Assembly (NCBI RefSeq): GCF_029257255.1
Contig: NZ_JARICI010000004.1
Span: 1 to 64,000, forward strand
Direction of reading: 5' to 3'
DNA: 64,000 nucleotides
Source of the DNA: Sporosarcina sp.
GTDB taxonomy: Bacteria; Bacillota; Bacilli; Bacillales_A; Planococcaceae
This document shows positions 1 to 64,000 of this stretch, piece by piece (the stretch's first letter is position 1; every line of letters starts with the position of its first letter). The translations under genes and the position numbers were made by a program. Under the pieces are notes generated by a model that saw only the letters and a list, made by a program, of their open reading frames with translations, was not told the origin of the DNA and did not search any database.

Positions 1-8
1 CTCTGAGC

Positions 9-24
9 GTGCCTGTGTGCAAAA
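9..24 (+). repeat. 80-bp palindromic repeat, left-end fragment (copy R0)
   Basis: GTGCCTGTGTGCAAAA matches the outer left end of the full copies at 3226 and 12538. Only this end is present before lacZ-like sequence begins. Together with the copy ending at 271 it forms an inverted pair of outer ends around the lacZ fragment. Confidence 0.55.
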
Positions 25-209
25 TAACCTCTTTTCTTTAAATCAATCGTGTGCTTTGCCTGTTCCAGATCAGTTTCTTCATAATACAAGGCGCTGAAAT
101 CGAAATCTGCCTCTGTCTTTGTGACTATGAGGCCCGTGCCATTGTAATCTGTGGCGCTCATCCAGCGTGTTTCCGTTCGGCCATTCGCTTGCGGATGAAC
201 GTAATTCGA
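22..209 (-). pseudogene. beta-galactosidase (LacZ, GH2) internal fragment
   Basis: The minus strand is open for about 60 codons. It reads YVHPQANGRTETRW, then GTGLIV, FDFSALYY and DLEQAKHTIDL. This is the pattern of the C-terminal small-chain domain of LacZ-type beta-galactosidases (PQENG, RW, F.FSA, DL..A.HT). Only this short internal stretch remains; neither the catalytic barrel nor the true C terminus is present. Homology stops at partial copies of the 80-bp palindromic repeat on both sides (9-24 and 211-271). It is a gene relic captured or left behind by rearrangement at the repeats and is certainly non-functional. The family call is from motif memory, not alignment. Confidence 0.6.
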
Positions 210-210
210 T

Positions 211-271
211 TCATGATTGTTTGAACAAACATGAATGTTTTAACTTTCACGTTTATTTTGCGCACAGGCAC
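211..271 (-). repeat. 80-bp palindromic repeat, partial copy (R1)
   Basis: Inverted relative to the copies at 3226 and 12538. It contains the core palindrome (TCATGATTG, TTGAACAAACATGAATG), then ACTTTCACGTTTATTTT, and ends GCGCACAGGCAC. The first 15-20 bases of the element on its left side are missing where lacZ-like sequence starts. Its right edge lies within about 10 bases of the first ABC-ATPase homology. Confidence 0.75.
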
Positions 272-279
272 TGTTAATA

Positions 280-1180
280 CTTAGAGAATTTTATATCGAC
301 GATGATCTGATGAATAAAGTGGCGCCAAAAGATCGTGATATTGCAATGGTTTTTCAAAATTACGCTCTGTATCCACATATGAATTTTTTTGAAAACATGG
401 CATTTGGATTGAAATTGCGTAAGTTTCCTAAAGAAGAAGTAAAAGAACGCGTGAATAATGCAGCCAGTATTCTAGGATTGGAAAACCTTTTAGACCGGAA
501 ACCGAAGTTGCTTTCTGGGGGACAGCGGCAACGTGTGGCACTTGGCCGTGCGATTGTACGAAATCCAAAAGTGTTTTTAATGGATGAACCACTTTCCAAC
601 CTGGACGCAAAATTACGTGTGCAAATGAGAGCGGAAATTATGAAATTACATCGCAAACTGCAAGCAACGACGATTTATGTTACACACGATCAAACAGAAG
701 CGATGACCATGGCGAGCCGACTCGTCGTCATGAAAGAGGGTGTTGTACAGCAAGTGGGCACACCGAAAGAAGTTTATGACTATCCGAACAATATGTTTGT
801 CGGCAGCTTCATCGGTTCGCCGGGCATGAACTTTATTCATGGAAGGATTCAGGACGGCTATTTTACAGCTGGAGACTACCAGGTGCTTCTGACGGATAAA
901 CTAAAGGATGTAGCACAGAAAAAACGGTCTGGTGAATAAAGAAGTAGTGTTAGGTATCCGGCCGGAGGATATGATAAGGACAGCGGAAAAAGTTGAGACG
1001 GGCTTGACTTTATCGATGGGAGTAGCAGAGTCAATTGTCTATACTTCTGTTGGAGATCAGTCGTTAACTGCGAGAATTGCAGGAGATGAAACGTTAATGC
1101 CTAAATCTGAAATACATTTGCAATTCATTTTAAAAAAAGCGCATCTGTTCGATAAAGAAACAGAGGAGCGTTTTCACTAG
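280..1180 (+). pseudogene. sugar ABC transporter ATPase (MsmK/UgpC type), 5'-truncated and frameshifted
   Basis: Recognisable ATPase sequence begins right after the repeat (REFYIDDDL, then [21 protein letters not shown]) and continues through the ABC signature [14 protein letters not shown], Walker [17 protein letters not shown] and the switch His in [10 protein letters not shown]. The N-terminal 60 or so residues with Walker A are absent. The reading frame ends at 939 (SGE stop), but the C-terminal OB-like regulatory domain resumes in another frame at 932 (KEVVLGIRPEDM) and runs to 1180. An A-run near 920-926 is the likely frameshift site. Intact family members are about 365 residues and energise CUT1 sugar importers. 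With neither Walker A nor a continuous frame, this copy cannot work. No permease genes are adjacent. Confidence 0.85.
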
Positions 1181-1221
1181 AAAACAAAAAGCATCATTTA
1201 CAACACAAGGAGGATGAAGAA

Positions 1222-2007
1222 ATGGAGAATATTACAAGTGAACTGTTGAATGTAGAAGGAAAGGTAGCCGTAATTACCGGGGGTGCCTCAGGAATTGGTT
1301 TCGCGACGGCTCAGCTATTCACAAAAGTGGGAATGAAGGTAGCGATCCTTGATATCAATGAATCACTGGTGAAAGAAAAGGCGAAAGAGCTGGGCGATGG
1401 CGGAGCACATGTTATCGGCCTGAAATGTGACGTCTCCAATGAAGAAGATTGTAAAGTAGCGACCTCAGAAATCGTCAAAGCCTTTGACCGCATCGACGTA
1501 TTATTCAATAATGCGGGTATCATAACACGTAAAACAGTCGTTGAGCATACTTTAGACGAGTGGGATCGAGTAGTCGATGTATCGCTTAAAGGAGTTTTCC
1601 TTCTATCTAAGTACGTCATACCGGTCATGGAGAAGTCGGGTGGCGGCAGCATCATCAATACAGGTTCAGGATGGGGACTTAAAGGTGGAGACAATTCGGC
1701 GAGCTATTGTGCGGCGAAAGCGGGAGTTGTCAACCTGACACGTGCGATGGCGATTGATCACGGACCGTCTAAGATACGGGTGAACAGTATCAATCCGGGA
1801 GATACAGATACGCCGCTATTGCGCGGTGAAGCAAAGCAATTAAATGTAGATGAAGAGGCATTTTTAGCATCATCAGGCGTAGACCGTCCGCTAGCACGTA
1901 TTGGGACGCCGGATGATATCGCAAAATCTGTGCTTTTCTTGGCTAGCGATTTATCCGGCTGGGTTACAGGTAGTGCATTGGTTGTAGACGGCGGGGGCTT
2001 AGCTTAA
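1222..2007 (+). CDS. SDR family NAD(P)-dependent oxidoreductase
   Basis: A 261-residue classical short-chain dehydrogenase of normal length. The Rossmann motif TGGASGIG is at residues 19-26, NNAG at 96-99, and the catalytic set Ser149, Tyr162, Lys166 (YCAAK) is complete. The C-terminal GSALVVDGG matches 3-oxoacyl-ACP reductase/glucose dehydrogenase-like SDRs. Substrate cannot be read from sequence. The start ATG follows AAGGAGG at a good distance. The gene begins 41 nt after the broken ABC ATPase and may once have shared its transcript, hinting at sugar or polyol oxidation, but that is only inference. Confidence 0.9.
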   Translation: MENITSELLNVEGKVAVITGGASGIGFATAQLFTKVGMKVAILDINESLVKEKAKELGDGGAHVIGLKCDVSNEEDCKVATSEIVKAFDRIDVLFNNAGIITRKTVVEHTLDEWDRVVDVSLKGVFLLSKYVIPVMEKSGGGSIINTGSGWGLKGGDNSASYCAAKAGVVNLTRAMAIDHGPSKIRVNSINPGDTDTPLLRGEAKQLNVDEEAFLASSGVDRPLARIGTPDDIAKSVLFLASDLSGWVTGSALVVDGGGLA

Positions 2008-2252
2008 TTACCGAGGGCATGCCTCACCGGACTGCTAACCAGTCGACAGTAGGCAGTCAGAAAAACCAAAGTATTTTCGAAGAGAAGTATAATTCCATTT
2101 TATTGGATGCTTCGGAAATGCTTTTTTACTATTTAAATTGGAAAAAGAGTATCGTTTCGTGGGAATGGAGCGATAATCTTGTAGCGAACAGATTTGCATC
2201 TTTTGCCTGTATGATATGGAAATCGTTAGATATAGAATGGAGTTGAGTTACA

Positions 2253-3218
2253 GTGAAGAAAAAATTATTATTGGGGGCGTTTCTTGCGATTCTGGCAAGT
2301 GCTTCTTGGGGCTCAATGTATCCAATTGCAGAAGATGCGTTGCTGCATATGGATCCATTTTATTTTGCGTTGGTCAGATATATTCCAATTGCGCTCGTCT
2401 TCGCCGGGGCGTTACTGTTGATTGAGGGCAAAAGCGCTTTTCGGTCGGAAGGAAATTTCGGACGTATTTTATTCTTTGGCATTATGGGGTTTACTATTTA
2501 TAATTTATTTATCTTTTGGGGGCAGAATCTGCTCGGAAGTGAAGGGGTTGTCTTAGCGTCGGTAATGGAGTCGTTGTCACCTGTCATGGCGATTCTGGTA
2601 GTATGGCTGATCTATCGACAAAAAATCAATCTCTTTACCGTGATGATTATAGTGGGGGCGTTCTTTGGAGTTCTTTTGGTCATAACGAAAGGGGACTTCA
2701 GCTCGCTATTGGCCGCTAACCGCTCGATACCTTTGATCATCCTATTAATATCGGCGGTCGGCTGGGCTTTCTATACGATCGGGGGCAGCCGGTTTCCAGA
2801 TTGGTCCGCGCTGCGCTATTCCACCCTCAGTGTGATCTACGGCACGCTTGCATCAGCGATTGTGATTGTGGTGCTAAGTGTCGTGGATGTCATTCCGTTA
2901 CCAGAGTTGAAATCCGTTTTCGAGATCAAGTATCATATTATCTACATGATTTTAGTCCCCGGCCTATTATCGATTATCGTATGGAATCAAGCGGTCGTCT
3001 TTTTGAAGCCGATCAATACCATTCTGTTTATCAATGTAGCGCCCATTACAACGATTATTATCCGGGTTTTCCAAGGCCATACGATCAACGTCTTTGAACT
3101 GATTGGAGTGGCGATCGTTTGTTTGATGATTGTCATTAATAACGTGTATCAGCGTATAGAAGCAAAGAAATTGAATGTGGCGGAAGAGCAGGATGTGCTT
3201 TCACCGACCTCAAAATAG
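2253..3218 (+). CDS. EamA/DMT family transporter
   Basis: A 321-residue very hydrophobic protein with about ten membrane segments in two halves, each resembling an EamA domain (first half ASWGSMYPIAEDALL; second half around WAFYTIGGSRFPDW and the closing helix GVAIVCLMIVINNVY). Family members export metabolites or amino acids by proton exchange; substrate unknown. The start is GTG at 2253 (MKKKLLLG). Only a weak ribosome site (GAGTTGAG) precedes it. A copy of the 80-bp palindromic repeat begins 8 nt after the stop, so the repeat hairpin may act as its terminator. Confidence 0.85.
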   Translation: MKKKLLLGAFLAILASASWGSMYPIAEDALLHMDPFYFALVRYIPIALVFAGALLLIEGKSAFRSEGNFGRILFFGIMGFTIYNLFIFWGQNLLGSEGVVLASVMESLSPVMAILVVWLIYRQKINLFTVMIIVGAFFGVLLVITKGDFSSLLAANRSIPLIILLISAVGWAFYTIGGSRFPDWSALRYSTLSVIYGTLASAIVIVVLSVVDVIPLPELKSVFEIKYHIIYMILVPGLLSIIVWNQAVVFLKPINTILFINVAPITTIIIRVFQGHTINVFELIGVAIVCLMIVINNVYQRIEAKKLNVAEEQDVLSPTSK

Positions 3219-3225
3219 ATAGTCG

Positions 3226-3305
3226 GTGCCTGTGTGCCAAACAAACGTGAAAGTTTAAACATTCATGTTTGTTCGAACAATCATGAATGTTTCTTGCACA
3301 GGCAC
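3226..3305 (+). repeat. 80-bp palindromic repeat, full copy (R2)
   Basis: It starts GTGCCTGTGTGCC and ends TTGCACAGGCAC, so the outer 10 bases are inverted repeats. The core AACATTCATG...CATGAATGTT around TTGTTCGAACAA is a second perfect palindrome. A near-identical copy is at 12538-12617, with shared left flank GATAGTCG. It has no coding capacity and is a MITE- or REP-like element. Confidence 0.85.
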
Positions 3306-3581
3306 CCTTCCCTTTAAGTGAAGCAGTGAAAACGGTCAGATAAGTTCCGAACAACAAGCCCTCCAGCATTTGTTGGAGGGCTGATTCATTTATTTAGTTA
3401 GGTGATCTGACAATTATGCAGCATCATTAGAACAGGCATGTTGAACGTCACCGGCATAGAGCGGCCCATCAGCGAACTGGAGTGTCGATACCAAACCAAC
3501 AGTTTCCGTGAATGATATTGCGGCTGTCTCCAAGATTATAATCAAGCCACCCTGCACTTATTCCGGTAAACGTATTACCTA
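3306..3581. other. intergenic stretch between repeat and thioesterase gene
   Basis: It holds a hairpin (AGCCCTCCA 3357-3365 with TGGAGGGCT 3374-3382) that could terminate transcription from either side. It also has a 47-codon minus-strand open frame (3414-3557) starting at GTG with no convincing ribosome site and no recognised homology. The latter could be a gene remnant. Nothing else was recognised. Confidence 0.5.
3357..3390 (+). terminator. hairpin, possible terminator
   Basis: A 9-bp perfect stem AGCCCTCCA/TGGAGGGCT with an 8-nt loop, followed by a T-rich but interrupted tract (GATTCATTTATTT). It lies between convergent genes. Confidence 0.5.
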
Positions 3582-4037
3582 TTAAGAAATTTGCGGTGCT
3601 TTTTCGTTGTCATTGATTCGTTGTTTCACCCAGTCTGGAACGATAATCGACTTTTTCGTTTTACTATCTAAAATAATGAGGGTTGTCCAATTCGATGCAA
3701 TGACTTCACCCGTAGATTTTCGCTGTATGACGCTTTCCAATGTAAAGGATTTGCTGCCGAAGCGGGATGTGCGCACTTTGATCACTAATTCTTCACGTGC
3801 ATACGCTTCACTGTGGAATCGGCAATAAATGTCACCAACGACGAACATTAAATCTTCCTCGTAAAACCCTAATTCCTCTAGATAATCCGCGCGACCCTGT
3901 TCAAAATACAAACTATAGCTTGTATTATTGACGTGTGTATATAAATCCGTTTCGCAAACCCGTACCTTGGTATATGTTGCAAAGGTGAACTTCTCCAACC
4001 ATTCTTCTAAATTCGGCTTGATATAGTCTGCACTCAT
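3582..4037 (-). CDS. hotdog-fold acyl-CoA thioesterase (4HBT-like)
   Basis: 151 residues, the usual size for YbgC/4-hydroxybenzoyl-CoA thioesterase-type hotdog proteins. The N-terminal TKVRVCETDLYTHVNNTSY matches the 4HBT pattern (R..D.D..GHVNN..Y), although the usual catalytic Asp region reads CETDLYTH. It would hydrolyse an acyl- or aroyl-CoA. It is the last gene of a leftward set; its ATG overlaps the stop of the hydrolase (shared base 4037), so the two are translationally coupled. The set is read from the sigma-54 promoter at 5331-5346. Confidence 0.85.
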   Translation of the reverse strand: MSADYIKPNLEEWLEKFTFATYTKVRVCETDLYTHVNNTSYSLYFEQGRADYLEELGFYEEDLMFVVGDIYCRFHSEAYAREELVIKVRTSRFGSKSFTLESVIQRKSTGEVIASNWTTLIILDSKTKKSIIVPDWVKQRINDNEKAPQIS

Positions 4038-4951
4038 TATTGTGCCTCCTTCGTTAAATGTTGGATCAACCAGTCTGCCGCTTCTTGCTGTGCCTGTTCG
4101 AAGGTCCCACCATCGTATAAATCAAAGTGTCCTTTTGGCAGCTTCACTAACTTTTTTGGTTCAGTTATTTTTTCATTAAACACATCAATGGCCGGGTCTG
4201 GCGGCGTTACTCCGTCTTCCATCGCCACAATCATTAGCAACGGTGTAGGGGAAATGAGGTCGGCGTTGGATGCGGGAAAATACTCCATATACTTTTCCAT
4301 TGATTCAAGTGTCAGCCGGTTTTCCCAAGTGGGTGCAATTTTTTTTGCTTTGTTCATAAACCAATTGTACGCTTCGTGATGGGTTTGGGCACAGTTTTGC
4401 CCATCTTCGCTAACGACTTTAATATATTCGATTGGTGCACCTTCGTATCGTGCTTGCCGGTATTCAATCAGTTTTTTCGTGTAGGCGTCTAAATTGTCTT
4501 TACCCATCTTTTTCTCCATGCCAATACGACCGCGAATTGTCGGAACCTGTGAGACGATTGCCTTTACACGACGGTCGATTGCACCCACTTGCAATACATG
4601 GCCTCCGCTATAAGAGCTTCCCCAAATACCGATTTGATCAGAATCAATAAACTCCTGCGACGCCATCCATGAAATCGCATTACGATAGTCTTCAATTTGC
4701 ATCAACGGATCCATGTGCTGACGATTTTCTCCTTCGCTCTCACCGAAATTCCGGTAGTCAAAGACGAGAACTGCTAAACCCGACTCTGCAAATCTTTTGG
4801 CATATCCCGGTAAAAATACTTCTTTTACCAAACTAAATCCATGTGCCATAACTACGGCTGGAAAGGATGTGTTTTCATCTCCATCTGGTCGATATAAAAG
4901 CCCCCTGCACGTAATGCCTTCACTTAGGAATGTAATTTTATCTACTTTCAT
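4037..4951 (-). CDS. alpha/beta hydrolase
   Basis: 304 residues. AHGFSLVKEVFLPGYA supplies the oxyanion region. The nucleophile elbow is GSSYSGG (a GxSxG motif) about residue 110. A late Asp (EDGVTPPD) and His (KGHFDLYDG) complete a triad. It resembles the dienelactone hydrolase/acyl-peptidase-like group that acts on small esters or lactones; the true substrate is not visible. It lies between the muconolactone-isomerase-like gene (26 nt upstream) and the thioesterase (1-nt overlap), consistent with one leftward transcript in the divergent catabolic cluster. Confidence 0.85.
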   Translation of the reverse strand: MKVDKITFLSEGITCRGLLYRPDGDENTSFPAVVMAHGFSLVKEVFLPGYAKRFAESGLAVLVFDYRNFGESEGENRQHMDPLMQIEDYRNAISWMASQEFIDSDQIGIWGSSYSGGHVLQVGAIDRRVKAIVSQVPTIRGRIGMEKKMGKDNLDAYTKKLIEYRQARYEGAPIEYIKVVSEDGQNCAQTHHEAYNWFMNKAKKIAPTWENRLTLESMEKYMEYFPASNADLISPTPLLMIVAMEDGVTPPDPAIDVFNEKITEPKKLVKLPKGHFDLYDGGTFEQAQQEAADWLIQHLTKEAQ

Positions 4952-4976
4952 TCAAGTCAACTCTCTTTCTGTAACA

Positions 4977-5282
4977 TTAATTTTTCCAACGTTTTTTTAC
5001 GTCTTCTCCAAAATCCAAATATGGACGAACGGGTGTCATTTCTTCTATTGTTATATAATCTGCCAATGGTAGCTGGGCTGTGAATACCCGATCTAACTCA
5101 TCGTGTGAATCTGCATCATAAATTAAAATGACTTCTTTGCTGCCTGCCACTTTATAGGCACTGACAATTTTGTCTGCTTGGAGTGCTTTACTACCGACGG
5201 CAATTTCTTTCTCCCATAAAGCCCATAATTCCTCAGGCGATAATTCTTTTTGCTGCACGGAGACACGAATATAAAATAACAT
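4977..5282 (-). CDS. muconolactone delta-isomerase-like protein
   Basis: With the start at 5282 (MLFYIRVSVQ) the product is 101 residues, the size of muconolactone isomerase (CatC) family ferredoxin-like proteins. AGGTGG lies 8 nt upstream of this ATG, and a longer in-frame start at 5342 would overlap the sigma-54 promoter, so the short form is preferred. ELWALWEKE followed by SAYKVAGSKEVILIYDADSHDELD and LPLADYITIE fits the family pattern. Members isomerise lactones or serve as small dimeric binding proteins. It is the first gene of the leftward sigma-54 transcript. Confidence 0.7.
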   Translation of the reverse strand: MLFYIRVSVQQKELSPEELWALWEKEIAVGSKALQADKIVSAYKVAGSKEVILIYDADSHDELDRVFTAQLPLADYITIEEMTPVRPYLDFGEDVKKRWKN

Positions 5283-5330
5283 ATACACTTCCACCTTTCT
5301 ATTTTCATTTCCATCCTCCTCTACTACATA

Positions 5331-5346
5331 TGCAAGTTTCATACCA
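5331..5346 (-). promoter_or_regulatory. sigma-54 promoter for the leftward operon
   Basis: On the minus strand the sequence reads TGGTATG-AAAC-TTGCA, matching TGGCACG-N4-TTGCW with GG and GC elements at the right spacing. It is nearly the same sequence as the rightward promoter (TGGCATG-ATAC-TTGCA). The start codon at 5282 is about 50 nt downstream. Confidence 0.75.
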
Positions 5347-5396
5347 CATTCAATTTCCGTGTTGGCAAGGGGAGAGAGAAGGAGAACGAAAATTTC

Positions 5397-5414
5397 TGAT
5401 TACCTTTCTAATCA
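5397..5414. promoter_or_regulatory. inverted repeat, candidate activator site 1
   Basis: TGATTA-CCTTTC-TAATCA is a perfect 6-bp inverted repeat about 50 bp upstream of the leftward sigma-54 promoter. It has the same architecture as the next site, 31 bp (about three helical turns) away centre to centre. Likely bound by the Fis-type activator encoded at 11117. Confidence 0.55.
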
Positions 5415-5424
5415 TTTTTTTGCC

Positions 5425-5448
5425 TTTTGATTACTTTCGGAATCAAAA
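5425..5448. promoter_or_regulatory. inverted repeat, candidate activator site 2
   Basis: TTTTGATT-ACTTTCGG-AATCAAAA is a perfect 8-bp inverted repeat sharing the TGATT...TTTC...AATCA pattern of site 1. A further half site TGATTCC is at 5463-5469. It lies about 40-60 bp upstream of the rightward sigma-54 promoter, a usual enhancer distance. Confidence 0.55.
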
Positions 5449-5485
5449 AACCTTGCTTTCATTGATTCCTATGCATCTTTCAAAT

Positions 5486-5501
5486 TGGCATGATACTTGC
5501 A
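5486..5501 (+). promoter_or_regulatory. sigma-54 promoter for the rightward operon
   Basis: TGGCATG-ATAC-TTGCA departs from the sigma-54 consensus TGGCACG-N4-TTGCA at one position only and is followed by an A/T-rich start region. The first start codon is at 5564. No good sigma-A promoter was seen nearby. Confidence 0.85.
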
Positions 5502-5563
5502 ATATAGATTAGCACACTAGTGAAGGTGCATTTAGGGAGAGTCTTTTATTTGGAGGGATTTGA

Positions 5564-6559
5564 ATGGGGAAAAAAGAAGATGTTTTGAAGGCGCTATCAG
5601 ACCAAATGGTTTTGCCGGTCATCGCAGCACCGATGTTTCTGGTATCTAATCCGGAGCTGGTCACGGCTTGTTGCAGGAATGGGGTCATTGGTTCTTTTCC
5701 TGCACCGAATGCAAGAACGATTGAACAATTAGAAGAGTGGATGATTCAAATTACCACTTCATTAGAAGAACATGCAGGGTCGGGTCAAAAAACAGCTCCT
5801 TGGGCACTCAATATGGTTACCCATCGTACGTATAGCCGATTGCCAGAAGAAGTGGAATTAATTTTACGCTATCAGCCGCAAATTGTGATTACGGCGTTAG
5901 GAAGTCCATCTACAGTCATTGAAGCTGTGCATAGTTATGGCGGGCTTGTATTTGCCGATGTGAATTCGGTGAAGTTCGCCAAAAAGTCCGCTCAGACAGG
6001 GGTTGATGGTCTGATCCTCGTGAGTTCCGGCGCTGGAGGACATACAGGGAATATGAACAGTTTTGCATTCGTGGAAGCAGTTCGACAATTCTTTGATGGC
6101 CTTATTATATTGGCGGGAGGAATTTCTACAGGAAACGGAATTCTTGCGGCCCAATCACTTGGCGCAGATTTAGCTTATATGGGAACCTCCTTCATTTCCA
6201 CGTCAGAAAGTATGGCGCAAGTGGAATATAAAGAAATGGTTGTGGAAGCGGAATTCGATGATATCGTCATGACGGATGCATTTACAGGCGTTCATGCAAA
6301 TATGCTTCGTCCCAGTATTGAAAAAGCGGGACTTGACCCGGAAAAGTTAAAACCGAAAGCAACTATTAATTTTAGTGATCCTCAAGCCGGTACAAAAGCA
6401 TGGAAAAATATTTGGTCAGCAGGACACGGCATTGAATCGGTAACAAACATTCAACCGGCTGCCGACATTATTGCGCAGTTGGAAGAACAGTATCAAGAAG
6501 CGCAAAAGCGTTTAAGCCAAAAAAACTATTGGAACATGCTAAAGGAGGAAATCAAATGA
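5564..6559 (+). CDS. nitronate monooxygenase-like FMN enzyme
   Basis: 331 residues. The N-terminal LPVIAAPMFLVSNPELV and the phosphate-binding tail LAGGISTGNGILAAQSLGAD are characteristic of the nitronate monooxygenase/2-nitropropane dioxygenase TIM-barrel family. The conserved GAGGHTGN carries His160 at the catalytic position. The family oxidises nitronates, but many members act as flavin oxidoreductases of unknown substrate. The start ATG follows TTTGGAGGGATTTGA. It is the first gene after the sigma-54 promoter; its TGA overlaps the ATG of the oxygenase gene (ATGA at 6556-6559), so both proteins are made together. Confidence 0.85.
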   Translation: MGKKEDVLKALSDQMVLPVIAAPMFLVSNPELVTACCRNGVIGSFPAPNARTIEQLEEWMIQITTSLEEHAGSGQKTAPWALNMVTHRTYSRLPEEVELILRYQPQIVITALGSPSTVIEAVHSYGGLVFADVNSVKFAKKSAQTGVDGLILVSSGAGGHTGNMNSFAFVEAVRQFFDGLIILAGGISTGNGILAAQSLGADLAYMGTSFISTSESMAQVEYKEMVVEAEFDDIVMTDAFTGVHANMLRPSIEKAGLDPEKLKPKATINFSDPQAGTKAWKNIWSAGHGIESVTNIQPAADIIAQLEEQYQEAQKRLSQKNYWNMLKEEIK

Positions 6560-7986
6560 CTAAAATACAGACTGAAATAAATCCTTATTTACAAGATAAT
6601 TTATATTCACCTACAAAAGAAGAGCTCTTCGTTGAGGAACTGCCGGTCATTGAAGGAGAAATCCCTTTTGATTTCAGCGGTGTGTATGTTCGTAACGGTC
6701 CGAATCCAAAGTATGAACCAACGGGCCGCCACCATTGGTTTGATGGAGACGGTATGCTGCATGCGGTCTATTTTAAAGATGGGAAGGTCAGTTACAGAAA
6801 CCGCTATGTACACACAAAAGGCTATGAGTACGAAGACAAAACAAAGCAATCTGAATGGGTGGGTCTTCGGGATAATATAGCAAAAAATCCTGAATTTGAA
6901 CCATTGAAAAACACATCCAATACAGATGTTGTCTACCACAATAATAATCTTTTGAGCCTTTGGTATAAGTCAGGGGAACCTTATCGGATTGATGCAAAAA
7001 CATTGGAAACGGTCGGTGTGGAAAATTTTAATAACCAATTAAAAGTACATGTTTCCGCACATTCGAAAGTAGACGAAAATACAGGCGAATTCATATTCTT
7101 CGATTATGGAAATTCCTATCCTTATATGATGTACGGGGTGGTCTCAGCAGACGGAAAAGACGTGCACAGTGTACCAATCGATTTACCTGGCCCGCGTAAC
7201 CCACACGATATGTGGATAACTGAAAAGTATTCGGTTCTGATGGATTTACCTCTATTTGCGAATACGGAAGCATTGAAAAAGGGACGCTATAAAGTGGAAT
7301 TTCATCAGAATATTCCCAGCCGTTTCGGTGTTATTCCACGTCATGGGAATTCCAATGAAATTCGCTGGTTTGAGGCAGATCCTTGCTATATTTACCATTC
7401 TATTAACGCATGGGAAGATGGCGATGAAATTGTGCTGGTCGGCTGTCGTGTTGATCAGCCTGAGCCGCCCAAACGTTCAACCGAGAGTGACATTGAAAGA
7501 ATGATGCAGTTCTTACAATTGAATGCAAAGCTCCACTACTGGCGTTTGAATCTAAAGACAGGTGCTGTTAAAGAAGGTGAATTGGATGATATGAATACTG
7601 AATTCCCTGTCATCAACTTGCACTATATGGGACGCAAAGGCCGTTATTCTTACAACGTGCATATCGATTCTTCCCATACCTTGAAATTCACGGGATTAGT
7701 GAAGTACGACACATGGACCGGCCAATCCCAAAAGTTTCTATTTGATGAGCATTTTTTTGGTTCAGAAGCTGCGTTTGCACCTAAGAAACAGGCACAGTCT
7801 GAGGATGAAGGTTATGTGGTTTGTTATACACATAATGAGGTTACGGATAAATCCGAGCTAGTAATTTTAGATGCTCAGCAGTTCGATTTAGGTCCCGTTG
7901 CCAGAATTGCACTGCCGCACCGTGTACCTATGGGTTTCCATGCAACTTGGATTTCAGGGGAAAACTTCTTCGGTTCAGAAGTTTAA
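6556..7986 (+). CDS. carotenoid cleavage oxygenase family (carotenoid/lignostilbene type)
   Basis: 476 residues from the ATG at 6556, which sits 6 nt after AAAGGAGG; a longer frame from 6529 lacks this site. The N-terminal FSGVYVRNGPNP and WFDGDGMLHAV are family hallmarks. All four iron-ligand histidines are in recognisable contexts: His169 (SAHSKVDENTGE), His217 (NPHDMWITE), His281 (YHSINAWED) and His462 (GFHATW). Members are non-haem Fe(II) dioxygenases or isomerases cutting C=C bonds of carotenoids, apocarotenoids, stilbenes or isoeugenol-type phenylpropenes. The catalytic set is complete, so it should be active. The nearby CoA ligase and thiolase suggest that the cleaved product is carried on as an acyl-CoA. 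Confidence 0.93.
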   Translation: MTKIQTEINPYLQDNLYSPTKEELFVEELPVIEGEIPFDFSGVYVRNGPNPKYEPTGRHHWFDGDGMLHAVYFKDGKVSYRNRYVHTKGYEYEDKTKQSEWVGLRDNIAKNPEFEPLKNTSNTDVVYHNNNLLSLWYKSGEPYRIDAKTLETVGVENFNNQLKVHVSAHSKVDENTGEFIFFDYGNSYPYMMYGVVSADGKDVHSVPIDLPGPRNPHDMWITEKYSVLMDLPLFANTEALKKGRYKVEFHQNIPSRFGVIPRHGNSNEIRWFEADPCYIYHSINAWEDGDEIVLVGCRVDQPEPPKRSTESDIERMMQFLQLNAKLHYWRLNLKTGAVKEGELDDMNTEFPVINLHYMGRKGRYSYNVHIDSSHTLKFTGLVKYDTWTGQSQKFLFDEHFFGSEAAFAPKKQAQSEDEGYVVCYTHNEVTDKSELVILDAQQFDLGPVARIALPHRVPMGFHATWISGENFFGSEV

Positions 7987-8033
7987 TCCATACAATGAAT
8001 AGATCAAGCTTTTAAAAACGAGGGGGCGAAAAT

Positions 8034-9767
8034 ATGATATTGGCAGATCAAACAAAGATCGATGAGTATACAGCAAAAGGATTTTGGGGAACGGAAACAT
8101 TATATGAATTATTTCTGAGGAACGTCAAAAATAAACCGAAAGCCCTTGCAGCCGCTGATCCACTAAATAGGGAAGCGATTTGCTCAGGAGTTCCGCTGCA
8201 GTACACGTATGAAGAACTCTTAGAGCAAGTTGAAACCCTATCGATTTACTTTCTGAAGAATGGTATTCGCAAAGACGACGTTATCGGCATTCAGTTGCCA
8301 AACACGGTTGAAATGCTTCTAACATATTTAGCAATCCTTCGAATCGGTGCTATTGCGACACCGTTTCCTGTTCAGTATAGAAAGCATGAATACAGGAGCC
8401 TTTTAAATTTTACAGAAGCAAAAGCCGTAATCACCATGACGAATATTTTAAAGCATCATACTGCACAAGACTTTGTGGATGTAAAACCAGAAGTTTCTTC
8501 CTTGGAACATATTTTTGCTTGGGGAGACCATGTGCCTGAAGGTGTGATTTCATTAAATACTATCAACATGTCCGAAAAAGATCGTCAAAAAGCGGAAGAA
8601 ATCTGCACTGCTACAGAAAATACTGCGAATGATGTGTTTACAATTTGCTGGACATCCGGAACTGAAGGAACACCTAAAGGCGTACCGCGTACGCATAATG
8701 AGTGGATCATCTCTTCGTATGCGTCTGTAGATGCCGCTGCATTTACAGAAGACGAGGTTCTGCTGAATACATTCCCGATGGTCAATATGGCCGGAATTGC
8801 GGGCATGTTCGTCCCTTGGTTACTTACAAACTGCACATTGATCATGCACCATCCTTTCGATCTACAGACGTTCTTGCGCCAAATTGCTTCAGACCGCGCT
8901 ACCTATACTTTAGCGCCTCCAGCTTTGCTGAATGGAATGTTGAATAATGAAGAGATCCTAAAAATTGCAGACTTTTCATCGCTGCGGGCAATCGGATCAG
9001 GTTCTACTCCGCTATCCCCCTGGATGGTAAAAGGATGGAAAGAAAAATTTGATATCTCCATCATTAATTATTTCGGTTCAAATGAAGGGGCTACATTCAT
9101 TAGTGACCCGCGTGATATTCCGGATCCGGAACAGCGTGCCAATTACTTTCCGCGTCTAGGAGTAAAAGGGCTGGAATGGACTACCAGAATTGCTCATTAC
9201 TTTGAAAGTAAGCTGGTAGATGTGGAAACTGGATCCGTAATAACAGAAAGTGATATACCTGGTGAAATGCGTATTAAAGGGGCCAGTGTATTTCCAGGCT
9301 ATTGGGGACAAGAGGACATCCGTAATGAAGTTTTTGATGAAGAAGGATACTTCTGCACGGGTGATCTATTTGAAATCATTGAAAAAGAAGGAGAGCAGAA
9401 GTTTTACCGCTTCGTCGGCAGAACAAAGGAAATCATCATCCGGGGCGGTGTCAATATTAGCCCGGCAGAAGTAGAATATTTACTTCAAACACATCCCAAG
9501 GTGGCGGAAGTTTCGATTGTCGGTCTCCCTGATAAACGTATGGGTGAAAAAGCCTGTGCTTGTATCGTTTTAAAAGATCACGATAGTTTGCTGACAATAG
9601 AAGAAATAATTCAGTACTTCAAAGACCATGATTATGCGATATATAAAATACCTGAATACGTCTTCTTCCTCGACGAACTGCCTCGTAATCCTGTCGGCAA
9701 AATAATGAAGTATCATTTGAAACAGCAGGTGATAAATTCACCAGAACACATAAAATTAGAGGTGTGA
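8034..9767 (+). CDS. AMP-dependent acyl-CoA synthetase/ligase
   Basis: 577 residues with the ANL superfamily order. The P-loop-like motif TSGTEGTPKG is at 207-216. GSGSTPLSP and NYFGSNEGA follow (the usual YG.TE appears as FGSNEG). The hinge region GYFCTGDLFEI and GRTKEIIIRGGVNISPAEVE is present, and PVGKIMKYHLK carries the catalytic Lys. It activates a carboxylic acid as the acyl adenylate and passes it to CoA. It resembles long/medium-chain or aryl acid ligases; substrate is not readable. GAGGGGG precedes the start by 7 nt. It is third in the sigma-54 operon, 47 nt after the oxygenase. Confidence 0.9.
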   Translation: MILADQTKIDEYTAKGFWGTETLYELFLRNVKNKPKALAAADPLNREAICSGVPLQYTYEELLEQVETLSIYFLKNGIRKDDVIGIQLPNTVEMLLTYLAILRIGAIATPFPVQYRKHEYRSLLNFTEAKAVITMTNILKHHTAQDFVDVKPEVSSLEHIFAWGDHVPEGVISLNTINMSEKDRQKAEEICTATENTANDVFTICWTSGTEGTPKGVPRTHNEWIISSYASVDAAAFTEDEVLLNTFPMVNMAGIAGMFVPWLLTNCTLIMHHPFDLQTFLRQIASDRATYTLAPPALLNGMLNNEEILKIADFSSLRAIGSGSTPLSPWMVKGWKEKFDISIINYFGSNEGATFISDPRDIPDPEQRANYFPRLGVKGLEWTTRIAHYFESKLVDVETGSVITESDIPGEMRIKGASVFPGYWGQEDIRNEVFDEEGYFCTGDLFEIIEKEGEQKFYRFVGRTKEIIIRGGVNISPAEVEYLLQTHPKVAEVSIVGLPDKRMGEKACACIVLKDHDSLLTIEEIIQYFKDHDYAIYKIPEYVFFLDELPRNPVGKIMKYHLKQQVINSPEHIKLEV

Positions 9768-9791
9768 CCGGAAAAGGAGTGAGAGGGCAGC

Positions 9792-10991
9792 ATGGGTGCC
9801 TACATTTATGAAGCAATTCGCACGCCCAGGGGAGCAGGTAAAGCATCTGGCTCTTTAGCATCTGTCCAGCCAATTCAGCTGATTTCCACTTTGTTGCATG
9901 CGCTGGAGGAGCGACATTCATTCGATAAAACGTTGATTGAGGACTTTGTTCTTGGATGTGTGACACAGGTAAAAGATCAAGGGGCGGATTTGGCTAAAAT
10001 CGCTGCAATCTATGCAGGACTGCCGGAATCAGTGAGTGGTGTTACAATTAACCGCTTTTGTGCATCAGGTTTAGATGCTGTCGGTATGGCAGCTGCAAAA
10101 GTGCAGGCGGGATTTGAAAATGTTGTGTTGGCAGGAGGTGTGGAGTCCGTTTCCCGCGTACCCATGCTTTCTGATAAAGGTGCATGGTATGCAGATCCAG
10201 AGGTAAGTAAAAAAACGGGTTTCGTACAAATGGGTGTTTCAGCTGACGTTATCGCAGCGTTAGAAGGTTTTTCAAGAAGGGAATTGGACGAATATGCAGT
10301 AGAATCTCAAAAGCGTTCAGCATATGCAAGAGATAAAGGATATTTTGTATCGTCGATCATTCCTATTTATGATGAGAATCGTAATCTCTTACTAGACCAA
10401 GATGAATTAATTCGAGAAAATAGTACAGTAGAAAGTTTAGCTGCACTTACACCTTCCTTCATCAAATATGGGATAGGTGAAGCGGAGGATAAAATTTACG
10501 AGGCATTTCCTTCACTTGGTAAAATCGAGCATCTGCATCATCCCGGAAATTCCCCCTCCTTAGCGGATGGCGCTTCGTTAGTAGTCGTCGGCAATAAACA
10601 ATCTGGAGAGGCGTTGAACATGAAGCCACGTGCAAAAATTATAGGCGTCGCCAATACTTCGGCTAGTCCATATTTGCTGACAGGCGGCCAGGCAGCCTGC
10701 AAGAAAGTGCTTGACCAGACGAATTTGAGTTTTGATGATATAGATGTAATTGAGTATAATGAAGCATTTGCAGCGACGGTCTTAAAATTTATCCATGATG
10801 AAAGAATCGATCCTTCAAAGGTAAATGTCAATGGCGGCGCTATATCAATGGGCCATGCGCTTGGCGGTACAGGGGGCATGCTGATTGCAACCATTTTAGA
10901 CGAATTGGAAAGAACTGAAAAAAAGCGGGGGCTGGTCGCCATTAGCGGTGGCGGTGGTGTCGGGACGGCCCTGATTCTCGAACGTGTATAA
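9792..10991 (+). CDS. thiolase family protein lacking the second catalytic Cys
   Basis: 399 residues, normal for acetyl-CoA acetyltransferase/3-ketoacyl-CoA thiolase. The nucleophile Cys90 (NRFCASGLDAVG), NEAFA and His355 (SMGHALGGTGG) are conserved. At the C-terminal CxGGG motif the sequence is ISGGGGVGTALILE, so the base Cys is Ser385. Frame and surrounding sequence are intact, so this is a real substitution and not a sequencing slip visible here. It may alter the reaction or favour one direction. Spacing from the ligase is 24 nt with GGAGTGAGAGGG upstream. It is last in the rightward operon and followed by a strong terminator. Confidence 0.88.
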   Translation: MGAYIYEAIRTPRGAGKASGSLASVQPIQLISTLLHALEERHSFDKTLIEDFVLGCVTQVKDQGADLAKIAAIYAGLPESVSGVTINRFCASGLDAVGMAAAKVQAGFENVVLAGGVESVSRVPMLSDKGAWYADPEVSKKTGFVQMGVSADVIAALEGFSRRELDEYAVESQKRSAYARDKGYFVSSIIPIYDENRNLLLDQDELIRENSTVESLAALTPSFIKYGIGEAEDKIYEAFPSLGKIEHLHHPGNSPSLADGASLVVVGNKQSGEALNMKPRAKIIGVANTSASPYLLTGGQAACKKVLDQTNLSFDDIDVIEYNEAFAATVLKFIHDERIDPSKVNVNGGAISMGHALGGTGGMLIATILDELERTEKKRGLVAISGGGGVGTALILERV

Positions 10992-11000
10992 AATAGCGAA

Positions 11001-11040
11001 AGGCAGAATGTCTCTTTGGAGAATTCTGCCTTTTTATTTT
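11001..11040 (+). terminator. rho-independent terminator after the thiolase gene
   Basis: Stem AGGCAGAAT (11001-11009) with ATTCTGCCT (11023-11031), followed by TTTTTATTTT. It separates the enzyme operon from the activator gene. Confidence 0.9.
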
Positions 11041-11116
11041 AATTATTTTACTTTTGAGATAATATAGAATTAACGCTTTGATTCGAAAGCTACTCAATTG
11101 GCTAATATGGGGTGAT

Positions 11117-12478
11117 ATGGTGGCAGACATCTATAAACAAGCATTTCAGAATAGTTTTGATGGTATATGTGTGTTTAATCCACAAGGCAAGGGTCTTGAA
11201 ATTAATAAAGCCGCACAGCGCATCACTGGATTTTCGGCTGAAGAGTTTATTGGAGAAACAGCCAAGCAAGCGCTCCAAAAAGGATATATATCAAAATCTA
11301 TCACGGAAATCATAATCAAAACGAGAAAGCCTGTCACCGAAGTGATTAGCATACGCGGTATCGAAGTTTTAGCAACGGGAAATCCTGTAATTGATGAAAA
11401 CGGACATCTGAAATATATTATCTTAAATGTACGGGATATTTCTGAGTTGAACAACTTGAAACTGGATGTACTGCTTTCAATTGCGCTGCGTCGAAAAAAT
11501 GAAAATCTTACAAGTCCGATTTCCTCTAATCCAGCGACTTTTATTCATTCGGACGATGTCATTTCGGTCAGCCCGAAAATAAAAAAAGTTTTTCAATTGG
11601 CAGCCCGAATTGCAAAAGTGGATTCTTCCATTCTTATTTTAGGGGATTCAGGTGTTGGAAAGGAAGTTGTAGTCAAATTCATTCACGAAAACAGCTCCAG
11701 AGCAACCCGTCCATTCATTAAAATTAATTGTTCGGCGATTCCCCGTGATTTATTGGAATCGGAGTTGTTCGGCTATGAAAAAGGTGCTTTTACAGGCGCC
11801 AATCAGCAAGGGAAAGCCGGACTTTTTGAGGTGGCAAACGGCGGCACCCTGTTTTTGGATGAAATCGGTGATATGCCGATGGATTTACAAGTTAAGCTAT
11901 TGCGGGTTCTGCAAGAATTTGAAATTCGGCGGATTGGTGGAACAAAAGATATCAAAATTGATGTACGCATTGTATCCGCCACAAATAAAAATTTAGAAGA
12001 ACTCATTTTAAAAGAAGCATTTCGGGAAGATTTATACTATCGTCTTAATATTATCCCGATTCATATCCCGCCTTTGCGTGAGCGTCCGGAAGATATCAAG
12101 CAGCTGGCTCATTTATTTCTAAACCGAACAAATCGAAAATATGGGCTTGAACGGTATTTTCAGCCGGGGTTGGTGGAATTGCTCCATCAATATGAGTGGC
12201 CCGGAAATATTCGAGAAATGGAAAATATGATTGAGCGGCTCGTCGTCACAGCAGATCAAGACGAAATCAGCTGGAGCAGCCTGCCGTTCATTGTCGATTA
12301 TCCCGATCTAAGCGAACATTATTCGTTGAAAGCGACTTTGGAGGAAATTGAGAAAAAGATTATTATGGAAAAACTTCAAACGTACCGAACTACGCGCAAA
12401 TTGGCTCAGGTGCTGGGCATCAGCCAATCAGCAGTTGTGAAGAAAATAAAAAAGTATGGGATTTTGTATGAGGATTGA
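11117..12478 (+). CDS. sigma-54-dependent activator (PAS - AAA+ - Fis HTH)
   Basis: 453 residues from ATG 11117, which follows GGGGTG; an upstream in-frame ATG at 11078 lacks a ribosome site. Domains in order: one PAS (about 5-120), AAA+ domain with Walker A GDSGVGKE 176-183, the sigma-54 contact loop GAFTGA 223-228, Walker B LFLDEIGD 245-252, and a C-terminal Fis-type helix-turn-helix (RKLAQVLGISQSAVVKKIKK). The PAS domain presumably senses a small molecule and there is no receiver domain. It lies directly after the operon and is the obvious activator of both sigma-54 promoters at 5331 and 5486, via the inverted repeats between them. Confidence 0.93.
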   Translation: MVADIYKQAFQNSFDGICVFNPQGKGLEINKAAQRITGFSAEEFIGETAKQALQKGYISKSITEIIIKTRKPVTEVISIRGIEVLATGNPVIDENGHLKYIILNVRDISELNNLKLDVLLSIALRRKNENLTSPISSNPATFIHSDDVISVSPKIKKVFQLAARIAKVDSSILILGDSGVGKEVVVKFIHENSSRATRPFIKINCSAIPRDLLESELFGYEKGAFTGANQQGKAGLFEVANGGTLFLDEIGDMPMDLQVKLLRVLQEFEIRRIGGTKDIKIDVRIVSATNKNLEELILKEAFREDLYYRLNIIPIHIPPLRERPEDIKQLAHLFLNRTNRKYGLERYFQPGLVELLHQYEWPGNIREMENMIERLVVTADQDEISWSSLPFIVDYPDLSEHYSLKATLEEIEKKIIMEKLQTYRTTRKLAQVLGISQSAVVKKIKKYGILYED

Positions 12479-12493
12479 TTTTTTTAGTAATCA

Positions 12494-12527
12494 GTTCCTG
12501 TGTGCCAAACAAACGTGAAAGTTCAAA
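12494..12527 (+). repeat. 80-bp palindromic repeat, left-end fragment (R3')
   Basis: GTTCCTGTGTGCCAAACAAAC followed by GTGAAAGTTCAAA matches the first 34 bases of the element with a few changes. It directly precedes the full copy at 12538 in the same orientation, so two insertions or a partial tandem duplication occurred here. Confidence 0.65.
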
Positions 12528-12537
12528 TGGATAGTCG

Positions 12538-12617
12538 GTGCCTGTGTGCCAAACAAACATGAAAGTTTAAACATTCATGTTTATTCAAACAAACATGAAT
12601 GTTTCATGCACAGGCAC
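12538..12617 (+). repeat. 80-bp palindromic repeat, full copy (R3)
   Basis: Same length and ends as the copy at 3226-3305 (GTGCCTGTGTGCC...CATGCACAGGCAC). Arms of the inner palindrome AACATTCATG/CATGAATGTT are intact. The dnaB-like homology begins immediately after its last base. Confidence 0.85.
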
Positions 12618-13096
12618 CTTCTCAAAAGGTCAGCCAGATTAAAGCGACAGCCAGAAAAATCATGAAGGAAAATCCGAATAAACAGCCTATCATCTTTATC
12701 GACTACTTGCAGATTATCCGGCCTGACGGGAATCCAGGCAACCAAACGCAGAGTATCGGCCAAATCAGTGCAGATCTAAAAAACATGGCCAAGGAGTTCA
12801 ATTGCCCGGTCGTCGTACTGTCGCAACTATCGAGGGCAGTCGAACAACGCCACGACAAGCGGCCACTCATGAGTGATCTGCGTGACTCGGGAAATATCGA
12901 GCAGGATGCAGACGTGGTGGCCTTCCTCTATCGAGATGATTATTACCATAAAAGATCCACACCGAGAGATGAGCTGGAAATTGAAATCACCAAGCACCGC
13001 AACGGTCCGACCGGCAGAGTCACCGTGACGTACATCAAAGAAACCGTCGAACTTTGTGATAGCAAACCAACCAGAAGTAAAGGGAGCGAAGCGTAA
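12618..13096 (+). pseudogene. replicative helicase DnaB, C-terminal fragment
   Basis: The frame carries KVSQIKATARKIMKENP, the Walker B-like FIDYLQII, VVLSQLSRAVEQR, LMSDLRDSGNIEQDADVV, FLYRDDYY and ITKHRNGPTG. These are C-terminal RecA-fold motifs of DnaB-family helicases. Only about 160 residues survive; the N-terminal domain, linker and Walker A are missing. Homology starts exactly at the end of the palindromic repeat, and an upstream ATG (12599) lies within the repeat. It is a relic, phage-type or chromosomal. It overlaps the start of the next gene (TAATG at 13096). Confidence 0.8.
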
Positions 13097-13560
13097 TGAA
13101 TATCACAGTCGGAGAGTTTTTTGAATTTGCGGTGGAAATGAATATGAGTCTGGTTTCCCACAACATCTACTGGGCGCTCACAAACGGGAAAATCGGGGTA
13201 CATGACAGCGTGGAAAAATTGAAGAAAGTGAACTCCAATGAAACAGAAGTCCTCCACCTCCATAAAGCCAATCTACTCGGCATCGGCAGGATCAAGCTGT
13301 ATGCCATCAAAACGAAAACAAAAGACTGGTTCGCCTTCTACTTTGCTGAACACTCACTAGACGTATTCCGTCTCCACGGAGAGAAATTCGGCGAACGCGA
13401 TGTCCACATCCAAAACGCAGACCGCCTCGTATCGAAAGTCATGGCTTCCGCTGAAAACGGAAAAGAAGAATTCATGTTTGAACGCAAGAAACGCATAGCG
13501 GAATTTCCGGCGTATATCGGTCATGCGAAAGCGGGGGAGGCGGTGATGTATCAGGTGTAG
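13096..13560 (+). CDS. hypothetical protein, phage-like context
   Basis: 154 residues, mostly soluble, not recognised. It begins MNITVGEFFEFAVEMNMSLV and contains TKDWFAFYFAEHSLDVFRLHGEKFGERDV, suggesting a compact alpha/beta fold. The ATG overlaps the stop of the dnaB fragment with GGGAGCG upstream, so the two were once coupled. That arrangement (replicative helicase followed by a small unknown gene) suits a phage or integrative-element replication module. It may still be translated but has no obvious intact promoter, since the region upstream is a repeat junction. Confidence 0.6.
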   Translation: MNITVGEFFEFAVEMNMSLVSHNIYWALTNGKIGVHDSVEKLKKVNSNETEVLHLHKANLLGIGRIKLYAIKTKTKDWFAFYFAEHSLDVFRLHGEKFGERDVHIQNADRLVSKVMASAENGKEEFMFERKKRIAEFPAYIGHAKAGEAVMYQV

Positions 13561-13602
13561 GAAAAAGGAGTAATGCGCATAATCTATAAGTGTCTAAGAA
13601 AG

Positions 13603-13634
13603 GCCAGTACACATCAGGTTTAAGATGTACTGGC
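13603..13634. repeat. hairpin, first of a matching pair around the Rpn fragment
   Basis: GCCAGTACA (13603-13611) pairs with TGTACTGGC (13626-13634). The same arm sequences recur at 14157-14189, one hairpin on each side of the Rpn remnant. Both are preceded by AAGAAAG. Confidence 0.7.
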
Positions 13635-13638
13635 TACG

Positions 13639-14094
13639 TTACTTTTTGATAACCAAAAAATACTGCAGTCTTTTTATCGTTCTGTTGCTTCTTTGAACGA
13701 GTTAGAAGACCGTCAGACAGGAATAGAATATTTTGAAATGATGATTCGGTGTATATTAAGCACAGCAAAAATTTTAACCGAGAGAGATGTGAAAGAACTA
13801 TTAAAAGAAGTAGAAACGAACTTTCAAGAAGGGAGCGGAATCGCGATGACGTTAGCTGATATGTGGCGAGAAGAAGGTATGGAAAAAGGTTTAGAGAAAG
13901 GTCTAGAAAAAGGAATGCGAACAAGTTTAATCGAAATGATTGACCAAGGATTAATTGCGAAATTCAAGAAAGTTCCACGCGATATAAGCGCTGGAATTCA
14001 AGAACTAGATATACCTGTCCTGAAAGCAATCATGCTGAAAATTATGAGCGATGAGGGTTTCAAGAGTGTGGAAGAGGTACGGGAATACCTATAA
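13639..14094 (+). pseudogene. Rpn family recombination-promoting nuclease, C-terminal part
   Basis: The open frame from about 13639 carries YRSVASLNELEDRQTG, IEYFEMMIRCIL and the typical repeated charged tail MEKGLEKGLEKGM, then LIEMIDQGL...I..L. This matches the C-terminal half of PD-(D/E)xK Rpn/transposase_31-like proteins, which are about 290 residues. The N-terminal nuclease half (about 150 residues) is missing, so it is inactive. A TTG at 13693 is the first plausible start, without a ribosome site. Matching hairpins flank it, suggesting the outline of a small mobile unit. Confidence 0.7.
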
Positions 14095-14156
14095 AAAGAT
14101 AAATTGTTCGAACCTGGTTGCTGAGTGCAACAGATAATTTAATAACGCAAAAGAAA

Positions 14157-14189
14157 GCCAGTACACCATTTGATTCGAAGTGTACTGGC
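14157..14189. repeat. hairpin, second of a matching pair around the Rpn fragment
   Basis: GCCAGTACAC (14157-14166) pairs with GTGTACTGGC (14180-14189); its arms match the hairpin at 13603. It could serve as terminator or as an end of a mobile unit. The 190 bases from here to the McrC stop hold no convincing gene. Confidence 0.65.
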
Positions 14190-14377
14190 TATTTACATAG
14201 TTTGAAGAAAGTACATGTGCAAAATGACATCATCGTATGCAGCTTCATTACTGTTAGTGAAAAGAATGCCAGGATCATGATTGTTCTCTGAAAATATTGC
14301 CGATAATAAACTACAAGTACTGCCTTTATTCATTACATAGCCATAAAGTCTATTTGGCATCCAAAAGTCGGGTACTG

Positions 14378-15691
14378 TTAGTTGATGGAGCATTCATTCA
14401 CTATCTCCATCAAATCAGCAAGCGAACGCTCCACCTCACCCAGATGAAACAGTAAAATCACCACCCGCTGATCCCCCGAACGATAACAAAAAGAATTTGC
14501 TGCATGATCCTCAAAAGCCGCACTCCACGGATAAATCATGACGATGCATTCGGCATTATATTTTTGATGGTAGGCGTACATCTGATACATATCCGCCTGA
14601 GAAATGCCGAAATTAATGTCTGGTTTGTTCTTCAGAATTTTCCACTTCGTATCCATAACCATACACTGATCTTCCTTCTGCAATACAATATCCGGCTGCA
14701 GCTGAAAACGTCGTGGATCATCAAACAGATAAAATCTGCGGTCCTGGGTCCGCAACTTAACAGGCAAATGCCTCAGCTTAAGTTTCAATAGCTGGCTTAT
14801 ATAATTCTCAAACACCTTCTCCATCGGGAACAGGAGCGCAAACGACAGCGTACTTCCTGAAAATACGGTAAAGCTCTTATTATCCAGAAAGACCCTGCAC
14901 CATCGCAGTGCCTGTCCGTACATCTGGGTGCTCCGGTTATGGTCGATCGAGCGGAACGCCTGCTTGTAGTCCGTTATATCCGCCACCTGAAAATGCTCCA
15001 GCAGCTCATTGATCGACTTCCTGTTCTGCGGGTTGGACGACTTGGACCTCGCATTGAGCAAAGCTGCCCTGATCAGCCGGTTTTCCACGCCGTTCACACT
15101 CAGCTGATCATACGTAATATAGAACCGTTCTTTATGTGCCAAGTTGTAACGGATATGCTGGGAAATCTGCAGTTTCCCCTTAAAGAACGGCTGATTCCCC
15201 TCGACTTCTTCATATGTGCTCTTCAAGCCGCGCTTCACGAGCCATTGCACCTCATCGATGAACATCTTGATGAATATCTCCAACAACGTATCATCCGATA
15301 AATCCATATTCGCTTTATTCGCCTTTTTATTCGGAATGTCAGGAAGGCTGCTCAGCATATCGAGCGCAATCCGTTTGACTTCTTCTTCCGAATGCTCTTT
15401 TTCAGGCGAATGAATTTTCGGTAGGATCTCGATTTCCGTTCCATCTTTCATCTTCAGCAGCCCGATATAATTCCTCACACGAATGACTTTCCCGATTCCC
15501 CTCATGTTCGAAAGCGTCATAAACAGGGAAGTGTCGTCCAGCTCATCCAGCCCGCTGTTTTCAAGTACGAACGTTTCGAGCTGGCCAAACGTAGAAGGAT
15601 CGAGCGCATGAAATCCCGAGCGGTCAACGGTTTTGCCGCAAGTGAAGGTATCAAACTCTTTTACCGTATAACGATTCTGCATATTATTCAT
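14378..15691 (-). CDS. mcrC: McrC, nuclease subunit of the McrBC 5-methylcytosine restriction system
   Basis: 437 residues from ATG 15691 (MNNMQNRYTV), which sits just after AAAGGGA. A much longer frame start would lie inside mcrB. The N-terminal region binds McrB; the C-terminal half has the PD-(D/E)xK core QPDIVLQ...MVMDTKWK near residue 345 and a later SQADMYQMYAY helix typical of McrC. It cuts DNA when activated by the McrB NTPase ring. The coding start overlaps the last codons of mcrB by 8 nt, so both are co-translated on one leftward transcript. Confidence 0.88.
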   Translation of the reverse strand: MNNMQNRYTVKEFDTFTCGKTVDRSGFHALDPSTFGQLETFVLENSGLDELDDTSLFMTLSNMRGIGKVIRVRNYIGLLKMKDGTEIEILPKIHSPEKEHSEEEVKRIALDMLSSLPDIPNKKANKANMDLSDDTLLEIFIKMFIDEVQWLVKRGLKSTYEEVEGNQPFFKGKLQISQHIRYNLAHKERFYITYDQLSVNGVENRLIRAALLNARSKSSNPQNRKSINELLEHFQVADITDYKQAFRSIDHNRSTQMYGQALRWCRVFLDNKSFTVFSGSTLSFALLFPMEKVFENYISQLLKLKLRHLPVKLRTQDRRFYLFDDPRRFQLQPDIVLQKEDQCMVMDTKWKILKNKPDINFGISQADMYQMYAYHQKYNAECIVMIYPWSAAFEDHAANSFCYRSGDQRVVILLFHLGEVERSLADLMEIVNECSIN

Positions 15692-17549
15692 AAATCCCTT
15701 TGTATGCTGCAGGCTTAAGAAGTGCTGCTTCCTGTAAGCGGTATATCTTCCTTTCTCCGATATCGATGGAAGAGCCACCGAAGAGTTTGGCCGGATCGAC
15801 TGTAATCTCCTGAACAAATTGATGTGCAGGGTCTTTATCATGGTCTCCCAGCACGAGCTGGATCATCTGCCAGTCATCGTAAAAGTACTCTTGCAGCAAC
15901 GGGATGATGGAATGTCTGAATATGTCCGCCAGCTTCTGCATGTCGGGATTCTCCCTCAACGGCATGAAGAACGCATGGCCGATTACATGATCGCGGTCAA
16001 AGAGCACTTCAATCCGCTCATTCATCTTGGCAAGCATCGCATCGATCCGGATGGATTCCAAATCGATCGATTGCAGCAACGCTGGTTCAGGCAGCAGTTC
16101 GATAAACCGAAACCGGCGTCTCAGTGCGGTATCGAGCTGGGCAATCGAGCGGTCCGCCGTGTTCATCGTGGCCAGAATGGTGACATTGTCAGGCACCCCG
16201 AATTCACTTTGGGAGTAGGGGAGCCGTAACTTCATCGCTTCCGGCCGGCCCAGCCGTTTAGACGGCTCGATCAGCGTAATCAGCTCGCCGAAGATCTTCG
16301 ATATATTTCCGCGATTGATTTCATCTATAATGAATACGAACTGTTCCTGGTTCTTCTGGACCGCATCCGCAGAATTTTTATCGTGCTTCTCCAGAATGCT
16401 CATCACATCCTCCAGCGTAATCCGGTGAAGGCGGTACACGGACGCCAGCGTCATCACCGTATTGCCATTCATCCCATAAATGTCCTGGTCAATATCTTTG
16501 AGCAGCCAATTGACCTTCCGGCTCCTTCTGTAATCACTTTCTTCCGTCAGCCATTCATAGTCGCCAGTAATGATTCCGACGGCGTCTATCGTGCGCTCGT
16601 TCTTCAACGTCAGCACGATATCACCGATCTGCATTTCATTGATGAAATGGGCAATCACCTTCTTACCGCCGGCGCTGCTGTAGTCGGTCGTATCGTCAGG
16701 CTCCTCACCGTATAAATCCCACCCGATCCGTATGCTGTTATTGTTGAAGCAGTCCTGTTTCAGATGATGCAATTTGGAGCCTTTCAGGGAAACTTTCCAA
16801 ATGGACGGGTTCTCGCGAATTCCAAGATGGTTTTGCTCCTGTATGACCGGCGCTTTCGCCCGCTCACAAAATTGCTTGAAGACACCTGCCTTGATCTCAT
16901 ACTCCAATGTCCGCGAACTGTCCTCAATCTCGGATTCCATGATGGGCTTGATCCCTTCAATGAATTCCTCGTAGCCGTAGGATTGATGGAAGGTAGTAAA
17001 CGCAATGCGCCCATTTTCCCGGTATTCTTCGAATCGTTCACGCACAGTATCATAGCCGCCCTGATCGATTTCCGACTGTACGTCCGAAACATCCTTCTCT
17101 TCGACCTTCGCCACTGCCCAGGCCGTCGTACTATAGGTTTTCCCGGTCCCCGGCGGTCCGAACAGGATGATGTTGTCACCGTTGGCGGCAGAATGGACAG
17201 CTGGCGGTTTTGTGACAGCAGATGTGCCGCTGTTTTTCCCAGCGCGTTCTTTTAGGAATTTCAGATAGAATTCTGAGCCATAATAAAGTGCCTTGTTTCC
17301 CATAAGCTTATTGATAGCTTCGTAATTTGGAGCGTTCTCCATCAAGTCTTTTATGTCCTTGAACTGACCCGGGTTGGATATCGTGTAGAGATCAGGTAGA
17401 ACCTGCCCGCCGGTATCAAGTTTAGGGGGAGTGTGTGTAAGACTGTTGATATACGAAGAAATCGTACTTTTTTGAAATGGTACATTATTGTTATTGATTT
17501 GTTTTCGCATCCATGTTCTGAATTCATCTTTTAGATTTTGGTTTGTCAA
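15684..17549 (-). CDS. mcrB: McrB-type AAA+ GTPase with an EVE-like insertion
   Basis: 621 residues. Walker A GPPGTGKT is at 131-138, Walker B-like FIIDEINRGN near 405, then the McrB/MoxR hallmark MNTADRSIAQLD and an arginine-rich DTALRRRF. Between Walker A and Walker B is an insertion of about 145 residues (about 250-395) beginning IWKVSL with IRIGWDLYGE, GDIVLTLKN and AVGIITGDYEW. That pattern (W near the start, GDIV, GxI) resembles EVE/PUA-like modified-base readers. The protein drives the McrC nuclease after recognising modified DNA. AAGGGGAGC precedes the ATG. No methylase gene is adjacent, as expected for a modification-dependent system. Confidence 0.88.
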   Translation of the reverse strand: MTNQNLKDEFRTWMRKQINNNNVPFQKSTISSYINSLTHTPPKLDTGGQVLPDLYTISNPGQFKDIKDLMENAPNYEAINKLMGNKALYYGSEFYLKFLKERAGKNSGTSAVTKPPAVHSAANGDNIILFGPPGTGKTYSTTAWAVAKVEEKDVSDVQSEIDQGGYDTVRERFEEYRENGRIAFTTFHQSYGYEEFIEGIKPIMESEIEDSSRTLEYEIKAGVFKQFCERAKAPVIQEQNHLGIRENPSIWKVSLKGSKLHHLKQDCFNNNSIRIGWDLYGEEPDDTTDYSSAGGKKVIAHFINEMQIGDIVLTLKNERTIDAVGIITGDYEWLTEESDYRRSRKVNWLLKDIDQDIYGMNGNTVMTLASVYRLHRITLEDVMSILEKHDKNSADAVQKNQEQFVFIIDEINRGNISKIFGELITLIEPSKRLGRPEAMKLRLPYSQSEFGVPDNVTILATMNTADRSIAQLDTALRRRFRFIELLPEPALLQSIDLESIRIDAMLAKMNERIEVLFDRDHVIGHAFFMPLRENPDMQKLADIFRHSIIPLLQEYFYDDWQMIQLVLGDHDKDPAHQFVQEITVDPAKLFGGSSIDIGERKIYRLQEAALLKPAAYKGIYE

Positions 17550-17649
17550 TGAAAGCTCCCCTTAGTTTTATGTTTTTGTTTGTATTGTCTATTGAGATTT
17601 TAACATGATAGGTAGTTTAGTAGGGGAGTTATTATAGTGGAACGTATGT

Positions 17650-17817
17650 ATGCAATATGCTGAATTGAAAAGTGCTAAAGGATGCGTAAGGAGTGTTCAG
17701 GACGTTGAGGAGTTTAAGACGTATCCTGTGATGCTGGAGCATGCCGGGGAATTGAGTGAGCTGGAGAAGGGAGTGCTTGCTGAACACAGAGAATGGCTTA
17801 TTGAAGTGAACCGTACG
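17650..17817 (+). pseudogene. unrecognised 5' gene fragment
   Basis: An open frame starting at 17650 reads MQYAELKSAKGCVRSV and EFKTYPVMLEHAGELSELEKG, then EHREWLIEVNRTG. It has the character of a real protein, but past about 17815 the frame only mirrors the opposite-strand PLD gene. It looks like a 50-60 residue N-terminal remnant joined tail-to-tail to the truncated PLD gene. Family not recognised; it may be chance. Confidence 0.3.
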
Positions 17818-18103
17818 GGCTTTCTCGCATTTGCAGCCGCAATAGTTCTTCTTCGTCGTAGCGGTTGTTGCGCCACTTTAGCTGGCTGTAGTCAAGTGCC
17901 CCCGGCTGCGTGATAGACAGATAGTCGCCTGTCAGGATCTTGATTTCAGCACCGCGCAGGGCAGCTTCCCGCAAAACAGGCAGCACTTCCTTGACGCCCG
18001 ATTTCATGAGAAAATCTGTCATCCAGTAAATCGTGTCGGCTTCTGCAGTCAGTTTCTTCAAGTCCTCAAGCAAGTTTCGCGTCAGCAGGCGCAGTTTAGT
18101 CAT
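17798..18103 (-). pseudogene. PLD-like domain protein (helicase/restriction type), N-terminal fragment
   Basis: 101 codons begin MTKLRLLTRNLLEDLKK, then ADTIYWMTDFLMKSGV, LPVLREAALRGAEIKILTGDYLSITQP. This is the N-terminal phospholipase-D-like segment found ahead of large DEAD/DEAH helicases of defence islands. The expected 700-plus further residues are missing; the family-like part ends near 17815 (EELLRLQ) at a junction with unrelated sequence. Its ATG overlaps the end of the MazG-like gene by 8 nt. Probably not functional, unless the isolated PLD-like segment has been kept. Confidence 0.65.
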
Positions 18104-18422
18104 CCAGTACTTCTTCTAAATAGATTCTTTCATTAAAAGCTCCGCGTTTCTTGGCTTTCTCTTGACGGACTGTTTCGAGTTCCTCTATCGTGACGCCGTT
18201 GAACTGGGCAGCTGCATAGATCAGCTCCAATAGGTCGGATAGTTCTTCCACATGTTCTTCGGCTGTATTGGCTTCTTCATATTCCTTCAGTTCCTCGTAC
18301 ATCTTCTTGTTTACTTCCGCTATGTAGGCTGATTCGTCCAATATGCGCGTCACGCACGTCTTGCCGTCGCGTTCGATAATGTCCGGAATCAAATCGCGGA
18401 CGAGCTTGTTGTAGACTGGCAT
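18096..18422 (-). CDS. MazG-like nucleotide pyrophosphohydrolase
   Basis: 108 residues from ATG 18422 (MPVYNKLVRDLIPDIIE), with AGGAGAGG 7 nt upstream; a longer frame to 18527 has no ribosome site. The all-alpha fold shows the metal-binding pattern YEELKEYEEA...EHVEELSDLLELIYAAA (ExxE...ExxD). The group, related to phosphoribosyl-ATP pyrophosphohydrolases, hydrolyses non-canonical or excess nucleotides and often occurs in defence islands. It is directly upstream of, and overlapping, the PLD fragment on the same strand. Confidence 0.85.
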   Translation of the reverse strand: MPVYNKLVRDLIPDIIERDGKTCVTRILDESAYIAEVNKKMYEELKEYEEANTAEEHVEELSDLLELIYAAAQFNGVTIEELETVRQEKAKKRGAFNERIYLEEVLDD

Positions 18423-18692
18423 GCAGATCCTCTCCTGTTCCCATATTATTTTACCGTATTCTGCCATAGGGCCAATATGATTACAGTTTAACATGTTATG
18501 GATAATAAACCGTAAATAGTCGAACACTCCTTTTTTGAACGGCGAAATCCCTCGAATTTCATTGACTAGAATAGAAGAATAGGAAATAATGTATACTATA
18601 CTTACTTTCTAATTATTAAACGAGAATAAGCATTTTGAATTACTACATACCATATATTTCCCCTTGGTCACGGGTTTGAGGAGGTGGGCAGA

Positions 18693-20738
18693 TTGTTTAC
18701 ACCACCAGACTACCAGAAATACACAGAAGTAGCGGGGACCTATTCACTCATCATCATCCTGCTCTCGTTTCTCATCATCTGTTTTTCTTCTTATACGACG
18801 ATTGCTCTTTATAACCGCATGCAGCAGCCGAGTTTCTTCCGGCGTGAAGTATGGCTCGTGCTGGCTTCATTTTCGATGGGCTTCGGAATTTGGGCTACGC
18901 ATTTCGTCTCCATGAACTCGATGGTGATTCCAATAGAAATGCATTTCGACTATACGATTAGTTTCGTTTCCATGCTGCCTGCGATTATCGCGGCGTTCCT
19001 GGCGTTCCAGCTGGTGCAGGGTCCGATGAAGTCTTGCTGGCGCCATACGATTGCGGCTATCCTTATTGCAGAAGGCATGACGGCCATGCATATTATCGGC
19101 ATGGAAGCGATGAAGATGGACGCAATCTACCGCTATGACTGGAAGCTGTTGATCACGGGTAATATCATCGGGGGGCTATTTGCGTATTTCACATTGCGTC
19201 TCATCAGTAATCCGGATCGCACGAAGGTGAATCGGTTGTTGGCGACAGTCTGCCTGACGATCGGTCCTGCAGTCATGCATTATCTTGGACTGTTCAGCAT
19301 GACGTACTATACAGAAATTGGACAGCCTCTCGCGGATCCGTCGATTTCCCATATGCATGTGCTGAATTCCATTATTGGTGTCGGGGTCGGTCTGTTGCTG
19401 GTGGGGATGCTGCTGACGACGTATATTGACGGTTATGTCGACCATTGGCTGAAGTATTACGACGTACTGACGAAGCTGCCAAACCGGCGAAACTGGGAGC
19501 GGCAGCTTACGGATGATGTGGCGATCGGTGATTTGGCGATTTGGAATTTTCCGGATTTGCAGCGGGTTAATCAGCTGTACGGCTATGAAACGGGGGATAA
19601 AATTCTTCAGCAAATTGGAGAGTTATTATCGAGTTGGAAACCGAAATTTGCACAGCTCTACCGGGTCAGCGGAAATCGCTACTTATTCAGTGTGACACAG
19701 GGAAACCGATCTGCAGACTTCTATAAAAGTCTAGTCGTCATTCAGCGTGAGATCGATCAATTGCTGCCAATCAAGAGGCAGGAGATGCGCTATACTTGCG
19801 CCCTTTCAAAAGCCGATCAGCGTAAAACGAAAAAACAACTGTATAAGGAAGCTTTGATGGTCGTCGAGCAAGCATCCACGACGCGTGATTGGGGATTGAT
19901 CACATTCGATCCGGCCATTTACGGCACCTCCTATGAACAGGAAGTGCTGCGCGACATTTCGCAGGCGATGAAAGAAAAGCATTTGTATCTTGTCTATCAG
20001 CCGAAAGTTGAAGGACGAACGGAAGCATTCATTGGCGTAGAAGCACTCCTTAGGTGGAACCATCCGGAAATTGGTCCGATCTCTCCCGCTATGTTCGTGC
20101 CTTTTCTCGAGCATGAGGGTCGGATGGGCGAGGTGACGGACTGGATTATCCGTGAAGTGTGCAGACAGATTCATAAATGGGATCAGCAAGGTGTCCATAT
20201 TCCGCAAGTTGCCATCAATATACCAGGTGAATATATGACCGAACCGCATCTGCTGGACGTTTTATGGAATGAGACCAATTCCTACAGTATCGATCCAAGC
20301 CGGATTGAGCTGGAGATCACGGAAACCAGTACTGCGAAATCAATTACGCTCGCAACGGTTGCGGTGAAACGATTCAAACGCTACGGATTTGCAGTCGCGC
20401 TCGATGATTTCGGAACGGGTGTTTCTTCACTGTCCTATTTGCAGCAGTTGCCGATTACGACACTGAAGATCGACAAGTCGTTTACCGACGTCGTGCCGGC
20501 ATCGCCGAAAGAGTGCGCGGTGTTGAACGCGATTCTAGCCATCGGGCGGTCGATGGAGCTTCAGCTGATTATCGAAGGCGTGGAGACGAAAGAGCAGGTA
20601 GATTTCTTGCTGGATCTGCAGCCGGACTTACTATTCCAAGGTTTCTACTATGCGAGACCGATGACCAGTGAACAGCTGCTAGAGTGGATTGCAGCCACCT
20701 ATAAATCTAACCGATTGGCGTCAGTCAACAAGTCTTGA
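18693..20738 (+). CDS. MHYT - degenerate GGDEF - EAL cyclic-di-GMP phosphodiesterase
   Basis: 681 residues from TTG 18693 (FTPPDYQKY), placed 8 nt after GAGGAGG; a GTG at 18684 overlaps that site. The N-terminal seven-helix MHYT sensor has repeated M-H-(Y/I)-T/G motifs (GIWATHFVSM, TAMHIIGM, VMHYLGLF). The GGDEF domain is degenerate: the signature position reads VSGNRYLF. The EAL domain is complete: GVEALLRW, LEITET, LDDFGTG, LKIDKSF and EGVETKEQ. Expected activity is therefore hydrolysis of c-di-GMP at the membrane under control of a gas or redox cue. It is a single-gene unit. Confidence 0.93.
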   Translation: MFTPPDYQKYTEVAGTYSLIIILLSFLIICFSSYTTIALYNRMQQPSFFRREVWLVLASFSMGFGIWATHFVSMNSMVIPIEMHFDYTISFVSMLPAIIAAFLAFQLVQGPMKSCWRHTIAAILIAEGMTAMHIIGMEAMKMDAIYRYDWKLLITGNIIGGLFAYFTLRLISNPDRTKVNRLLATVCLTIGPAVMHYLGLFSMTYYTEIGQPLADPSISHMHVLNSIIGVGVGLLLVGMLLTTYIDGYVDHWLKYYDVLTKLPNRRNWERQLTDDVAIGDLAIWNFPDLQRVNQLYGYETGDKILQQIGELLSSWKPKFAQLYRVSGNRYLFSVTQGNRSADFYKSLVVIQREIDQLLPIKRQEMRYTCALSKADQRKTKKQLYKEALMVVEQASTTRDWGLITFDPAIYGTSYEQEVLRDISQAMKEKHLYLVYQPKVEGRTEAFIGVEALLRWNHPEIGPISPAMFVPFLEHEGRMGEVTDWIIREVCRQIHKWDQQGVHIPQVAINIPGEYMTEPHLLDVLWNETNSYSIDPSRIELEITETSTAKSITLATVAVKRFKRYGFAVALDDFGTGVSSLSYLQQLPITTLKIDKSFTDVVPASPKECAVLNAILAIGRSMELQLIIEGVETKEQVDFLLDLQPDLLFQGFYYARPMTSEQLLEWIAATYKSNRLASVNKS

Positions 20739-20888
20739 GCCAAATAAAGCAGCCGCCAGATTTCTTTGTATTGTCATAGATTGATGGGCTGTCATTATGG
20801 TATAGTAGTCCTATGGCACCAAATGATTTTTGCTACTGTTAATGTTTGATAGATAGATAGACGATATCGTCTGAGAGGGTGGAAGAAG

Positions 20889-21794
20889 TTGGCGAACGAT
20901 TCAGGTATTTTATTGGAAAGCGGAACGAATGAGCTGGAGATTGTCGGGTTTGAAATGGGAGGCAATCGTTACGGTATCAACGTCATCAAAGTGAAAGAAA
21001 TTATTATGCCTTTACCGATTACGCCGATTCCCCATGCGCATTTTGCGGTGGAAGGAATCATTCAACTGCGCGGCGAAGTGCTGCCGGTTGTTAGTATGGA
21101 AAAAATCTTGGGGATGGCGCCTTCAGCTAATCCGCAAGATGAAAAATATATTGTGGCTTCATTTAATAAACAGACGGTCGTGTTCAAAGTGCACAACGTC
21201 ACACAGATTCACCGGATTTCTTGGAATCAAATCGAGAAACCTTCAGGAATTTACGCGGCAGAGAATTCTCAAGTCATTGGCGTTATCAAATTGGACGGCG
21301 ATATGCTGCTGTTGCTTGATTTTGAGAAGATTATTGTCGATATCAATCCGGAAGGCGGTATTAACGTCGACCAAGTGAAGAAACTTGGTAAGCGGGAGCG
21401 TTCGGATAAGCGTCTATTAATCGCGGAAGATTCCCCGTTATTGCGTAAATTGTTGAATGATACGTTGACGGAAGCGGGCTATGGCAATCTGGATTTCTAC
21501 GAGAACGGGAAAGATGCGTATGATTATCTGGAAAGTATCGCGAATGAAGGTCTCGATGTGAAGCAAGAAGTACAGCTTGTCATTACGGATATCGAAATGC
21601 CGCAAATGGACGGCCATCACTTCACGAAGAGAATCCGTGAGAATCCTAAGCTTGCGGGACTACCGATCATTATTTTCTCCTCTCTCATCACGGACGACCT
21701 GAAACATAAAGGTCTCAGCGTCGGGGCGGACGATCAGGTAAGTAAGCCGGAAATTGCGGAGCTTGTGCTGAAGATTGATAAGTTTATATTGTAA
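20889..21794 (+). CDS. cheV: chemotaxis protein CheV (CheW-receiver)
   Basis: 301 residues from TTG 20889, preceded by GAGAGGGTGG. The CheW-like domain (about 15-160) carries NVIKVKEIIMP and EGIIQLRGEVLPVV; the receiver domain (about 175-300) has LIAEDSPLLRK, the phosphorylated Asp in VITDIEMPQMDG and a late Lys (VSKPE). CheV couples receptors to CheA and tunes adaptation through receiver phosphorylation. It stands alone, as in Bacillus. It is followed by a strong terminator. Confidence 0.95.
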   Translation: MANDSGILLESGTNELEIVGFEMGGNRYGINVIKVKEIIMPLPITPIPHAHFAVEGIIQLRGEVLPVVSMEKILGMAPSANPQDEKYIVASFNKQTVVFKVHNVTQIHRISWNQIEKPSGIYAAENSQVIGVIKLDGDMLLLLDFEKIIVDINPEGGINVDQVKKLGKRERSDKRLLIAEDSPLLRKLLNDTLTEAGYGNLDFYENGKDAYDYLESIANEGLDVKQEVQLVITDIEMPQMDGHHFTKRIRENPKLAGLPIIIFSSLITDDLKHKGLSVGADDQVSKPEIAELVLKIDKFIL

Positions 21795-21800
21795 GAGTAA

Positions 21801-21827
21801 AGACTTCCTCTGGAGGTCTTTTTTTTA
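21801..21827 (+). terminator. rho-independent terminator after cheV
   Basis: AGACTTCC pairs with GGAGGTCT (one G-T pair) over a TCT loop, followed by eight T. Confidence 0.9.
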
Positions 21828-21932
21828 CGTAAAAAGATCTGTTTTTATTGGGTTCTGAAAGATTCCATAAGGCGATTTGCTGCCAATCTGTTAATATAAA
21901 CACAAAGACTAGGGACAGATAGGTGAATTTTC

Positions 21933-22634
21933 ATGACAGAGCGTATTTTGATCGTAGAAGACGAAGAAAGCATCGCGCGTGTATTGCAGCTGGAGCTGGA
22001 ATTTGAGAAGTATGAGACAGGAGTGGCGCATACCGGTACGGATGGCTTGATTTTATTTCGGGAAGAGAAATGGGATCTGGTGCTGCTGGATCTTATGTTG
22101 CCCGGCCTGAACGGACTCGATGTGCTGCGCAGGATCCGTTCCCACGACGAGCATACGCCTGTCCTTTTATTGACTGCGAAAAATGATGTCGAAGATAAGG
22201 TGATAGGGCTGGATCTTGGCGCAAATGATTATATTACGAAGCCGTTTGAGATAGAGGAGCTGCTCGCGAGAATCCGTACAGCGCTTCGGATTTCGGGGCA
22301 TGAGCCTGCGGAAGCCGCAGATCCAGATCTGCTGACATTTGGCGATTTGTCGCTGCATCAGCTGTCGCGTGAAGTGCATTGCGGGGGGCGGTCGATCGAA
22401 CTGACGCCTCGGGAATTTGATTTGCTGCAGCATTTATTGAAGCATCCGAATCAGGTGCTGTCGCGTGAGCAGTTGCTGGACGCGGTGTGGGGCTATGATT
22501 ATTTCGGCGATACGAATGTCGTCGATGTCTATATCCGCTATGTGCGCAAGAAGATTGATGACGGCGAGGCGTCCCACATTCATACCGTGCGTGGTGTCGG
22601 CTATGTGCTGAAGGAGCCGGTGCATGAAGCTTAA
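21933..22634 (+). CDS. OmpR-family response regulator (YkoG-like)
   Basis: 233 residues. The receiver domain carries ILIVEDEES, the phospho-acceptor Asp in LVLLDLMLPG and KPFEIEEL. The C-terminal winged helix has LTPREFDLLQHLLKHPNQVLSREQLL and VDVYIRYVRKKI. Its stop region overlaps the histidine kinase start by 11 nt. With the two PepSY genes downstream the order matches the ykoGHIJ arrangement of Bacillus, so it probably controls those PepSY genes in response to an envelope signal. Confidence 0.93.
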   Translation: MTERILIVEDEESIARVLQLELEFEKYETGVAHTGTDGLILFREEKWDLVLLDLMLPGLNGLDVLRRIRSHDEHTPVLLLTAKNDVEDKVIGLDLGANDYITKPFEIEELLARIRTALRISGHEPAEAADPDLLTFGDLSLHQLSREVHCGGRSIELTPREFDLLQHLLKHPNQVLSREQLLDAVWGYDYFGDTNVVDVYIRYVRKKIDDGEASHIHTVRGVGYVLKEPVHEA

Positions 22635-23958
22635 GACGAAGATTCATCTGTTTTCGACGGTGCTGATGCTGTTCATTCTGGCGCTTAGCAACAGCGGGAT
22701 TTATGTGATCTTTAAGCAGCTCGCTTATACGACGGAATACCAACAGCTGATCCATCGGTCGAAGGAGCTGACGGAAGGCCTGAGCCGTGTGCATGATAAG
22801 AAGGAAGTCAGCGATGTCTTGCGGACCTACATGAATCCGGAAAGTATGCTGCGTGTGACGGATGAAAAAGGTAAAGAGATCAAGACGTTGGTTTCGACGA
22901 AAGAACTTGAAAATTATGAGCTGACATTTGACGATGATGAGTATTCGATCGGCGAAGTCAACGGTGTGGCGGTGATGATGACCAAAGTGCCGGTGATCTG
23001 GCTGGACGGGGAAGTCGCTTCTATCGAGATGGCTCAAATTTTGCGAGATTCAAGCCGCAGCCTTCATTTGCTGAAATTCATCCTGCTCGGTGTGACACTT
23101 CTCGCGATGATTCCCATTACGCTGTCGAGTATGACGCTCGGTAAAGTGGTGACGCAGCCAATCCATAAGCTGATTGCGACGATGAGCGCAAGCAGGAGAT
23201 CTGGGAAATATGAGAAGCTTGCAGCGTCCGGTGGTAAAGATGAGCTCGCTGAAATGAGCCAGACGTTTAACGAGATGATGGAGCAACTGGAGCAGAATTA
23301 TCACAAGCAGGAGAAGTTCGTGTCGAATGCTTCCCATGAGTTAAAGACGCCGCTGACGATTATGGAAGGATACGGACGCCTGCTGAAACGGCAGGGTTTC
23401 GATAATAAGCAGGTGGCGGATGAAGCGCTGACGGCGATTCTCAATGAAACAGCACGGATGAAAGAGCTAATCGAGCAGATGCTGCAGATGGCGAAAAGCA
23501 AGGATCCGCTGGCTTTCACGTTTGCGCAGGCCGATGTGACGCAGATTGTCAAAGAAACGGTAGAGCCGCTGCGTGTCGCTTCCGGGCGGACAATCACGTT
23601 CACGGAGGCTGGCAGGCTGCCGGTTTCGACGGATGATAAACGGTTAAAGCAATTGTTGTTCATTTTATTGGATAATGCGAGAAAATATAGTGATGGAGAA
23701 ATTACTGTACGTGCCTGGCAGGAAGAGCGGGCGGTTGTGATTGAAGTGCAGGATCACGGCGAAGGCATCGAAGCAAAGCATTTACCGCATCTATTAGACC
23801 GATTTTATCGCGTGCAGGAAGACCGCGCCCGCAAAACAGGCGGAACGGGCCTGGGACTCGCGATCGCGAAAGAGTTGGCAGATGGTATACGATCAGAACT
23901 GCAGGTGGAAAGTGTTCGCGGGGAAGGGACGACGATGCGAATTATTCTGCCTCGATGA
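22624..23958 (+). CDS. sensor histidine kinase (YkoH-like)
   Basis: 444 residues. TM1 is near 7-30, an extracytoplasmic segment of about 120 residues follows, TM2 is near 155-180 (LLKFILLGVTLLAMIPIT), then HAMP. The H-box is NASHELKTPLTIMEGY, the N-box LFILLDNARKYS, with DHGEGI and the G-box GGTGLGLAIAK. It is an orthodox kinase of the ArlS/YkoH type paired with the upstream regulator; ATG at 22624 overlaps the regulator gene. The signal is unknown. Confidence 0.93.
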   Translation: MKLKTKIHLFSTVLMLFILALSNSGIYVIFKQLAYTTEYQQLIHRSKELTEGLSRVHDKKEVSDVLRTYMNPESMLRVTDEKGKEIKTLVSTKELENYELTFDDDEYSIGEVNGVAVMMTKVPVIWLDGEVASIEMAQILRDSSRSLHLLKFILLGVTLLAMIPITLSSMTLGKVVTQPIHKLIATMSASRRSGKYEKLAASGGKDELAEMSQTFNEMMEQLEQNYHKQEKFVSNASHELKTPLTIMEGYGRLLKRQGFDNKQVADEALTAILNETARMKELIEQMLQMAKSKDPLAFTFAQADVTQIVKETVEPLRVASGRTITFTEAGRLPVSTDDKRLKQLLFILLDNARKYSDGEITVRAWQEERAVVIEVQDHGEGIEAKHLPHLLDRFYRVQEDRARKTGGTGLGLAIAKELADGIRSELQVESVRGEGTTMRIILPR

Positions 23959-24015
23959 TTCTCAGCGGATTGTAATGATGTCGGTATATAATGGAAGGAA
24001 ATGAGGTGACGGAGG

Positions 24016-24744
24016 ATGAGTTGGTGGAAGAAGCCGTGGGTGTTTCCCATTTTATTGACTGTAGTGATTGTAGCGGGAAGCACCTGGTATATCAAGCAAA
24101 TCATGCAGCAGGATGTGGTGCCGAAAGATGTAGTGAAGAGGAGTCTAGAGTCGATGTATCAAGGCTCAGTCGAACAGCTGACGGACGGGACTGACGGCTA
24201 TGACGCGGAAATACGCAGGAACGGCGCGTTATACAGTGCGACGGTCGATCATAAGACAGGCAAGGTTTTGGCACTTACTTTACTGAAAGAAGCGGAGCCG
24301 GAATTGGCGGTTAAACCTGAGACGAAAGATGCGAAAAATGCTAAGGAAACGCCGGCTGCCTCTGTGGAGAAACCTGCCGCGGTGCCGTTGCCGAAATCAG
24401 GGGAGCAGCAGAAGTCGATACCTGAACCTGCTCCAAAGCCTGTAGAAAAACCGGTCGTGAAGCCGCAACCAAAACCGCAGCCGCAGCCAGCGCCTCAGGC
24501 AAAGCCGAAACCTGAGCCGAAAAAATCGGTATGGCTGACATCTCAGCAAGCTGTAAATATCGCGCTGAAGCAGCTGAATGCCAAGGTGCCGGTTGAGGTG
24601 GAGGACGTTGATTTCGTCGAATCGGAGCAAGGCGGCTATTACTTAGTCGAGCTGGAGCTGGATACGGACGCGGACCGGAATGAAGTGGTCTATCAGATTC
24701 ATGCAATTTCCGGGAAGGTCCTATCGGTAGCTTGGGATGATTGA
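24016..24744 (+). CDS. membrane-anchored protein with two PepSY domains (YkoI-like)
   Basis: 242 residues. One N-terminal membrane anchor (PWVFPILLTVVIVAGSTWYI) is followed by a PepSY-type unit (VKRSLESMYQGSVEQL, VDHKTGKVLAL), a long Pro/Lys-rich linker (about 110-170, KPQPKPQPQ) and a second PepSY unit (TSQQAVNIALKQLN, YQIHAISGKVLSV). PepSY domains are thought to modulate peptidases or bind the cell envelope. The start follows GACGGAGG. It lies 57 nt after the kinase gene, likely in one operon with it. Confidence 0.85.
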   Translation: MSWWKKPWVFPILLTVVIVAGSTWYIKQIMQQDVVPKDVVKRSLESMYQGSVEQLTDGTDGYDAEIRRNGALYSATVDHKTGKVLALTLLKEAEPELAVKPETKDAKNAKETPAASVEKPAAVPLPKSGEQQKSIPEPAPKPVEKPVVKPQPKPQPQPAPQAKPKPEPKKSVWLTSQQAVNIALKQLNAKVPVEVEDVDFVESEQGGYYLVELELDTDADRNEVVYQIHAISGKVLSVAWDD

Positions 24745-24858
24745 GTATGGGGAAATTTGCTTAATCTGAGAGTCTCTCATCATTTTCTAATGAAGTTCTT
24801 ACTCTTTTCTCAGAAACCCGGGGTACAGTGAGGGTAGAAAAGAAAGGAGGAGAATTCG

Positions 24859-25464
24859 ATGAATAAATGGATGGTGTTTCCAGCGTTGGCGGGTGTCCTG
24901 ACGATCGGTGGAGCGGCAACTGCAAAAAGCAGTCCTGTAACTGAGCCGATTGAGGAGCCCGTGTTAAGTTACGAAGAAATTAGTGTAATCGCACAGCAGC
25001 ACGCCCCTGGCGAAGTCACGGTAGTGGAGCTGGATCGCGAGCAAGGCCGGGTAGTCTACGACATTGAACTTCAAGATCCAACCATCCAGACGGACATGGA
25101 GGTAGATGCGCAGACAGGCGATGTACTGAAGATCAAGAAAGAAGCGGCAGGCGTGGAACCTGAAAAGGAAATCCAGCAAACGGCAAGCTTTGATCAACCC
25201 ACAGAGCAGCCTGCGTCAACCAACCATACGCTGACCGTCGTTTCTTCATCTGATGACAAGCCTGCCCGGCCCTTGCTTACAAAAAAACAAGCGATTGAGA
25301 TCGCAAAGCAACATGTAATCGGTAGAGTGAAAAATATAGACATTGAAAAAGAAAAAGAAGACGGTATGATATTTTTTGAGATTGAATTGGAAGATGAGTT
25401 TTTCGAGTACGAAATCTTGATGGATGCCCATTCAGGCGACATCATTTCATTTGAAAATGACTGA
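24859..25464 (+). CDS. secreted protein with two PepSY domains (YkoJ-like)
   Basis: 201 residues with an N-terminal signal peptide (MNKWMVFPALAGVLTIGGA, probable cut after ATA). Two PepSY repeats follow: LSYEEISVIAQQHAPGEV with DAQTGDVLKI, and LTKKQAIEIAKQHV with DAHSGDIISF. Acidic overall. AAAGGAGGAG precedes the ATG. A 114-nt gap from the previous gene is A/T-rich and could hold its own promoter. A terminator follows at 25532. Confidence 0.85.
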   Translation: MNKWMVFPALAGVLTIGGAATAKSSPVTEPIEEPVLSYEEISVIAQQHAPGEVTVVELDREQGRVVYDIELQDPTIQTDMEVDAQTGDVLKIKKEAAGVEPEKEIQQTASFDQPTEQPASTNHTLTVVSSSDDKPARPLLTKKQAIEIAKQHVIGRVKNIDIEKEKEDGMIFFEIELEDEFFEYEILMDAHSGDIISFEND

Positions 25465-25531
25465 AACCACCCACAAACTATCAGTCAACGGTACGATTTT
25501 AAAAGCATACAAACACACACATAAAACACAG

Positions 25532-25569
25532 AAGGCTGCCTGGGGAGTGAATTCCTGGGCAGCCTTTTT
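25532..25569 (+). terminator. rho-independent terminator after the PepSY genes
   Basis: AAGGCTGCC (25532-25540) pairs with GGCAGCCTT (25558-25566), with further C-G pairs inside, then a T tract. Confidence 0.9.
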
Positions 25570-25598
25570 CATGCGAGCAGTTAGCAGGGGTAGCTGAT

Positions 25599-25688
25599 GC
25601 TCATATACATCCGACGAGTGATCATTGCCTCGGTGCAGGCGCTCATAGACAGCGGCGGCGTGATCATACACCCCTGGCGAGTGATCAT
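25599..25688 (-). repeat. 21-nt periodic repeat array, 5 units
   Basis: GCTCAT or GATCAT starts at 25599, 25620, 25641, 25662 and 25683, every 21 nt exactly. Read on the minus strand each unit is ATGAKC followed by mostly GC-rich variable sequence. It belongs to the same family as the arrays at 36298 and 51058. It fills most of the 384-nt gap before the symporter gene; nothing else was seen there but a terminator. Confidence 0.8.
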
Positions 25689-25848
25689 CAGAACGATGTA
25701 TCGTCTTTTACCTGCAGCTTTTGGGTAGTAAATGGCTAGTAAACTATAGTATAGTACAAGAACCTGGTTCATTTTTTGGCGAGGTGTTTTGTCTTGCCAA
25801 GCGTAGACAGACAGCGGGCAGGGTATAGAGATAACAGGAGGTGGTCAT

Positions 25849-27276
25849 ATGTTTGAAAACGCTTTAAATTGGCTGGTGGGACCGGCGAATAGTTTTATTT
25901 GGACGTATATTTTAATTGGACTCTTATTGGCGGCGGGTGCATATTTTACGATTCGTACAAAGTTTGTACAGGTTCGACTGTTCAGAGAAATGTTTCGTTT
26001 AATAGTAGAAAAGAAAGACAGTAATGATGGCGTATCTCCGTTCCAGGCATTCACGATCAGTGCGGCTTCGCGTGTCGGAACCGGTAACGTGGCAGGGGTG
26101 GCCCTGGCAATCGGAATTGGTGGCCCGGGCGCGGTATTCTGGATGTGGATTATCGCAATTATCGGCATGGCGACCGCATTCATTGAGAGTACGCTTGCAC
26201 AAGTGTATAAAGTGAAAGACGGCGAAACGTTCCGTGGAGGCCCTGCGTACTATATGCAGAAAGCGCTTGGTTACCGGAAACTCGGTATTGTTTTCGCTGT
26301 TTTACTGACCATTTGTTTTGGATTCATTTTTAATGCGGTGCAGTCGAATACTATCAGCCAATCCTTTACGGACGTGTTCGGTATTCCGGACTGGGCTGTC
26401 GGAATCGGCTTGATCGTGCTGACAGCAGTCATCGTTTTTGGCGGCGTGCAGCGGATCGTCAAAGTGACACAGACGATTGTTCCTGTCATGGCGACCTTCT
26501 ATATTATTGTCGCATTATTCATTGTTATCATGAATATCACGCAGGTTCCTGCGATGATTATGCTCATTATCGAGCACGCTTTCGGCATCAAGGAAATGGT
26601 CGGCGGTGGTATCGGTGTAGCAATCATGCAAGGTGTCCGACGTGGATTATTCTCCAATGAAGCCGGTATGGGTAGTGTGCCGAACGCAGCAGCGACGGCG
26701 AACGTATCGCACCCGGCAAAGCAGGGTCTAGTTCAGAGTCTCGGCGTGTTCTTCGATACGATTGTGATCTGTTCTGCAACGGCATTCATTATTTTGCTGG
26801 GCGGACTATATGAATCTGGCGAAACGAACGGGATCTTGCTGACGCAGGCCTCTATGGCGGTGCACGTAGGTGCTTGGGCTCCTTATTTCATTGCCGTTGC
26901 GATCATGTTCTTTGCGTTCAGTTCCATTGTCGGTAACTATTACTACGGCGAAACGAATATTGAATTCATCAATGCGAATAAAGGCTGGAAATATGCGTAT
27001 CAGATACTGGTGCTTGGGATGGTATTTTTCGGAGCGATTGCAAAGGTGCAGGTCGTTTGGGACATGGCGGATCTGTTCATGGGACTCATGGCGATTATTA
27101 ACCTTGTGGTCATCATCTTGCTCGGTAAAGTCGCCTTCCAGGTGCTTGACGATTTCACTGTGCAACGAAAAGCAGGGAAAAACCCTGTTTTTAAAGCTTC
27201 CACAATTCCAGGACTGAAAGGTGCAGAGTGCTGGGAAGAGACGGCGGAAAAACCGGAAGATCGTGTGCGGTTATAA
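25849..27276 (+). CDS. sodium:alanine/amino-acid symporter (AGCS family)
   Basis: 475 residues with about ten or eleven membrane helices. The family signature region FQAFTISAASRVGTGNVAGV and GPGAVFWMW, and the later RGLFSNEAGMGSVPNAAA, are diagnostic of AGCS transporters (AlsT, GlnT, YrbD), which import alanine, glycine or glutamine with sodium. ACAGGAGGTGGTCAT gives a strong ribosome site. It is a single-gene unit followed by a terminator at 27408. Which amino acid it carries cannot be decided. Confidence 0.93.
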   Translation: MFENALNWLVGPANSFIWTYILIGLLLAAGAYFTIRTKFVQVRLFREMFRLIVEKKDSNDGVSPFQAFTISAASRVGTGNVAGVALAIGIGGPGAVFWMWIIAIIGMATAFIESTLAQVYKVKDGETFRGGPAYYMQKALGYRKLGIVFAVLLTICFGFIFNAVQSNTISQSFTDVFGIPDWAVGIGLIVLTAVIVFGGVQRIVKVTQTIVPVMATFYIIVALFIVIMNITQVPAMIMLIIEHAFGIKEMVGGGIGVAIMQGVRRGLFSNEAGMGSVPNAAATANVSHPAKQGLVQSLGVFFDTIVICSATAFIILLGGLYESGETNGILLTQASMAVHVGAWAPYFIAVAIMFFAFSSIVGNYYYGETNIEFINANKGWKYAYQILVLGMVFFGAIAKVQVVWDMADLFMGLMAIINLVVIILLGKVAFQVLDDFTVQRKAGKNPVFKASTIPGLKGAECWEETAEKPEDRVRL

Positions 27277-27407
27277 AGGCAGACGGAAAGTGAAGAATTC
27301 ACATCTGTCAAGCCGTGCCGAATAGCACAGGAAACTTTCGCGATTTTATTTTTCGTCAAGGCATATAAAGTTTGATTTTGAGAAATTATTTTCCTGTAAA
27401 ACGAAAG

Positions 27408-27450
27408 AATCTTAGTTCAGAAGGTACATTCTGTTCTAAGATTATTTTTA
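27408..27450 (+). terminator. rho-independent terminator after the symporter
   Basis: AATCTTAG (27408-27415) pairs with CTAAGATT (27436-27443), with a second inner stem CAGAA/TTCTG, then ATTTTTA. Confidence 0.85.
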
Positions 27451-27525
27451 TGCTTTACAAGTTTCACCACTACATGTTAGGGTATTACTTGTACATAAGA
27501 CACTATATATAGTATTTTCGATGAA

Positions 27526-27720
27526 TTGGTACCATCAACGGTTTAAAAGGGAATCCGCTAAAAACGGAGCTGCCCCCGCAACTGAGGGCATGGACGACTG
27601 TCTAGCTTATACCCACTGCCATCGAGGCGGGAAGGGAGACAGGAGGACGATATGCCAGCCAGGAGACCTGCCATTCAATCCGCAATACATTCTTCGGGGA
27701 TGAGGAATGGAAGCACAGGC
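27526..27720 (+). promoter_or_regulatory. cobalamin riboswitch
   Basis: All conserved blocks are in order: AAAAGGGAATCCG, then GGAGCTGCCCCCGCAACTG, CCACTGCC, GGCGGGAAGG, and the B12 box GCCAGGAGACCTGCC at 27658-27672. A terminator-like hairpin follows at 27772. It controls the ribonucleotide reductase operon that begins at 27978, presumably repressing it when adenosylcobalamin is abundant. Confidence 0.95.
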
Positions 27721-27771
27721 AAGAGAGTACATTTGCCACTAAACTTCCATTTATTACCGTTATACGATAAT

Positions 27772-27799
27772 GGCTCCCGGATCATTGGGAGTCTTTTTA
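27772..27799 (+). terminator. terminator hairpin of the cobalamin riboswitch
   Basis: GGCTCCC (27772-27778) pairs with GGGAGTC (27787-27793), then five T. Placed between aptamer and coding region, it is the likely expression platform. Confidence 0.75.
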
Positions 27800-27977
27800 A
27801 TTACATTACCTATATAAGATGAGTTACATGTTTAGCACACACAACGAATTAGCATACGGGATACGTAGTTAATTGAAGAAGAAGGCGGTGACTCCTGCGG
27901 GAACAGCGCAAGCCGTGCTTGAGGTAGATGCAAATTGTTTTTTTATCTTACATAACACAAAAAAGGGAGCGAATGAA

Positions 27978-30200
27978 ATGGCTATAATTCATGAAACGGT
28001 CGGTCTAAATCTATTGCTGGAAAATCTCGAGGAAGAGTTCGGTAAGAAGCAAATCGAGGCGCTGGTCGAAGCGAGCGAACGATATCAGGAGCGTCATCCC
28101 GATAGTTCCGCATCAGACTGGACAAGCGCGATGGTGCTCGAATCGTTGAGCAGAATCGATGAAGCGAATGCCTACTGGACATTTGTCGCTGCCCGTATTT
28201 ATCTGTACGACGTCTATGCGAAGCAGAAAGCTTTGCGCGGCGCGGATGTTTATACCGATTTTGCGAAAAATGTTGAAAAATTGGTGGCGCAGGGGCTTTA
28301 TACACCAATTCTTACCGAGAAGTACAGCCGTGATGAACTGAATGAGATCGGTCGTTTGCTGGAGCCTTCACGCGACCTGTTATTTACTTATATTGGATTG
28401 AAGACATTGGTGGACCGCTATGTGACAGTTGATTTCTCTAAGCGGACAGTTGAGTTGCCGCAGGAACGCTGGCTGATCATTGCGATGACATTGATGCAGG
28501 ATGAAACGGAAGACCGCATCCACAAAATCGGCGAAGCGTACTGGGCGATGAGCAATCTCTACATGACGGTTGCCACACCGACGCTTTCGAATGCAGGAAA
28601 GATGCACGGTCAGCTGTCGAGTTGCTTCATTGATACAGTGGATGATTCCTTGCAGGGTATCTACAACAGCAACACGGATATCGCCAACCTGTCGAAATTT
28701 GGCGGCGGTATCGGCGTCTACATGGGGAAAGTCCGTTCACGCGGTGCTTCTATCCGCGGCTTTGAAGGAGCTTCAAGCGGTGTGCTTCCTTGGATTAAGC
28801 AGCTGAACAACACAGCGGTCAGCGTAGATCAGCTTGGACAGCGTCAAGGTGCAGTTGCAGTCTATTTGGATGTATGGCATCAGGATATCTTCACATTCCT
28901 TGATCTGAAGCTCAACAACGGGGACGACCGTCTGCGTGCACATGATATTTTCACAGGTGTCTGCTTGCCGGATCTGTTCATGGAAAAAGTGGAGTCACGC
29001 GAAGATTGGCACTTGTTCGATCCGCATGAGGTCCGTACGAAAATGGGCTTTTCATTGGAAGACTTCTATGATGAAGAAAAAGGCAACGGTTCATTCCGCA
29101 AGAAGTACGAGGAATGTGTGGCAAATGAAGATCTGTCACGCGTAACGGTGTCAGCGATTGAAATCATGAAACGCGTCCTGCGCAGCCAGCTGGAAACAGG
29201 CACGCCGTTCATGTTCTACCGTGATGAAGTAAACCGCATGAATCCGAATAAGCATGAAGGAATTATTTATTCTAGTAACCTTTGTACGGAAATTTTGCAG
29301 AATATGTCAGCAAGTACACATGAATCGGTCTCACTGGAAGACGATTTAGTTGTTACTCGTACGAAGCCGGGCGATTTTGTAGTCTGTAACTTGTCATCGA
29401 TCAACCTTGGAAAAGCAGTGGTTGCGGACGTATTGGACCGTTTAATTACGATCCAAGTCCGTATGCTCGACAATGTTATCGATCAAAACCAGATTCCTGT
29501 CGTGCAGGCGCAGCGCACCAACGCACGCTACCGTGGAATCGGCCTCGGCACATTCGGCTGGCACCATCTATTAGCGCTGAAGAATATTCAGTGGGAATCG
29601 GATGAAGCAGTTGACTACGCGGATAAATTGTATGAAAACATTGCGTATCTTACGATTAAAGCATCAATGGAACTGTCAAAGGAAAAAGGCGCGTATCCAT
29701 TGTTCGACGGCTCCGACTGGCAGACTGGCGAGTACTTCGAACAGCGTGAATATGATTCGAATAAATGGCGCGAGCTTCGTATGGATGTGGCGATCAACGG
29801 AATGCGCAACGGCTATCTGATGGCAGTTGCACCGAACAGTTCCACATCTGTCATCGCAGGCTCTACGGCTTCGATCGATCCGATTTTCAAGCCGTTTTAC
29901 CATGAAGAGAAGAAGGACTATAAATTGCCGGTGATCGCACCGGATTTGAACCACAACACCTATGATGTCTACCGTCGTTCTGCGTATATCGTCGATCAGC
30001 GCTGGTCCATCAAGCAAAATGCTGCGCGTCAGCAACATATCGATCAGTCGATTTCATTTAACATCTATGTACCGAACTCCATCCGCGCATCTGTCTTGCT
30101 CGATCTGCATATGCAGGCATGGAAATCCGGCATGAAAACGACGTACTATATGCGTTCCACAGCATCTGAAATTGAGGAGTGCGAGTGGTGTCATTCTTAA
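27978..30200 (+). CDS. nrdE: class I ribonucleotide reductase alpha subunit
   Basis: 740 residues from ATG 27978 (MAIIHETVGL), which follows AAAAGGGAGCG; a longer frame from 27873 lacks such a site. There is no N-terminal ATP-cone. Motifs present: the substrate-site region TPTLSNAGKMHGQLSSCF with the redox Cys, KFGGGIGVYMG, the radical-site segment SSNLCTEIL, VVCNLSSINLG, APNSSTSVIAGST and the C-terminal shuttle CEWC. It reduces ribonucleoside diphosphates with the radical supplied by the beta subunit. Lack of the cone and the flavodoxin neighbour suit a class Ib-like enzyme. It is under the cobalamin riboswitch. Confidence 0.93.
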   Translation: MAIIHETVGLNLLLENLEEEFGKKQIEALVEASERYQERHPDSSASDWTSAMVLESLSRIDEANAYWTFVAARIYLYDVYAKQKALRGADVYTDFAKNVEKLVAQGLYTPILTEKYSRDELNEIGRLLEPSRDLLFTYIGLKTLVDRYVTVDFSKRTVELPQERWLIIAMTLMQDETEDRIHKIGEAYWAMSNLYMTVATPTLSNAGKMHGQLSSCFIDTVDDSLQGIYNSNTDIANLSKFGGGIGVYMGKVRSRGASIRGFEGASSGVLPWIKQLNNTAVSVDQLGQRQGAVAVYLDVWHQDIFTFLDLKLNNGDDRLRAHDIFTGVCLPDLFMEKVESREDWHLFDPHEVRTKMGFSLEDFYDEEKGNGSFRKKYEECVANEDLSRVTVSAIEIMKRVLRSQLETGTPFMFYRDEVNRMNPNKHEGIIYSSNLCTEILQNMSASTHESVSLEDDLVVTRTKPGDFVVCNLSSINLGKAVVADVLDRLITIQVRMLDNVIDQNQIPVVQAQRTNARYRGIGLGTFGWHHLLALKNIQWESDEAVDYADKLYENIAYLTIKASMELSKEKGAYPLFDGSDWQTGEYFEQREYDSNKWRELRMDVAINGMRNGYLMAVAPNSSTSVIAGSTASIDPIFKPFYHEEKKDYKLPVIAPDLNHNTYDVYRRSAYIVDQRWSIKQNAARQQHIDQSISFNIYVPNSIRASVLLDLHMQAWKSGMKTTYYMRSTASEIEECEWCHS

Positions 30201-30625
30201 TTGCGTATGCATCCTGGAGCGGTAATACACAGGAAGTCGCTGAACTGATCGAGGAAAATCTGACTCGTGAAGGCGTCCAAGTCGATACCCACCGCATCGG
30301 CATCGGCGTGATCCCGGATGTGAACGAATACGATGCAATCTGTATCGGTTCATTCACCTGGGAAAAAGGCGCAACGCCGGATGAAGTAAAAGACTTCGTC
30401 GCGGATATCGGCTTCAAACCGGAGCCTGTCTATGTTTTCGGAACAGGCGACACGCAATTCGGCGGGGATGAACTATTTTGCAAAGCGGCCGAAAAACTGG
30501 CGCGCTTTTATCATTCTCCTTTTGAAACGCTAAAGATCGAACAAAGCCCGCGCGGCACACAACAACAATTGGTAACGAATTGGACGAAAGGAGTGCTCGA
30601 CCATTGGAGACACTTACAAGAGTAA
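30188..30625 (+). CDS. flavodoxin of the ribonucleotide reductase operon
   Basis: 145 residues from GTG 30188 (SFLIAYASWSGNT), 8 nt after GAGGAG; a GTG at 30185 is an alternative. The FMN phosphate loop SWSGNT, the DAICIGSFTWEKG loop and VFGTGDTQFGG are those of a short-chain flavodoxin, not of canonical NrdI. Lying between alpha and beta genes and overlapping both (13 nt and 22 nt), it probably delivers electrons or oxidant for cofactor assembly in the beta subunit. Confidence 0.88.
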   Translation: MSFLIAYASWSGNTQEVAELIEENLTREGVQVDTHRIGIGVIPDVNEYDAICIGSFTWEKGATPDEVKDFVADIGFKPEPVYVFGTGDTQFGGDELFCKAAEKLARFYHSPFETLKIEQSPRGTQQQLVTNWTKGVLDHWRHLQE

Positions 30626-31641
30626 AAGTACTGAATCCGGCAAATCCAAATAAAGCGACAGCCATTTTCGGAGGGGAAGCAAGCGGCATCCTCAACTGGA
30701 ATGACATCGCGCACCCTCATTTCTACACACTGCGTCAGCGCATCCGTTCACTTTTCTGGACGGCAAATGAAGTGGATATGACACAGGACGTCAAGCAATT
30801 CTCGCGTCTTACAAAAGAAGAGCAATCCGCATTTTTGAAAATTATCGGATTGCTGGCAACACTTGACGGTCCGCAAACGGTCATCGCCATGAAGATTGCA
30901 GACTTCACGACAGATCCTTCCGTCAAGTCGATCATGGCAACCATTGCCGATCAGGAAAGCGAGCATAACCATAGCTATGCGTATGTTCTTTCATCTGTCA
31001 CGAATCTTGACAAGCAGATGGCTGCTTTCGAAATGGGACGCACAGATGAGGTATTGATGAAGCGTAATGAACGAATTGTGGAAGTGTATAATGAGTTTGC
31101 GGAGAACCCGACGATCGAAACAGTATTGAAAGCGATGGTCTATACGACGCTGCTTGAAGGCCTGTTCTTCTACAGCGGATTCGCATTCTTCTATAACTTG
31201 GCGCGTCATCAGAAAATGGTTGGTACTTCGACGATGATTTCTTATATAAATCGCGATGAACTCCAGCACGGAAAAGCAATCAGCGATATCTTCCGCGCAG
31301 CACTGGCTGAAAATCCAGAGTACAATACGGATGAGTTCACAGAGTGGATCTATGATCAGTTCCGTCACTCCGTCGAGCAGGAAGTGATCTGGAGCCGGTA
31401 TGTATTGGGCGAAATCGACGGGCTGGAACTGGATGAGATGGAAGGCTACATCAAGTACCGCGCGAACAAAATGCTGCGCATGCTTGGCCTGGGCGAAATT
31501 TATCCAGAGTTCACGGACAATCCAATGAAGTGGATCCGTGCCTATGTCGATAATTTTGACGATACAAAGACGGACTTTTTCGAGCAGACAAGCCGCCAGT
31601 ACGTGAAGACGAGCGACTTGAATGGCTTCGATGATTTGTAA
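30604..31641 (+). CDS. nrdF: class I ribonucleotide reductase beta subunit
   Basis: 345 residues from TTG 30604 (ETLTRVKVLNP), about 10 nt after AAAGGAG. Metal ligands and radical Tyr are in place: an acidic ligand in FWTANEVDMTQD, the E..H...Y set in ADQESEHNHSYAY, a Glu in LLEGLFFYSGFAFF and NRDELQHGKAI near the second iron. It forms the dimetal-tyrosyl cofactor. Coupled by overlap to the flavodoxin gene; a terminator follows. Confidence 0.93.
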   Translation: METLTRVKVLNPANPNKATAIFGGEASGILNWNDIAHPHFYTLRQRIRSLFWTANEVDMTQDVKQFSRLTKEEQSAFLKIIGLLATLDGPQTVIAMKIADFTTDPSVKSIMATIADQESEHNHSYAYVLSSVTNLDKQMAAFEMGRTDEVLMKRNERIVEVYNEFAENPTIETVLKAMVYTTLLEGLFFYSGFAFFYNLARHQKMVGTSTMISYINRDELQHGKAISDIFRAALAENPEYNTDEFTEWIYDQFRHSVEQEVIWSRYVLGEIDGLELDEMEGYIKYRANKMLRMLGLGEIYPEFTDNPMKWIRAYVDNFDDTKTDFFEQTSRQYVKTSDLNGFDDL

Positions 31642-31663
31642 GCAAGTGATATAGATAGTAGGG

Positions 31664-31692
31664 GGAAGTGCATATGCGCTTCCTTTTTTTAT
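31664..31692 (+). terminator. rho-independent terminator after nrdF
   Basis: GGAAGTGC (31664-31671) pairs with GCGCTTCC (31676-31683), then seven T. The leader GTGATATAGATAG and the stem are repeated almost exactly after the methyltransferase gene at 33963. Confidence 0.9.
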
Positions 31693-31725
31693 TGACTTTT
31701 ATTCCTCGATATAATAAAATATATT

Positions 31726-31757
31726 AAGGACATTAAGTATCTGTAATATCCCTTTAA
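31726..31757. promoter_or_regulatory. imperfect dyad upstream of the Rrf2 gene
   Basis: TTAAGGACATTA faces TAATATCCCTTTAA across 8 bases. Rrf2 proteins often bind such A/T-rich dyads near their own promoters; autoregulation is an inference. Confidence 0.35.
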
Positions 31758-31775
31758 TTGAAAGGAGAAAACATA

Positions 31776-32198
31776 ATGAGATATTCAAAAGCGACTGGTT
31801 ATGCATTGCATACGATTGTCCATATTATGTTGCAGCCCGAGGGAAGTTCTGTCGGTGTGCAAGAACTAGCTGAAATGCAGCACCTGTCCCCGACGTATTT
31901 GTCTAAAATCATGACGAAACTGACGAAAGCTGGTCTGATCCTTTCGACGCCGGGAGCGAAGGGTGGATATAAAATAGCCCGAACCGAGCATGAAATATCT
32001 TTTTTGGATGTCATCAATGCCATTGAAGGTGATGCCAGATTTTTTGACTGCTCGATACATCACGAAGGCTGCCTGATTGAAAATATCATGAGAGATGCCG
32101 AAGATCACATGAGAAATGAACTGTCATCGAGGCTTCTGATAGATATTGCAAAAGAGGCGGAAGCCAGGCATGCAAATGGAAAGGGGATGACGCAATGA
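31776..32198 (+). CDS. Rrf2-family transcriptional regulator
   Basis: 140 residues from ATG 31776 (MRYSKATGYALH), with AAAGGAG upstream; an in-frame ATG at 31758 is less well placed. The winged helix has VGVQELAEMQHLSPTYLSKIMTKL and STPGAKGGYKIAR. Two Cys (FFDCSIHHEGC) replace the three-Cys cluster motif of IscR/NsrR, so a thiol-redox sensor is more likely than an Fe-S protein. Its stop overlaps the start of the flavoprotein gene, suggesting that it governs that reductase. Confidence 0.88.
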   Translation: MRYSKATGYALHTIVHIMLQPEGSSVGVQELAEMQHLSPTYLSKIMTKLTKAGLILSTPGAKGGYKIARTEHEISFLDVINAIEGDARFFDCSIHHEGCLIENIMRDAEDHMRNELSSRLLIDIAKEAEARHANGKGMTQ

Positions 32199-33103
32199 TA
32201 TTAGACTGCGCGGTAATTGGAGGCGGGCCGGCTGGACTGAATGCTGCGCTCGTGCTTGGCAGATCTCGACGTGAAACGATCCTGTTTGATGACAATAAGC
32301 CGAGAAATGCTGTAACTTCCGAATCCCATGGTTTCATTACACGTGACGGCATACATCCACAGGAACTTAAAAGGATTGGCCAAGTAGAATTAAGCAAGTA
32401 TCCAAATGTGAGAATTGAAAAACAGCGGGTTCACTGTATTTATAAAGAAGATGCTCTGTTTAAATTGGAGACGGAAAGTGGAGAAGTGCATTACGCGAAG
32501 AAAATTATTCTTGCAATGGGCTTCAAGGAACTACTTCCGGACATCCCTCGATTGAAAGAGTTCTATGGTCATAGCCTATTTAGCTGTCCTTTCTGTGATG
32601 GGTGGGAAATGAAAGATCAGTCGCTTGCCGTAATTGCAGATGACGAGAAGGCATTTCATCTGGCAAAAGTAGTCTCAAACTGGACAGATGATCTGACTGT
32701 ATTCACGAACGGAAACAAAGTGCTTTCAGCGAAAAAGCAGGAATTACTCAAGAGCAAAGGCATCTCAGTTAATGAAAAGAAGATCGAGACACTTATCGGT
32801 CAAGCAGGTAAACTGGAAAAGGTCGGGCTTGAAGATGGAACAACAGTATCTTGTGCAGGCGGATTCGTAACAGCAGAATGGAAGCAGGCAGCTGCTTTTG
32901 ATTCAACACTTGGCTATGCAATGAACGAACTTGGCGGAATCATCACTGACAGCTGGCAGCAGACGAACATTCACGGCATATATGCCTGCGGAGACACGAG
33001 GATTGCCGGTCCTTCTCAATTGATCATCGCGGCAGCAGAAGGATCGATGGCTGCCATAGCCGTAAACGCAGCTTTAATTGAAGAGAAATTTAACGAGAAA
33101 TAA
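32195..33103 (+). CDS. thioredoxin-reductase-like NAD(P)/FAD oxidoreductase
   Basis: 302 residues. FAD motif GGGPAGLNAALVLGRSRR is at the N terminus, redox CPFC in FSCPFCDGW near residue 135, and the C-terminal FAD motif GIYACGDTR. The central NADPH domain is shortened and lacks a clear GxGxxA motif (LAVIADDEKAF), so it may not use NADPH in the ordinary way. It is coupled to the Rrf2 gene (ATGA overlap), so it likely takes part in a thiol or electrophile stress response. Confidence 0.88.
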   Translation: MILDCAVIGGGPAGLNAALVLGRSRRETILFDDNKPRNAVTSESHGFITRDGIHPQELKRIGQVELSKYPNVRIEKQRVHCIYKEDALFKLETESGEVHYAKKIILAMGFKELLPDIPRLKEFYGHSLFSCPFCDGWEMKDQSLAVIADDEKAFHLAKVVSNWTDDLTVFTNGNKVLSAKKQELLKSKGISVNEKKIETLIGQAGKLEKVGLEDGTTVSCAGGFVTAEWKQAAAFDSTLGYAMNELGGIITDSWQQTNIHGIYACGDTRIAGPSQLIIAAAEGSMAAIAVNAALIEEKFNEK

Positions 33104-33381
33104 CCGCATGGCTTAAATGAGTCGTTAGGAAGTTTACAGAGTAATTTTTCCCGGCAGAATCATTGTATACGCTCGTTGTCTGGATAATAAGCTAATCAAT
33201 TTTTTAAGTCAATTACAGATATTCAGGGTCCTCATAGTATGCAATCAACCGAAACGCCGGTGTAGAATTGGATTGGCTTTCTCTCTGCATCTGTAATGTT
33301 GACTTGCCGTTAAAATGAAACAAACAGTTGTGTTGGAAGCATTGCAGCGAAAATGAATCAAATGAAAGGTGAGGATGAAGA

Positions 33382-33945
33382 ATGGAAACGGAAAAACGAA
33401 TGGAATTAGTGAAGGCTATTGTTGAAGAAGTCAGACCGCGATTACAGGACAGCGAATCAAAAAGTTTAGTGGATTATGGAGGCGGTACCGGTTTAGTAAG
33501 TTTGGAACTATCTGACTTAGTACACTCCATATTGTTGGTGGACTCTTCTAAACAAGCGTTACAGGGAGCCCAAGATAAAATCAGTGAAAAAGGAATTACG
33601 AATTCAAAAGTATTATATTCAGATTTTACACAATATACCCCTCCTGAAATCAAGGCAGATATCGTCCTGTTGTCTTTAGTTCTTCTCCATATTCCGGATA
33701 CGAAATTAATTTTACAAAAGTTGTTCAGCATTTTGAATACTAACGGTAGGCTGATTATTATTGACTTTGACAAAAGTGATCACGTACATCATCCGAAAAT
33801 TCACAGTGGTTTTTCCCATAATCAATTAAAAAACATATTATCTGAAGTTGGATTTAAATCTATTGAAATTAAGACCTTCTATCAGGGGGAACAGATTTTT
33901 GCGAATCAAGATGCCTCCATGTTTCTGTCCACTAGTACAAAATGA
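33382..33945 (+). CDS. class I SAM-dependent methyltransferase
   Basis: 187 residues. SAM motif I is VDYGGGTGLVSLEL, motif II region ILLVDSSKQAL, and DIVLLSLVLLHIPD precedes the post-motif strand RLIIIDFDKSDH. It is of UbiE/Methyltransf_11 type with unknown small-molecule substrate. ATG 33382 follows AGGTGAGGATGAAGA. The 278 bases before it hold no recognised feature. Confidence 0.88.
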   Translation: METEKRMELVKAIVEEVRPRLQDSESKSLVDYGGGTGLVSLELSDLVHSILLVDSSKQALQGAQDKISEKGITNSKVLYSDFTQYTPPEIKADIVLLSLVLLHIPDTKLILQKLFSILNTNGRLIIIDFDKSDHVHHPKIHSGFSHNQLKNILSEVGFKSIEIKTFYQGEQIFANQDASMFLSTSTK

Positions 33946-33962
33946 ATTTTTTTGAAATGCCC

Positions 33963-34010
33963 GTGATATAGATAGCAGAGGGAAGTGCTTTTGCGCTTCC
34001 TTTTTTGTGT
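33963..34010 (+). terminator. terminator after the methyltransferase, near-copy of the nrdF terminator
   Basis: GTGATATAGATAG, then GGGAAGTGC TTTT GCGCTTCC and six T. It repeats the nrdF terminator leader and stem with few changes. Confidence 0.88.
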
Positions 34011-34067
34011 TATATTCAGTAGAGGTATAGTAGATGATTAAAAGTACTTGGGAAAAGGTGAATACTA

Positions 34068-34505
34068 TTGAAAACAAAAAGAATTACCTCTGATGAAGAC
34101 TTAAAAACGGCCTTTGAGATTCGAAAAGAAGTATTTGTCAAAGAACAGCACGTTCCTTTGGAAGATGAGTTTGATGAATTTGACACACTTGACGGGCTTT
34201 GCGAGCATATTTTAGTTTATTACAATGGCCAACCGGCTGGAACTGGTCGAGTACGCTTGGTTGATGGTGTCGGAAAGGTAGAGCGAGTTTGTGTTCTAGA
34301 ATCTTTCCGTTCATTCGGTCTGGGAAAAGTAATCATAAAAGCACTGGAAGAAATCACAGAAGAAAAAGGGATCACTCGTGTGAAATTACATGGTCAGACA
34401 CATGCTGAAGGCTTCTATATAAAGCTGGGCTATACGACTTCATCGCCGGTTTTTATGGAAGATGGTATTCCGCATGTATTAATGACAAAAGAGTTACCTA
34501 GATAA
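34068..34505 (+). CDS. GNAT family N-acetyltransferase
   Basis: 145 residues from TTG 34068, preceded by AAAAGGTG. N-terminal FEIRKEVFVKEQHVPLEDEFDE is the pattern of the ElaA/YjcF-like GNAT group, with the acetyl-CoA loop VERVCVLESFRSFGLGKVII and LHGQTHAEGFYIKLGY. Substrate unknown. Stand-alone gene with a modest hairpin after it (CTCTATAG/CTGTAGAG). Confidence 0.9.
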   Translation: MKTKRITSDEDLKTAFEIRKEVFVKEQHVPLEDEFDEFDTLDGLCEHILVYYNGQPAGTGRVRLVDGVGKVERVCVLESFRSFGLGKVIIKALEEITEEKGITRVKLHGQTHAEGFYIKLGYTTSSPVFMEDGIPHVLMTKELPR

Positions 34506-34598
34506 ATGAAACTCTATAGCTATATTCCTGTAGAGAACATCTTTTGAACGCGTTATACTTTATTCAATGATCGTGCGATGAGAGGGTTGTGATAAGCA

Positions 34599-35702
34599 AT
34601 GAAAGAATTTATTTGTAACAGTTGCGGCAAGAAATATGATATTACGCCAACCCTATGGAAATGTGAATGTGGCGGAGTATTCAACATCGTAAAAGAAACA
34701 CCGAAGATTGATATTGCCGCTTGGGGCAACTACCCAAACTCCTTATGGCGTTATGTTGAAACGATGCCCTTCGCAAAAGGTTCTACGACATGGGAATCCG
34801 TAACAATGGGGGAAGGTCAATCCCCTTTACTTGTACTGGATCAGATGGAGCCCAATACGTATGTAAAAGTTGAGTATATGATGCCTACTTTGTCCTTTAA
34901 AGATCGGGGAGCAGCTGTTTTGATGACGAAGGCAAAAGAATTAGGGGTATCAAAAGTTATTGCGGACAGCAGTGGAAATGCAGGAACGGCGATCGCAGCT
35001 TATGCAGCCCGCTGTCATATTGCTTGTGATATTTATTTGAGTGATGAAACTTCACCGAACAAGACAGCTCAAATAAAAGCCCATGGCGCAACGGTTAAGG
35101 AAATTCATGGTACACGGGAAGAGATTGCAGCTGCGGCACAGCAAGCAGTCAGGGAAGAAAACGCATTTTACGCCAGTCATGTGTATAACCCTTACTTCTA
35201 TGAAGGAACTAAAACATATGCCTATGAAATTTATGAACAATTAAATGGAGCGCCCGATACAATAATGATTCCAGTTGGAAATGGTACGCTTCTTCTAGGT
35301 GCCTATTATGGTTTTAACGAGTTATTCGAAAACGGATTCATTGATAAAATGCCGAAAATCGTTGCCATTCAAGCAAAGAACTGTTCACCTCTTGCCGAAG
35401 CTTTCAAAGCAGGAAAGGTTTCGGCCCAACCTATTAAGAATAAAGGTACTGTAGCAGAAGGGATCGCTATTGCTGCTCCGGCGCGTTCCGAACAGATTTT
35501 AGAAGCTGTACGTACTACCAATGGTACGTTTATCGAGATTGAAGAAAGTGAGATTTTGAATGCGCGCGCTAAACTTAGTGAAAAAGGATTCTATGTGGAA
35601 GTAACATCGGCGGTAAATTATGCAGGCTACCTCAAGTATGTAAGGACAACGGAAGAGAAAATTGTTATACCTCTTTGTGGTGCAGGTATTAAATCAAAAT
35701 AA
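34599..35702 (+). CDS. thrC: threonine synthase
   Basis: 367 residues. A zinc-ribbon start (CNSCGKKYD...WKCECGG), then the PLP lysine in LSFKDRGA, a phosphate-binding loop SSGNAGTAIAAYAA and the glycine loop PVGNGTLLLGAYYG. The family converts O-phosphohomoserine to threonine. It stands alone rather than with hom/thrB, so a specialised or second copy of the enzyme is possible. ATG 34599 has GAGAGGGTTG before it. Confidence 0.85.
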   Translation: MKEFICNSCGKKYDITPTLWKCECGGVFNIVKETPKIDIAAWGNYPNSLWRYVETMPFAKGSTTWESVTMGEGQSPLLVLDQMEPNTYVKVEYMMPTLSFKDRGAAVLMTKAKELGVSKVIADSSGNAGTAIAAYAARCHIACDIYLSDETSPNKTAQIKAHGATVKEIHGTREEIAAAAQQAVREENAFYASHVYNPYFYEGTKTYAYEIYEQLNGAPDTIMIPVGNGTLLLGAYYGFNELFENGFIDKMPKIVAIQAKNCSPLAEAFKAGKVSAQPIKNKGTVAEGIAIAAPARSEQILEAVRTTNGTFIEIEESEILNARAKLSEKGFYVEVTSAVNYAGYLKYVRTTEEKIVIPLCGAGIKSK

Positions 35703-35731
35703 AGGGTAGAACACAGTGAGAAGCAGTATGT

Positions 35732-35772
35732 AAGGACACTATTCTCGTATGAAATGGTGTCCTTGTTATTAT
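35732..35772 (+). terminator. hairpin after thrC, likely terminator
   Basis: AAGGACAC (35732-35739) pairs with GTGTCCTT (35757-35764), followed by a T-rich but interrupted tail. Confidence 0.65.
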
Positions 35773-35928
35773 TGTCTATTTTAAAAAGAGAGTAATGGAT
35801 TTTGTGCTGAAAAAGAAGTAATAGACCGTCTCTTTTTAGTTATATTTGGTAGAATAATAGTATACCTGAAATTGTTGGGGTAAATGGTTGTCATTTTTTC
35901 CTTTTGCAAGACACTAAAAGGAGGAGAA

Positions 35929-36150
35929 ATGATGAGATTTAGAACGGGAAACCACAGTATCGTCTGTCCCTGCTGTCAGAATGATTCGTTCGATAAAGAT
36001 TACCGGCAGTTGAACACGAAAGCTGCGACTCTCTTTAATTTTGACTGGGCGAACAAGGATGCGGTGATTTTAACCTGTCAGCGATGTACCTATATATCCT
36101 GGTTCATGCGAGAACCTGAAATCGACCGGCGGACTGATTCCGAGAACTAA
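35929..36150 (+). CDS. small zinc-ribbon protein, hypothetical
   Basis: 73 residues from ATG 35929, following AAAGGAGGAGA. Two Cys pairs (VCPCCQND and LTCQRCTY) about 40 residues apart should bind one zinc, with a basic N-terminal half. It is of the type seen in small nucleic-acid-binding or rubredoxin-like ribbons. Not otherwise recognised. A long hairpin follows its stop. Confidence 0.75.
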   Translation: MMRFRTGNHSIVCPCCQNDSFDKDYRQLNTKAATLFNFDWANKDAVILTCQRCTYISWFMREPEIDRRTDSEN

Positions 36151-36167
36151 AATTTATTACAGCACAA

Positions 36168-36213
36168 GACAAGAACATCCTTTGATGGCAAGGTATCAGA
36201 GGGTGTTCTTGTC
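36168..36213 (+). terminator. long hairpin, probable terminator
   Basis: GACAAGAACA (36168-36177) pairs with TGTTCTTGTC (36204-36213), with CC/GG continuing inward. A poor T tail follows. Confidence 0.65.
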
Positions 36214-36297
36214 GGTTCTAACACAACAAAAATACTGGCAGTCAATATATATAGATGCTGCGCGGAATGACTGCTAAATATGGATAGGAAGGTCTGC

Positions 36298-36409
36298 GCT
36301 CATTGAATACGCACCAGCGCTCATATCCATATCGCCAGTGATCATTGCCGCCTCGGCGGCGCTCATACATGATGTGCGAGTGGATCATACCAGCCCTGCC
36401 AGCGCTCAG
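36298..36409 (-). repeat. 21-nt periodic repeat array, 6 units
   Basis: GCTCAT/GATCAT/GCTCAG start at 36298, 36319, 36340, 36361, 36383 and 36404: steps of 21 nt with one of 22. Same family as the arrays at 25599 and 51058. It lies between convergent genes. With the hairpins at 36168 and 36452 it accounts for the 342-nt gap. Confidence 0.8.
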
Positions 36410-36451
36410 AGCACCACCGCGCAGCTGCCAACACCCTTAACCATACAAAAA

Positions 36452-36477
36452 AACGAGCGGAAATGAATCCGCTCGTT
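36452..36477 (-). terminator. bidirectional terminator for the CoA-transferase gene
   Basis: AACGAGCGGA (36452-36461) pairs with TCCGCTCGTT (36468-36477). Poly-A on the left gives a T tract for the leftward transcript, and TTTTCTCT follows on the right. Confidence 0.9.
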
Positions 36478-36492
36478 TTCTCTATATACTTA

Positions 36493-38013
36493 TTACTTCT
36501 GTGCTTCAGCTGTTTTGTGCATTGTCTTGTTTTTCGCAAGATTTACGTGCCATGACAGTGCTTCTTCCAAGATGTGTGGAGTTTGTCCGCCAACTTGTTC
36601 TTTCGCACGGTTGTAGTAATCACGCAGCTCTTCTTTGAAATCAGGGTGTGCACAGTGTTCAATCAATGCTTCTGCTTTTTGTCTTGGAGCGAGGCCGCGT
36701 AGATCCGCATATCCTTGTTCCGTAACAATTACATCCACATCATGCTCTGTGTGGTCTACGTGTGAACAGAAAGGTACGATAGATGAAACATCGCCGCCTT
36801 TTGCATACGACTTCGTAACGAAGATCGCAATACGCGCGTTACGAGCGAAGTCACCAGAACCACCGATACCGTTCATCATGCGTGTACCACTAACATGTGT
36901 AGAGTTCACGTTTCCGTAGATGTCCAGCTCAAGTGCTGTGTTGAATGAAATGATGCCCAGACGACGGATCACTTCCGGGTGGTTAGAGATTTCCTGTGGA
37001 CGGAATACTAACTTATCACGGTACTTACCGATATCTTCTTTCAGGCTGTCCAAACGTTTCTTAGAAAGAGTCAATGAAGTAGCGGAAGCGAATTTCACTA
37101 CGCCGTCGTCGATCAAGTCGAAGATTGCGTCCTGAAGTACTTCGGAATATACTTCGATGTCTTTAAACTCAGAAGTTCTCATGCCGTCAAGTACTGCGTT
37201 CGCTACTGAACCAACACCTGATTGAAGAGGCATTAACGTTTCGTCCATGCGGCCCTTTTTGATTTCGTCACGGAAGAAGTCGAGTAAATTGTTAGCAATT
37301 TCCTGTGTCTCTTCATCCGGAGGAACGATAGGGGATGGAATGTCCATCTTCTCTGTAATAACGATTCCGCGTACTTTAGCAGGATCCACTTTGATTCCCG
37401 GAGTACCGATTTTATCTGTCACGCTATAGACAGGAATTTCTTTTCTGTCGCCTTGGTTCTCAGGAACATAAATATCGTGCAAGCCTTCATATTCAGCTGG
37501 TACGTTGACGTTTAATTCAATGATGACATGCTTTGCATTCTGAACGAAAATAGGTGAGTTACCTACTGAACCAGTCGGAATGATCTGGCCGTCTTCAGTG
37601 ATTGCAGCCGCTTCAATGATTGCATAGTCAACCGGGCCGATTACGCCTTGGCGAATCCACTCAGCCGTGTGAGAAAGGTGTTGGTCAATATAGAAAGATT
37701 CACCAGTGTTGATTTTTCCACGCATTGCCGGGTTGCCCTGATAAGGAATACGCAAGTTGATTAAGCCTGCTTCAGCCATCAACTCATCAACGTTCGGTCC
37801 GAGAGATGCCCCTGTGAAAACGTTTACCTTAAACTTTTCTTTCTTGCCTCTTTCAGCTAATGCTAATGGAACCGCTTTCGCATCTCCTGACAAAGTAAAA
37901 CCACTTAAACCTAAAGACATGCCGTCCTCGATCCAAGATGCTGCTTCTTCAGCAGTAACAATTTTATCTTTTAGTGCTTCACAACGAAGTACTTTGTTTA
38001 ATTCGTTTGACAC
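36493..38013 (-). CDS. acetyl-CoA hydrolase / succinate:acetate CoA-transferase family
   Basis: 506 residues from GTG 38013 (SNELNKVLRCE), placed 8 nt after AAGGTGG; an in-frame ATG at 38037 has no ribosome site. GLSGFTLSGDAKAV starts the CoA-transferase fold, the active-site Glu lies in EVYSEVLQDAIFDL, and GGSGDFARNA with VTEQGYADLRGL are those of the Ach1/SucCoA-transferase family. It swaps CoA between acetate and succinyl- or propionyl-CoA, joining acetate overflow to the TCA cycle. Single gene, with a terminator at 36452. Confidence 0.9.
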   Translation of the reverse strand: MSNELNKVLRCEALKDKIVTAEEAASWIEDGMSLGLSGFTLSGDAKAVPLALAERGKKEKFKVNVFTGASLGPNVDELMAEAGLINLRIPYQGNPAMRGKINTGESFYIDQHLSHTAEWIRQGVIGPVDYAIIEAAAITEDGQIIPTGSVGNSPIFVQNAKHVIIELNVNVPAEYEGLHDIYVPENQGDRKEIPVYSVTDKIGTPGIKVDPAKVRGIVITEKMDIPSPIVPPDEETQEIANNLLDFFRDEIKKGRMDETLMPLQSGVGSVANAVLDGMRTSEFKDIEVYSEVLQDAIFDLIDDGVVKFASATSLTLSKKRLDSLKEDIGKYRDKLVFRPQEISNHPEVIRRLGIISFNTALELDIYGNVNSTHVSGTRMMNGIGGSGDFARNARIAIFVTKSYAKGGDVSSIVPFCSHVDHTEHDVDVIVTEQGYADLRGLAPRQKAEALIEHCAHPDFKEELRDYYNRAKEQVGGQTPHILEEALSWHVNLAKNKTMHKTAEAQK

Positions 38014-38228
38014 GGTATCATCCACCTTACCTTTCATTTTATATTTAATTCTATCAGCTATCTAAATAAAATCAACATAATGTTATGAGAAATGTTGTTA
38101 AATTGTCATGAATTGAGATTTCCCTTCTAAAACCCAGCGAGTGAACGTCAGACAGCTTTAGATGTTTTCTGAAGAATGAATAAAAGGTGTTGAAATTATT
38201 ATTCTACTGAAGAGAACGTGTAAGTGTT

Positions 38229-38427
38229 TACCCTAAATGAAGCAGTCAAAAGTAGGGTACTCGGACGAGGGAAAAGGGAATTCCCTACTAGTGATTGTTG
38301 GAAAACGACGTATAATTAAGAAATAGATAGCAGATTACTAGATTTCAGGACGTTAGACTTACGTTGCGAAAACATAACTAGGGAATTCCCTTATTATAAT
38401 TCTGATTAATAAGTTTATTTTAGGGTA
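38229..38427. promoter_or_regulatory. narG control region with repeated palindromes
   Basis: GGGAATTCCC occurs twice (38276-38285 and 38381-38390) within inversely oriented CTAGT-containing flanks. TACCCTA (38229) and TAGGGTA (38253, 38421) give further dyad half sites. TATAAT at 38395 follows the second palindrome. These are likely binding sites for the NarL-family regulator NreC encoded downstream. No clear FNR box (TGTGA-N6-TCACA) was seen in the 475-nt gap. Confidence 0.55.
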
Positions 38428-38488
38428 AGTTGAAGAATATGTCTGTGTTCATTTGAAGCGACATTCTGAGAAGGAGTGGAAATGTTCG

Positions 38489-41400
38489 ATGAAAAAGAGA
38501 TTTGGACTGAATTATTTTAAACCTGTCGAAAGTTATTCTGGAAATTGGTCGGTGCTTGAGGAAAAGAATCGTGATTGGGAAAACATGTACCGTCAGCGCT
38601 GGTCGCATGACAAAGTGGTGCGTACAACGCACGGCGTAAACTGTACAGGCTCATGCAGCTGGAAAGTGTTTGTCAAGAACGGCATCATCACATGGGAAAA
38701 TCAGCAAATCGATTATCCGTCCTGCGGGCCCGATATGCCGGAGTTCGAACCACGCGGCTGTCCGCGCGGTGCATCGTTTTCATGGTACGAATACAGCCCG
38801 CTGCGCGTAAAGTATCCTTATATACGAGGAAAACTGTGGCGCATGTGGAATGAAGCACTTCAGGAAACGAAAGATCCTGTGGCTGCCTGGACTTCCATCG
38901 TCGAAGATCCTGCTAAATCCAATGAATACAAAAAAGCACGCGGGAAAGGCGGGCATGTCCGCATTCATTGGCGCGATGCCACGATGCTGATTGCAGCGCA
39001 GCTGATCTATACTGTGCAGAAATATGGTCCGGACCGTGTGGCAGGGTTTACCCCGATTCCCGCCATGTCGATGGTCAGTTACGCATCAGGCGCGCGTTTC
39101 ATTTCATTATTAGGCGGCGAGATGCTGAGCTTCTATGACTGGTACGCAGATCTTCCGCCATCCTCCCCACAAATTTGGGGCGAGCAGACGGATGTCCCTG
39201 AATCCAGCGACTGGTTCAACGCCGGCTATATCATCATGTGGGGTTCCAACGTGCCGTTGACGCGGACGCCGGATGCACACTTTATGACGGAAGTTCGTTA
39301 TAAAGGAACGAAAGTGGTTTCTGTTGCACCGGACTATGCGGAAAGCGTGACGCACGCAGATGACTGGATCGCGGCAAACCCGGGAACAGACGCGGCAGTT
39401 GCGCAGGCCATGACGCACGTGATCTTGGACGAGTTCTATGAGAAACGCAAAGAGCCAACATTCCTAAACTATGCGAAACAGTATACAGATATGCCGTTTT
39501 TGATTCTATTAGACCCGCATGAAGATTCCTATAAGGCTGGACGTTTCCTAAGAGCGAGCGACCTGGGACAGCAGTCGGAACATGCAGACTGGAAACCGGT
39601 ACTGTTTGATGAAGCGAAAGACGAAATCATTGTGCCAAACGGGACGATGGGTCAGCGCTGGGAGAAGGATGTTAAGTGGAATTTGAAGCTGGATAATGAA
39701 GACGGCACACGTGTCGAACCTGCTCTGTCTGTCGAAAATCATGCAGCTGAATGGAAGGAAATCCACTTCCCTTATTTTGATCAGCGAGGCAACGGTACAT
39801 TCAAACGTCCAATCCCAGCAATGAAAGTGCAGTTTGCGGACGGAACCGAACGTCTGGTGACGACGACATATGATGTCATGATGAGTCAATACGGTGTCAA
39901 CCGGATCGGCAGTGAGCTGGAGGCGACTGGATATGATGATGTTTCTTCTATATATACTCCAGCATGGCAGGAAGCAATTACGAATGTAAAACCTGAACTG
40001 GTTACACAAATTGCAATGGAATTCGCACAGAACGCGATCGATACAGGCGGACGTTCGATGATCATCATGGGCGCAGGTATCAACCACTGGTTCAACAGTG
40101 ACACGATTTACCGAGCGATTCTGAACTTAGTTACATTGACTGCATCGCAAGGAGTCAACGGCGGAGGCTGGGCGCATTATGTCGGTCAGGAAAAATGCCG
40201 CCCGATTGAAGGCTGGAGCACGATTGCTTTCGCGAAAGACTGGCAAGGTCCGCCGCGTCTGCAAAACGCGACGTCATTCTTCTACTTCGCAACGGATCAG
40301 TGGAAATATGAAGAGGCAGGCGCAGATACACTCATGTCCCCGCTTGGCGGAGAAGCAAGATACCAGCACCCTGCGGATTATAACGTACTGGCAGCAAGAC
40401 TTGGCTGGCTGCCGTCGTACCCGCAATTCAACAAAAACAGTCTGCAACTCGTGGAAGAAGCAGCAAAGCAAGGCAAAACGGAAACCAATGAAATCGTCAG
40501 CCATGTCGTCGATCAGTTGACTTCCGGCGAGTTGAACTTTGCGGCAGAAGATCCGGGAGCACCGGAAAACTTCCCGCGTTCGCTGTTCGTCTGGCGTTCG
40601 AACCTGATTTCCAGTTCGGCAAAAGGTCAGGAATATTTCATGAAGCATCTGCTCGGCGCATCGAGCGGTTTGCTGGCCAGTCCGAATGAAGACATGAAAC
40701 CGGAAGAGATGGTCTGGCGTGATGAAGTCGAAGGCAAGCTGGATTTGCTGGTCGCACTCGATTTCCGTATGACTGCCACACCGCTTTACGCGGATATCGT
40801 CTTGCCGGCGGCTACCTGGTATGAAAAAGTAGACCTATCGTCTACGGATATGCACCCGTTCGTTCACCCATTCAATCCGGCGGTTAATCCGCTGTGGGAA
40901 TCACGTTCTGACTGGGATATCTACCGCACGATTGCGCAGACATTCTCTGAACTTGCGAAGATTCATTTGCCGGGTGTCTACAAAGATCTCGTGACATCAC
41001 CGCTTGCGCATGATTCGATCCAGGAGATTGCCCAGCCGTTCGGTGAAGTGAAGGATTGGAGTAAAGGTGAAATCGAAGCCATCCCGGGCAAGACGATGCC
41101 GGGTATGACAATTGTAGAGCGTGATTTCACGAAAATCTATGATAAGTACATTACGCTCGGCCCTTTATTGTCGACAGGGAAGACCGGCGCGCACGGAGTC
41201 AGTTTCTCCGTTGCCGAAGAGTACGAAATGATGAAAGGCATCAATGGTGTCTATGAAGACGATACGATTAAAAATGGCCTGCCGAAACTGTATACGGCAA
41301 AGCATGCAGCGGAAACCATGTTGACACTGTCTTCTGCTACAAACGGAAGGGTCTCGCAAAAGGCATTTGAAGCGGCAGAAGCAGATACGGGGGTAGAGCT

Positions 41401-42163
41401 GAAGGACATTTCAGCAGACCGTGCAGCCGAGCGTTTCACATTCGCGAACATTACCGCGCAGCCGCGAGAAGTGATTCCAACACCTGTATTTAGCGGATCG
41501 AATAAACTCGGACGACGCTACTCACCGTTTACGACGAATATCGAAAGACTCGTTCCATTCCGGACATTGACGGGCAGACAGCATTTTTATGTGGATCATG
41601 AATTCTTCCTTGGATTCGGTGAGGCACTGCCTGTCTACAAACCGACACTGCCGCCAATGGTATTCGCGGATCGTGACAAGGAAATTGTTGGAGGACAGGA
41701 CGCGCTCGTACTGCGTTACCTGACACCGCACGGTAAGTGGAATATCCACTCAACGTATCAGGACAATCAGCATATGCTGACATTGTTCCGCGGAGGTCCG
41801 ACTGTCTGGCTGTCGAATCTGGACGCAGAAGAGCACGGGATTGAAGATAATGCCTGGCTTGAAGTCTATAACCGCAACGGTGTCGTCAATGCGCGCGCCG
41901 TCGTTAGTCACCGGATGCCTAAAGGCACGATGTTCATGTATCACGCACAGGATAAGCACATTCAGATGCCGGGCTCGGAAATTACCGAGCAGCGCGGAGG
42001 TAGTCACAATGCACCGACGCGTATTCATATGAAGCCGACTCAAATGGTAGGCGGCTATGCTCAGCTCAGTTATGGATTCAACTATTACGGACCTATCGGA
42101 AATCAGCGAGATGTGTATGTCGCGGTCCGCAAGATGAAGGAGGTCAACTGGCTTGAAAATTAA
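38489..42163 (+). CDS. narG: respiratory nitrate reductase alpha subunit
   Basis: 1224 residues from ATG 38489 (MKKRFGLNYFKPVE), about 10 nt after AAGGAGTGG. The N terminus has the unusual FS0 cluster pattern HGVNCTGSCSWKVFV with a later Cys (SCGP, GCPRGA), then WYADLPPSSPQIWGEQTD with the Asp region that ligates Mo. Length and motifs are those of membrane-bound NarG. It reduces nitrate to nitrite at a Mo-bisMGD site on the cytoplasmic side. First gene of narGHJI; MGD is provided by the moa/moe/mob genes downstream. Confidence 0.97.
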   Translation: MKKRFGLNYFKPVESYSGNWSVLEEKNRDWENMYRQRWSHDKVVRTTHGVNCTGSCSWKVFVKNGIITWENQQIDYPSCGPDMPEFEPRGCPRGASFSWYEYSPLRVKYPYIRGKLWRMWNEALQETKDPVAAWTSIVEDPAKSNEYKKARGKGGHVRIHWRDATMLIAAQLIYTVQKYGPDRVAGFTPIPAMSMVSYASGARFISLLGGEMLSFYDWYADLPPSSPQIWGEQTDVPESSDWFNAGYIIMWGSNVPLTRTPDAHFMTEVRYKGTKVVSVAPDYAESVTHADDWIAANPGTDAAVAQAMTHVILDEFYEKRKEPTFLNYAKQYTDMPFLILLDPHEDSYKAGRFLRASDLGQQSEHADWKPVLFDEAKDEIIVPNGTMGQRWEKDVKWNLKLDNEDGTRVEPALSVENHAAEWKEIHFPYFDQRGNGTFKRPIPAMKVQFADGTERLVTTTYDVMMSQYGVNRIGSELEATGYDDVSSIYTPAWQEAITNVKPELVTQIAMEFAQNAIDTGGRSMIIMGAGINHWFNSDTIYRAILNLVTLTASQGVNGGGWAHYVGQEKCRPIEGWSTIAFAKDWQGPPRLQNATSFFYFATDQWKYEEAGADTLMSPLGGEARYQHPADYNVLAARLGWLPSYPQFNKNSLQLVEEAAKQGKTETNEIVSHVVDQLTSGELNFAAEDPGAPENFPRSLFVWRSNLISSSAKGQEYFMKHLLGASSGLLASPNEDMKPEEMVWRDEVEGKLDLLVALDFRMTATPLYADIVLPAATWYEKVDLSSTDMHPFVHPFNPAVNPLWESRSDWDIYRTIAQTFSELAKIHLPGVYKDLVTSPLAHDSIQEIAQPFGEVKDWSKGEIEAIPGKTMPGMTIVERDFTKIYDKYITLGPLLSTGKTGAHGVSFSVAEEYEMMKGINGVYEDDTIKNGLPKLYTAKHAAETMLTLSSATNGRVSQKAFEAAEADTGVELKDISADRAAERFTFANITAQPREVIPTPVFSGSNKLGRRYSPFTTNIERLVPFRTLTGRQHFYVDHEFFLGFGEALPVYKPTLPPMVFADRDKEIVGGQDALVLRYLTPHGKWNIHSTYQDNQHMLTLFRGGPTVWLSNLDAEEHGIEDNAWLEVYNRNGVVNARAVVSHRMPKGTMFMYHAQDKHIQMPGSEITEQRGGSHNAPTRIHMKPTQMVGGYAQLSYGFNYYGPIGNQRDVYVAVRKMKEVNWLEN

Positions 42164-43763
42164 AGCGCAGGTTGCAATGGTGATGAACTTAGACAAGTGT
42201 ATTGGGTGTCATACGTGTAGTGTTACGTGTAAAACGACGTGGACGAACCGTGAAGGTGCGGAGTATATGTGGTTCAACAACGTAGAGACAAAGCCGGGAA
42301 TCGGTTATCCGAAACGCTGGGAAGACCAGGAAGTTTATAAAGGCGGATGGCAATTACGCAAAGGAAAGCTAGAACTGAAATCTGGTTCTAAGCTTTCGAA
42401 AATCGCACTCGGTAAGATCTTTTACAATCCGGACATGCCGGAAATGAAAGATTACTATGAGCCTTGGACGTATGATTACGAGAAATTAACAGCTGCACCG
42501 GATCAGAAGCATACGCCGGTTGCACGTGCGAAATCTGTTGTAACAGGCGAATATATGGATCCGGAATGGGGTCCGAACTGGGAAGATCAGCTGGCGGGTG
42601 CTCACATTACAGGCCCGACTGATCCGAACATCGAAAAAATCGAGGAAGAAATCAAATTTAATTTTGAGCAGGCATTCATGATGTACTTGCCTAGACTTTG
42701 CGAACACTGCCTAAACCCTAGCTGTGTAGCATCTTGTCCTTCGGGCGCGATGTATAAGCGTGACGAAGACGGCATCGTCCTCGTTGACCAGGAAGCGTGC
42801 CGCGGCTGGCGTTACTGCATGACGGGCTGTCCGTATAAGAAAGTGTACTTCAACTGGAAGACGAATAAAGCGGAGAAGTGTACGTTCTGTTTCCCGCGTG
42901 TTGAGTCCGGACTTCCTACTGTTTGTTCTGAAACATGTACAGGACGAATCCGCTATCTCGGCGTCTTGCTATACGATGCAGATCGCGTGCAGGAAGCGGC
43001 ATCTACACCGGATCCGAAAGACCTGTATCAAGCACAGCTGGATCTGTTCCTCGATCCGAACGATCCGGAAGTTATGGAGCAGGCACTCAAAGATGGTATT
43101 TCGGAAGACTGGATTCAAGCTGCACAAAACTCACCGGTCTACAAACTGGCGGTCGAATATAAGCTGGCATTCCCATTACACCCGGAATACCGTACATTGC
43201 CGATGGTTTGGTATGTACCGCCGCTTAGCCCGATCATGAACTATTTCGAAGGTAAAGACTCCATCAAGAACCCGGATATGATTTTCCCGGCAATTGAAGA
43301 AATGCGGATCCCGCTTCAGTACTTAGCGAATATGCTGACAGCAGGAGATGTGGAAACAGTGAAAGGAGGCTTGCAACGTATGGCAATGATGCGTTCTTAC
43401 ATGCGTGCCGTTTCTTCCGGTAAAGAATTCGATGAATCAAAACTGGAGCGGGTCGGCTTGAACGCCTCGCAGACGAAAGCGATGTACCGCCTGCTTGCAA
43501 TTGCCAAATACGAAGACCGTTTTGTTATTCCGACGTCCCATAAGGAAGGCCAGATGAACGTCTATCGTTCGCAGGGCTCAGCTGGTTATGACGGCATGGG
43601 CACGTACGGCGAACAGGCACCTGCATCAAATCCGTATTCTTATTCCGTAATGGGCTCGGATGGAGGTTGTGACGGCTGCGGACCTGTAACTCCGGGAGCT
43701 CCTGTGAAGACAGGTAAGGAAATTTACGAAGAAAATTTCTATGGGGGGATCTGGCGTGATTAA
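42153..43763 (+). CDS. narH: respiratory nitrate reductase beta subunit
   Basis: 536 residues from TTG 42153, which overlaps the narG end by 11 nt and follows AAGGAGG. Four cluster motifs are seen: CIGCHTCSVTCK near 16, CEHCLNPSCVASCP, the CRGWRYCMTGCPYKK segment where Trp replaces a Cys to give the 3Fe-4S cluster, and KCTFCFPR. It carries electrons from NarI haem to NarG. The C-terminal tail is Gly/Ser-rich with CDGCG, an additional Cys pair. Confidence 0.97.
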   Translation: MKIKAQVAMVMNLDKCIGCHTCSVTCKTTWTNREGAEYMWFNNVETKPGIGYPKRWEDQEVYKGGWQLRKGKLELKSGSKLSKIALGKIFYNPDMPEMKDYYEPWTYDYEKLTAAPDQKHTPVARAKSVVTGEYMDPEWGPNWEDQLAGAHITGPTDPNIEKIEEEIKFNFEQAFMMYLPRLCEHCLNPSCVASCPSGAMYKRDEDGIVLVDQEACRGWRYCMTGCPYKKVYFNWKTNKAEKCTFCFPRVESGLPTVCSETCTGRIRYLGVLLYDADRVQEAASTPDPKDLYQAQLDLFLDPNDPEVMEQALKDGISEDWIQAAQNSPVYKLAVEYKLAFPLHPEYRTLPMVWYVPPLSPIMNYFEGKDSIKNPDMIFPAIEEMRIPLQYLANMLTAGDVETVKGGLQRMAMMRSYMRAVSSGKEFDESKLERVGLNASQTKAMYRLLAIAKYEDRFVIPTSHKEGQMNVYRSQGSAGYDGMGTYGEQAPASNPYSYSVMGSDGGCDGCGPVTPGAPVKTGKEIYEENFYGGIWRD

Positions 43764-44325
43764 TCTTGATCTCTTATATGAAAAGAAAAATATCTTCGGA
43801 TTTTTCTCCAATCAATTAAACTATCCTGAAAAACTGACATTCCATCCGTCAGTTTGGGAAGAATTCGTACCCGCTGATGCAGCGGGCTACGAAGATCTTC
43901 AAACGTATTGGGCAGCAATGCATACGTACAGTCTTCAAGACATTCAGGAACTGTACACCTATACATTCGATTTCCAGAAGGACGCTACACTTTTTATGAC
44001 CTTCGTGAAGTTTGAAGACTCTAAGGAACGCGGGCAAATGCTCGCACGTTTGAAGGTACTGTATGAAATGTTCGGATTAGAGATGCCGGATGAAGAGCTA
44101 TCCGATTTGCTTCCGTTGATGTGCGAATTCATTTATGCAGCTGAATGGAAGGGAGACCCGCGGGCGCAGCAAAGTTTTTCGATGCTGCTGGCGGTGATGG
44201 AAGACGGTAGCTATTCTTTGATGAAAGCGTTAGAAAAGTATGAAAGCCCGTATTTCCATTTAGTCCGGGCACTGCGGGAAACTTGTAAATCGTGCATTCA
44301 ACGGGAGGTTTCAACCAATGACTAG
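43756..44325 (+). CDS. narJ: nitrate reductase assembly chaperone
   Basis: 189 residues from GTG 43756 (INLDLLYEKKN), with GGGGGG ahead and 8-nt overlap with narH; an ATG at 43741 in frame is possible. All-helical TorD/NarJ family pattern: FFSNQLNYPEKL, DLLPLMCEFIYAAE. It guides Mo cofactor and cluster insertion into NarG. It overlaps narI by 8 nt. Confidence 0.93.
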   Translation: MINLDLLYEKKNIFGFFSNQLNYPEKLTFHPSVWEEFVPADAAGYEDLQTYWAAMHTYSLQDIQELYTYTFDFQKDATLFMTFVKFEDSKERGQMLARLKVLYEMFGLEMPDEELSDLLPLMCEFIYAAEWKGDPRAQQSFSMLLAVMEDGSYSLMKALEKYESPYFHLVRALRETCKSCIQREVSTND

Positions 44326-45013
44326 TCAATTTCTTTGGGTCATTTTTCCTTACATCTGTATCGCAGTATTTATTGTCGGTCACATTTTCCGTTATCGAAA
44401 CGATCAGTTCGGCTGGACAGCCAAATCCAGTGAGTTCATTGAGAAAAAGCAATTAATGATTGGCAGCCTGCTGTTTCACATCGGAATATTCCCTGTTATT
44501 TTAGGTCACGTGGCAGGCTTGGGGATTCCGAAAGAGTGGACGCGGGCAATGGGGGTCAGTGACCATATGTACCATATCGGTGCAGTGTGGGGCGGTGGTT
44601 TTTTTGGAGTTGTTACGCTGGTCGGAATGATAATCCTGACGGCGCGCCGTTTCACGAAATCAAATGTCCGTAAGCTGTCATCCACTTCGGACTTGGTCGT
44701 CAATTCGTTGCTGCTGTTTATCGTTTTCATTGGCGTCTACAGTTCACTGATTACGAATACGATGACGCCGGGATTTGACTATCGGGATACGATTTCTGTC
44801 TGGTTCCGCTCGCTGCTGATCTTACAGCCGGAAGCTGCCTTCATGTCGGCGGTGCCGATTGCATTCAAACTGCATATTCTGACAGGTTTCCTTATTTTCG
44901 CGATGTGGCCGTTCACGCGTCTGGTGCACGTCTGGAGTGTACCGTTGAATTATGTAGGTAGAAGTTATATTCTATATAGAAAACATCAGCCGACGAAACA
45001 CACGCCAAGATGA
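44318..45013 (+). CDS. narI: respiratory nitrate reductase gamma subunit (cytochrome b)
   Basis: 231 residues, five membrane helices. Haem-ligand His are in the expected places: FHIGIFPVILGHVAGL in helix 2 and LHILTGFLIFAMWPFTRLVHVW in helix 5. It takes electrons from menaquinol and anchors NarGH. ATG 44318 follows GGGAGGTTTCAACCA. Last gene of narGHJI, followed after 29 nt by nreA. Confidence 0.96.
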   Translation: MTSQFLWVIFPYICIAVFIVGHIFRYRNDQFGWTAKSSEFIEKKQLMIGSLLFHIGIFPVILGHVAGLGIPKEWTRAMGVSDHMYHIGAVWGGGFFGVVTLVGMIILTARRFTKSNVRKLSSTSDLVVNSLLLFIVFIGVYSSLITNTMTPGFDYRDTISVWFRSLLILQPEAAFMSAVPIAFKLHILTGFLIFAMWPFTRLVHVWSVPLNYVGRSYILYRKHQPTKHTPR

Positions 45014-45042
45014 GCGAATGATGAATATTAGGAGAGCATGCT

Positions 45043-45522
45043 ATGAGGGGACAACAAAGTTTTAATTTCCAGTTAGCGATTGAGCAACTTAAAGATACGT
45101 TGCAAGTTGATTTCATCGGGTTAGCCATTGTGGATTTTAGTAAATACCACCACGAACTGAAATGGCGGTATGTCACTGGAAACTTAAATATGCGTTACCG
45201 GAGAATTGTCCTTAGCTCAGGAAAAGGGGTAGCCGGATTGGTTTTCAAAACAGGGAAGCCGATGCTGGTGTATGATGTGGATCATCATGTAGAGTCGCAA
45301 GATCTGTACAATTATCCAATCCTCATCTTCGAAAAGCTGAAAAGTTTTGGTGCCATACCCTTATTCCAGGATGATCATGTACAAGGCGTGCTGCTGGTCG
45401 GATATCGCGAATCAAAAAAAATGACTTCGGAAGTATTTGAACAAGTCAAATCGACAGTCGGCTCGCAATTTGGACCGTTTTATCATAAGGAGCGAATGAA
45501 AGATGACATTATCGAACAGTGA
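45043..45522 (+). CDS. nreA: NreA, nitrate-sensing GAF protein
   Basis: 159 residues forming one GAF domain (FIGLAIVDFSKYHHELKWRYVTGN, RIVLSSGKGVAGLVFKTGKPM). Its position ahead of nreB and its GAF fold match NreA of Staphylococcus carnosus, which binds nitrate and blocks NreB autophosphorylation when nitrate is absent. AGGAGAGCATGCT precedes the ATG. It overlaps nreB by 20 nt. Confidence 0.9.
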   Translation: MRGQQSFNFQLAIEQLKDTLQVDFIGLAIVDFSKYHHELKWRYVTGNLNMRYRRIVLSSGKGVAGLVFKTGKPMLVYDVDHHVESQDLYNYPILIFEKLKSFGAIPLFQDDHVQGVLLVGYRESKKMTSEVFEQVKSTVGSQFGPFYHKERMKDDIIEQ

Positions 45523-46585
45523 AAACCTAACAGATTTGTTGCAGAAATTATATGATCGTACGACTGAAGCGATGTTCTTTTTTGCGGCAAATGGGCAGAT
45601 CCTTTCGATGAATGAAGCGGCAAAGCAAATTATCGAACCAAAAGTTTATGAAAAGATGCTGGAAGGTGAAGCGGATTCCATGTGTTTTACCTGCCGTGGC
45701 TTCACAAGTGAAGATGAGCAGATGACGTGTGTTTCCTGCTTTATGTCCAAACCGCAGCAGACACTGTCCTCCTTTCAGCTGTTTTTGGAGACGAAGGATC
45801 TGGGCGTGCAACCTTATAGCGCAACGTATCAGGTGATTGATGAAGAACAAGGGATATCGGCGTTGATGCTACGCAACTTAACGCGCCAGACGCAGACGGC
45901 AGAAGTCCTAAATCAAAAAATGCGTGTGAAGCAAGTGATTCAGGCACAGGAAAATGAGCGTAAGCGCATCTCGCGGGAACTACATGACGGTTTCGCGCAG
46001 GAAATGCTCAGTTCGCTTGTTGACTTGCGGGTCCTGAAATATATGGACGTCAATGATAAAGCGCTAGAGAAATTGCGTCAGACGGAAGGTTCCTTAATGC
46101 GTTTATTGGATGAAATCCGTCATTTATCAGTTGAATTGCGTCCGGCTGTTTTAGACGATTTCGGCCTCGAAGCAGCTTTTCGTACTCATATCAAAGGGCT
46201 GGAGAAAAATTACGGTCTCATCGTACATTTTAATTCCGAGCTGAAGAAAAAGCGCTATGAAGGAGAAATCGAAACTGTCATGTACCGGATTGGGCAGGAA
46301 GCGATACTGAATGCCATGAAATATGCGGAAGTGGAAGAAGTGTTTCTGACTTTGAAAGAAGAACAAGAGATTTTGAGCTTGGAGGTAGAGGACGAAGGGA
46401 TAGGCTTCGACGTCAATGACTTTACCCCTCAAGGAACAGGCCTTGGTCTATACGGGATGAAAGAACGTGTGGAACTGGTAGGCGGAAATTTAGCGATTTC
46501 CTCCAGCGCAGATGAAGGAACCAAAATTCAAGTGGAAATTCCAGTTGGGAAGGAGCGGGCAACGAGTGAAAATCATAATAGCTGA
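45503..46585 (+). CDS. nreB: NreB, oxygen-sensing histidine kinase
   Basis: 360 residues. An N-terminal PAS domain carries four Cys, C61, C64, C76 and C79 (C-X2-C-X11-C-X2-C), the ligand set of the oxygen-labile 4Fe-4S cluster in NreB. HisKA_3 phospho-acceptor His161 is in [11 protein letters not shown], and HATPase motifs are DEGIGFDV and [12 protein letters not shown]. Cytoplasmic, with no membrane segment. Under anaerobiosis it should phosphorylate NreC. Confidence 0.96.
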
Positions 46586-47216
46586 TGATCATGCGGTCGT
46601 CCGTACCGGATTCATGCATATCTTGAATTATCAAGAAGATATGGAGGTTGTAGCGACTGCTGCAGATGGATTGGAAGCATATGAGCTGGTTGCTAAGCAC
46701 CGACCTGACATCATTTTGCTGGATTTAAGTATGCCGCCGGGTCAGAGTGGACTGATCGCGACAGGCAAGATCCATGAAGATTTTCCGGACACCAAGATTG
46801 TTATCTTGACGATGTATGATGATGAAGAGTATATGTTCCATGTTTTGAAAAATGGCGCGTCGGGGTATATTTTAAAAAATGCACCCGATGAAGAGCTAAT
46901 CAGTGCACTTCGTGAAGTGTATGAAGGCGGCACCTATGTACATCCTTCCATGGCGACATCGCTTATTCGGGAGTTTGTGCAAAAAGAACCGAGACCCAAA
47001 GATGAGGATGATCCGTTCAAGATTTTATCCAAACGGGAAATCGAAATTTTGCCGCTCGTCGCTAAAGGGTACGGTAATAAAGAAATCGCAGAAATGCTGT
47101 ATATTTCAGTCAAGACAGTAGAAGCGCATAAAGCGAAGATGATGGACAAACTGCAATTGAAGAGCCGTCCTGAACTAGTCGAATATGCACTGCGCAAGAA
47201 GTTCTTGAATTTTTGA
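46566..47216 (+). CDS. nreC: NreC, NarL-family response regulator
   Basis: 216 residues from GTG 46566 ([14 protein letters not shown]), 20 nt inside the end of nreB and following GGAAGGAGCGGG. The receiver has IIADDHAVV, the acceptor Asp in [11 protein letters not shown] and [10 protein letters not shown]. The LuxR-type HTH is [20 protein letters not shown] with [10 protein letters not shown]. It likely binds the palindromes upstream of narG and perhaps narK. Confidence 0.95.
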
Positions 47217-47232
47217 CAGGAGGCAGAGTGAG

Positions 47233-47763
47233 ATGGTCAATTCGGGGTTTACCCATACATTGCCGGTCTTGCGTGTTCTGGAAAATGAACATCAATTCCT
47301 GATGCACGAAATGAGTCAATGGCATGCGATTGTGCTGGACTTTGAAAAGGGACTCTATTCCCGCGAAGAAGGACTGGTTGCGCTGAAGCAATTACGCAAG
47401 ATGATCGTTGCGTTCATTGAGCCGTTAAAGAACCATACGGAAAAAGAAGAAAAGTACTTATTTCCGATGTTATCGCTATACGTCGGCAACGATCAGGGGC
47501 CGGTTCAAGCGGTGCAGGAAGAACACGACGAAATCGATGCGTATATCGGACATTTCCTCCATCATACAAGAGGCGACCTTTCGTCATTCAGCCTAGAGAT
47601 GATGCAGGATGTCGTAAAAGACGCGGGCGAAGCGTTCGAGGTCATTATGATTCATTTCGTTAAAGAAGAGAATGTGATTTTCCCGATGGTTATAAACGTG
47701 CTGCGGGCGAAAGAGCAGGATGACTTGTTCGATCAGCTGTATACGTCGATTTTGCCGGAGTGA
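47233..47763 (+). CDS. hemerythrin-like di-iron domain protein
   Basis: 176 residues, four-helix bundle. Iron-ligand candidates are spread as in hemerythrin HHE domains: ENEHQFLMHEM near 18, LKNHTEKEEKYLFP near 75, EEHDEIDAYIGHFLHH near 100 and IHFVKEENVIFP near 138. Such proteins sense or buffer O2 or NO, or repair Fe-S clusters (RIC/YtfE). It lies 16 nt after nreC, so it is part of the nre operon and may protect the NreB or NarGH clusters from NO formed during nitrate respiration. Confidence 0.85.
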   Translation: MVNSGFTHTLPVLRVLENEHQFLMHEMSQWHAIVLDFEKGLYSREEGLVALKQLRKMIVAFIEPLKNHTEKEEKYLFPMLSLYVGNDQGPVQAVQEEHDEIDAYIGHFLHHTRGDLSSFSLEMMQDVVKDAGEAFEVIMIHFVKEENVIFPMVINVLRAKEQDDLFDQLYTSILPE

Positions 47764-47771
47764 GTAAATAA

Positions 47772-47871
47772 TATATAAGTTGAAAAAACTTTTTACATGG
47801 TAAGGGATACTATGTCCAGCAAACGTACTAGATAGCTTATAGAATCCAGGTTTATAAATTCAACTTATATA
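47772..47871. repeat. 100-bp element with perfect 13-bp terminal inverted repeats
   Basis: TATATAAGTTGAA (47772-47784) is exactly inverted at 47859-47871. The interior 74 bases are non-coding and include TAAGGGATACTATG. It lies between the hemerythrin gene and narK. It may be a MITE-like insertion or an RNA/DNA control structure. Confidence 0.55.
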
Positions 47872-47936
47872 GAAACAATGATTGTGTTGTTCATTTGAAT
47901 TCAGATGAAAACTAACTTCAGATTGGATGGATTACT

Positions 47937-49451
47937 ATGACACAAAAGATCCAGTTGCCGTTACAGACGGCGAATCTAGTTGTCGGTTTCATGGTTTGGG
48001 TGCTTATTTCTTCATTGCTGCCGTTTATCAGTGAAGACATCTCGATCCCGCCTGAACGTGTGGCCATCATTACAGCAATTCCAGTAGTACTTGGTTCGAT
48101 TTTACGTATTCCGCTCGGTTACTATGCGAATGTCTATGGCGCGCGCGTCATGTTCTTCGTCAGTTTTATTGTGCTGCTGTTTCCTGTCTACTACATAAGT
48201 GAAACATCGACAGTGACAGGGTTGTTGATTGGCGGTACATTGCTTGGGGTGGGCGGAGCGATTTTCTCAGTAGGTGTTACATCGCTGCCGAAATACTATC
48301 CGAAAGAAAAGCATGGGCTAGTCAACGGGATTTACGGGATGGGAAATATCGGTACAGCGATTACGACGTTTTCTGCACCGGTACTGGCCATGAAATTTGG
48401 CTGGTCGCTGACAGTTAAACTGTATTTGATTTTACTTCTGGTATTTATCGCACTGAATTTCTTCTTCGGTGACCGCCAGGAGAAAAAAGTGAAGGCGCCG
48501 ATAGTTGAGCAGATTAAAGGTGTCTACAAGAATGAAAAACTTTGGTTTTTCTCCTTATTCTATTTCATTACGTTCGGTTCATTCGTAGCGTTCACCATAT
48601 TCCTGCCGAACTTCCTGGTCAATTACTTTGGACTGGAGAAAGTGGATGCAGGTTTACGAACTGCGGGCTTCATCGTCGTGGCTACGTTATTGAGACCTGT
48701 AGGCGGATGGCTGGGCGATAAATTCCAACCGTTGTTCTTGTTGATGGGCTGTTTTGCCGGTTTGACATTTGCCTCTATTATTCTGGCGTTTTCACCGGAC
48801 ATTGCGCTGTATACAATAGGCAGTATTATCATTGCCGCAGCAGCGGGTATTGGAAATGGTGTCATCTTTAAACTGGTTCCTCTGTATTTCAGTAAGCAGG
48901 CGGGAACAGTGAACGGGATTGTTTCGATGATGGGCGGTTTGGGCGGATTCTTCCCTCCATTATTACTCGCAACAATCTTCTCGATGACAGGTTCGTACTC
49001 TATCGGCTTTATGGCGTTCTCTCAAGTGTCGCTTGTGAGTCTGGTATTGGTTGTCTGGCTCTATTATATGGACCGGGTCAGTCTGTCAAAAGAAGTATTT
49101 GATTCGACAGGACAGGGAATTCTTGTAACGAATAAAAATGATGAAATCGTCACTGTTAATCCGGCATTTACGAGCTTGACGGGTTATAGTGAGGAAGAAG
49201 TGCTTGGTAAAAGTCCAAGTATCCTCAGTTCCGGCCGCCATGATAAAGCTTATTACGATGAGATGTGGAGACAAATCTCTGAACATGGTGAATGGCAGGG
49301 AGAAATTTGGAATAAGAAGAAAAACGGCGAAGAGTATTTGGAGTTCTTATCCATCAGCGCCGTGAAGGATGGAACAGGCGATGTGGTCCGCTATGTTGGA
49401 TCATTCAGCGACATCAGTCCAGTATCAGCAGAAGGCAATCGGTTACCATAA
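47937..49451 (+). CDS. narK: NarK-type nitrate/nitrite transporter fused to a PAS domain
   Basis: 504 residues. The first 380 form a 12-helix major facilitator of the nitrate/nitrite porter group (LGSILRIPLGYYANVYGAR; nitrate-signature-like glycine stretches GGAIFSVGVTSLPKYYP and GIGNGVIFKLVPLYF). From about residue 386 to 497 a PAS domain follows (FDSTGQGILVTNKNDEIV, NPAFTSLTGYSEEEVLG, GEWQGEIWNKKKNGEEY), with the PAC-like end VRYVGSFSDIS. No output domain follows it. NarK proteins normally stop after helix 12. The PAS domain should face the cytoplasm and may gate transport by redox, ligand or partner binding. The first in-frame ATG (47937) has only a weak site, GGATGGATT. Confidence 0.92.
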   Translation: MTQKIQLPLQTANLVVGFMVWVLISSLLPFISEDISIPPERVAIITAIPVVLGSILRIPLGYYANVYGARVMFFVSFIVLLFPVYYISETSTVTGLLIGGTLLGVGGAIFSVGVTSLPKYYPKEKHGLVNGIYGMGNIGTAITTFSAPVLAMKFGWSLTVKLYLILLLVFIALNFFFGDRQEKKVKAPIVEQIKGVYKNEKLWFFSLFYFITFGSFVAFTIFLPNFLVNYFGLEKVDAGLRTAGFIVVATLLRPVGGWLGDKFQPLFLLMGCFAGLTFASIILAFSPDIALYTIGSIIIAAAAGIGNGVIFKLVPLYFSKQAGTVNGIVSMMGGLGGFFPPLLLATIFSMTGSYSIGFMAFSQVSLVSLVLVVWLYYMDRVSLSKEVFDSTGQGILVTNKNDEIVTVNPAFTSLTGYSEEEVLGKSPSILSSGRHDKAYYDEMWRQISEHGEWQGEIWNKKKNGEEYLEFLSISAVKDGTGDVVRYVGSFSDISPVSAEGNRLP

Positions 49452-49493
49452 CCGATGCCTTCGTTTCTGGTTGAATGAAAGGAAGTAGATGAA

Positions 49494-50513
49494 GTGGACA
49501 ATCGTTATTCTAGACAGACGTTATTTCAGCCGATCGGTTTATCAGGTCAGCAACGACTTGCTGAATCGCACGCTGTCATCATCGGCTGCGGCGCGCTGGG
49601 TTCGGCAATTTCTGAAACGCTTGTGCGCGGAGGAATCGGCAAAATCACACTTGCGGACCGCGATTATGTCGAAGCATCCAATCTGCAGCGCCAGCAATTA
49701 TTTACAGAAGCAGATGCCAACAACAGTGTTCCGAAAGTCGTCGCAGGAAAACAGCGCCTGCTTTCGATTCGTGAAGATGTGGAAATTCGTACCGTGCTTG
49801 ATCACGTGGATGGACCGTTGTTAGAAGAGCTGGCGCAGGGCACTAATTTGCTGATCGATGCGACTGATAATTTTGAAACGCGTCTGCTGATCAACGATGT
49901 TTCCTGGAAACTGAATATTCCATGGATTTATGGAGCCGTTGTCGGAAGTTCCGGCAGCGTCTTTCCTTTCATTCCGGGCAAAACGCCTTGTTTCCGCTGT
50001 TTGTTGCCGGTACTACCATCGGTCAATGAAACATGTGATACAGTAGGGGTGATTGCGCCTGCCGTTCAGATTTCTTCGGCGCATCAAAGTGCAGAAGCGT
50101 TAAAATGGCTGACTGGAAATGAAGCAGCCATGCGCACGAAGCTCCTGCATTTTGATGTGTGGAACAATACATCCGTCGAAGCGGGAATCAGCCGGATGAA
50201 AAATACGGACTGCGAAACATGTGGCAGTCATCCGGTGTATCCGGCGTTGCATCAGCAATCCGGCACGCAATACGCAGTGCTGTGCGGACGCGATACGGTG
50301 CAGATCATACCGGACGCGGGCAGGGAACTGACAGTGGCGGACGGGGTATGGGTGGCACAGCAGTTGCAGACTCCATATCGCGAGACACCGTTTTTCGTCG
50401 AGTTTCATTCAGAAGGCTACCGCTGTATTTTGTTCGGCAACGGACGGCTGCTTATACACGGACTGAAAAATATGCAGACAGGACGTAAAATCTATCATTC
50501 ATTATTCGGCTAG
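49494..50513 (+). CDS. moeB: molybdopterin-synthase adenylyltransferase MoeB (ThiF family)
   Basis: 339 residues from GTG 49494, following GAAAGGAAGTAGATGAA. RYSRQTLFQPIGLSGQQRL and the ATP loop IIGCGALGSAI are typical, with zinc Cys pairs CFRC and CETC. It adenylates the C terminus of MoaD so that sulfur can be added. The about 80-residue C-terminal extension is not a clear rhodanese domain. It lies in the nar-linked molybdenum cofactor set. Confidence 0.92.
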   Translation: MDNRYSRQTLFQPIGLSGQQRLAESHAVIIGCGALGSAISETLVRGGIGKITLADRDYVEASNLQRQQLFTEADANNSVPKVVAGKQRLLSIREDVEIRTVLDHVDGPLLEELAQGTNLLIDATDNFETRLLINDVSWKLNIPWIYGAVVGSSGSVFPFIPGKTPCFRCLLPVLPSVNETCDTVGVIAPAVQISSAHQSAEALKWLTGNEAAMRTKLLHFDVWNNTSVEAGISRMKNTDCETCGSHPVYPALHQQSGTQYAVLCGRDTVQIIPDAGRELTVADGVWVAQQLQTPYRETPFFVEFHSEGYRCILFGNGRLLIHGLKNMQTGRKIYHSLFG

Positions 50514-50525
50514 GGGGCACAGAAA

Positions 50526-51047
50526 ATGGAAGAGTCTCATTTACCACAGCAAGCGCGTAAGAAGTCGATTGCGGTGGCAGTACTGACGATCAGCGACACG
50601 CGGACGGAAGCGGACGATAAGAGCGGAAAGATTATTAGGGGAAAGCTGGAAGACGCCGGCCATCATGTGCAGGAATACGGAATTTGTCTGGATGAAGGCG
50701 AGCATATCGTGCGTCAGCTGTCAGACTGGCTGTCGGATTCAGCAATTCAAGCCATGATTTTTACAGGCGGCACGGGCATTGGTGCGCGTGACGTAACAGT
50801 GGAAATGGTGACGCCTTATTTCACAAAGCCGCTGGACGGTTTTGGTGAGCTGTTTCGTTTCCTGAGTTATACGGAAGATGTTGGTTCAAAAGCAATGCTG
50901 AGTCGCGCGGCGGCTGGAGCTATTGGTGAACAAGTGGTGTTTTTGCTACCAGGTTCGTCAAAAGCAGTGTCGCTCGCGATGGATAAGCTAATTTTGCCGG
51001 AACTGCCGCATATTGTGCATGAGTTGACGAAGCATTTGGGCGAGTGA
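50526..51047 (+). CDS. moaB: molybdenum cofactor protein MoaB/MogA type
   Basis: 173 residues. VAVLTISDTRTEADDKSGK, FTGGTGIGARDVT and LPGSSKAV are the MoaB/MogA signature. It adenylates molybdopterin before metal insertion (MogA role, filled by MoaB in Bacillales). Start ATG 50526 is 12 nt after moeB and preceded by AGGGGGC. The stop is followed after 10 nt by the large 21-nt repeat array. Confidence 0.92.
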   Translation: MEESHLPQQARKKSIAVAVLTISDTRTEADDKSGKIIRGKLEDAGHHVQEYGICLDEGEHIVRQLSDWLSDSAIQAMIFTGGTGIGARDVTVEMVTPYFTKPLDGFGELFRFLSYTEDVGSKAMLSRAAAGAIGEQVVFLLPGSSKAVSLAMDKLILPELPHIVHELTKHLGE

Positions 51048-51057
51048 GATGTTGCTT

Positions 51058-51414
51058 ATGAGCGTGGGCGGGGCGGGTATGATCGAGTTTCCGGGGCGTA
51101 TGAGCGGCTGGCAGTTTGCTATGAGCGGTTGAGCGAGGCTTATGATCGTGGGCGGACTTTATTGGCGTGGCCGACTGGGAGTTTGGTGCGCTGGAGCTAG
51201 AGTTTGGTGCGTTCGACAGTGAGTTACGCGCGTTCAATCATGAGTTTGGCGCGGTTCCAGCAGAGTTTGGTTCGTTGGGACGGCTGATTGGCGCGGCCGA
51301 CAGCAAGTTTGGTGCGGGAGCCATCTGGTTTGGTTCGTTGGCGCATGCTTTTAGTGCGGCTGCAAGCCACTTTGGTTCGCATCGGCAGTGTTTTCGCGCT
51401 GGCACACGGTTAAG
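51058..51414 (+). repeat. 21-nt periodic degenerate array, about 16-17 units
   Basis: Unit starts step by exactly 21 nt. ATGAGC/ATGATC lie at 51058, 51079, 51100, 51121 and 51142. In the same phase, TGGTGCG/TGGCGCG/TGGTTCG-like 7-mers continue at 51163, 51184, 51205 (and so on) to 51394, each mostly preceded by GAGTT. The first flavour matches the arrays at 25599 and 36298 in the reverse orientation. Because 21 is a multiple of 3, one frame (51167-51427) stays open and gives heptads such as EFGALEL; no ribosome site supports it as a gene. It fills the whole gap between moaB and moaC. Confidence 0.8.
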
Positions 51415-51429
51415 CCACTCCAAATAAAT

Positions 51430-51462
51430 AAAAAAACGCACAGCACTCAGTCTGCGCGTTCG
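51430..51462 (-). terminator. terminator at the end of moaC
   Basis: AACGCACAG pairs with CTGCGCGTT (one mismatch), the latter inside the last codons of moaC. On the minus strand seven T follow. Confidence 0.7.
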
Positions 51463-51938
51463 TAATCTCCATTTTTTCCACCGGTTTTCGTCTGCAGCAT
51501 CGTTGGACCGATGACCATCTCTTTACCAGCGGCCTTGCACATATCGTAGATTGTCAGCGCAGCGGCTGAAGCGGCTGTCAGGGCTTCCATTTCAACGCCT
51601 GTGACGCCCTTCGTTTTCACTTCTGCTTCAATCAGCACTTCGTAATGTGACTGTGCTTCATCAATTTTCCATTCGAAACGGACGTCGACGCCTGTAAGTG
51701 GCAATGGATGACACATCGGAATGATCGTTGCAGTATTCTTCGCTGCCATGATGGCGGCAACTTGGGCGACTGCGAAGACGTCTCCTTTTTTATTGGTGCC
51801 GTGTGTGATCTGTTCGTGGATCGATTCATTGACGATAATGGAAGATTTGGCGACTGCAGTGCGCAATGTCACGGATTTATCGGAAACGTCGACCATCTTG
51901 GCGCGGCCCTGTTCGTTAAAGTGAGTAAGCTCGGACAT
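51447..51938 (-). CDS. moaC: cyclic pyranopterin monophosphate synthase MoaC
   Basis: 163 residues from ATG 51938 ([18 protein letters not shown]), 7 nt after [44 protein letters not shown] and KTGGKNGD are diagnostic. With MoaA it converts GTP to cPMP. It is the only cofactor gene in the locus on the minus strand, divergent from moeA with about 65 nt between them. Confidence 0.96.
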
Positions 51939-52002
51939 ATAATTCATCCTTTCGTTTCATTCATTGTACTCGTAAGTATAACAAAAGAAAGAGGAGATGT
52001 AA

Positions 52003-53259
52003 GTGGTAGAAATTCGAAAGCCTATTCAAGTGGCAGAAGCTGTGGAACGCGTCATGGCTCACGTACATAAACTGGAAACGGAAATCCTTCCGTTAGAACA
52101 AACATATGGCCGCGTTCTTGCGGAGCCGATTATCGCAAAGCATGACGTGCCGCCGTTTGACCGTTCGCCGTATGATGGCTTTGCGATTCGTGCAGCTGAC
52201 TCGGCCGGTGCTTCGGGTGAAGACCGCAAATCTTTTCAAGTGATTGGTGATATTGGCGCGGGATATGTGGCGGATCGTGCTGTCGAAGAAGGAGAATCGT
52301 ACCGCATCATGACGGGTGCGCTGATTCCGGAACAAGCGGATGCGGTCGTTATGCTCGAGCAGACCGTGGAGAATGAAACGGGCTTCACCCTGCGAAAGCC
52401 GTTTGAGGCGGGAGAGAATATCTCGCGTCAAGGGGAAGATGCCAAAAAAGGCGAGCAACTAATAGAGGCGGGCACGGTCATTCATCCGGGCACGATCGCT
52501 TTGCTGGCGACATTTGGTTATTCGCAAGTAAAAGTCGCTAAACGGCCGGTCGCGGGAGTACTGTCGACGGGTACAGAATTGCTCGATGTATCGGATGAAC
52601 TGGTGCCCGGCAAGATTCGTAACTCGAACGGACCCATGATCAAAGCGCAGTTGACGCGGATGGGGATTGAATACAAATCGTACGGGATGATGGAAGACGA
52701 TCTTGATGCCTGCACGGAAATTGTGGAACGTGCGCTGCAGGAAACGGATCTGCTCATTACGACAGGCGGGGTTTCGGTTGGTGATTATGATTATTTACCG
52801 GTAATTTACGAACGACTCGGAGCGAAAGTTTTATTCAATAAAGTTGCCATGCGCCCCGGCAGTGTCACGACCGTTGCGGTGCTTGGTAATAAGCTGCTGT
52901 TCGGACTTTCAGGCAATCCATCTGCGTGCTTCAGCGGTTTCGAATTGTTCACGCGTCCGGCGATCCTATCGATGATGGGCTGCACGACGCCATATTTGCC
53001 ACGGATCCAAGCAATACTCGGTGATGATTTCAAAAAGCCGAATCCTTTCACCCGTTTCATTCGGGCATCATGGGAGATGACGTCGCAAGGTATTACAGCG
53101 ACACCTGCCGGCTTCAATAAATCGAATGCTGTCTCTTCGATTGCGCGCGGGAACTGTATCATCGCCTTGCCGAGCGGGACGAGAGGTTATGAAAAAGGTA
53201 GTCAGGTCGATGTGTTGCTGTTGGGTGCTGAGCAGGGTGTGGAGCGCTGGGAATTATGA
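52003..53259 (+). CDS. moeA: molybdopterin molybdenumtransferase MoeA
   Basis: 418 residues from GTG 52003, following AGAAAGAGGAGATGTAA. PPFDRSPYDGFAIR, IMTGALIPEQADAVV, STGTELLD, LITTGGVSVGDYD and GLSGNPSACF are family motifs. It inserts molybdate into adenylated molybdopterin. Starts the rightward run moeA-mobB-moaE-moaD-mobA-moaA, each overlapping or touching the next. Confidence 0.96.
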   Translation: MVEIRKPIQVAEAVERVMAHVHKLETEILPLEQTYGRVLAEPIIAKHDVPPFDRSPYDGFAIRAADSAGASGEDRKSFQVIGDIGAGYVADRAVEEGESYRIMTGALIPEQADAVVMLEQTVENETGFTLRKPFEAGENISRQGEDAKKGEQLIEAGTVIHPGTIALLATFGYSQVKVAKRPVAGVLSTGTELLDVSDELVPGKIRNSNGPMIKAQLTRMGIEYKSYGMMEDDLDACTEIVERALQETDLLITTGGVSVGDYDYLPVIYERLGAKVLFNKVAMRPGSVTTVAVLGNKLLFGLSGNPSACFSGFELFTRPAILSMMGCTTPYLPRIQAILGDDFKKPNPFTRFIRASWEMTSQGITATPAGFNKSNAVSSIARGNCIIALPSGTRGYEKGSQVDVLLLGAEQGVERWEL

Positions 53260-53732
53260 AAACGCTGCATGTTACAGGTTTCAAGAATAGCGGCAAGACA
53301 GCGCTTGTTTCTCATTGGATCACGGTGCTGCGGAGCATGGGGCTTGAAGTCGCGGTGCTGAAACATCATGGTCACGGCGGCGCGCCGGAACTGCCGCCGG
53401 CTCACACAGATACCGTGCAGTTCCTTGAAGCAGGAGCTGTGTCGACTCTAGTGGCAGGTGGAAATATGATACAATTGATTCAACAGAAATGGCAGTCATT
53501 TGAGGAACTAAAATCACTGGCAGCATCAAATCAACCAGATGTTTTATTAATAGAAGGCTATAAACAAGAAGTGGGAGAAAAGATTGCTCTCCTCCGCAAT
53601 GAAGGCGATTGGGAAGACTTGAAACAGCTGCAGGGCATCATTCACAAAGCATGTACAGAAGATATTTTCGCAGATATCTCTTCATTGGATGAGTGGTTAC
53701 AAAAATGGGTGCAGGAAGGCGGAGACAAATGA
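53256..53732 (+). CDS. mobB: molybdopterin-guanine dinucleotide biosynthesis protein MobB
   Basis: 158 residues. P-loop VTGFKNSGKTALVSHWI, LKHHGHGG and LLIEGYKQE match MobB GTP-binding proteins, which assist MobA in forming the guanine dinucleotide needed by NarG. ATGA overlap with moeA. Confidence 0.93.
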   Translation: MKTLHVTGFKNSGKTALVSHWITVLRSMGLEVAVLKHHGHGGAPELPPAHTDTVQFLEAGAVSTLVAGGNMIQLIQQKWQSFEELKSLAASNQPDVLLIEGYKQEVGEKIALLRNEGDWEDLKQLQGIIHKACTEDIFADISSLDEWLQKWVQEGGDK

Positions 53733-54175
53733 AGCAATATGAGATTACGGATCAGCCGATTGATCCGCAAGTATACAGTGAATTTGTTTTGCATCCCGCT
53801 GCCGGTGCGGTGACGGTCTTCACCGGACATGTGCGCGAGTGGACGCACGGTGTTCGGACGCTGTATTTGGCGTATGAAGCGTATGTGCCGATGGCGGAGA
53901 AGAAGCTGGCAGAAATCGGGGCGGAAATGGAAGAAAAATGGCCTGGAGTAAAGGTTTCCATGGCACACAGAATCGGTGAATTGAAGATTTCCGATATCGC
54001 AGTCGTCATTGCAGTCTCTTTCCCGCATCGCAAGCAGGCCTATGAAGCGAATGAATATGCGATTGAACGTATCAAGGAAGTCGTGCCCATCTGGAAGAAG
54101 GAAATTTGGGAAGACGGCGAAGAGTGGATCGGCGCACAGAAGAAATATCCAGAGAAAGGGAGCGGGTTACAGTGA
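53729..54175 (+). CDS. moaE: molybdopterin synthase catalytic subunit MoaE
   Basis: 148 residues from ATG 53729, with GGAGACA ahead and 4-nt overlap with mobB. GAVTVFTGHVREWTHG, LAYEAYVPMAEKKL, AHRIGEL, FPHRKQAYEA and PIWKKEIWEDG are diagnostic. It transfers sulfur from MoaD to cPMP. Confidence 0.95.
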   Translation: MKQYEITDQPIDPQVYSEFVLHPAAGAVTVFTGHVREWTHGVRTLYLAYEAYVPMAEKKLAEIGAEMEEKWPGVKVSMAHRIGELKISDIAVVIAVSFPHRKQAYEANEYAIERIKEVVPIWKKEIWEDGEEWIGAQKKYPEKGSGLQ

Positions 54176-54405
54176 TTACAGTTCATTACTTTGCAAGACT
54201 GCGAGAGTTGACGGGTAAAGGAGAGGAATCTTTGGATCGCGCTCCTTTGACGGTGCAAGAACTCTTGGATTGGGCAGAAACGACGTATCCAGGTTTCGGA
54301 AAAGATACGATTCACGTTGCGGTGAATGAAGAATACGCGAGAAAAGAAGATGTCATTCAAGCAGGTGACGTGTGTGCGTTCATTCCGCCGGTGAGCGGGG
54401 GATGA
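54172..54405 (+). CDS. moaD: molybdopterin synthase sulfur carrier MoaD
   Basis: 77 residues from GTG 54172 (ITVHYFARLREL), with AAAGGGAGCG upstream and overlap with moaE. Ubiquitin-like fold ending in the required Gly-Gly (PPVSGG), the site adenylated by MoeB. Confidence 0.94.
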   Translation: MITVHYFARLRELTGKGEESLDRAPLTVQELLDWAETTYPGFGKDTIHVAVNEEYARKEDVIQAGDVCAFIPPVSGG

Positions 54406-54974
54406 AGCAGACCGTTGGCATTTTACTCGCTGGCGGCCAGTCGCGCAGATTCGGTTTTCCGAAAGCGTTTGCGGAATTTCAAGGACATCCTTTTTATCAC
54501 TATTCGCTAGAGGCATTGCGTCCTTACTGCGAGGAAATCGTAATCGTAGCACGTCCTGAATTTCTGGAGAAACTGCCAGAAGAACTTCATTTGACGACGG
54601 ATTTAGAAATGTATGCGGGAATGGGACCCCTTGCCGGCATTCTGTCGGGAATGGAAGCGGTCGAGGCGGAACGTTACGTTGTACTGCCTTGCGATATGCC
54701 GTTTATCGAAGAACGGGTAATCGGGAAGCTGCTTGACAGGCACCGGGAAGATGTGTCGGCAGTGACTGTGGACGGCAAGCTTCATCCGCTTGTCTCAATT
54801 TGGAAAAATTCAGTAAAACCGACCATCCGTCAGGCACTTGATGAAGGAAATCGCCGCGTCATGCACGTTCAGGCTCAGCATAATGGATTATGGATTGAAG
54901 GTGATCTGCTGACTGACAAGCCGGAAATCGTATTTAAAAATGTCAACACGCCATGTGAGCTTGAAAGGAGATGA
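54402..54974 (+). CDS. mobA: molybdenum cofactor guanylyltransferase MobA
   Basis: 190 residues from ATG 54402, overlapping moaD by 4 nt. The nucleotide-binding start [27 protein letters not shown] and LPCDMPFI are MobA hallmarks. It makes the Mo-bisMGD precursor required by NarG. Confidence 0.94.
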
Positions 54975-54979
54975 GGAAG

Positions 54980-55996
54980 ATGGATGCTGTCGTTGATCAG
55001 CTTGGGCGACCGATTAGGGATTTGCGGATTTCGGTCACAGACCGTTGTAATTTCCGCTGTACGTATTGCATGCCAAAAGAAATTTTTGGAGATGATTATT
55101 TATTTTTGGCGAAGGATCAGCTGCTTTCATTTGAAGAATTGGAACGTCTGGCACGTGTCTTTGCGAAGTTGGGTGTGAAGAAACTTCGGCTGACGGGTGG
55201 GGAACCGCTGATGCGCCGGGATTTGCCGGAGCTGATCCAGAAGCTTCAAGACATCGAGGGAATTGAAGACATCGGACTGACGACCAACGCGGTGCTGCTT
55301 GGAAAATATGCGCAGCCGCTCTATGATGCAGGGCTGCGGCGTCTGAATATCAGTTTGGACGCACTCGATCCAGAATTGTTCGGCCGGATCAACGGACGCG
55401 GCATCTCGCCTGATCTCGTTCTGGAAAACATTAAAATGGCTAAGGACATCGGTTTTACGATTAAAGTGAATATGGTCGTGCAAAAAGGGGTCAATGAAAG
55501 TGAAATTCTTCCGATGGCGGCGTATTTCAAGGAGTTGGGCATTACGCTGCGCTATATCGAGTTCATGGATGTCGGTAATGATAACGGCTGGAGTTTCGAT
55601 AAAGTAGTGACGAAGAAAGAAATCTACGACATGCTGGCTGCCGTCTACGACATGGAACCGGCAGAAGAGGAGTATTACGGAGAAGTCGCCAAACGTTATC
55701 GCTATCTAGATTCGGATAAAGGTGCGCAAGTCGGTTTCATCACGTCCGTTTCGGAATCTTTCTGCTCGACGTGCACGCGTTCCCGATTGTCTTCTGAAGG
55801 CAGACTGTATACGTGTCTATTTGCATCGGACGGATTCGATATTCGCGAATTAATTCGCTCCGGTAAGACGGATGAAGAGTTATTTGAAGCGATTGCGAAC
55901 GTATGGAGAGACAGAAAAGATCGCTATTCGGATGAACGTTCCGAACAGACCGTGAAGAACCGCAAGAAAATCAATATGAACTATATTGGGGGCTGA
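54980..55996 (+). CDS. moaA: GTP 3',8-cyclase MoaA (radical SAM)
   Basis: 338 residues. ATG 54980 is preferred to the ATG at 54971 because AAAGGAG ends at 54970. The radical SAM motif [20 protein letters not shown], the second cluster motif [11 protein letters not shown] with a later Cys in LYTCLF, and the C-terminal Gly-Gly (NYIGG) are all present. It begins molybdopterin synthesis from GTP. Confidence 0.96.
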
Positions 55997-56000
55997 TGGA

Positions 56001-56972
56001 TTGGAGTCTGTGAAACCTGTATTGTTTATTAACCGGAATATGCCGGAAGAAATGGTTGCGCCGCTTCGTGAAGTCTATGAAGTGGACATGTGGCCTTCTG
56101 CAAGTGGTGCGGTGCCGCGTGAGGTGCTACTTGAAAAAGCTGCTTCTGCACATGCATTATGGACAATGATTTCCGACCAAATCGACGAAGAAGTGCTCGA
56201 TGCCTCGCCCAACCTGAAAATAATTACGAATATGGCGGTCGGCTATAATAATATTGATGTAAAAGCAGCCCAGGAAAGAGGAGTCATCGTTACCAATACG
56301 CCGGATGTGCTGACGGAAACGACGGCAGATCTGGCGTTTGCTCTATTGATGGCGACAGCTCGCAATTTGATGGGGGCCGAGCATGCATTGCGTGACGGCA
56401 AATGGACATCGTGGGAGCCGCTTGGTTTCACGGGAATGGATGTCTATGGCGCGACGCTCGGCATCATCGGCATGGGCCGGATCGGTGAAGCGGTGCTGCG
56501 GCGGGCCAAGGGTTTCGACATGAATGTCTTGTACCATAACCGCAACAGGAAATCGGAAATGGAAGATATGTATGGCTGCCGCTATGCAGTGCTACCTGAT
56601 TTACTGGCTCAGTCTGATTTCGTGCTTATACTCGTGCCGTTCAGTGAGGAAACTAGAGGAATGATCGGCAAGGAACAACTCGAACAAATGAAAAAGACCG
56701 GTATTCTAATTAACGTCGCGCGCGGCGGCATTGTGGATGAAGAGGCACTGTTCGAAGCGTTGCAGAAAAAACGAATTCATGCGGCGGGCCTAGACGTATT
56801 CGAAACAGAACCCGTTCCGCTCGATAGCCCCTTACTGACTCTGCCGAATGTAACCGTATTACCTCATATTGGCAGTGCGAGCTTACCTACGCGTTTAGCG
56901 ATGATGAAGCTGAATCAGCAGGCTTTGCTGGCATGGGCAAGAGATGAAGAACCAAATCACAGAGTCTGGTAA
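56001..56972 (+). CDS. D-2-hydroxyacid dehydrogenase (glyoxylate/hydroxypyruvate reductase type)
   Basis: 323 residues from TTG 56001 (ESVKPVLFINRNMPEE), 4 nt after the moaA stop, with GGGGGCTGATGGA upstream; GTG 56010 is an alternative. NAD motif GIIGMGRIGEAVLRR, catalytic Arg in INVARGGIVDE, Glu in DVFETEP and His in LPHIGSA are all there. It is carried on the end of the cofactor operon without obvious link to molybdenum. A strong terminator follows. Confidence 0.92.
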   Translation: MESVKPVLFINRNMPEEMVAPLREVYEVDMWPSASGAVPREVLLEKAASAHALWTMISDQIDEEVLDASPNLKIITNMAVGYNNIDVKAAQERGVIVTNTPDVLTETTADLAFALLMATARNLMGAEHALRDGKWTSWEPLGFTGMDVYGATLGIIGMGRIGEAVLRRAKGFDMNVLYHNRNRKSEMEDMYGCRYAVLPDLLAQSDFVLILVPFSEETRGMIGKEQLEQMKKTGILINVARGGIVDEEALFEALQKKRIHAAGLDVFETEPVPLDSPLLTLPNVTVLPHIGSASLPTRLAMMKLNQQALLAWARDEEPNHRVW

Positions 56973-57072
56973 TCCTAGCGAAAGTGTACAGGATGACGTG
57001 AAGAATGCGTATAATTGAGTGGTACAAAAGCTGAAATGACAAATAGATTAATATAGAATTTGCACATCAACC

Positions 57073-57098
57073 AGCACCGTATCTAGCGGTGCTTTTTC
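57073..57098 (+). terminator. rho-independent terminator closing the moeA-moaA run
   Basis: AGCACCG (57073-57079) pairs with CGGTGCT (57087-57093), then TTTTC and further T. Confidence 0.9.
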
Positions 57099-57239
57099 AT
57101 TTTTTAAATTACTTTTGGATATCTTTGGTATAATGGTATTGGGCTATGGAATGGAGAAGAATATTGTTGTTCAGTAAATGGGGCATTATATTAAAGTTGA
57201 CTAAGTGTTTATTCTAAGATAGTGGGTGAGATTGAAGGA

Positions 57240-57539
57240 ATGATTTATTATGGAGTTGAATCCTATTTTTGGCTAAAACTTATTTTATTATTAGTCATCA
57301 TTGGGTTATTGTTCTTTTCGTTTAGCGCAATTATGAGAAGGATTCTTAAAGTTGAAAAAAGGAAACCATTCTCAAATAATCATTTGAATCCCTTGCACAA
57401 GAAAATTGATTGGACAATTAGAATTACCTTTATTGTTGCAATGATAGCCGGAGGTTTCATAAATATTTCGGGACACAATATCGCAAACTGGCCAAATCGT
57501 GGAGTTTGCCTTCGATTTACATCACGACCAGGTAATTGA
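57240..57539 (+). CDS. DUF4181-like small membrane protein
   Basis: About 99 residues from ATG 57240 (MIYYGVESYFWLKL); a GTG at 57222 in frame could also start it. Two membrane helices flank KVEKRKPFSNNHLNPLHKKIDW, a pattern I associate with DUF4181. The last 20 residues (WPNRGVCLRFTSRPGN) look out of frame, so the C terminus may be frameshifted. Function unknown. Confidence 0.55.
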   Translation: MIYYGVESYFWLKLILLLVIIGLLFFSFSAIMRRILKVEKRKPFSNNHLNPLHKKIDWTIRITFIVAMIAGGFINISGHNIANWPNRGVCLRFTSRPGN

Positions 57540-57556
57540 CGAGGGAGAGCGATCAA

Positions 57557-57895
57557 TTGAAAAAACTGTTACTTGTTTTAGTTATGATTATTGTGATGTT
57601 TTTTTTATACTCATATCAGTTACCAATTATGAGTACAGGGGAAGCGATAGATAGTGCACAAAAACACTTGCAAAATCCACCAAAGGAGTGGGGAAAAACA
57701 TTTTCAGACTATGATTGGAATGATACTACATTAGAAAACGTTGTTGTTTCACTAAATCAAAAGAATGGTTTCTGGAACAACTTAACAAATAGAATGAATT
57801 GGGAAGTCACGATAAAAAATAACGGCTCAGAGCCAACAGTTGTTATAGATGCTTATACGGGTAAACTTATTGATATAAATGGACCATTAAACTAA
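57557..57895 (+). CDS. membrane-anchored PepSY-like hypothetical protein
   Basis: 112 residues from TTG 57557 (KKLLLVLVMIIVMFFLYSY), 8 nt after GAGGGAGAG. One N-terminal membrane anchor, then an extracellular part with STGEAIDSAQKHLQNP and the closing VVIDAYTGKLIDINGP, which resembles a PepSY half-domain. Low-GC compared with the cofactor genes before it. Function unknown. Confidence 0.6.
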   Translation: MKKLLLVLVMIIVMFFLYSYQLPIMSTGEAIDSAQKHLQNPPKEWGKTFSDYDWNDTTLENVVVSLNQKNGFWNNLTNRMNWEVTIKNNGSEPTVVIDAYTGKLIDINGPLN

Positions 57896-58097
57896 GTATC
57901 CTATTTTACTGTTCAAGTAACGGGTGCATATTGTAGAACAACGGTTTTAAACCGCTATCTAACTAACGGGTACGATTCAGGAATAAGAATTGCATCCTTT
58001 TTTCAGTGATAGGACTAAATGAGTCAAGAAAGTAGCATGTAAAATCAGAGTGATAATAACAATACTAGTAATTAATAAAAGAGTGGGAGGAAGAAAT

Positions 58098-58316
58098 TTG
58101 AAAGAGTTCATTACTGTCTTTATCACTTGTCTCGTTTTTGGTGGAGCTTTCACATTTTTCTTAGCCGGGTATATCCTAGATAACTTTTGGGGAACTTTTC
58201 TTATAATCGCATTTCTGTTGTCAGCTTTCATTACGGTTTTAGTGAAGATGTCAATTAAAATTGAAGAACTAGAAAAGAAAGTAGAAAGTTTAATGATTAT
58301 TGAAAAGGAAAAGTAA
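58098..58316 (+). CDS. small membrane protein with coiled coil
   Basis: 72 residues from TTG 58098 (KEFITVFITCLVFGG), preceded by GGGAGGAAG. Two membrane helices, then a charged helix IKIEELEKKVESL likely to form a short coiled coil. Not recognised otherwise. Upstream 200 bases are A/T-rich without a clear gene. Confidence 0.55.
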   Translation: MKEFITVFITCLVFGGAFTFFLAGYILDNFWGTFLIIAFLLSAFITVLVKMSIKIEELEKKVESLMIIEKEK

Positions 58317-58437
58317 TCGTTACACTTATGAGCTTCAAAAATCGGGCCATTATCTAGAAGAATTCAAATCATGAAAATGAAATAGTATTAGCAATAAAAT
58401 TATCGATTCTAATAACAGATAGGATGGAGGATTTCAG

Positions 58438-58983
58438 TGGAAATTAAAGAGGCAATTTTAAGGACCAGAGATATTTGCTTTTGATATTCCCTCAAACAAG
58501 TTTGGAGAAGCTAAAAAGTGGGTGGAATCTAAAGTAAAGTTAAATTTGGAAGACGGTGAGGATGAAGCTGATTTTTCACATATTCCTGCTCATTCTCTAT
58601 ATTTTTATGACCCTGCCGGTAATATAGTTGAATTTATTTCTCGTCACGGTACAGCAGAAGAGAGCGAAGAAGCCTTTTCACAAAAGAGTATTTTAAATAT
58701 AAGCGAAATGAGTTTAACGGTAGTGGATGCCAGTAAGACTCAGGAAAAACTTTTAAACTTAGGAATCAATGAGCGTGATGGTGATCCAATTAGTGATTCA
58801 TCACTTAATTTCATGGGGAAAAGTGCAATCGGTCCATTCCTATTATTAACTCAACCTGGACGGAGATGGATTTTCTCTAATAAGCTCTCGGCTATTCATC
58901 CATTAGAAATTGTATTCGATACGAATGACAGAGTAGTAGTAACGGACAGTTACGAAGTGTTAATTAATCCATCCATTTCCTAA
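58438..58983 (+). pseudogene. VOC/glyoxalase family protein with internal deletion
   Basis: GTG 58438 after GGATGGAGG opens MEIKEAILRTRD, the start of a two-module VOC protein, but stops after 15 codons. From about 58470 another frame carries FAFDIPSNKFGEAKKWVES, YFYDPAGNIVEFISRH and a second module (LTVVDASKTQEKLLNLG, FLLLTQPGRRW). Roughly 50 residues appear lost at a deletion near 58465-58475 that also shifted the frame. Family members are metal-dependent lyases, dioxygenases or resistance proteins; this copy is broken. Confidence 0.7.
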
Positions 58984-59043
58984 AATGCTTATTCAGTTAA
59001 CGACAGGCACTCGCCTAACTAGAAATGACATGACAGTAAAATA

Positions 59044-59098
59044 AAAGCCTAAATCTCGTTTCTCTGTTTTGTAAATAGAGGGTCGAGGGGTAGGCTTT
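59044..59098 (-). terminator. bidirectional terminator between VOC genes
   Basis: AAAGCCTA (59044-59051) pairs with TAGGCTTT (59091-59098), with an inner CTCG/CGAG stem and T or A tracts on both sides. Confidence 0.7.
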
Positions 59099-59126
59099 TT
59101 ACAATCATTTTTGTATTTAGAACGTT

Positions 59127-59507
59127 TTAGTGCTTACGCTTTACTTCGATTCTATAGCCGTCAGGGTCAGTAACAAAGAAGTAAGAAGGTGCTTCACCTG
59201 AAAGTCCTCTCAATTCGCCTGTTTCATAAGAGGAAGCTTTACAAATTTCATGCATCTTTTCTAAATCATTTACTGTTACACCTAAATGACTGAAACCATT
59301 TCCTATAACATATGGATCTGCATCATAATTATAAGTAAGTTCTATTTGTACTGAAGAGCCTGGCGAATTTAGATAAATTAAATCAAATTTATCTTCAGGG
59401 AATTCTCTGCGACTGGCTACTTCAAAATCAAAAAGCTCAGTATAAAAATCTAATGTAGCCTCAATGTCTCTAACACGTAAACAAATTTCAACGAGTACTT
59501 GGTCCAT
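59127..59507 (-). CDS. VOC family protein (lactoylglutathione lyase-like)
   Basis: 126 residues from ATG 59507 (MDQVLVEICLRVRD), 7 nt after GGAGG; a longer frame to 59537 is unsupported. RVRDIEATLDFYTELFDFEV, FSHLGVTVNDLE and FFVTDPDGYRIEV are glyoxalase I-like with His and Glu metal ligands. It may isomerise the hemithioacetal of methylglyoxal. It lies near a glyoxalase II-like gene on the same strand. Confidence 0.88.
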   Translation of the reverse strand: MDQVLVEICLRVRDIEATLDFYTELFDFEVASRREFPEDKFDLIYLNSPGSSVQIELTYNYDADPYVIGNGFSHLGVTVNDLEKMHEICKASSYETGELRGLSGEAPSYFFVTDPDGYRIEVKRKH

Positions 59508-59614
59508 AATATCATCCTCCGTATTTTCATTGATCAATCTAATCTTATCTTAGATACTATATAAGTGCACTTGATGCGATTGAATAAAGTTAATTGTTAT
59601 AACCAGTAATTGTT

Positions 59615-60316
59615 CTAGAAATCATCACGGGCGTTACGCAATTCGATAAAGTCCTCCAATGTTTCCGCTTGCAGAAAGAGGTTAATTTCCTTCTCCATGC
59701 CGATCGTTGTCGGGAGTGTTGGCTGTCCTTTAGCACGCAATTCCCGGACCTCCTCCAATGAATGGGAGATTTTTTTATTTTCCGGATGCATGTCGTATGC
59801 AAAACGTAAATTAATTTCGGTATACTCGTGACCGGGGTAAACATTTATATCATCATCCAAGCGCTTAAATTTCTGCAAAGTTTCATATTGAGCTTCGTAA
59901 TCGCCGGTAAAAACCCGACCGCATCCAGCTGAAAACAAAGCATCCCCGCAAAAGAGGTGATCTCCCATTAAAAAACTGATATGGCCATGCGTATGACCTC
60001 CTGATTCGTAGACTTGGAAAGTTTGGCCCAACAAGTCAAAGGAGTCTCCTTCCTTTACAACACGATTTACTAAGTCCTCTGTTTCTTTCGGTCCATAAAC
60101 AAGACATTCCGGATGACTCGCTAGAATCTCTTGTACCCCACCGGTATGATCTTCATGCATATGAGTTAAAAGAATGGCCGCCAAACGATGCTGTTTTTCT
60201 TCAAGATAATCCAGAACAACGCTCGCTTCTCCTGGATCAACCACAACTGCCTCAGTTTCTTCTTGAATGTACCATATATAATTATCAGAAAAGGCTTTGA
60301 TTGGATGAATAAGCAC
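59615..60316 (-). CDS. MBL-fold metallo-hydrolase (glyoxalase II-like)
   Basis: 233 residues. The metal motif is THMHEDHTGG (HxHxDH), further ligands are in GGHTHGHISF, CGDALFSAGCGR and YPGHEYTEINLRFA. This is the hydroxyacylglutathione hydrolase (GloB) pattern, acting on thioesters of bacillithiol or glutathione-like thiols in Firmicutes. ATG 60316 has GAGGAGGAATCAT ahead. Single gene downstream of an intergenic stretch. Confidence 0.9.
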   Translation of the reverse strand: MLIHPIKAFSDNYIWYIQEETEAVVVDPGEASVVLDYLEEKQHRLAAILLTHMHEDHTGGVQEILASHPECLVYGPKETEDLVNRVVKEGDSFDLLGQTFQVYESGGHTHGHISFLMGDHLFCGDALFSAGCGRVFTGDYEAQYETLQKFKRLDDDINVYPGHEYTEINLRFAYDMHPENKKISHSLEEVRELRAKGQPTLPTTIGMEKEINLFLQAETLEDFIELRNARDDF

Positions 60317-60526
60317 CTTATGATTCCTCCTCTTTTTTATAGTTATTTGCGGTTTGGAGACTAGTTTTCCCCTTCCGCTGACAAGTTTTAGTTTATCCGA
60401 CTATCATAACACAGAGATTAGTCATATACATGAAGGAGACAACCTACTCTGCCTGTAATCTACTCCTTAATCCTGTTCCTTATTATAGTTTTTACTAAGT
60501 GTTTTCCTCTTAAACGTCGGCACATA

Positions 60527-60566
60527 AACAGACCCCCAATTCATCTACGAATCAGGGGTCTGTTTG
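60527..60566 (-). terminator. terminator after the TetR gene
   Basis: AAACAGACCCC (60527-60537) pairs with GGGGTCTGTTT (60556-60566), an 11-bp stem, 5 nt past the stop of the leftward gene. Confidence 0.8.
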
Positions 60567-60570
60567 GTGA

Positions 60571-61455
60571 TTAGCATTCAGTCTTATCAATAAACAGCCA
60601 GACAGCAGCAGACAGCTCCACCACCTGCAACTGCAAATCAGTATCTTCAAACGATTGCCTGAAAGAACGGGCGACTGATTTCAGCAAATAGATCCTCGGC
60701 GCCTCTGTCGACAGTTCATCAAGCAAGAACTGTGCATATAACTTTCCTGCATCTTCTTTATCAGATAGTTGTCCGATAAATTCTCGCAGTTTTCCGACCA
60801 ATACTTCCTGTGTCATCGGCTGAAGTTCTACGCCTTTCAAAATATTCTCGATTAAATTATGTGATAGAAAATGGTCATCCCGCTCTATAATATCCGGCAC
60901 GACGACTTCCATCCGTTGCATGACGAATTCGATGAGCTGCTTTGTATCCAGTTGCTCAGACGTTGAGCTCTTCCATACGTTCAATGAATGCTGAATGAAT
61001 CCAAAAATCAGCGAAGCACAGTCATACGCATACCGTTTCGCTTTTTCTCCGTAGATATCGGTAAGTCGTTTCGCTATCCACGTGAGTTCCCGGTAATGCA
61101 TTTGTTTAACGAATTGCCGCAATTCATCATCTGGCGAATGAACGATCGTTTCTAATAACGGCAATAAGTTCTGCTCCCGATTCATCGTCAGCCGAATATA
61201 AATCTGATCCGAAAGAAGCTGCGGGTCAGATAAGTCTCTGCCGATTGCGAGTTCATTTCGACGCAGGAATGATAAGTAGTAGGCGTCGCGCAAAATAGCC
61301 ATTAGGCATTCATTTTTAGAAGAAAAGTAGTTATAGAAAGTTCCTTTTGATATATGGGCTTCATCCAAAATATCTTGAATGGATGTCGCCTGAAAACCAC
61401 TCTTAATAAATAGCTGTTTAGCGGCTTGTAACACATGTTTTTTTCGGTCGTTCAT
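60571..61455 (-). CDS. TetR family regulator
   Basis: 294 residues from ATG 61455 (MNDRKKHVLQAAKQLF), following GGTGGGAG; the longer frame to 61491 lacks a site. HTH: GFQATSIQDILDEAHISKGTFYNYFSSKNE. Longer than the usual 190-210 residues, with a large C-terminal ligand domain. Divergent from the DHA2 exporter and presumably its repressor. Confidence 0.9.
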   Translation of the reverse strand: MNDRKKHVLQAAKQLFIKSGFQATSIQDILDEAHISKGTFYNYFSSKNECLMAILRDAYYLSFLRRNELAIGRDLSDPQLLSDQIYIRLTMNREQNLLPLLETIVHSPDDELRQFVKQMHYRELTWIAKRLTDIYGEKAKRYAYDCASLIFGFIQHSLNVWKSSTSEQLDTKQLIEFVMQRMEVVVPDIIERDDHFLSHNLIENILKGVELQPMTQEVLVGKLREFIGQLSDKEDAGKLYAQFLLDELSTEAPRIYLLKSVARSFRQSFEDTDLQLQVVELSAAVWLFIDKTEC

Positions 61456-61483
61456 GATCTCCCACCTGCATCTGTATGAAGTT

Positions 61484-61500
61484 TTATACATATAGTATAA
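61484..61500. promoter_or_regulatory. candidate TetR operator
   Basis: TTATAC-ATATA-GTATAA is a perfect 6-bp inverted repeat between the divergent tetR-type and exporter genes, close to the regulator start. Confidence 0.4.
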
Positions 61501-61633
61501 TCCATATAGTAATCAAATAACCTTATAATATCAATGATTATCAATACTTGAAAGTTTTTAGTTGAAAAAAATGAACTAGCGGTATAAAATGAGTTTCTGG
61601 TTTAATTTTATAGGTGAAAAATAGGAGGAAGAA

Positions 61634-63136
61634 ATGGAAGAGACATTAGATATTAAGAAAATGCATGAAAACCCTCCTTATGGGGTCATTGCAATTCTGT
61701 TCATTGGGGCCTTTGTCGCCATCCTGAATAATACACTGCTCAATATTGCGCTGCCTGTCATTATGAATGAATTTTCGATTCGTCCGTCAGATGTTCAATG
61801 GCTGACAACGGGATTTATGCTTGTGAATGGGATTATGATTCCGGCAAGTGCTTATTTTATAACGAAGTTCACGAATAAGAAGATATTCCTGACAGCGATG
61901 GTGCTGTTTTCTCTAGGTACATTTTTAGCGATTGTTGCACCAACATTCAGCCTTCTGATTGTTGCGCGCATGATCCAGGCTTCAGGTTCAGCATTGATGA
62001 TGCCGCTCTTGATGAACGTCATGCTTACAGCGTTTCCGATTGAGAAACGGGGAACAGCACTCGGAATGTTCGGCCTTGTCATGTTCACGGCGCCGGCAAT
62101 CGGGCCGACACTTTCAGGCTGGGTAGTCGAGCACTATTCTTGGCGAATGCTGTTCATCATCGTCCTGCCAATTGCGTTGATCACAATCGTATTTGCACTG
62201 TTTAAAATGAAAAACATCACGCCGAACCGCGATGTCAAATTGGATGTATCTTCTCTCATCCTATCGAGTGTCGGATTCGGCAGTCTGCTCTACGGCTTCA
62301 GTTCTGCCGGTGATAAGGGCTGGGATGCACTAGAAGTGTACGGAATGATAGCTCTCGGTACAGTATCGCTCGTAATTTTTGTTTTGAAACAGTTGAAGAT
62401 GGAAGAGCCGCTGCTGGATATCCGTATTTATAAATATCCGATGTTCGCCCTGGCTTCTGTCATTTCAATTGTTCTGTCAATCGCGATGTTCTCGGGAATG
62501 ATTCTTACGCCGCTTTACGTACAGAACGTCCGTGGCATTTCACCATTCCATGCAGGGATTCTCATGCTGCCGGGGGCTGTTTTGATGGGAATTATGTCGC
62601 CCATCACCGGTAAACTGTTCGATAAATACGGACCGCGCGCGCTTGCTTATACCGGGCTGACAATCGCGGCTGTCACGACTTATTTCCTAAGTCGTCTCGA
62701 GCTTGATTCCGGTTATTACTACTTGATGATGCTCTACACTGTCCGGATGTTCGGACTTTCTATGGTAATGATGCCGATCATGACGAACGGTATGAATTCA
62801 CTGCCAATGAAATCCAATCCGCATGGTACTGCAGTGAACAATACGCTGCAACAAGTGTCTGGTGCGATCGGCTCTGCTTTATTGCTGACGATCATGACCA
62901 ACCGGCTGGATAAATCGGCTGCTGCTCAGGTGCAGGACTTGACGGCATCGGGAGTAGATATTTCTTCAATGAAAGAAGAGATCGAGCGTACTGCAATGCT
63001 CGACGGAATCAATCACGCGTTCTTCATCTCTACGATCATTACGGTCGGTGCTTTGATACTGGCACTCTTCATTAAACGAGTCGTTCCGCCGAAATTTGAG
63101 CCTTCGGAAGAAAATGTGGGGAAATTTAAGTCATAA
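61634..63136 (+). CDS. MFS multidrug exporter, DHA2 (14-helix) family
   Basis: 500 residues with about 14 membrane helices. LNNTLLNIALPVIMNEF in helix 1, DVQWLTTGFMLVNGI, and GTALGMFGLVMFTAPAIGPTLSGWVVEHYSWRMLF (motif C region) identify the EmrB/QacA (DHA2) group of proton-driven drug exporters. AGGAGGAAGAA precedes the ATG. Divergent from its likely TetR repressor. Confidence 0.93.
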   Translation: MEETLDIKKMHENPPYGVIAILFIGAFVAILNNTLLNIALPVIMNEFSIRPSDVQWLTTGFMLVNGIMIPASAYFITKFTNKKIFLTAMVLFSLGTFLAIVAPTFSLLIVARMIQASGSALMMPLLMNVMLTAFPIEKRGTALGMFGLVMFTAPAIGPTLSGWVVEHYSWRMLFIIVLPIALITIVFALFKMKNITPNRDVKLDVSSLILSSVGFGSLLYGFSSAGDKGWDALEVYGMIALGTVSLVIFVLKQLKMEEPLLDIRIYKYPMFALASVISIVLSIAMFSGMILTPLYVQNVRGISPFHAGILMLPGAVLMGIMSPITGKLFDKYGPRALAYTGLTIAAVTTYFLSRLELDSGYYYLMMLYTVRMFGLSMVMMPIMTNGMNSLPMKSNPHGTAVNNTLQQVSGAIGSALLLTIMTNRLDKSAAAQVQDLTASGVDISSMKEEIERTAMLDGINHAFFISTIITVGALILALFIKRVVPPKFEPSEENVGKFKS

Positions 63137-63140
63137 AGAT

Positions 63141-63177
63141 AAAGTTTCGTATGCTTACGGGCATGCGGGACTTTTTT
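63141..63177 (+). terminator. rho-independent terminator after the exporter
   Basis: AAAGTTTCGTATGC pairs with GCATGCGGGACTTT allowing G-T pairs, then seven T. Confidence 0.85.
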
Positions 63178-63386
63178 TGAATTCAGCAGCAGACTGCGAC
63201 CTCAATAAGTAGTTAACGCTGATGAGGGTATGCACTCAGCAATTATCAAACACCCGCTGAATCCAAATAAAGCCTCTGGCGGATGTCATGGATTTTGAAT
63301 TGCGCAAATGCAATTCAAAATCCAGACACAATCACGCTAGGGTATGATTGATATGTTATGATAAAAAGAAAAAGGTTGTGTTCGAT

Positions 63387-64000
63387 GTGATAGGAAATAA
63401 AGAGAATTGTCCATGCGGCAGCGGAAAAATGGTACAGGATTGCTGCGGCAGGACAACTGAACCGGGCACCAATCAAATTCAGCTGGAATTGATAAATATA
63501 CTTAACTCCTATTATGAAACGGCTTTGCCGCCTGGAGATGTTCAGCGTCTGCAGGAAATGCTGGGAGCTTGGAATCAGCGTCTTGGTGGATGGATGGAAG
63601 AGGAAGAATTAATGTCGAATGTCAGCGATTATTATTTCTTCGTAGTCCGCAAAGATCTTTGGCGTCGTCATTTAGTCAAAGCATTGAACCGAACGCAGAA
63701 TAAAGCCGTGCGCGGTATCCTGAAAAACTGGCAGAATTCATTCGTCACATTTGCTGAAGTGACTTCATCTGACGAACAGGTCTATCATATGAAGGAAATC
63801 CTCGGCGAAGGGGAATATATGTTGGCGAGGGAAGAGGGAGAGCCGGAAGATGTCCGTGTGGTTCTCGCGATTGTGTTGGAGGAATGGCGCAATGACGAGC
63901 GCTGGGTCATGCCGATTTCAGCGGTTGCTGTCAATAAACATATGAGCGATGAACTGGTGGAACAAGTCCGCAAACTTGCAGAAAGCAGCGATGAACAAAA
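63387..64000 (+). CDS. SEC-C motif protein, partial (runs off the window)
   Basis: Open from GTG 63387 to the window end (204 codons so far), with AAAGG upstream. The N terminus has the SEC-C zinc motif CPCGSGKMVQDCCG, as at the SecA C terminus. The following sequence is helical and acidic (LNILNSYYETALPPGDVQRL, WMEEEELMSNVSDYYFF) and not recognised further. SEC-C proteins may bind ribosomes or unfolded chains. It is cut by the window edge and not by mutation. Confidence 0.8.
   Translation, partial: MIGNKENCPCGSGKMVQDCCGRTTEPGTNQIQLELINILNSYYETALPPGDVQRLQEMLGAWNQRLGGWMEEEELMSNVSDYYFFVVRKDLWRRHLVKALNRTQNKAVRGILKNWQNSFVTFAEVTSSDEQVYHMKEILGEGEYMLAREEGEPEDVRVVLAIVLEEWRNDERWVMPISAVAVNKHMSDELVEQVRKLAESSDEQ

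Follow-up and report, generated by a model that had tools for sequence, protein, structure and literature searches.

The beta-ketoadipate pathway includes muconolactone isomerase, a lactone hydrolase and a thiolase, and phenylacetyl-CoA (Paa) degradation uses the PaaABCDE oxygenase where the cluster described here has an RPE65-family cleavage oxygenase (CCO). PaaN-type enzymes act on CoA-semialdehydes. Soils and seas must break down large amounts of isoprenoid and polyene carbon from plants and algae, yet a complete set of bacterial genes for its cleavage and use is not known to us. Among cleavage oxygenases, the available sections of PMC8191317 describe Tyr-101 and Lys-134 as binding the substrate 4-hydroxyl in lignostilbene dioxygenases and three second-sphere carboxylates as conserved in characterised CCDs; in the available text of PMC12308385, MapADO requires Y136/K169, which match this pair, and in that of PMC12051055, an occluding Thr is invariable within the stilbenoid clade.

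The window (the whole 64-kb stretch that was analysed, positions 1 to 64,000 of contig NZ_JARICI010000004.1 from Sporosarcina sp.) contains, at 3582-12478, two divergent operons that together hold seven enzyme genes, along with a sigma-54 activator gene, as seen from the ORF list and Pfam. All eight ORFs of the first-pass annotation were recovered, with Pfam families that match those it had named. The minus-strand operon encodes a 4HBT_2-type thioesterase (TE; 3582..4037; PF13279, 1.5e-16), a lactonase-like alpha/beta hydrolase (ABH; 4037..4951; Pfam S15/Abhydrolase_1) and a muconolactone-isomerase-like protein (MIase; 4977..5282; PF02426, 42.3 bits with a cut-off of 26.7). The plus-strand operon encodes a FabK/nitronate-monooxygenase-like flavoenzyme (NMO; 5564..6559; PF03060, 2.3e-32), the CCO (6556..7986; PF03055, 5.4e-138), an acyl-CoA ligase (LIG; 8034..9767; PF00501 and PF13193) and a FadA-like thiolase (THL; 9792..10991; PF00108 and PF02803); the reading frames of NMO and CCO share an ATGA overlap. 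The activator gene (11078..12478, plus strand) has a TTG start in the ORF list and an alternative in-frame ATG at ~11117. Between 3582 and 12478 there is no dehydrogenase and there are no beta-oxidation genes. An upstream SDR gene (1222-2007) and an EamA-family gene (2253-3218) were rejected as members of the unit because neither lies beside the cluster in orthologous loci (L003, L113-L117). The earlier proposal that the cluster takes up its substrate is not supported: a transporter gene is absent within the unit and the EamA-family gene lies just outside it.

Plasmid clusters of Sphingopyxis granuli RW412, Cupriavidus basilensis DSM 11853 and C. necator NH9 combine a CCO with NMO, an adenylate-forming ligase, a thiolase and an alpha/beta hydrolase, as in the window. 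However, all three carry extra SDR, ALDH and transport genes and are missing MIase, and the CCOs of DSM 11853 and NH9 are of another (DNAGTD/MSQ) type. The window cluster has the MIase, hydrolase and thiolase fold families in common with the beta-ketoadipate pathway but has no ring-cleavage or muconate-cycloisomerase gene. With Paa degradation, CCO relatives outside Bacillota share a PaaN_2-like ALDH, a ligase and a thiolase, whereas the window cluster is without PaaN.

The CCO is plainly a member of the RPE65/CCD superfamily, because it matches Pfam RPE65 (461 bits with a cut-off of 27), its AF2 model (pLDDT 91.8) has the beta-propeller fold, and all four Fe-binding histidines, already recognised in the first-pass annotation, are present. 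These residues (H170, H218, H282 and H463, in a numbering shifted by one added N-terminal residue) are kept in 98/98 aligned CCOs, which were picked by similarity to the window protein, so that they sample the superfamily unevenly, and which were counted after removal of six duplicate loci (L114, L122-L126). By sequence rank the nearest entry is plant CCD1 (8e-86 versus 8e-52 for the best-placed LsdA entry), and the Foldseek E-value and identity (33%) likewise put CCD1 (Osmanthus fragrans; PDB 7VUD, 9M3E, 9M6Z) nearest; TM-scores give no difference between CCD1 (0.88) and LsdA (0.88-0.89). CCD1 shares the fold and the four histidines. The lignostilbene dioxygenases (LsdA, NOV1, LSD4 and the P. 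brassicacearum LSD) share these features as well (TM 0.86-0.89), together with the occluding Thr (present in 97/98 aligned relatives) and Phe-59 (equivalent present in 96/98), but the window CCO keeps only the Phe of their residue set, the Tyr-101 and Lys-134 equivalents being absent from it and from 98/98 aligned relatives. The protein scores below the equivalog cut-offs both for 8'-apo-carotenoid 13,14-cleaving dioxygenase (NF052295; 283.4 of 675 bits) and for lignostilbene oxygenase (252 of 800 bits).

The second sphere is unusual. E350 and E417 are kept, but the equivalent of Glu-135 is missing, as in 92/98 aligned CCOs, so that the full set of three carboxylates is not present; superfamily membership is plain despite this loss. 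From the alignment, in which a one-residue insertion near W137-Y138 is ambiguously placed, Asp125 might stand in for the missing Glu. Plant CCD1 keeps this Glu and has Ala at the position of Asp125.

Among the partner enzymes, THL had been called a Cys-less thiolase. Its nucleophilic Cys is in fact present (NRFCASG), as is the GH histidine (MGHALG), consistent with a degradative thiolase; what stands of the earlier description concerns the second, C-terminal Cys, where the window copy, like 8 others from Bacillota clusters, has Ser. MIase has the Pfam MIase match and fold, and its model, of moderate confidence (pLDDT 70), matches ClcF (E 1e-6, TM 0.76/0.82), but it falls below the muconolactone isomerase equivalog cut-off (TIGR03221; 26.8 of 130.6 bits). 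NMO matches its Pfam family and is below the cut-off for FabK enoyl reductase (TIGR03151; 98.1 of 453.1 bits), and ABH is below that for the UilS N-acyl-homoserine lactonase (NF047920; 168 of 400 bits). Relatives of ABH with 41-42% identity lie near CCOs of the other type in three loci (L118, L124 and L125), and one with 41% does so in L133.

Two outward-facing sigma-54 sites were found: TGGCATGATACTTGCA for the plus-strand operon (5486..5501, plus strand), present in 9/9 compared regions, and TGGTATGAAACTTGCA for the minus-strand operon (5331..5346, minus strand), present in 6/6 divergent layouts. Of 57 sites in the window that score above a threshold of our choosing, they take ranks 1 and 3; the site ranked 2nd, at 50353, lies within a ThiF-family ORF and is probably a chance match. 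The activator has a Sigma54_activat domain (PF00158, 1.8e-71) with GAFTGA, a PAS domain and an HTH (HTH_50). The two promoters and the dedicated PAS-AAA+-HTH activator of the first-pass annotation were both upheld.

All eight genes occur together in 6 other Bacillota genomes (7 with the window), and partial sets occur in 2 further ones; in G225, NMO, MIase and TE are missing next to the CCO. Within the order, MIase is present in only 4/261 genomes, and 4/4 of these have the full gene set. NMO, with homologues in 259/261 genomes, was uninformative as a phylogenetic profile. Beyond Bacillota, 39/79 loci of related oxygenases have two or more of a set of five partners (NMO, ligase, two thiolases and a PaaN-like dehydrogenase) near the CCO, compared with 0/21 control stretches, a small control, with identity and length thresholds that we set after first seeing the locus comparison. 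No core partner was seen in 24/79 loci, 8 of which are among the 46 loci of at least 20 kb. The ligase and thiolases are among the most frequent partners, and a PaaN_2-like ALDH is found near the CCO in 16/79 loci (one example scored 542 of 579 bits). Inside the Bacillota clusters compared there is no PaaN-like gene, and among the loci compared MIase was seen in Bacillota clusters only. Given the co-occurrence in Bacillota, the conserved sigma-54 sites and the excess over controls, we conclude that the cluster is a genuine catabolic module, and that its gene set is not specific to Gram-positives. This agrees with the earlier view of a catabolic unit under sigma-54 control, with a cleavage oxygenase at its core, and answers the synteny search proposed with it, as the oxygenase co-occurs with NMO-like, ligase and thiolase genes in several phyla. 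The earlier remark that no described pathway with this set was known in a Gram-positive bacterium also stands: no description of the gene set was found in open-access full text, among the matches listed.

The gene set probably cleaves a C=C bond of a natural compound, with the fragments then entering central metabolism. We tentatively favour an inducible module whose substrate would be an unsaturated, non-phenolic natural compound and most likely an isoprenoid (apocarotenoid-like), with substrate class, reactions and their order predicted beside the observed genes, families, promoter sites, synteny and oxygenase residues. On sensing this compound or a product of it, the PAS activator would act with sigma-54 to switch on both operons. 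The Fe(II) oxygenase would use O2 to split a conjugated C=C into two carbonyls, and a dehydrogenase, presumed to lie elsewhere in the host genome, would convert the aldehyde to the acid. For such a host ALDH, only a PaaN-like match of 23% in L127 was seen; in other phyla, a dehydrogenase is often within the cluster. LIG would form the CoA ester, NMO would reduce or shift a conjugated double bond, and THL would cleave a beta-keto thioester. An (enol-)lactone formed as a by-product may, in the Bacillota version, be isomerised and opened by MIase and the lactonase-like ABH, with TE possibly releasing CoA.

The order of these steps could also be reversed. By analogy with phenylacetyl-CoA degradation, an unsaturated acid would first become a CoA ester, the CCO would cut its chain or ring to a CoA-semialdehyde, and a PaaN-type dehydrogenase would oxidise this before thiolysis. 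The PaaN_2-like ALDH beside CCOs and the frequency of ligase and thiolases speak for such a route, but the Bacillota clusters are without a PaaN-like gene and, to our knowledge, no CCO acts on a CoA ester, which leaves it unlikely. In a lactone-centred pathway, a butenolide or another lactone would be part of the substrate or arise from it, and MIase and the hydrolase would have the central roles known from the beta-ketoadipate pathway. Such a route would fit the match to ClcF, the lactonase-like character of ABH and the ABH relatives near other-type CCOs; it is quite improbable given that MIase, among the loci compared, is restricted to Bacillota clusters, that its model is of moderate confidence, and that both proteins fall below their equivalog cut-offs.

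The first-pass annotation had offered an apocarotenoid, a stilbene or a phenylpropene as substrate. Of these, an apocarotenoid may be the substrate. Stilbenes and isoeugenol, once the leading idea, are disfavoured because the CCO sequence has no equivalent of the Tyr/Lys pair used on 4-hydroxyphenyl substrates. Degradation of phenolic alkenes, lignin dimers included, is accordingly improbable, even though the fold is equally near that of lignostilbene dioxygenases and the Phe and occluding Thr are almost always kept. It seems highly improbable that the cluster serves to turn over C30 carotenoids made by the host itself. PF00494 (squalene/phytoene synthase family) matches 12/12 genomes searched, the host included, but 3 of these have no CCO match, so that PF00494 does not track the cluster and does not discriminate; moreover, the host match consists of two short pieces, and a dedicated sigma-54 activator with CoA enzymes would better fit an outside substrate.

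If the favoured isoprenoid reading holds, this cross-phylum module centred on one oxygenase is a concrete candidate for the use of isoprenoid and polyene carbon. A broader proposal, which we regard as doubtful, is that the CCO represents a widespread, previously uncharacterised group in which the second sphere has been rebuilt, with loss of the Glu and gain of Asp125 on a neighbouring strand, and which acts in a multi-phylum CoA-dependent pathway. With its O2-dependent cleavage of C=C bonds, that pathway would be a counterpart of the Paa or beta-ketoadipate routes for compounds without known bacterial degradation genes. The missing Glu would amount to a naturally occurring departure from a family feature, as that feature is given in the available sections of PMC8191317 and PMC12051055.

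The closed unit proposed earlier holds for gene set and synteny, but probably not for transcription of the activator gene. A terminator-like hairpin followed by a T-rich run (10998..11034, plus strand; -20.9 kcal/mol, z -5.5) parts it from THL, and the activator is therefore probably a transcription unit of its own. On the left side, a long two-way hairpin with an 11-pair stem (3357..3382, from the consensus scan only) may end the minus-strand operon; this is weak evidence because the scan gave 7 terminator-like sites compared with a mean of 9.3 in shuffles. The divergent promoters could be used as a reporter in a search for the inducer, and a palindrome at 5425..5448, TTTTGATT-N8-AATCAAAA, is a possible binding site for the activator.

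The genes at 3582-12478 very probably constitute one catabolic unit. They lie on contig G000:C89 of the 3.27-Mb host genome, and the closest oxygenase in a named relative is that of Sporosarcina aquimarina (97% identity). A 281-bp region separates two divergent operons: on the minus strand, genes for a muconolactone-isomerase-like protein (MIase), a lactonase-like alpha/beta hydrolase (ABH) and a thioesterase (TE); on the plus strand, genes for a FabK/nitronate-monooxygenase-like enzyme (NMO), an RPE65-family cleavage oxygenase (CCO), an acyl-CoA ligase (LIG) and a FadA-like thiolase (THL), with NMO and CCO joined by an ATGA overlap. The gene for a PAS-AAA+-HTH activator is located downstream of the plus-strand operon and is probably transcribed as its own unit, because a terminator-like hairpin (z -5.5) follows THL. 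Another hairpin, at 3357-3382, might perhaps mark the end of the minus-strand operon. Directly 3' of the activator gene, an ORF at 12599-13096 matches the C-terminal part of a DnaB-like helicase alone and is probably a gene remnant.

The divergent operons carry two outward-facing sigma-54 sites, with the palindrome TTTTGATT-N8-AATCAAAA between the two promoters. A sigma-54 site precedes the oxygenase operon in 9/9 regions, comprising the window, L113-L117 and the Neobacillus niacini locus L003 (7/7; scores of 14.5-16.0 on the scale of this analysis) plus L156 and L157. The divergent site was present in all six loci with a divergent MIase gene (window, L113, L114, L115, L156 and L157). It is likely that both operons form one regulon under the adjacent activator, whose binding we infer.

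Within the order, a CCO match was found in 14/261 genomes, with identity of at least 62% in six (G000, G232, G030, G191, G225 and G218). The full eight-gene set is present in G232, G030 and G191, and tblastn recovered 6/8 cluster genes in G218 and 5/8 in G225. MIase occurs in 4/261 genomes, which are exactly the full-set genomes of the sample. N. niacini L003 has all eight genes in a different order. A class-wide sample (CCO match in 7/398 genomes) added G308, and that genome's family, f29 (2/24), added G635; in both, the complete eight-gene set is arranged divergently as in the window, with identities of 65-80%. Their CCOs are 78-80% identical to that of the window, whereas the CCO of G191, from the window's own family, is 75-76% identical, and most of the other cluster genes follow suit, LIG being the exception (65% vs 66%). 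Because most f29 cluster genes are closer to those of the window than are those of a same-family genome, these sequence identities hint that the cluster spread by horizontal transfer.

To look at synteny more widely, we compared the neighbourhoods of 79 related CCOs, all in named records (L003-L081, with L002 excluded). The partners included an SCP2-type thiolase in 36, LIG in 35, THL in 31, and NMO and a PaaN-like aldehyde dehydrogenase (ALDH) in 16 each; an HxlR-type regulator was present in 36 and a Lipocalin_5 gene in nine. With thresholds chosen after an earlier look at the locus matches, at least one of these five core partners was found in 55/79 loci and at least two in 39/79. For control, we examined 21 stretches, each 20 kb long, of which 20 came from four cluster-bearing genomes and the last from the host: a single partner, THL, occurred in 1/21 and two partners in 0/21. 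No core partner was found in 24/79 loci, including 8 of the 46 that span at least 20 kb. Loci with at least two partners came from Chloroflexi, Actinobacteria, Alpha- and Gammaproteobacteria, Deltaproteobacteria/Myxococcales, Bacteroidetes (Saprospiraceae and Flammeovirgaceae) and Bacillota. A similar plasmid island in Sphingopyxis granuli RW412 encodes a ligase, NMO, SDR, ALDH, hydrolase, TonB receptor, ring-hydroxylating dioxygenase alpha subunit, CCO and thiolase; the motif pattern used left the type of this CCO unassigned. The plasmid islands of Cupriavidus basilensis and C. necator NH9 are also similar (ALDH, SDR, transporters, thiolase, regulator, NMO, ligase, hydrolase, CCO and porin), but their CCOs are of another type (DNAGTD/MSQ), unlike that of the window. 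One protein of each kind was typed among the partners that are common in other loci: the ALDH proved PaaN_2-like, and the additional thiolase matched PRK06289. The closest host relative of the latter reaches 34% at most, and a PaaN-like match of 23% was seen in L127.

The CCO model (AF2, 43 sequences) had a pLDDT of 91.8. CCD1 ranked first by sequence (8e-86, vs 8e-52 for LsdA) and was the top Foldseek hit by E-value and identity (33%), although TM-scores were alike for CCD1 (0.88) and the lignostilbene dioxygenases (LSDs; 0.86-0.89). Among 98 aligned CCO relatives, the four Fe-binding histidines were kept in all, the occluding Thr in 97 and the Phe of the LSD substrate site in 96. Neither residue of the LSD pair that binds the 4-hydroxyl (Tyr-101 and Lys-134; PMC8191317) was found in these relatives: the Tyr is replaced by V, I, L or M in 98/98, and the Lys is missing from its position with either gap placement. 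The second-sphere acid adjoining that Lys position, described as conserved among characterised CCDs (PMC8191317), is absent in 92/98; the Glu is retained in six rows, four with WYESG and two cyanobacterial, and in the 14 rows of MSQ type an acid follows a few residues further on. Asp125 is present in 95/98, whereas three solved superfamily sequences have Ala, Ser or Gly at this position. Because strands 125-129 and 132-137 are adjacent in the model, Asp125 could stand in for the lost Glu. In the cyanobacterial CCOs of L065 and L079 the canonical Glu is retained and Ala takes the place of Asp125, which would fit such a swap of the two acids; however, the CCO of L025 has Ala there and also lacks the Glu, contrary to it.

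The loss of both phenol-binding residues and the first rank of CCD1 in the sequence comparison lead us to favour, as candidate substrate, a non-phenolic conjugated alkene, most likely an isoprenoid. A catabolic module for such a compound is our best, still tentative, explanation of the cluster as a whole. The main rival, which we consider rather improbable, is a ligase-first pathway in which CCO would cleave a CoA ester. Among the open-access literature matches listed, we found no description of the gene set, an absence that is not proof.

THL is closest to mycobacterial FadA and has the nucleophile and the GH histidine; Ser replaces its second Cys, as it does in eight further Bacillota cluster copies. 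In a 43-row thiolase alignment, several rows of which are distant thiolases, this Cys was absent in 30, present in 12 and unreadable in one. NMO belongs to the FabK/NMO family, with AGGHTG conserved in the 21 aligned rows, and may carry out C=C reduction or isomerisation. The MIase model, of moderate confidence, resembles ClcF.

The remaining eight CCO-bearing genomes of the order have a different CCO type (41-45% identity). NMO was not found in the stretches fetched around these CCOs (L118-L126 and L128). ABH relatives (41-42%) lie near CCOs of this other type in L118, L124, L125 and L133, and L123 has weak LIG-, THL- and activator-like matches (28%, 31% and 41%) close to its CCOs. One Sporosarcina-group genome, G012, has eight such CCO genes with the DNAGTD/MSQ motif (loci L084, L087-L093, L122, L123 and L126), some of them adjoined by an SDR gene.

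Elsewhere in the window, 14378-17549 holds an McrBC-type pair (a PF10117 protein and an AAA_5 protein) for which PADLOC gave no McrBC model match, and 38453-56972 encodes a nitrate-reductase-like molybdopterin enzyme with molybdenum-cofactor genes (MoeA, MoaA-like and ThiF-family). The host PF00494 match at G000:C6:53490-54073 is split into two short pieces where other genomes have a single longer match, perhaps owing to a frameshift or an assembly error.
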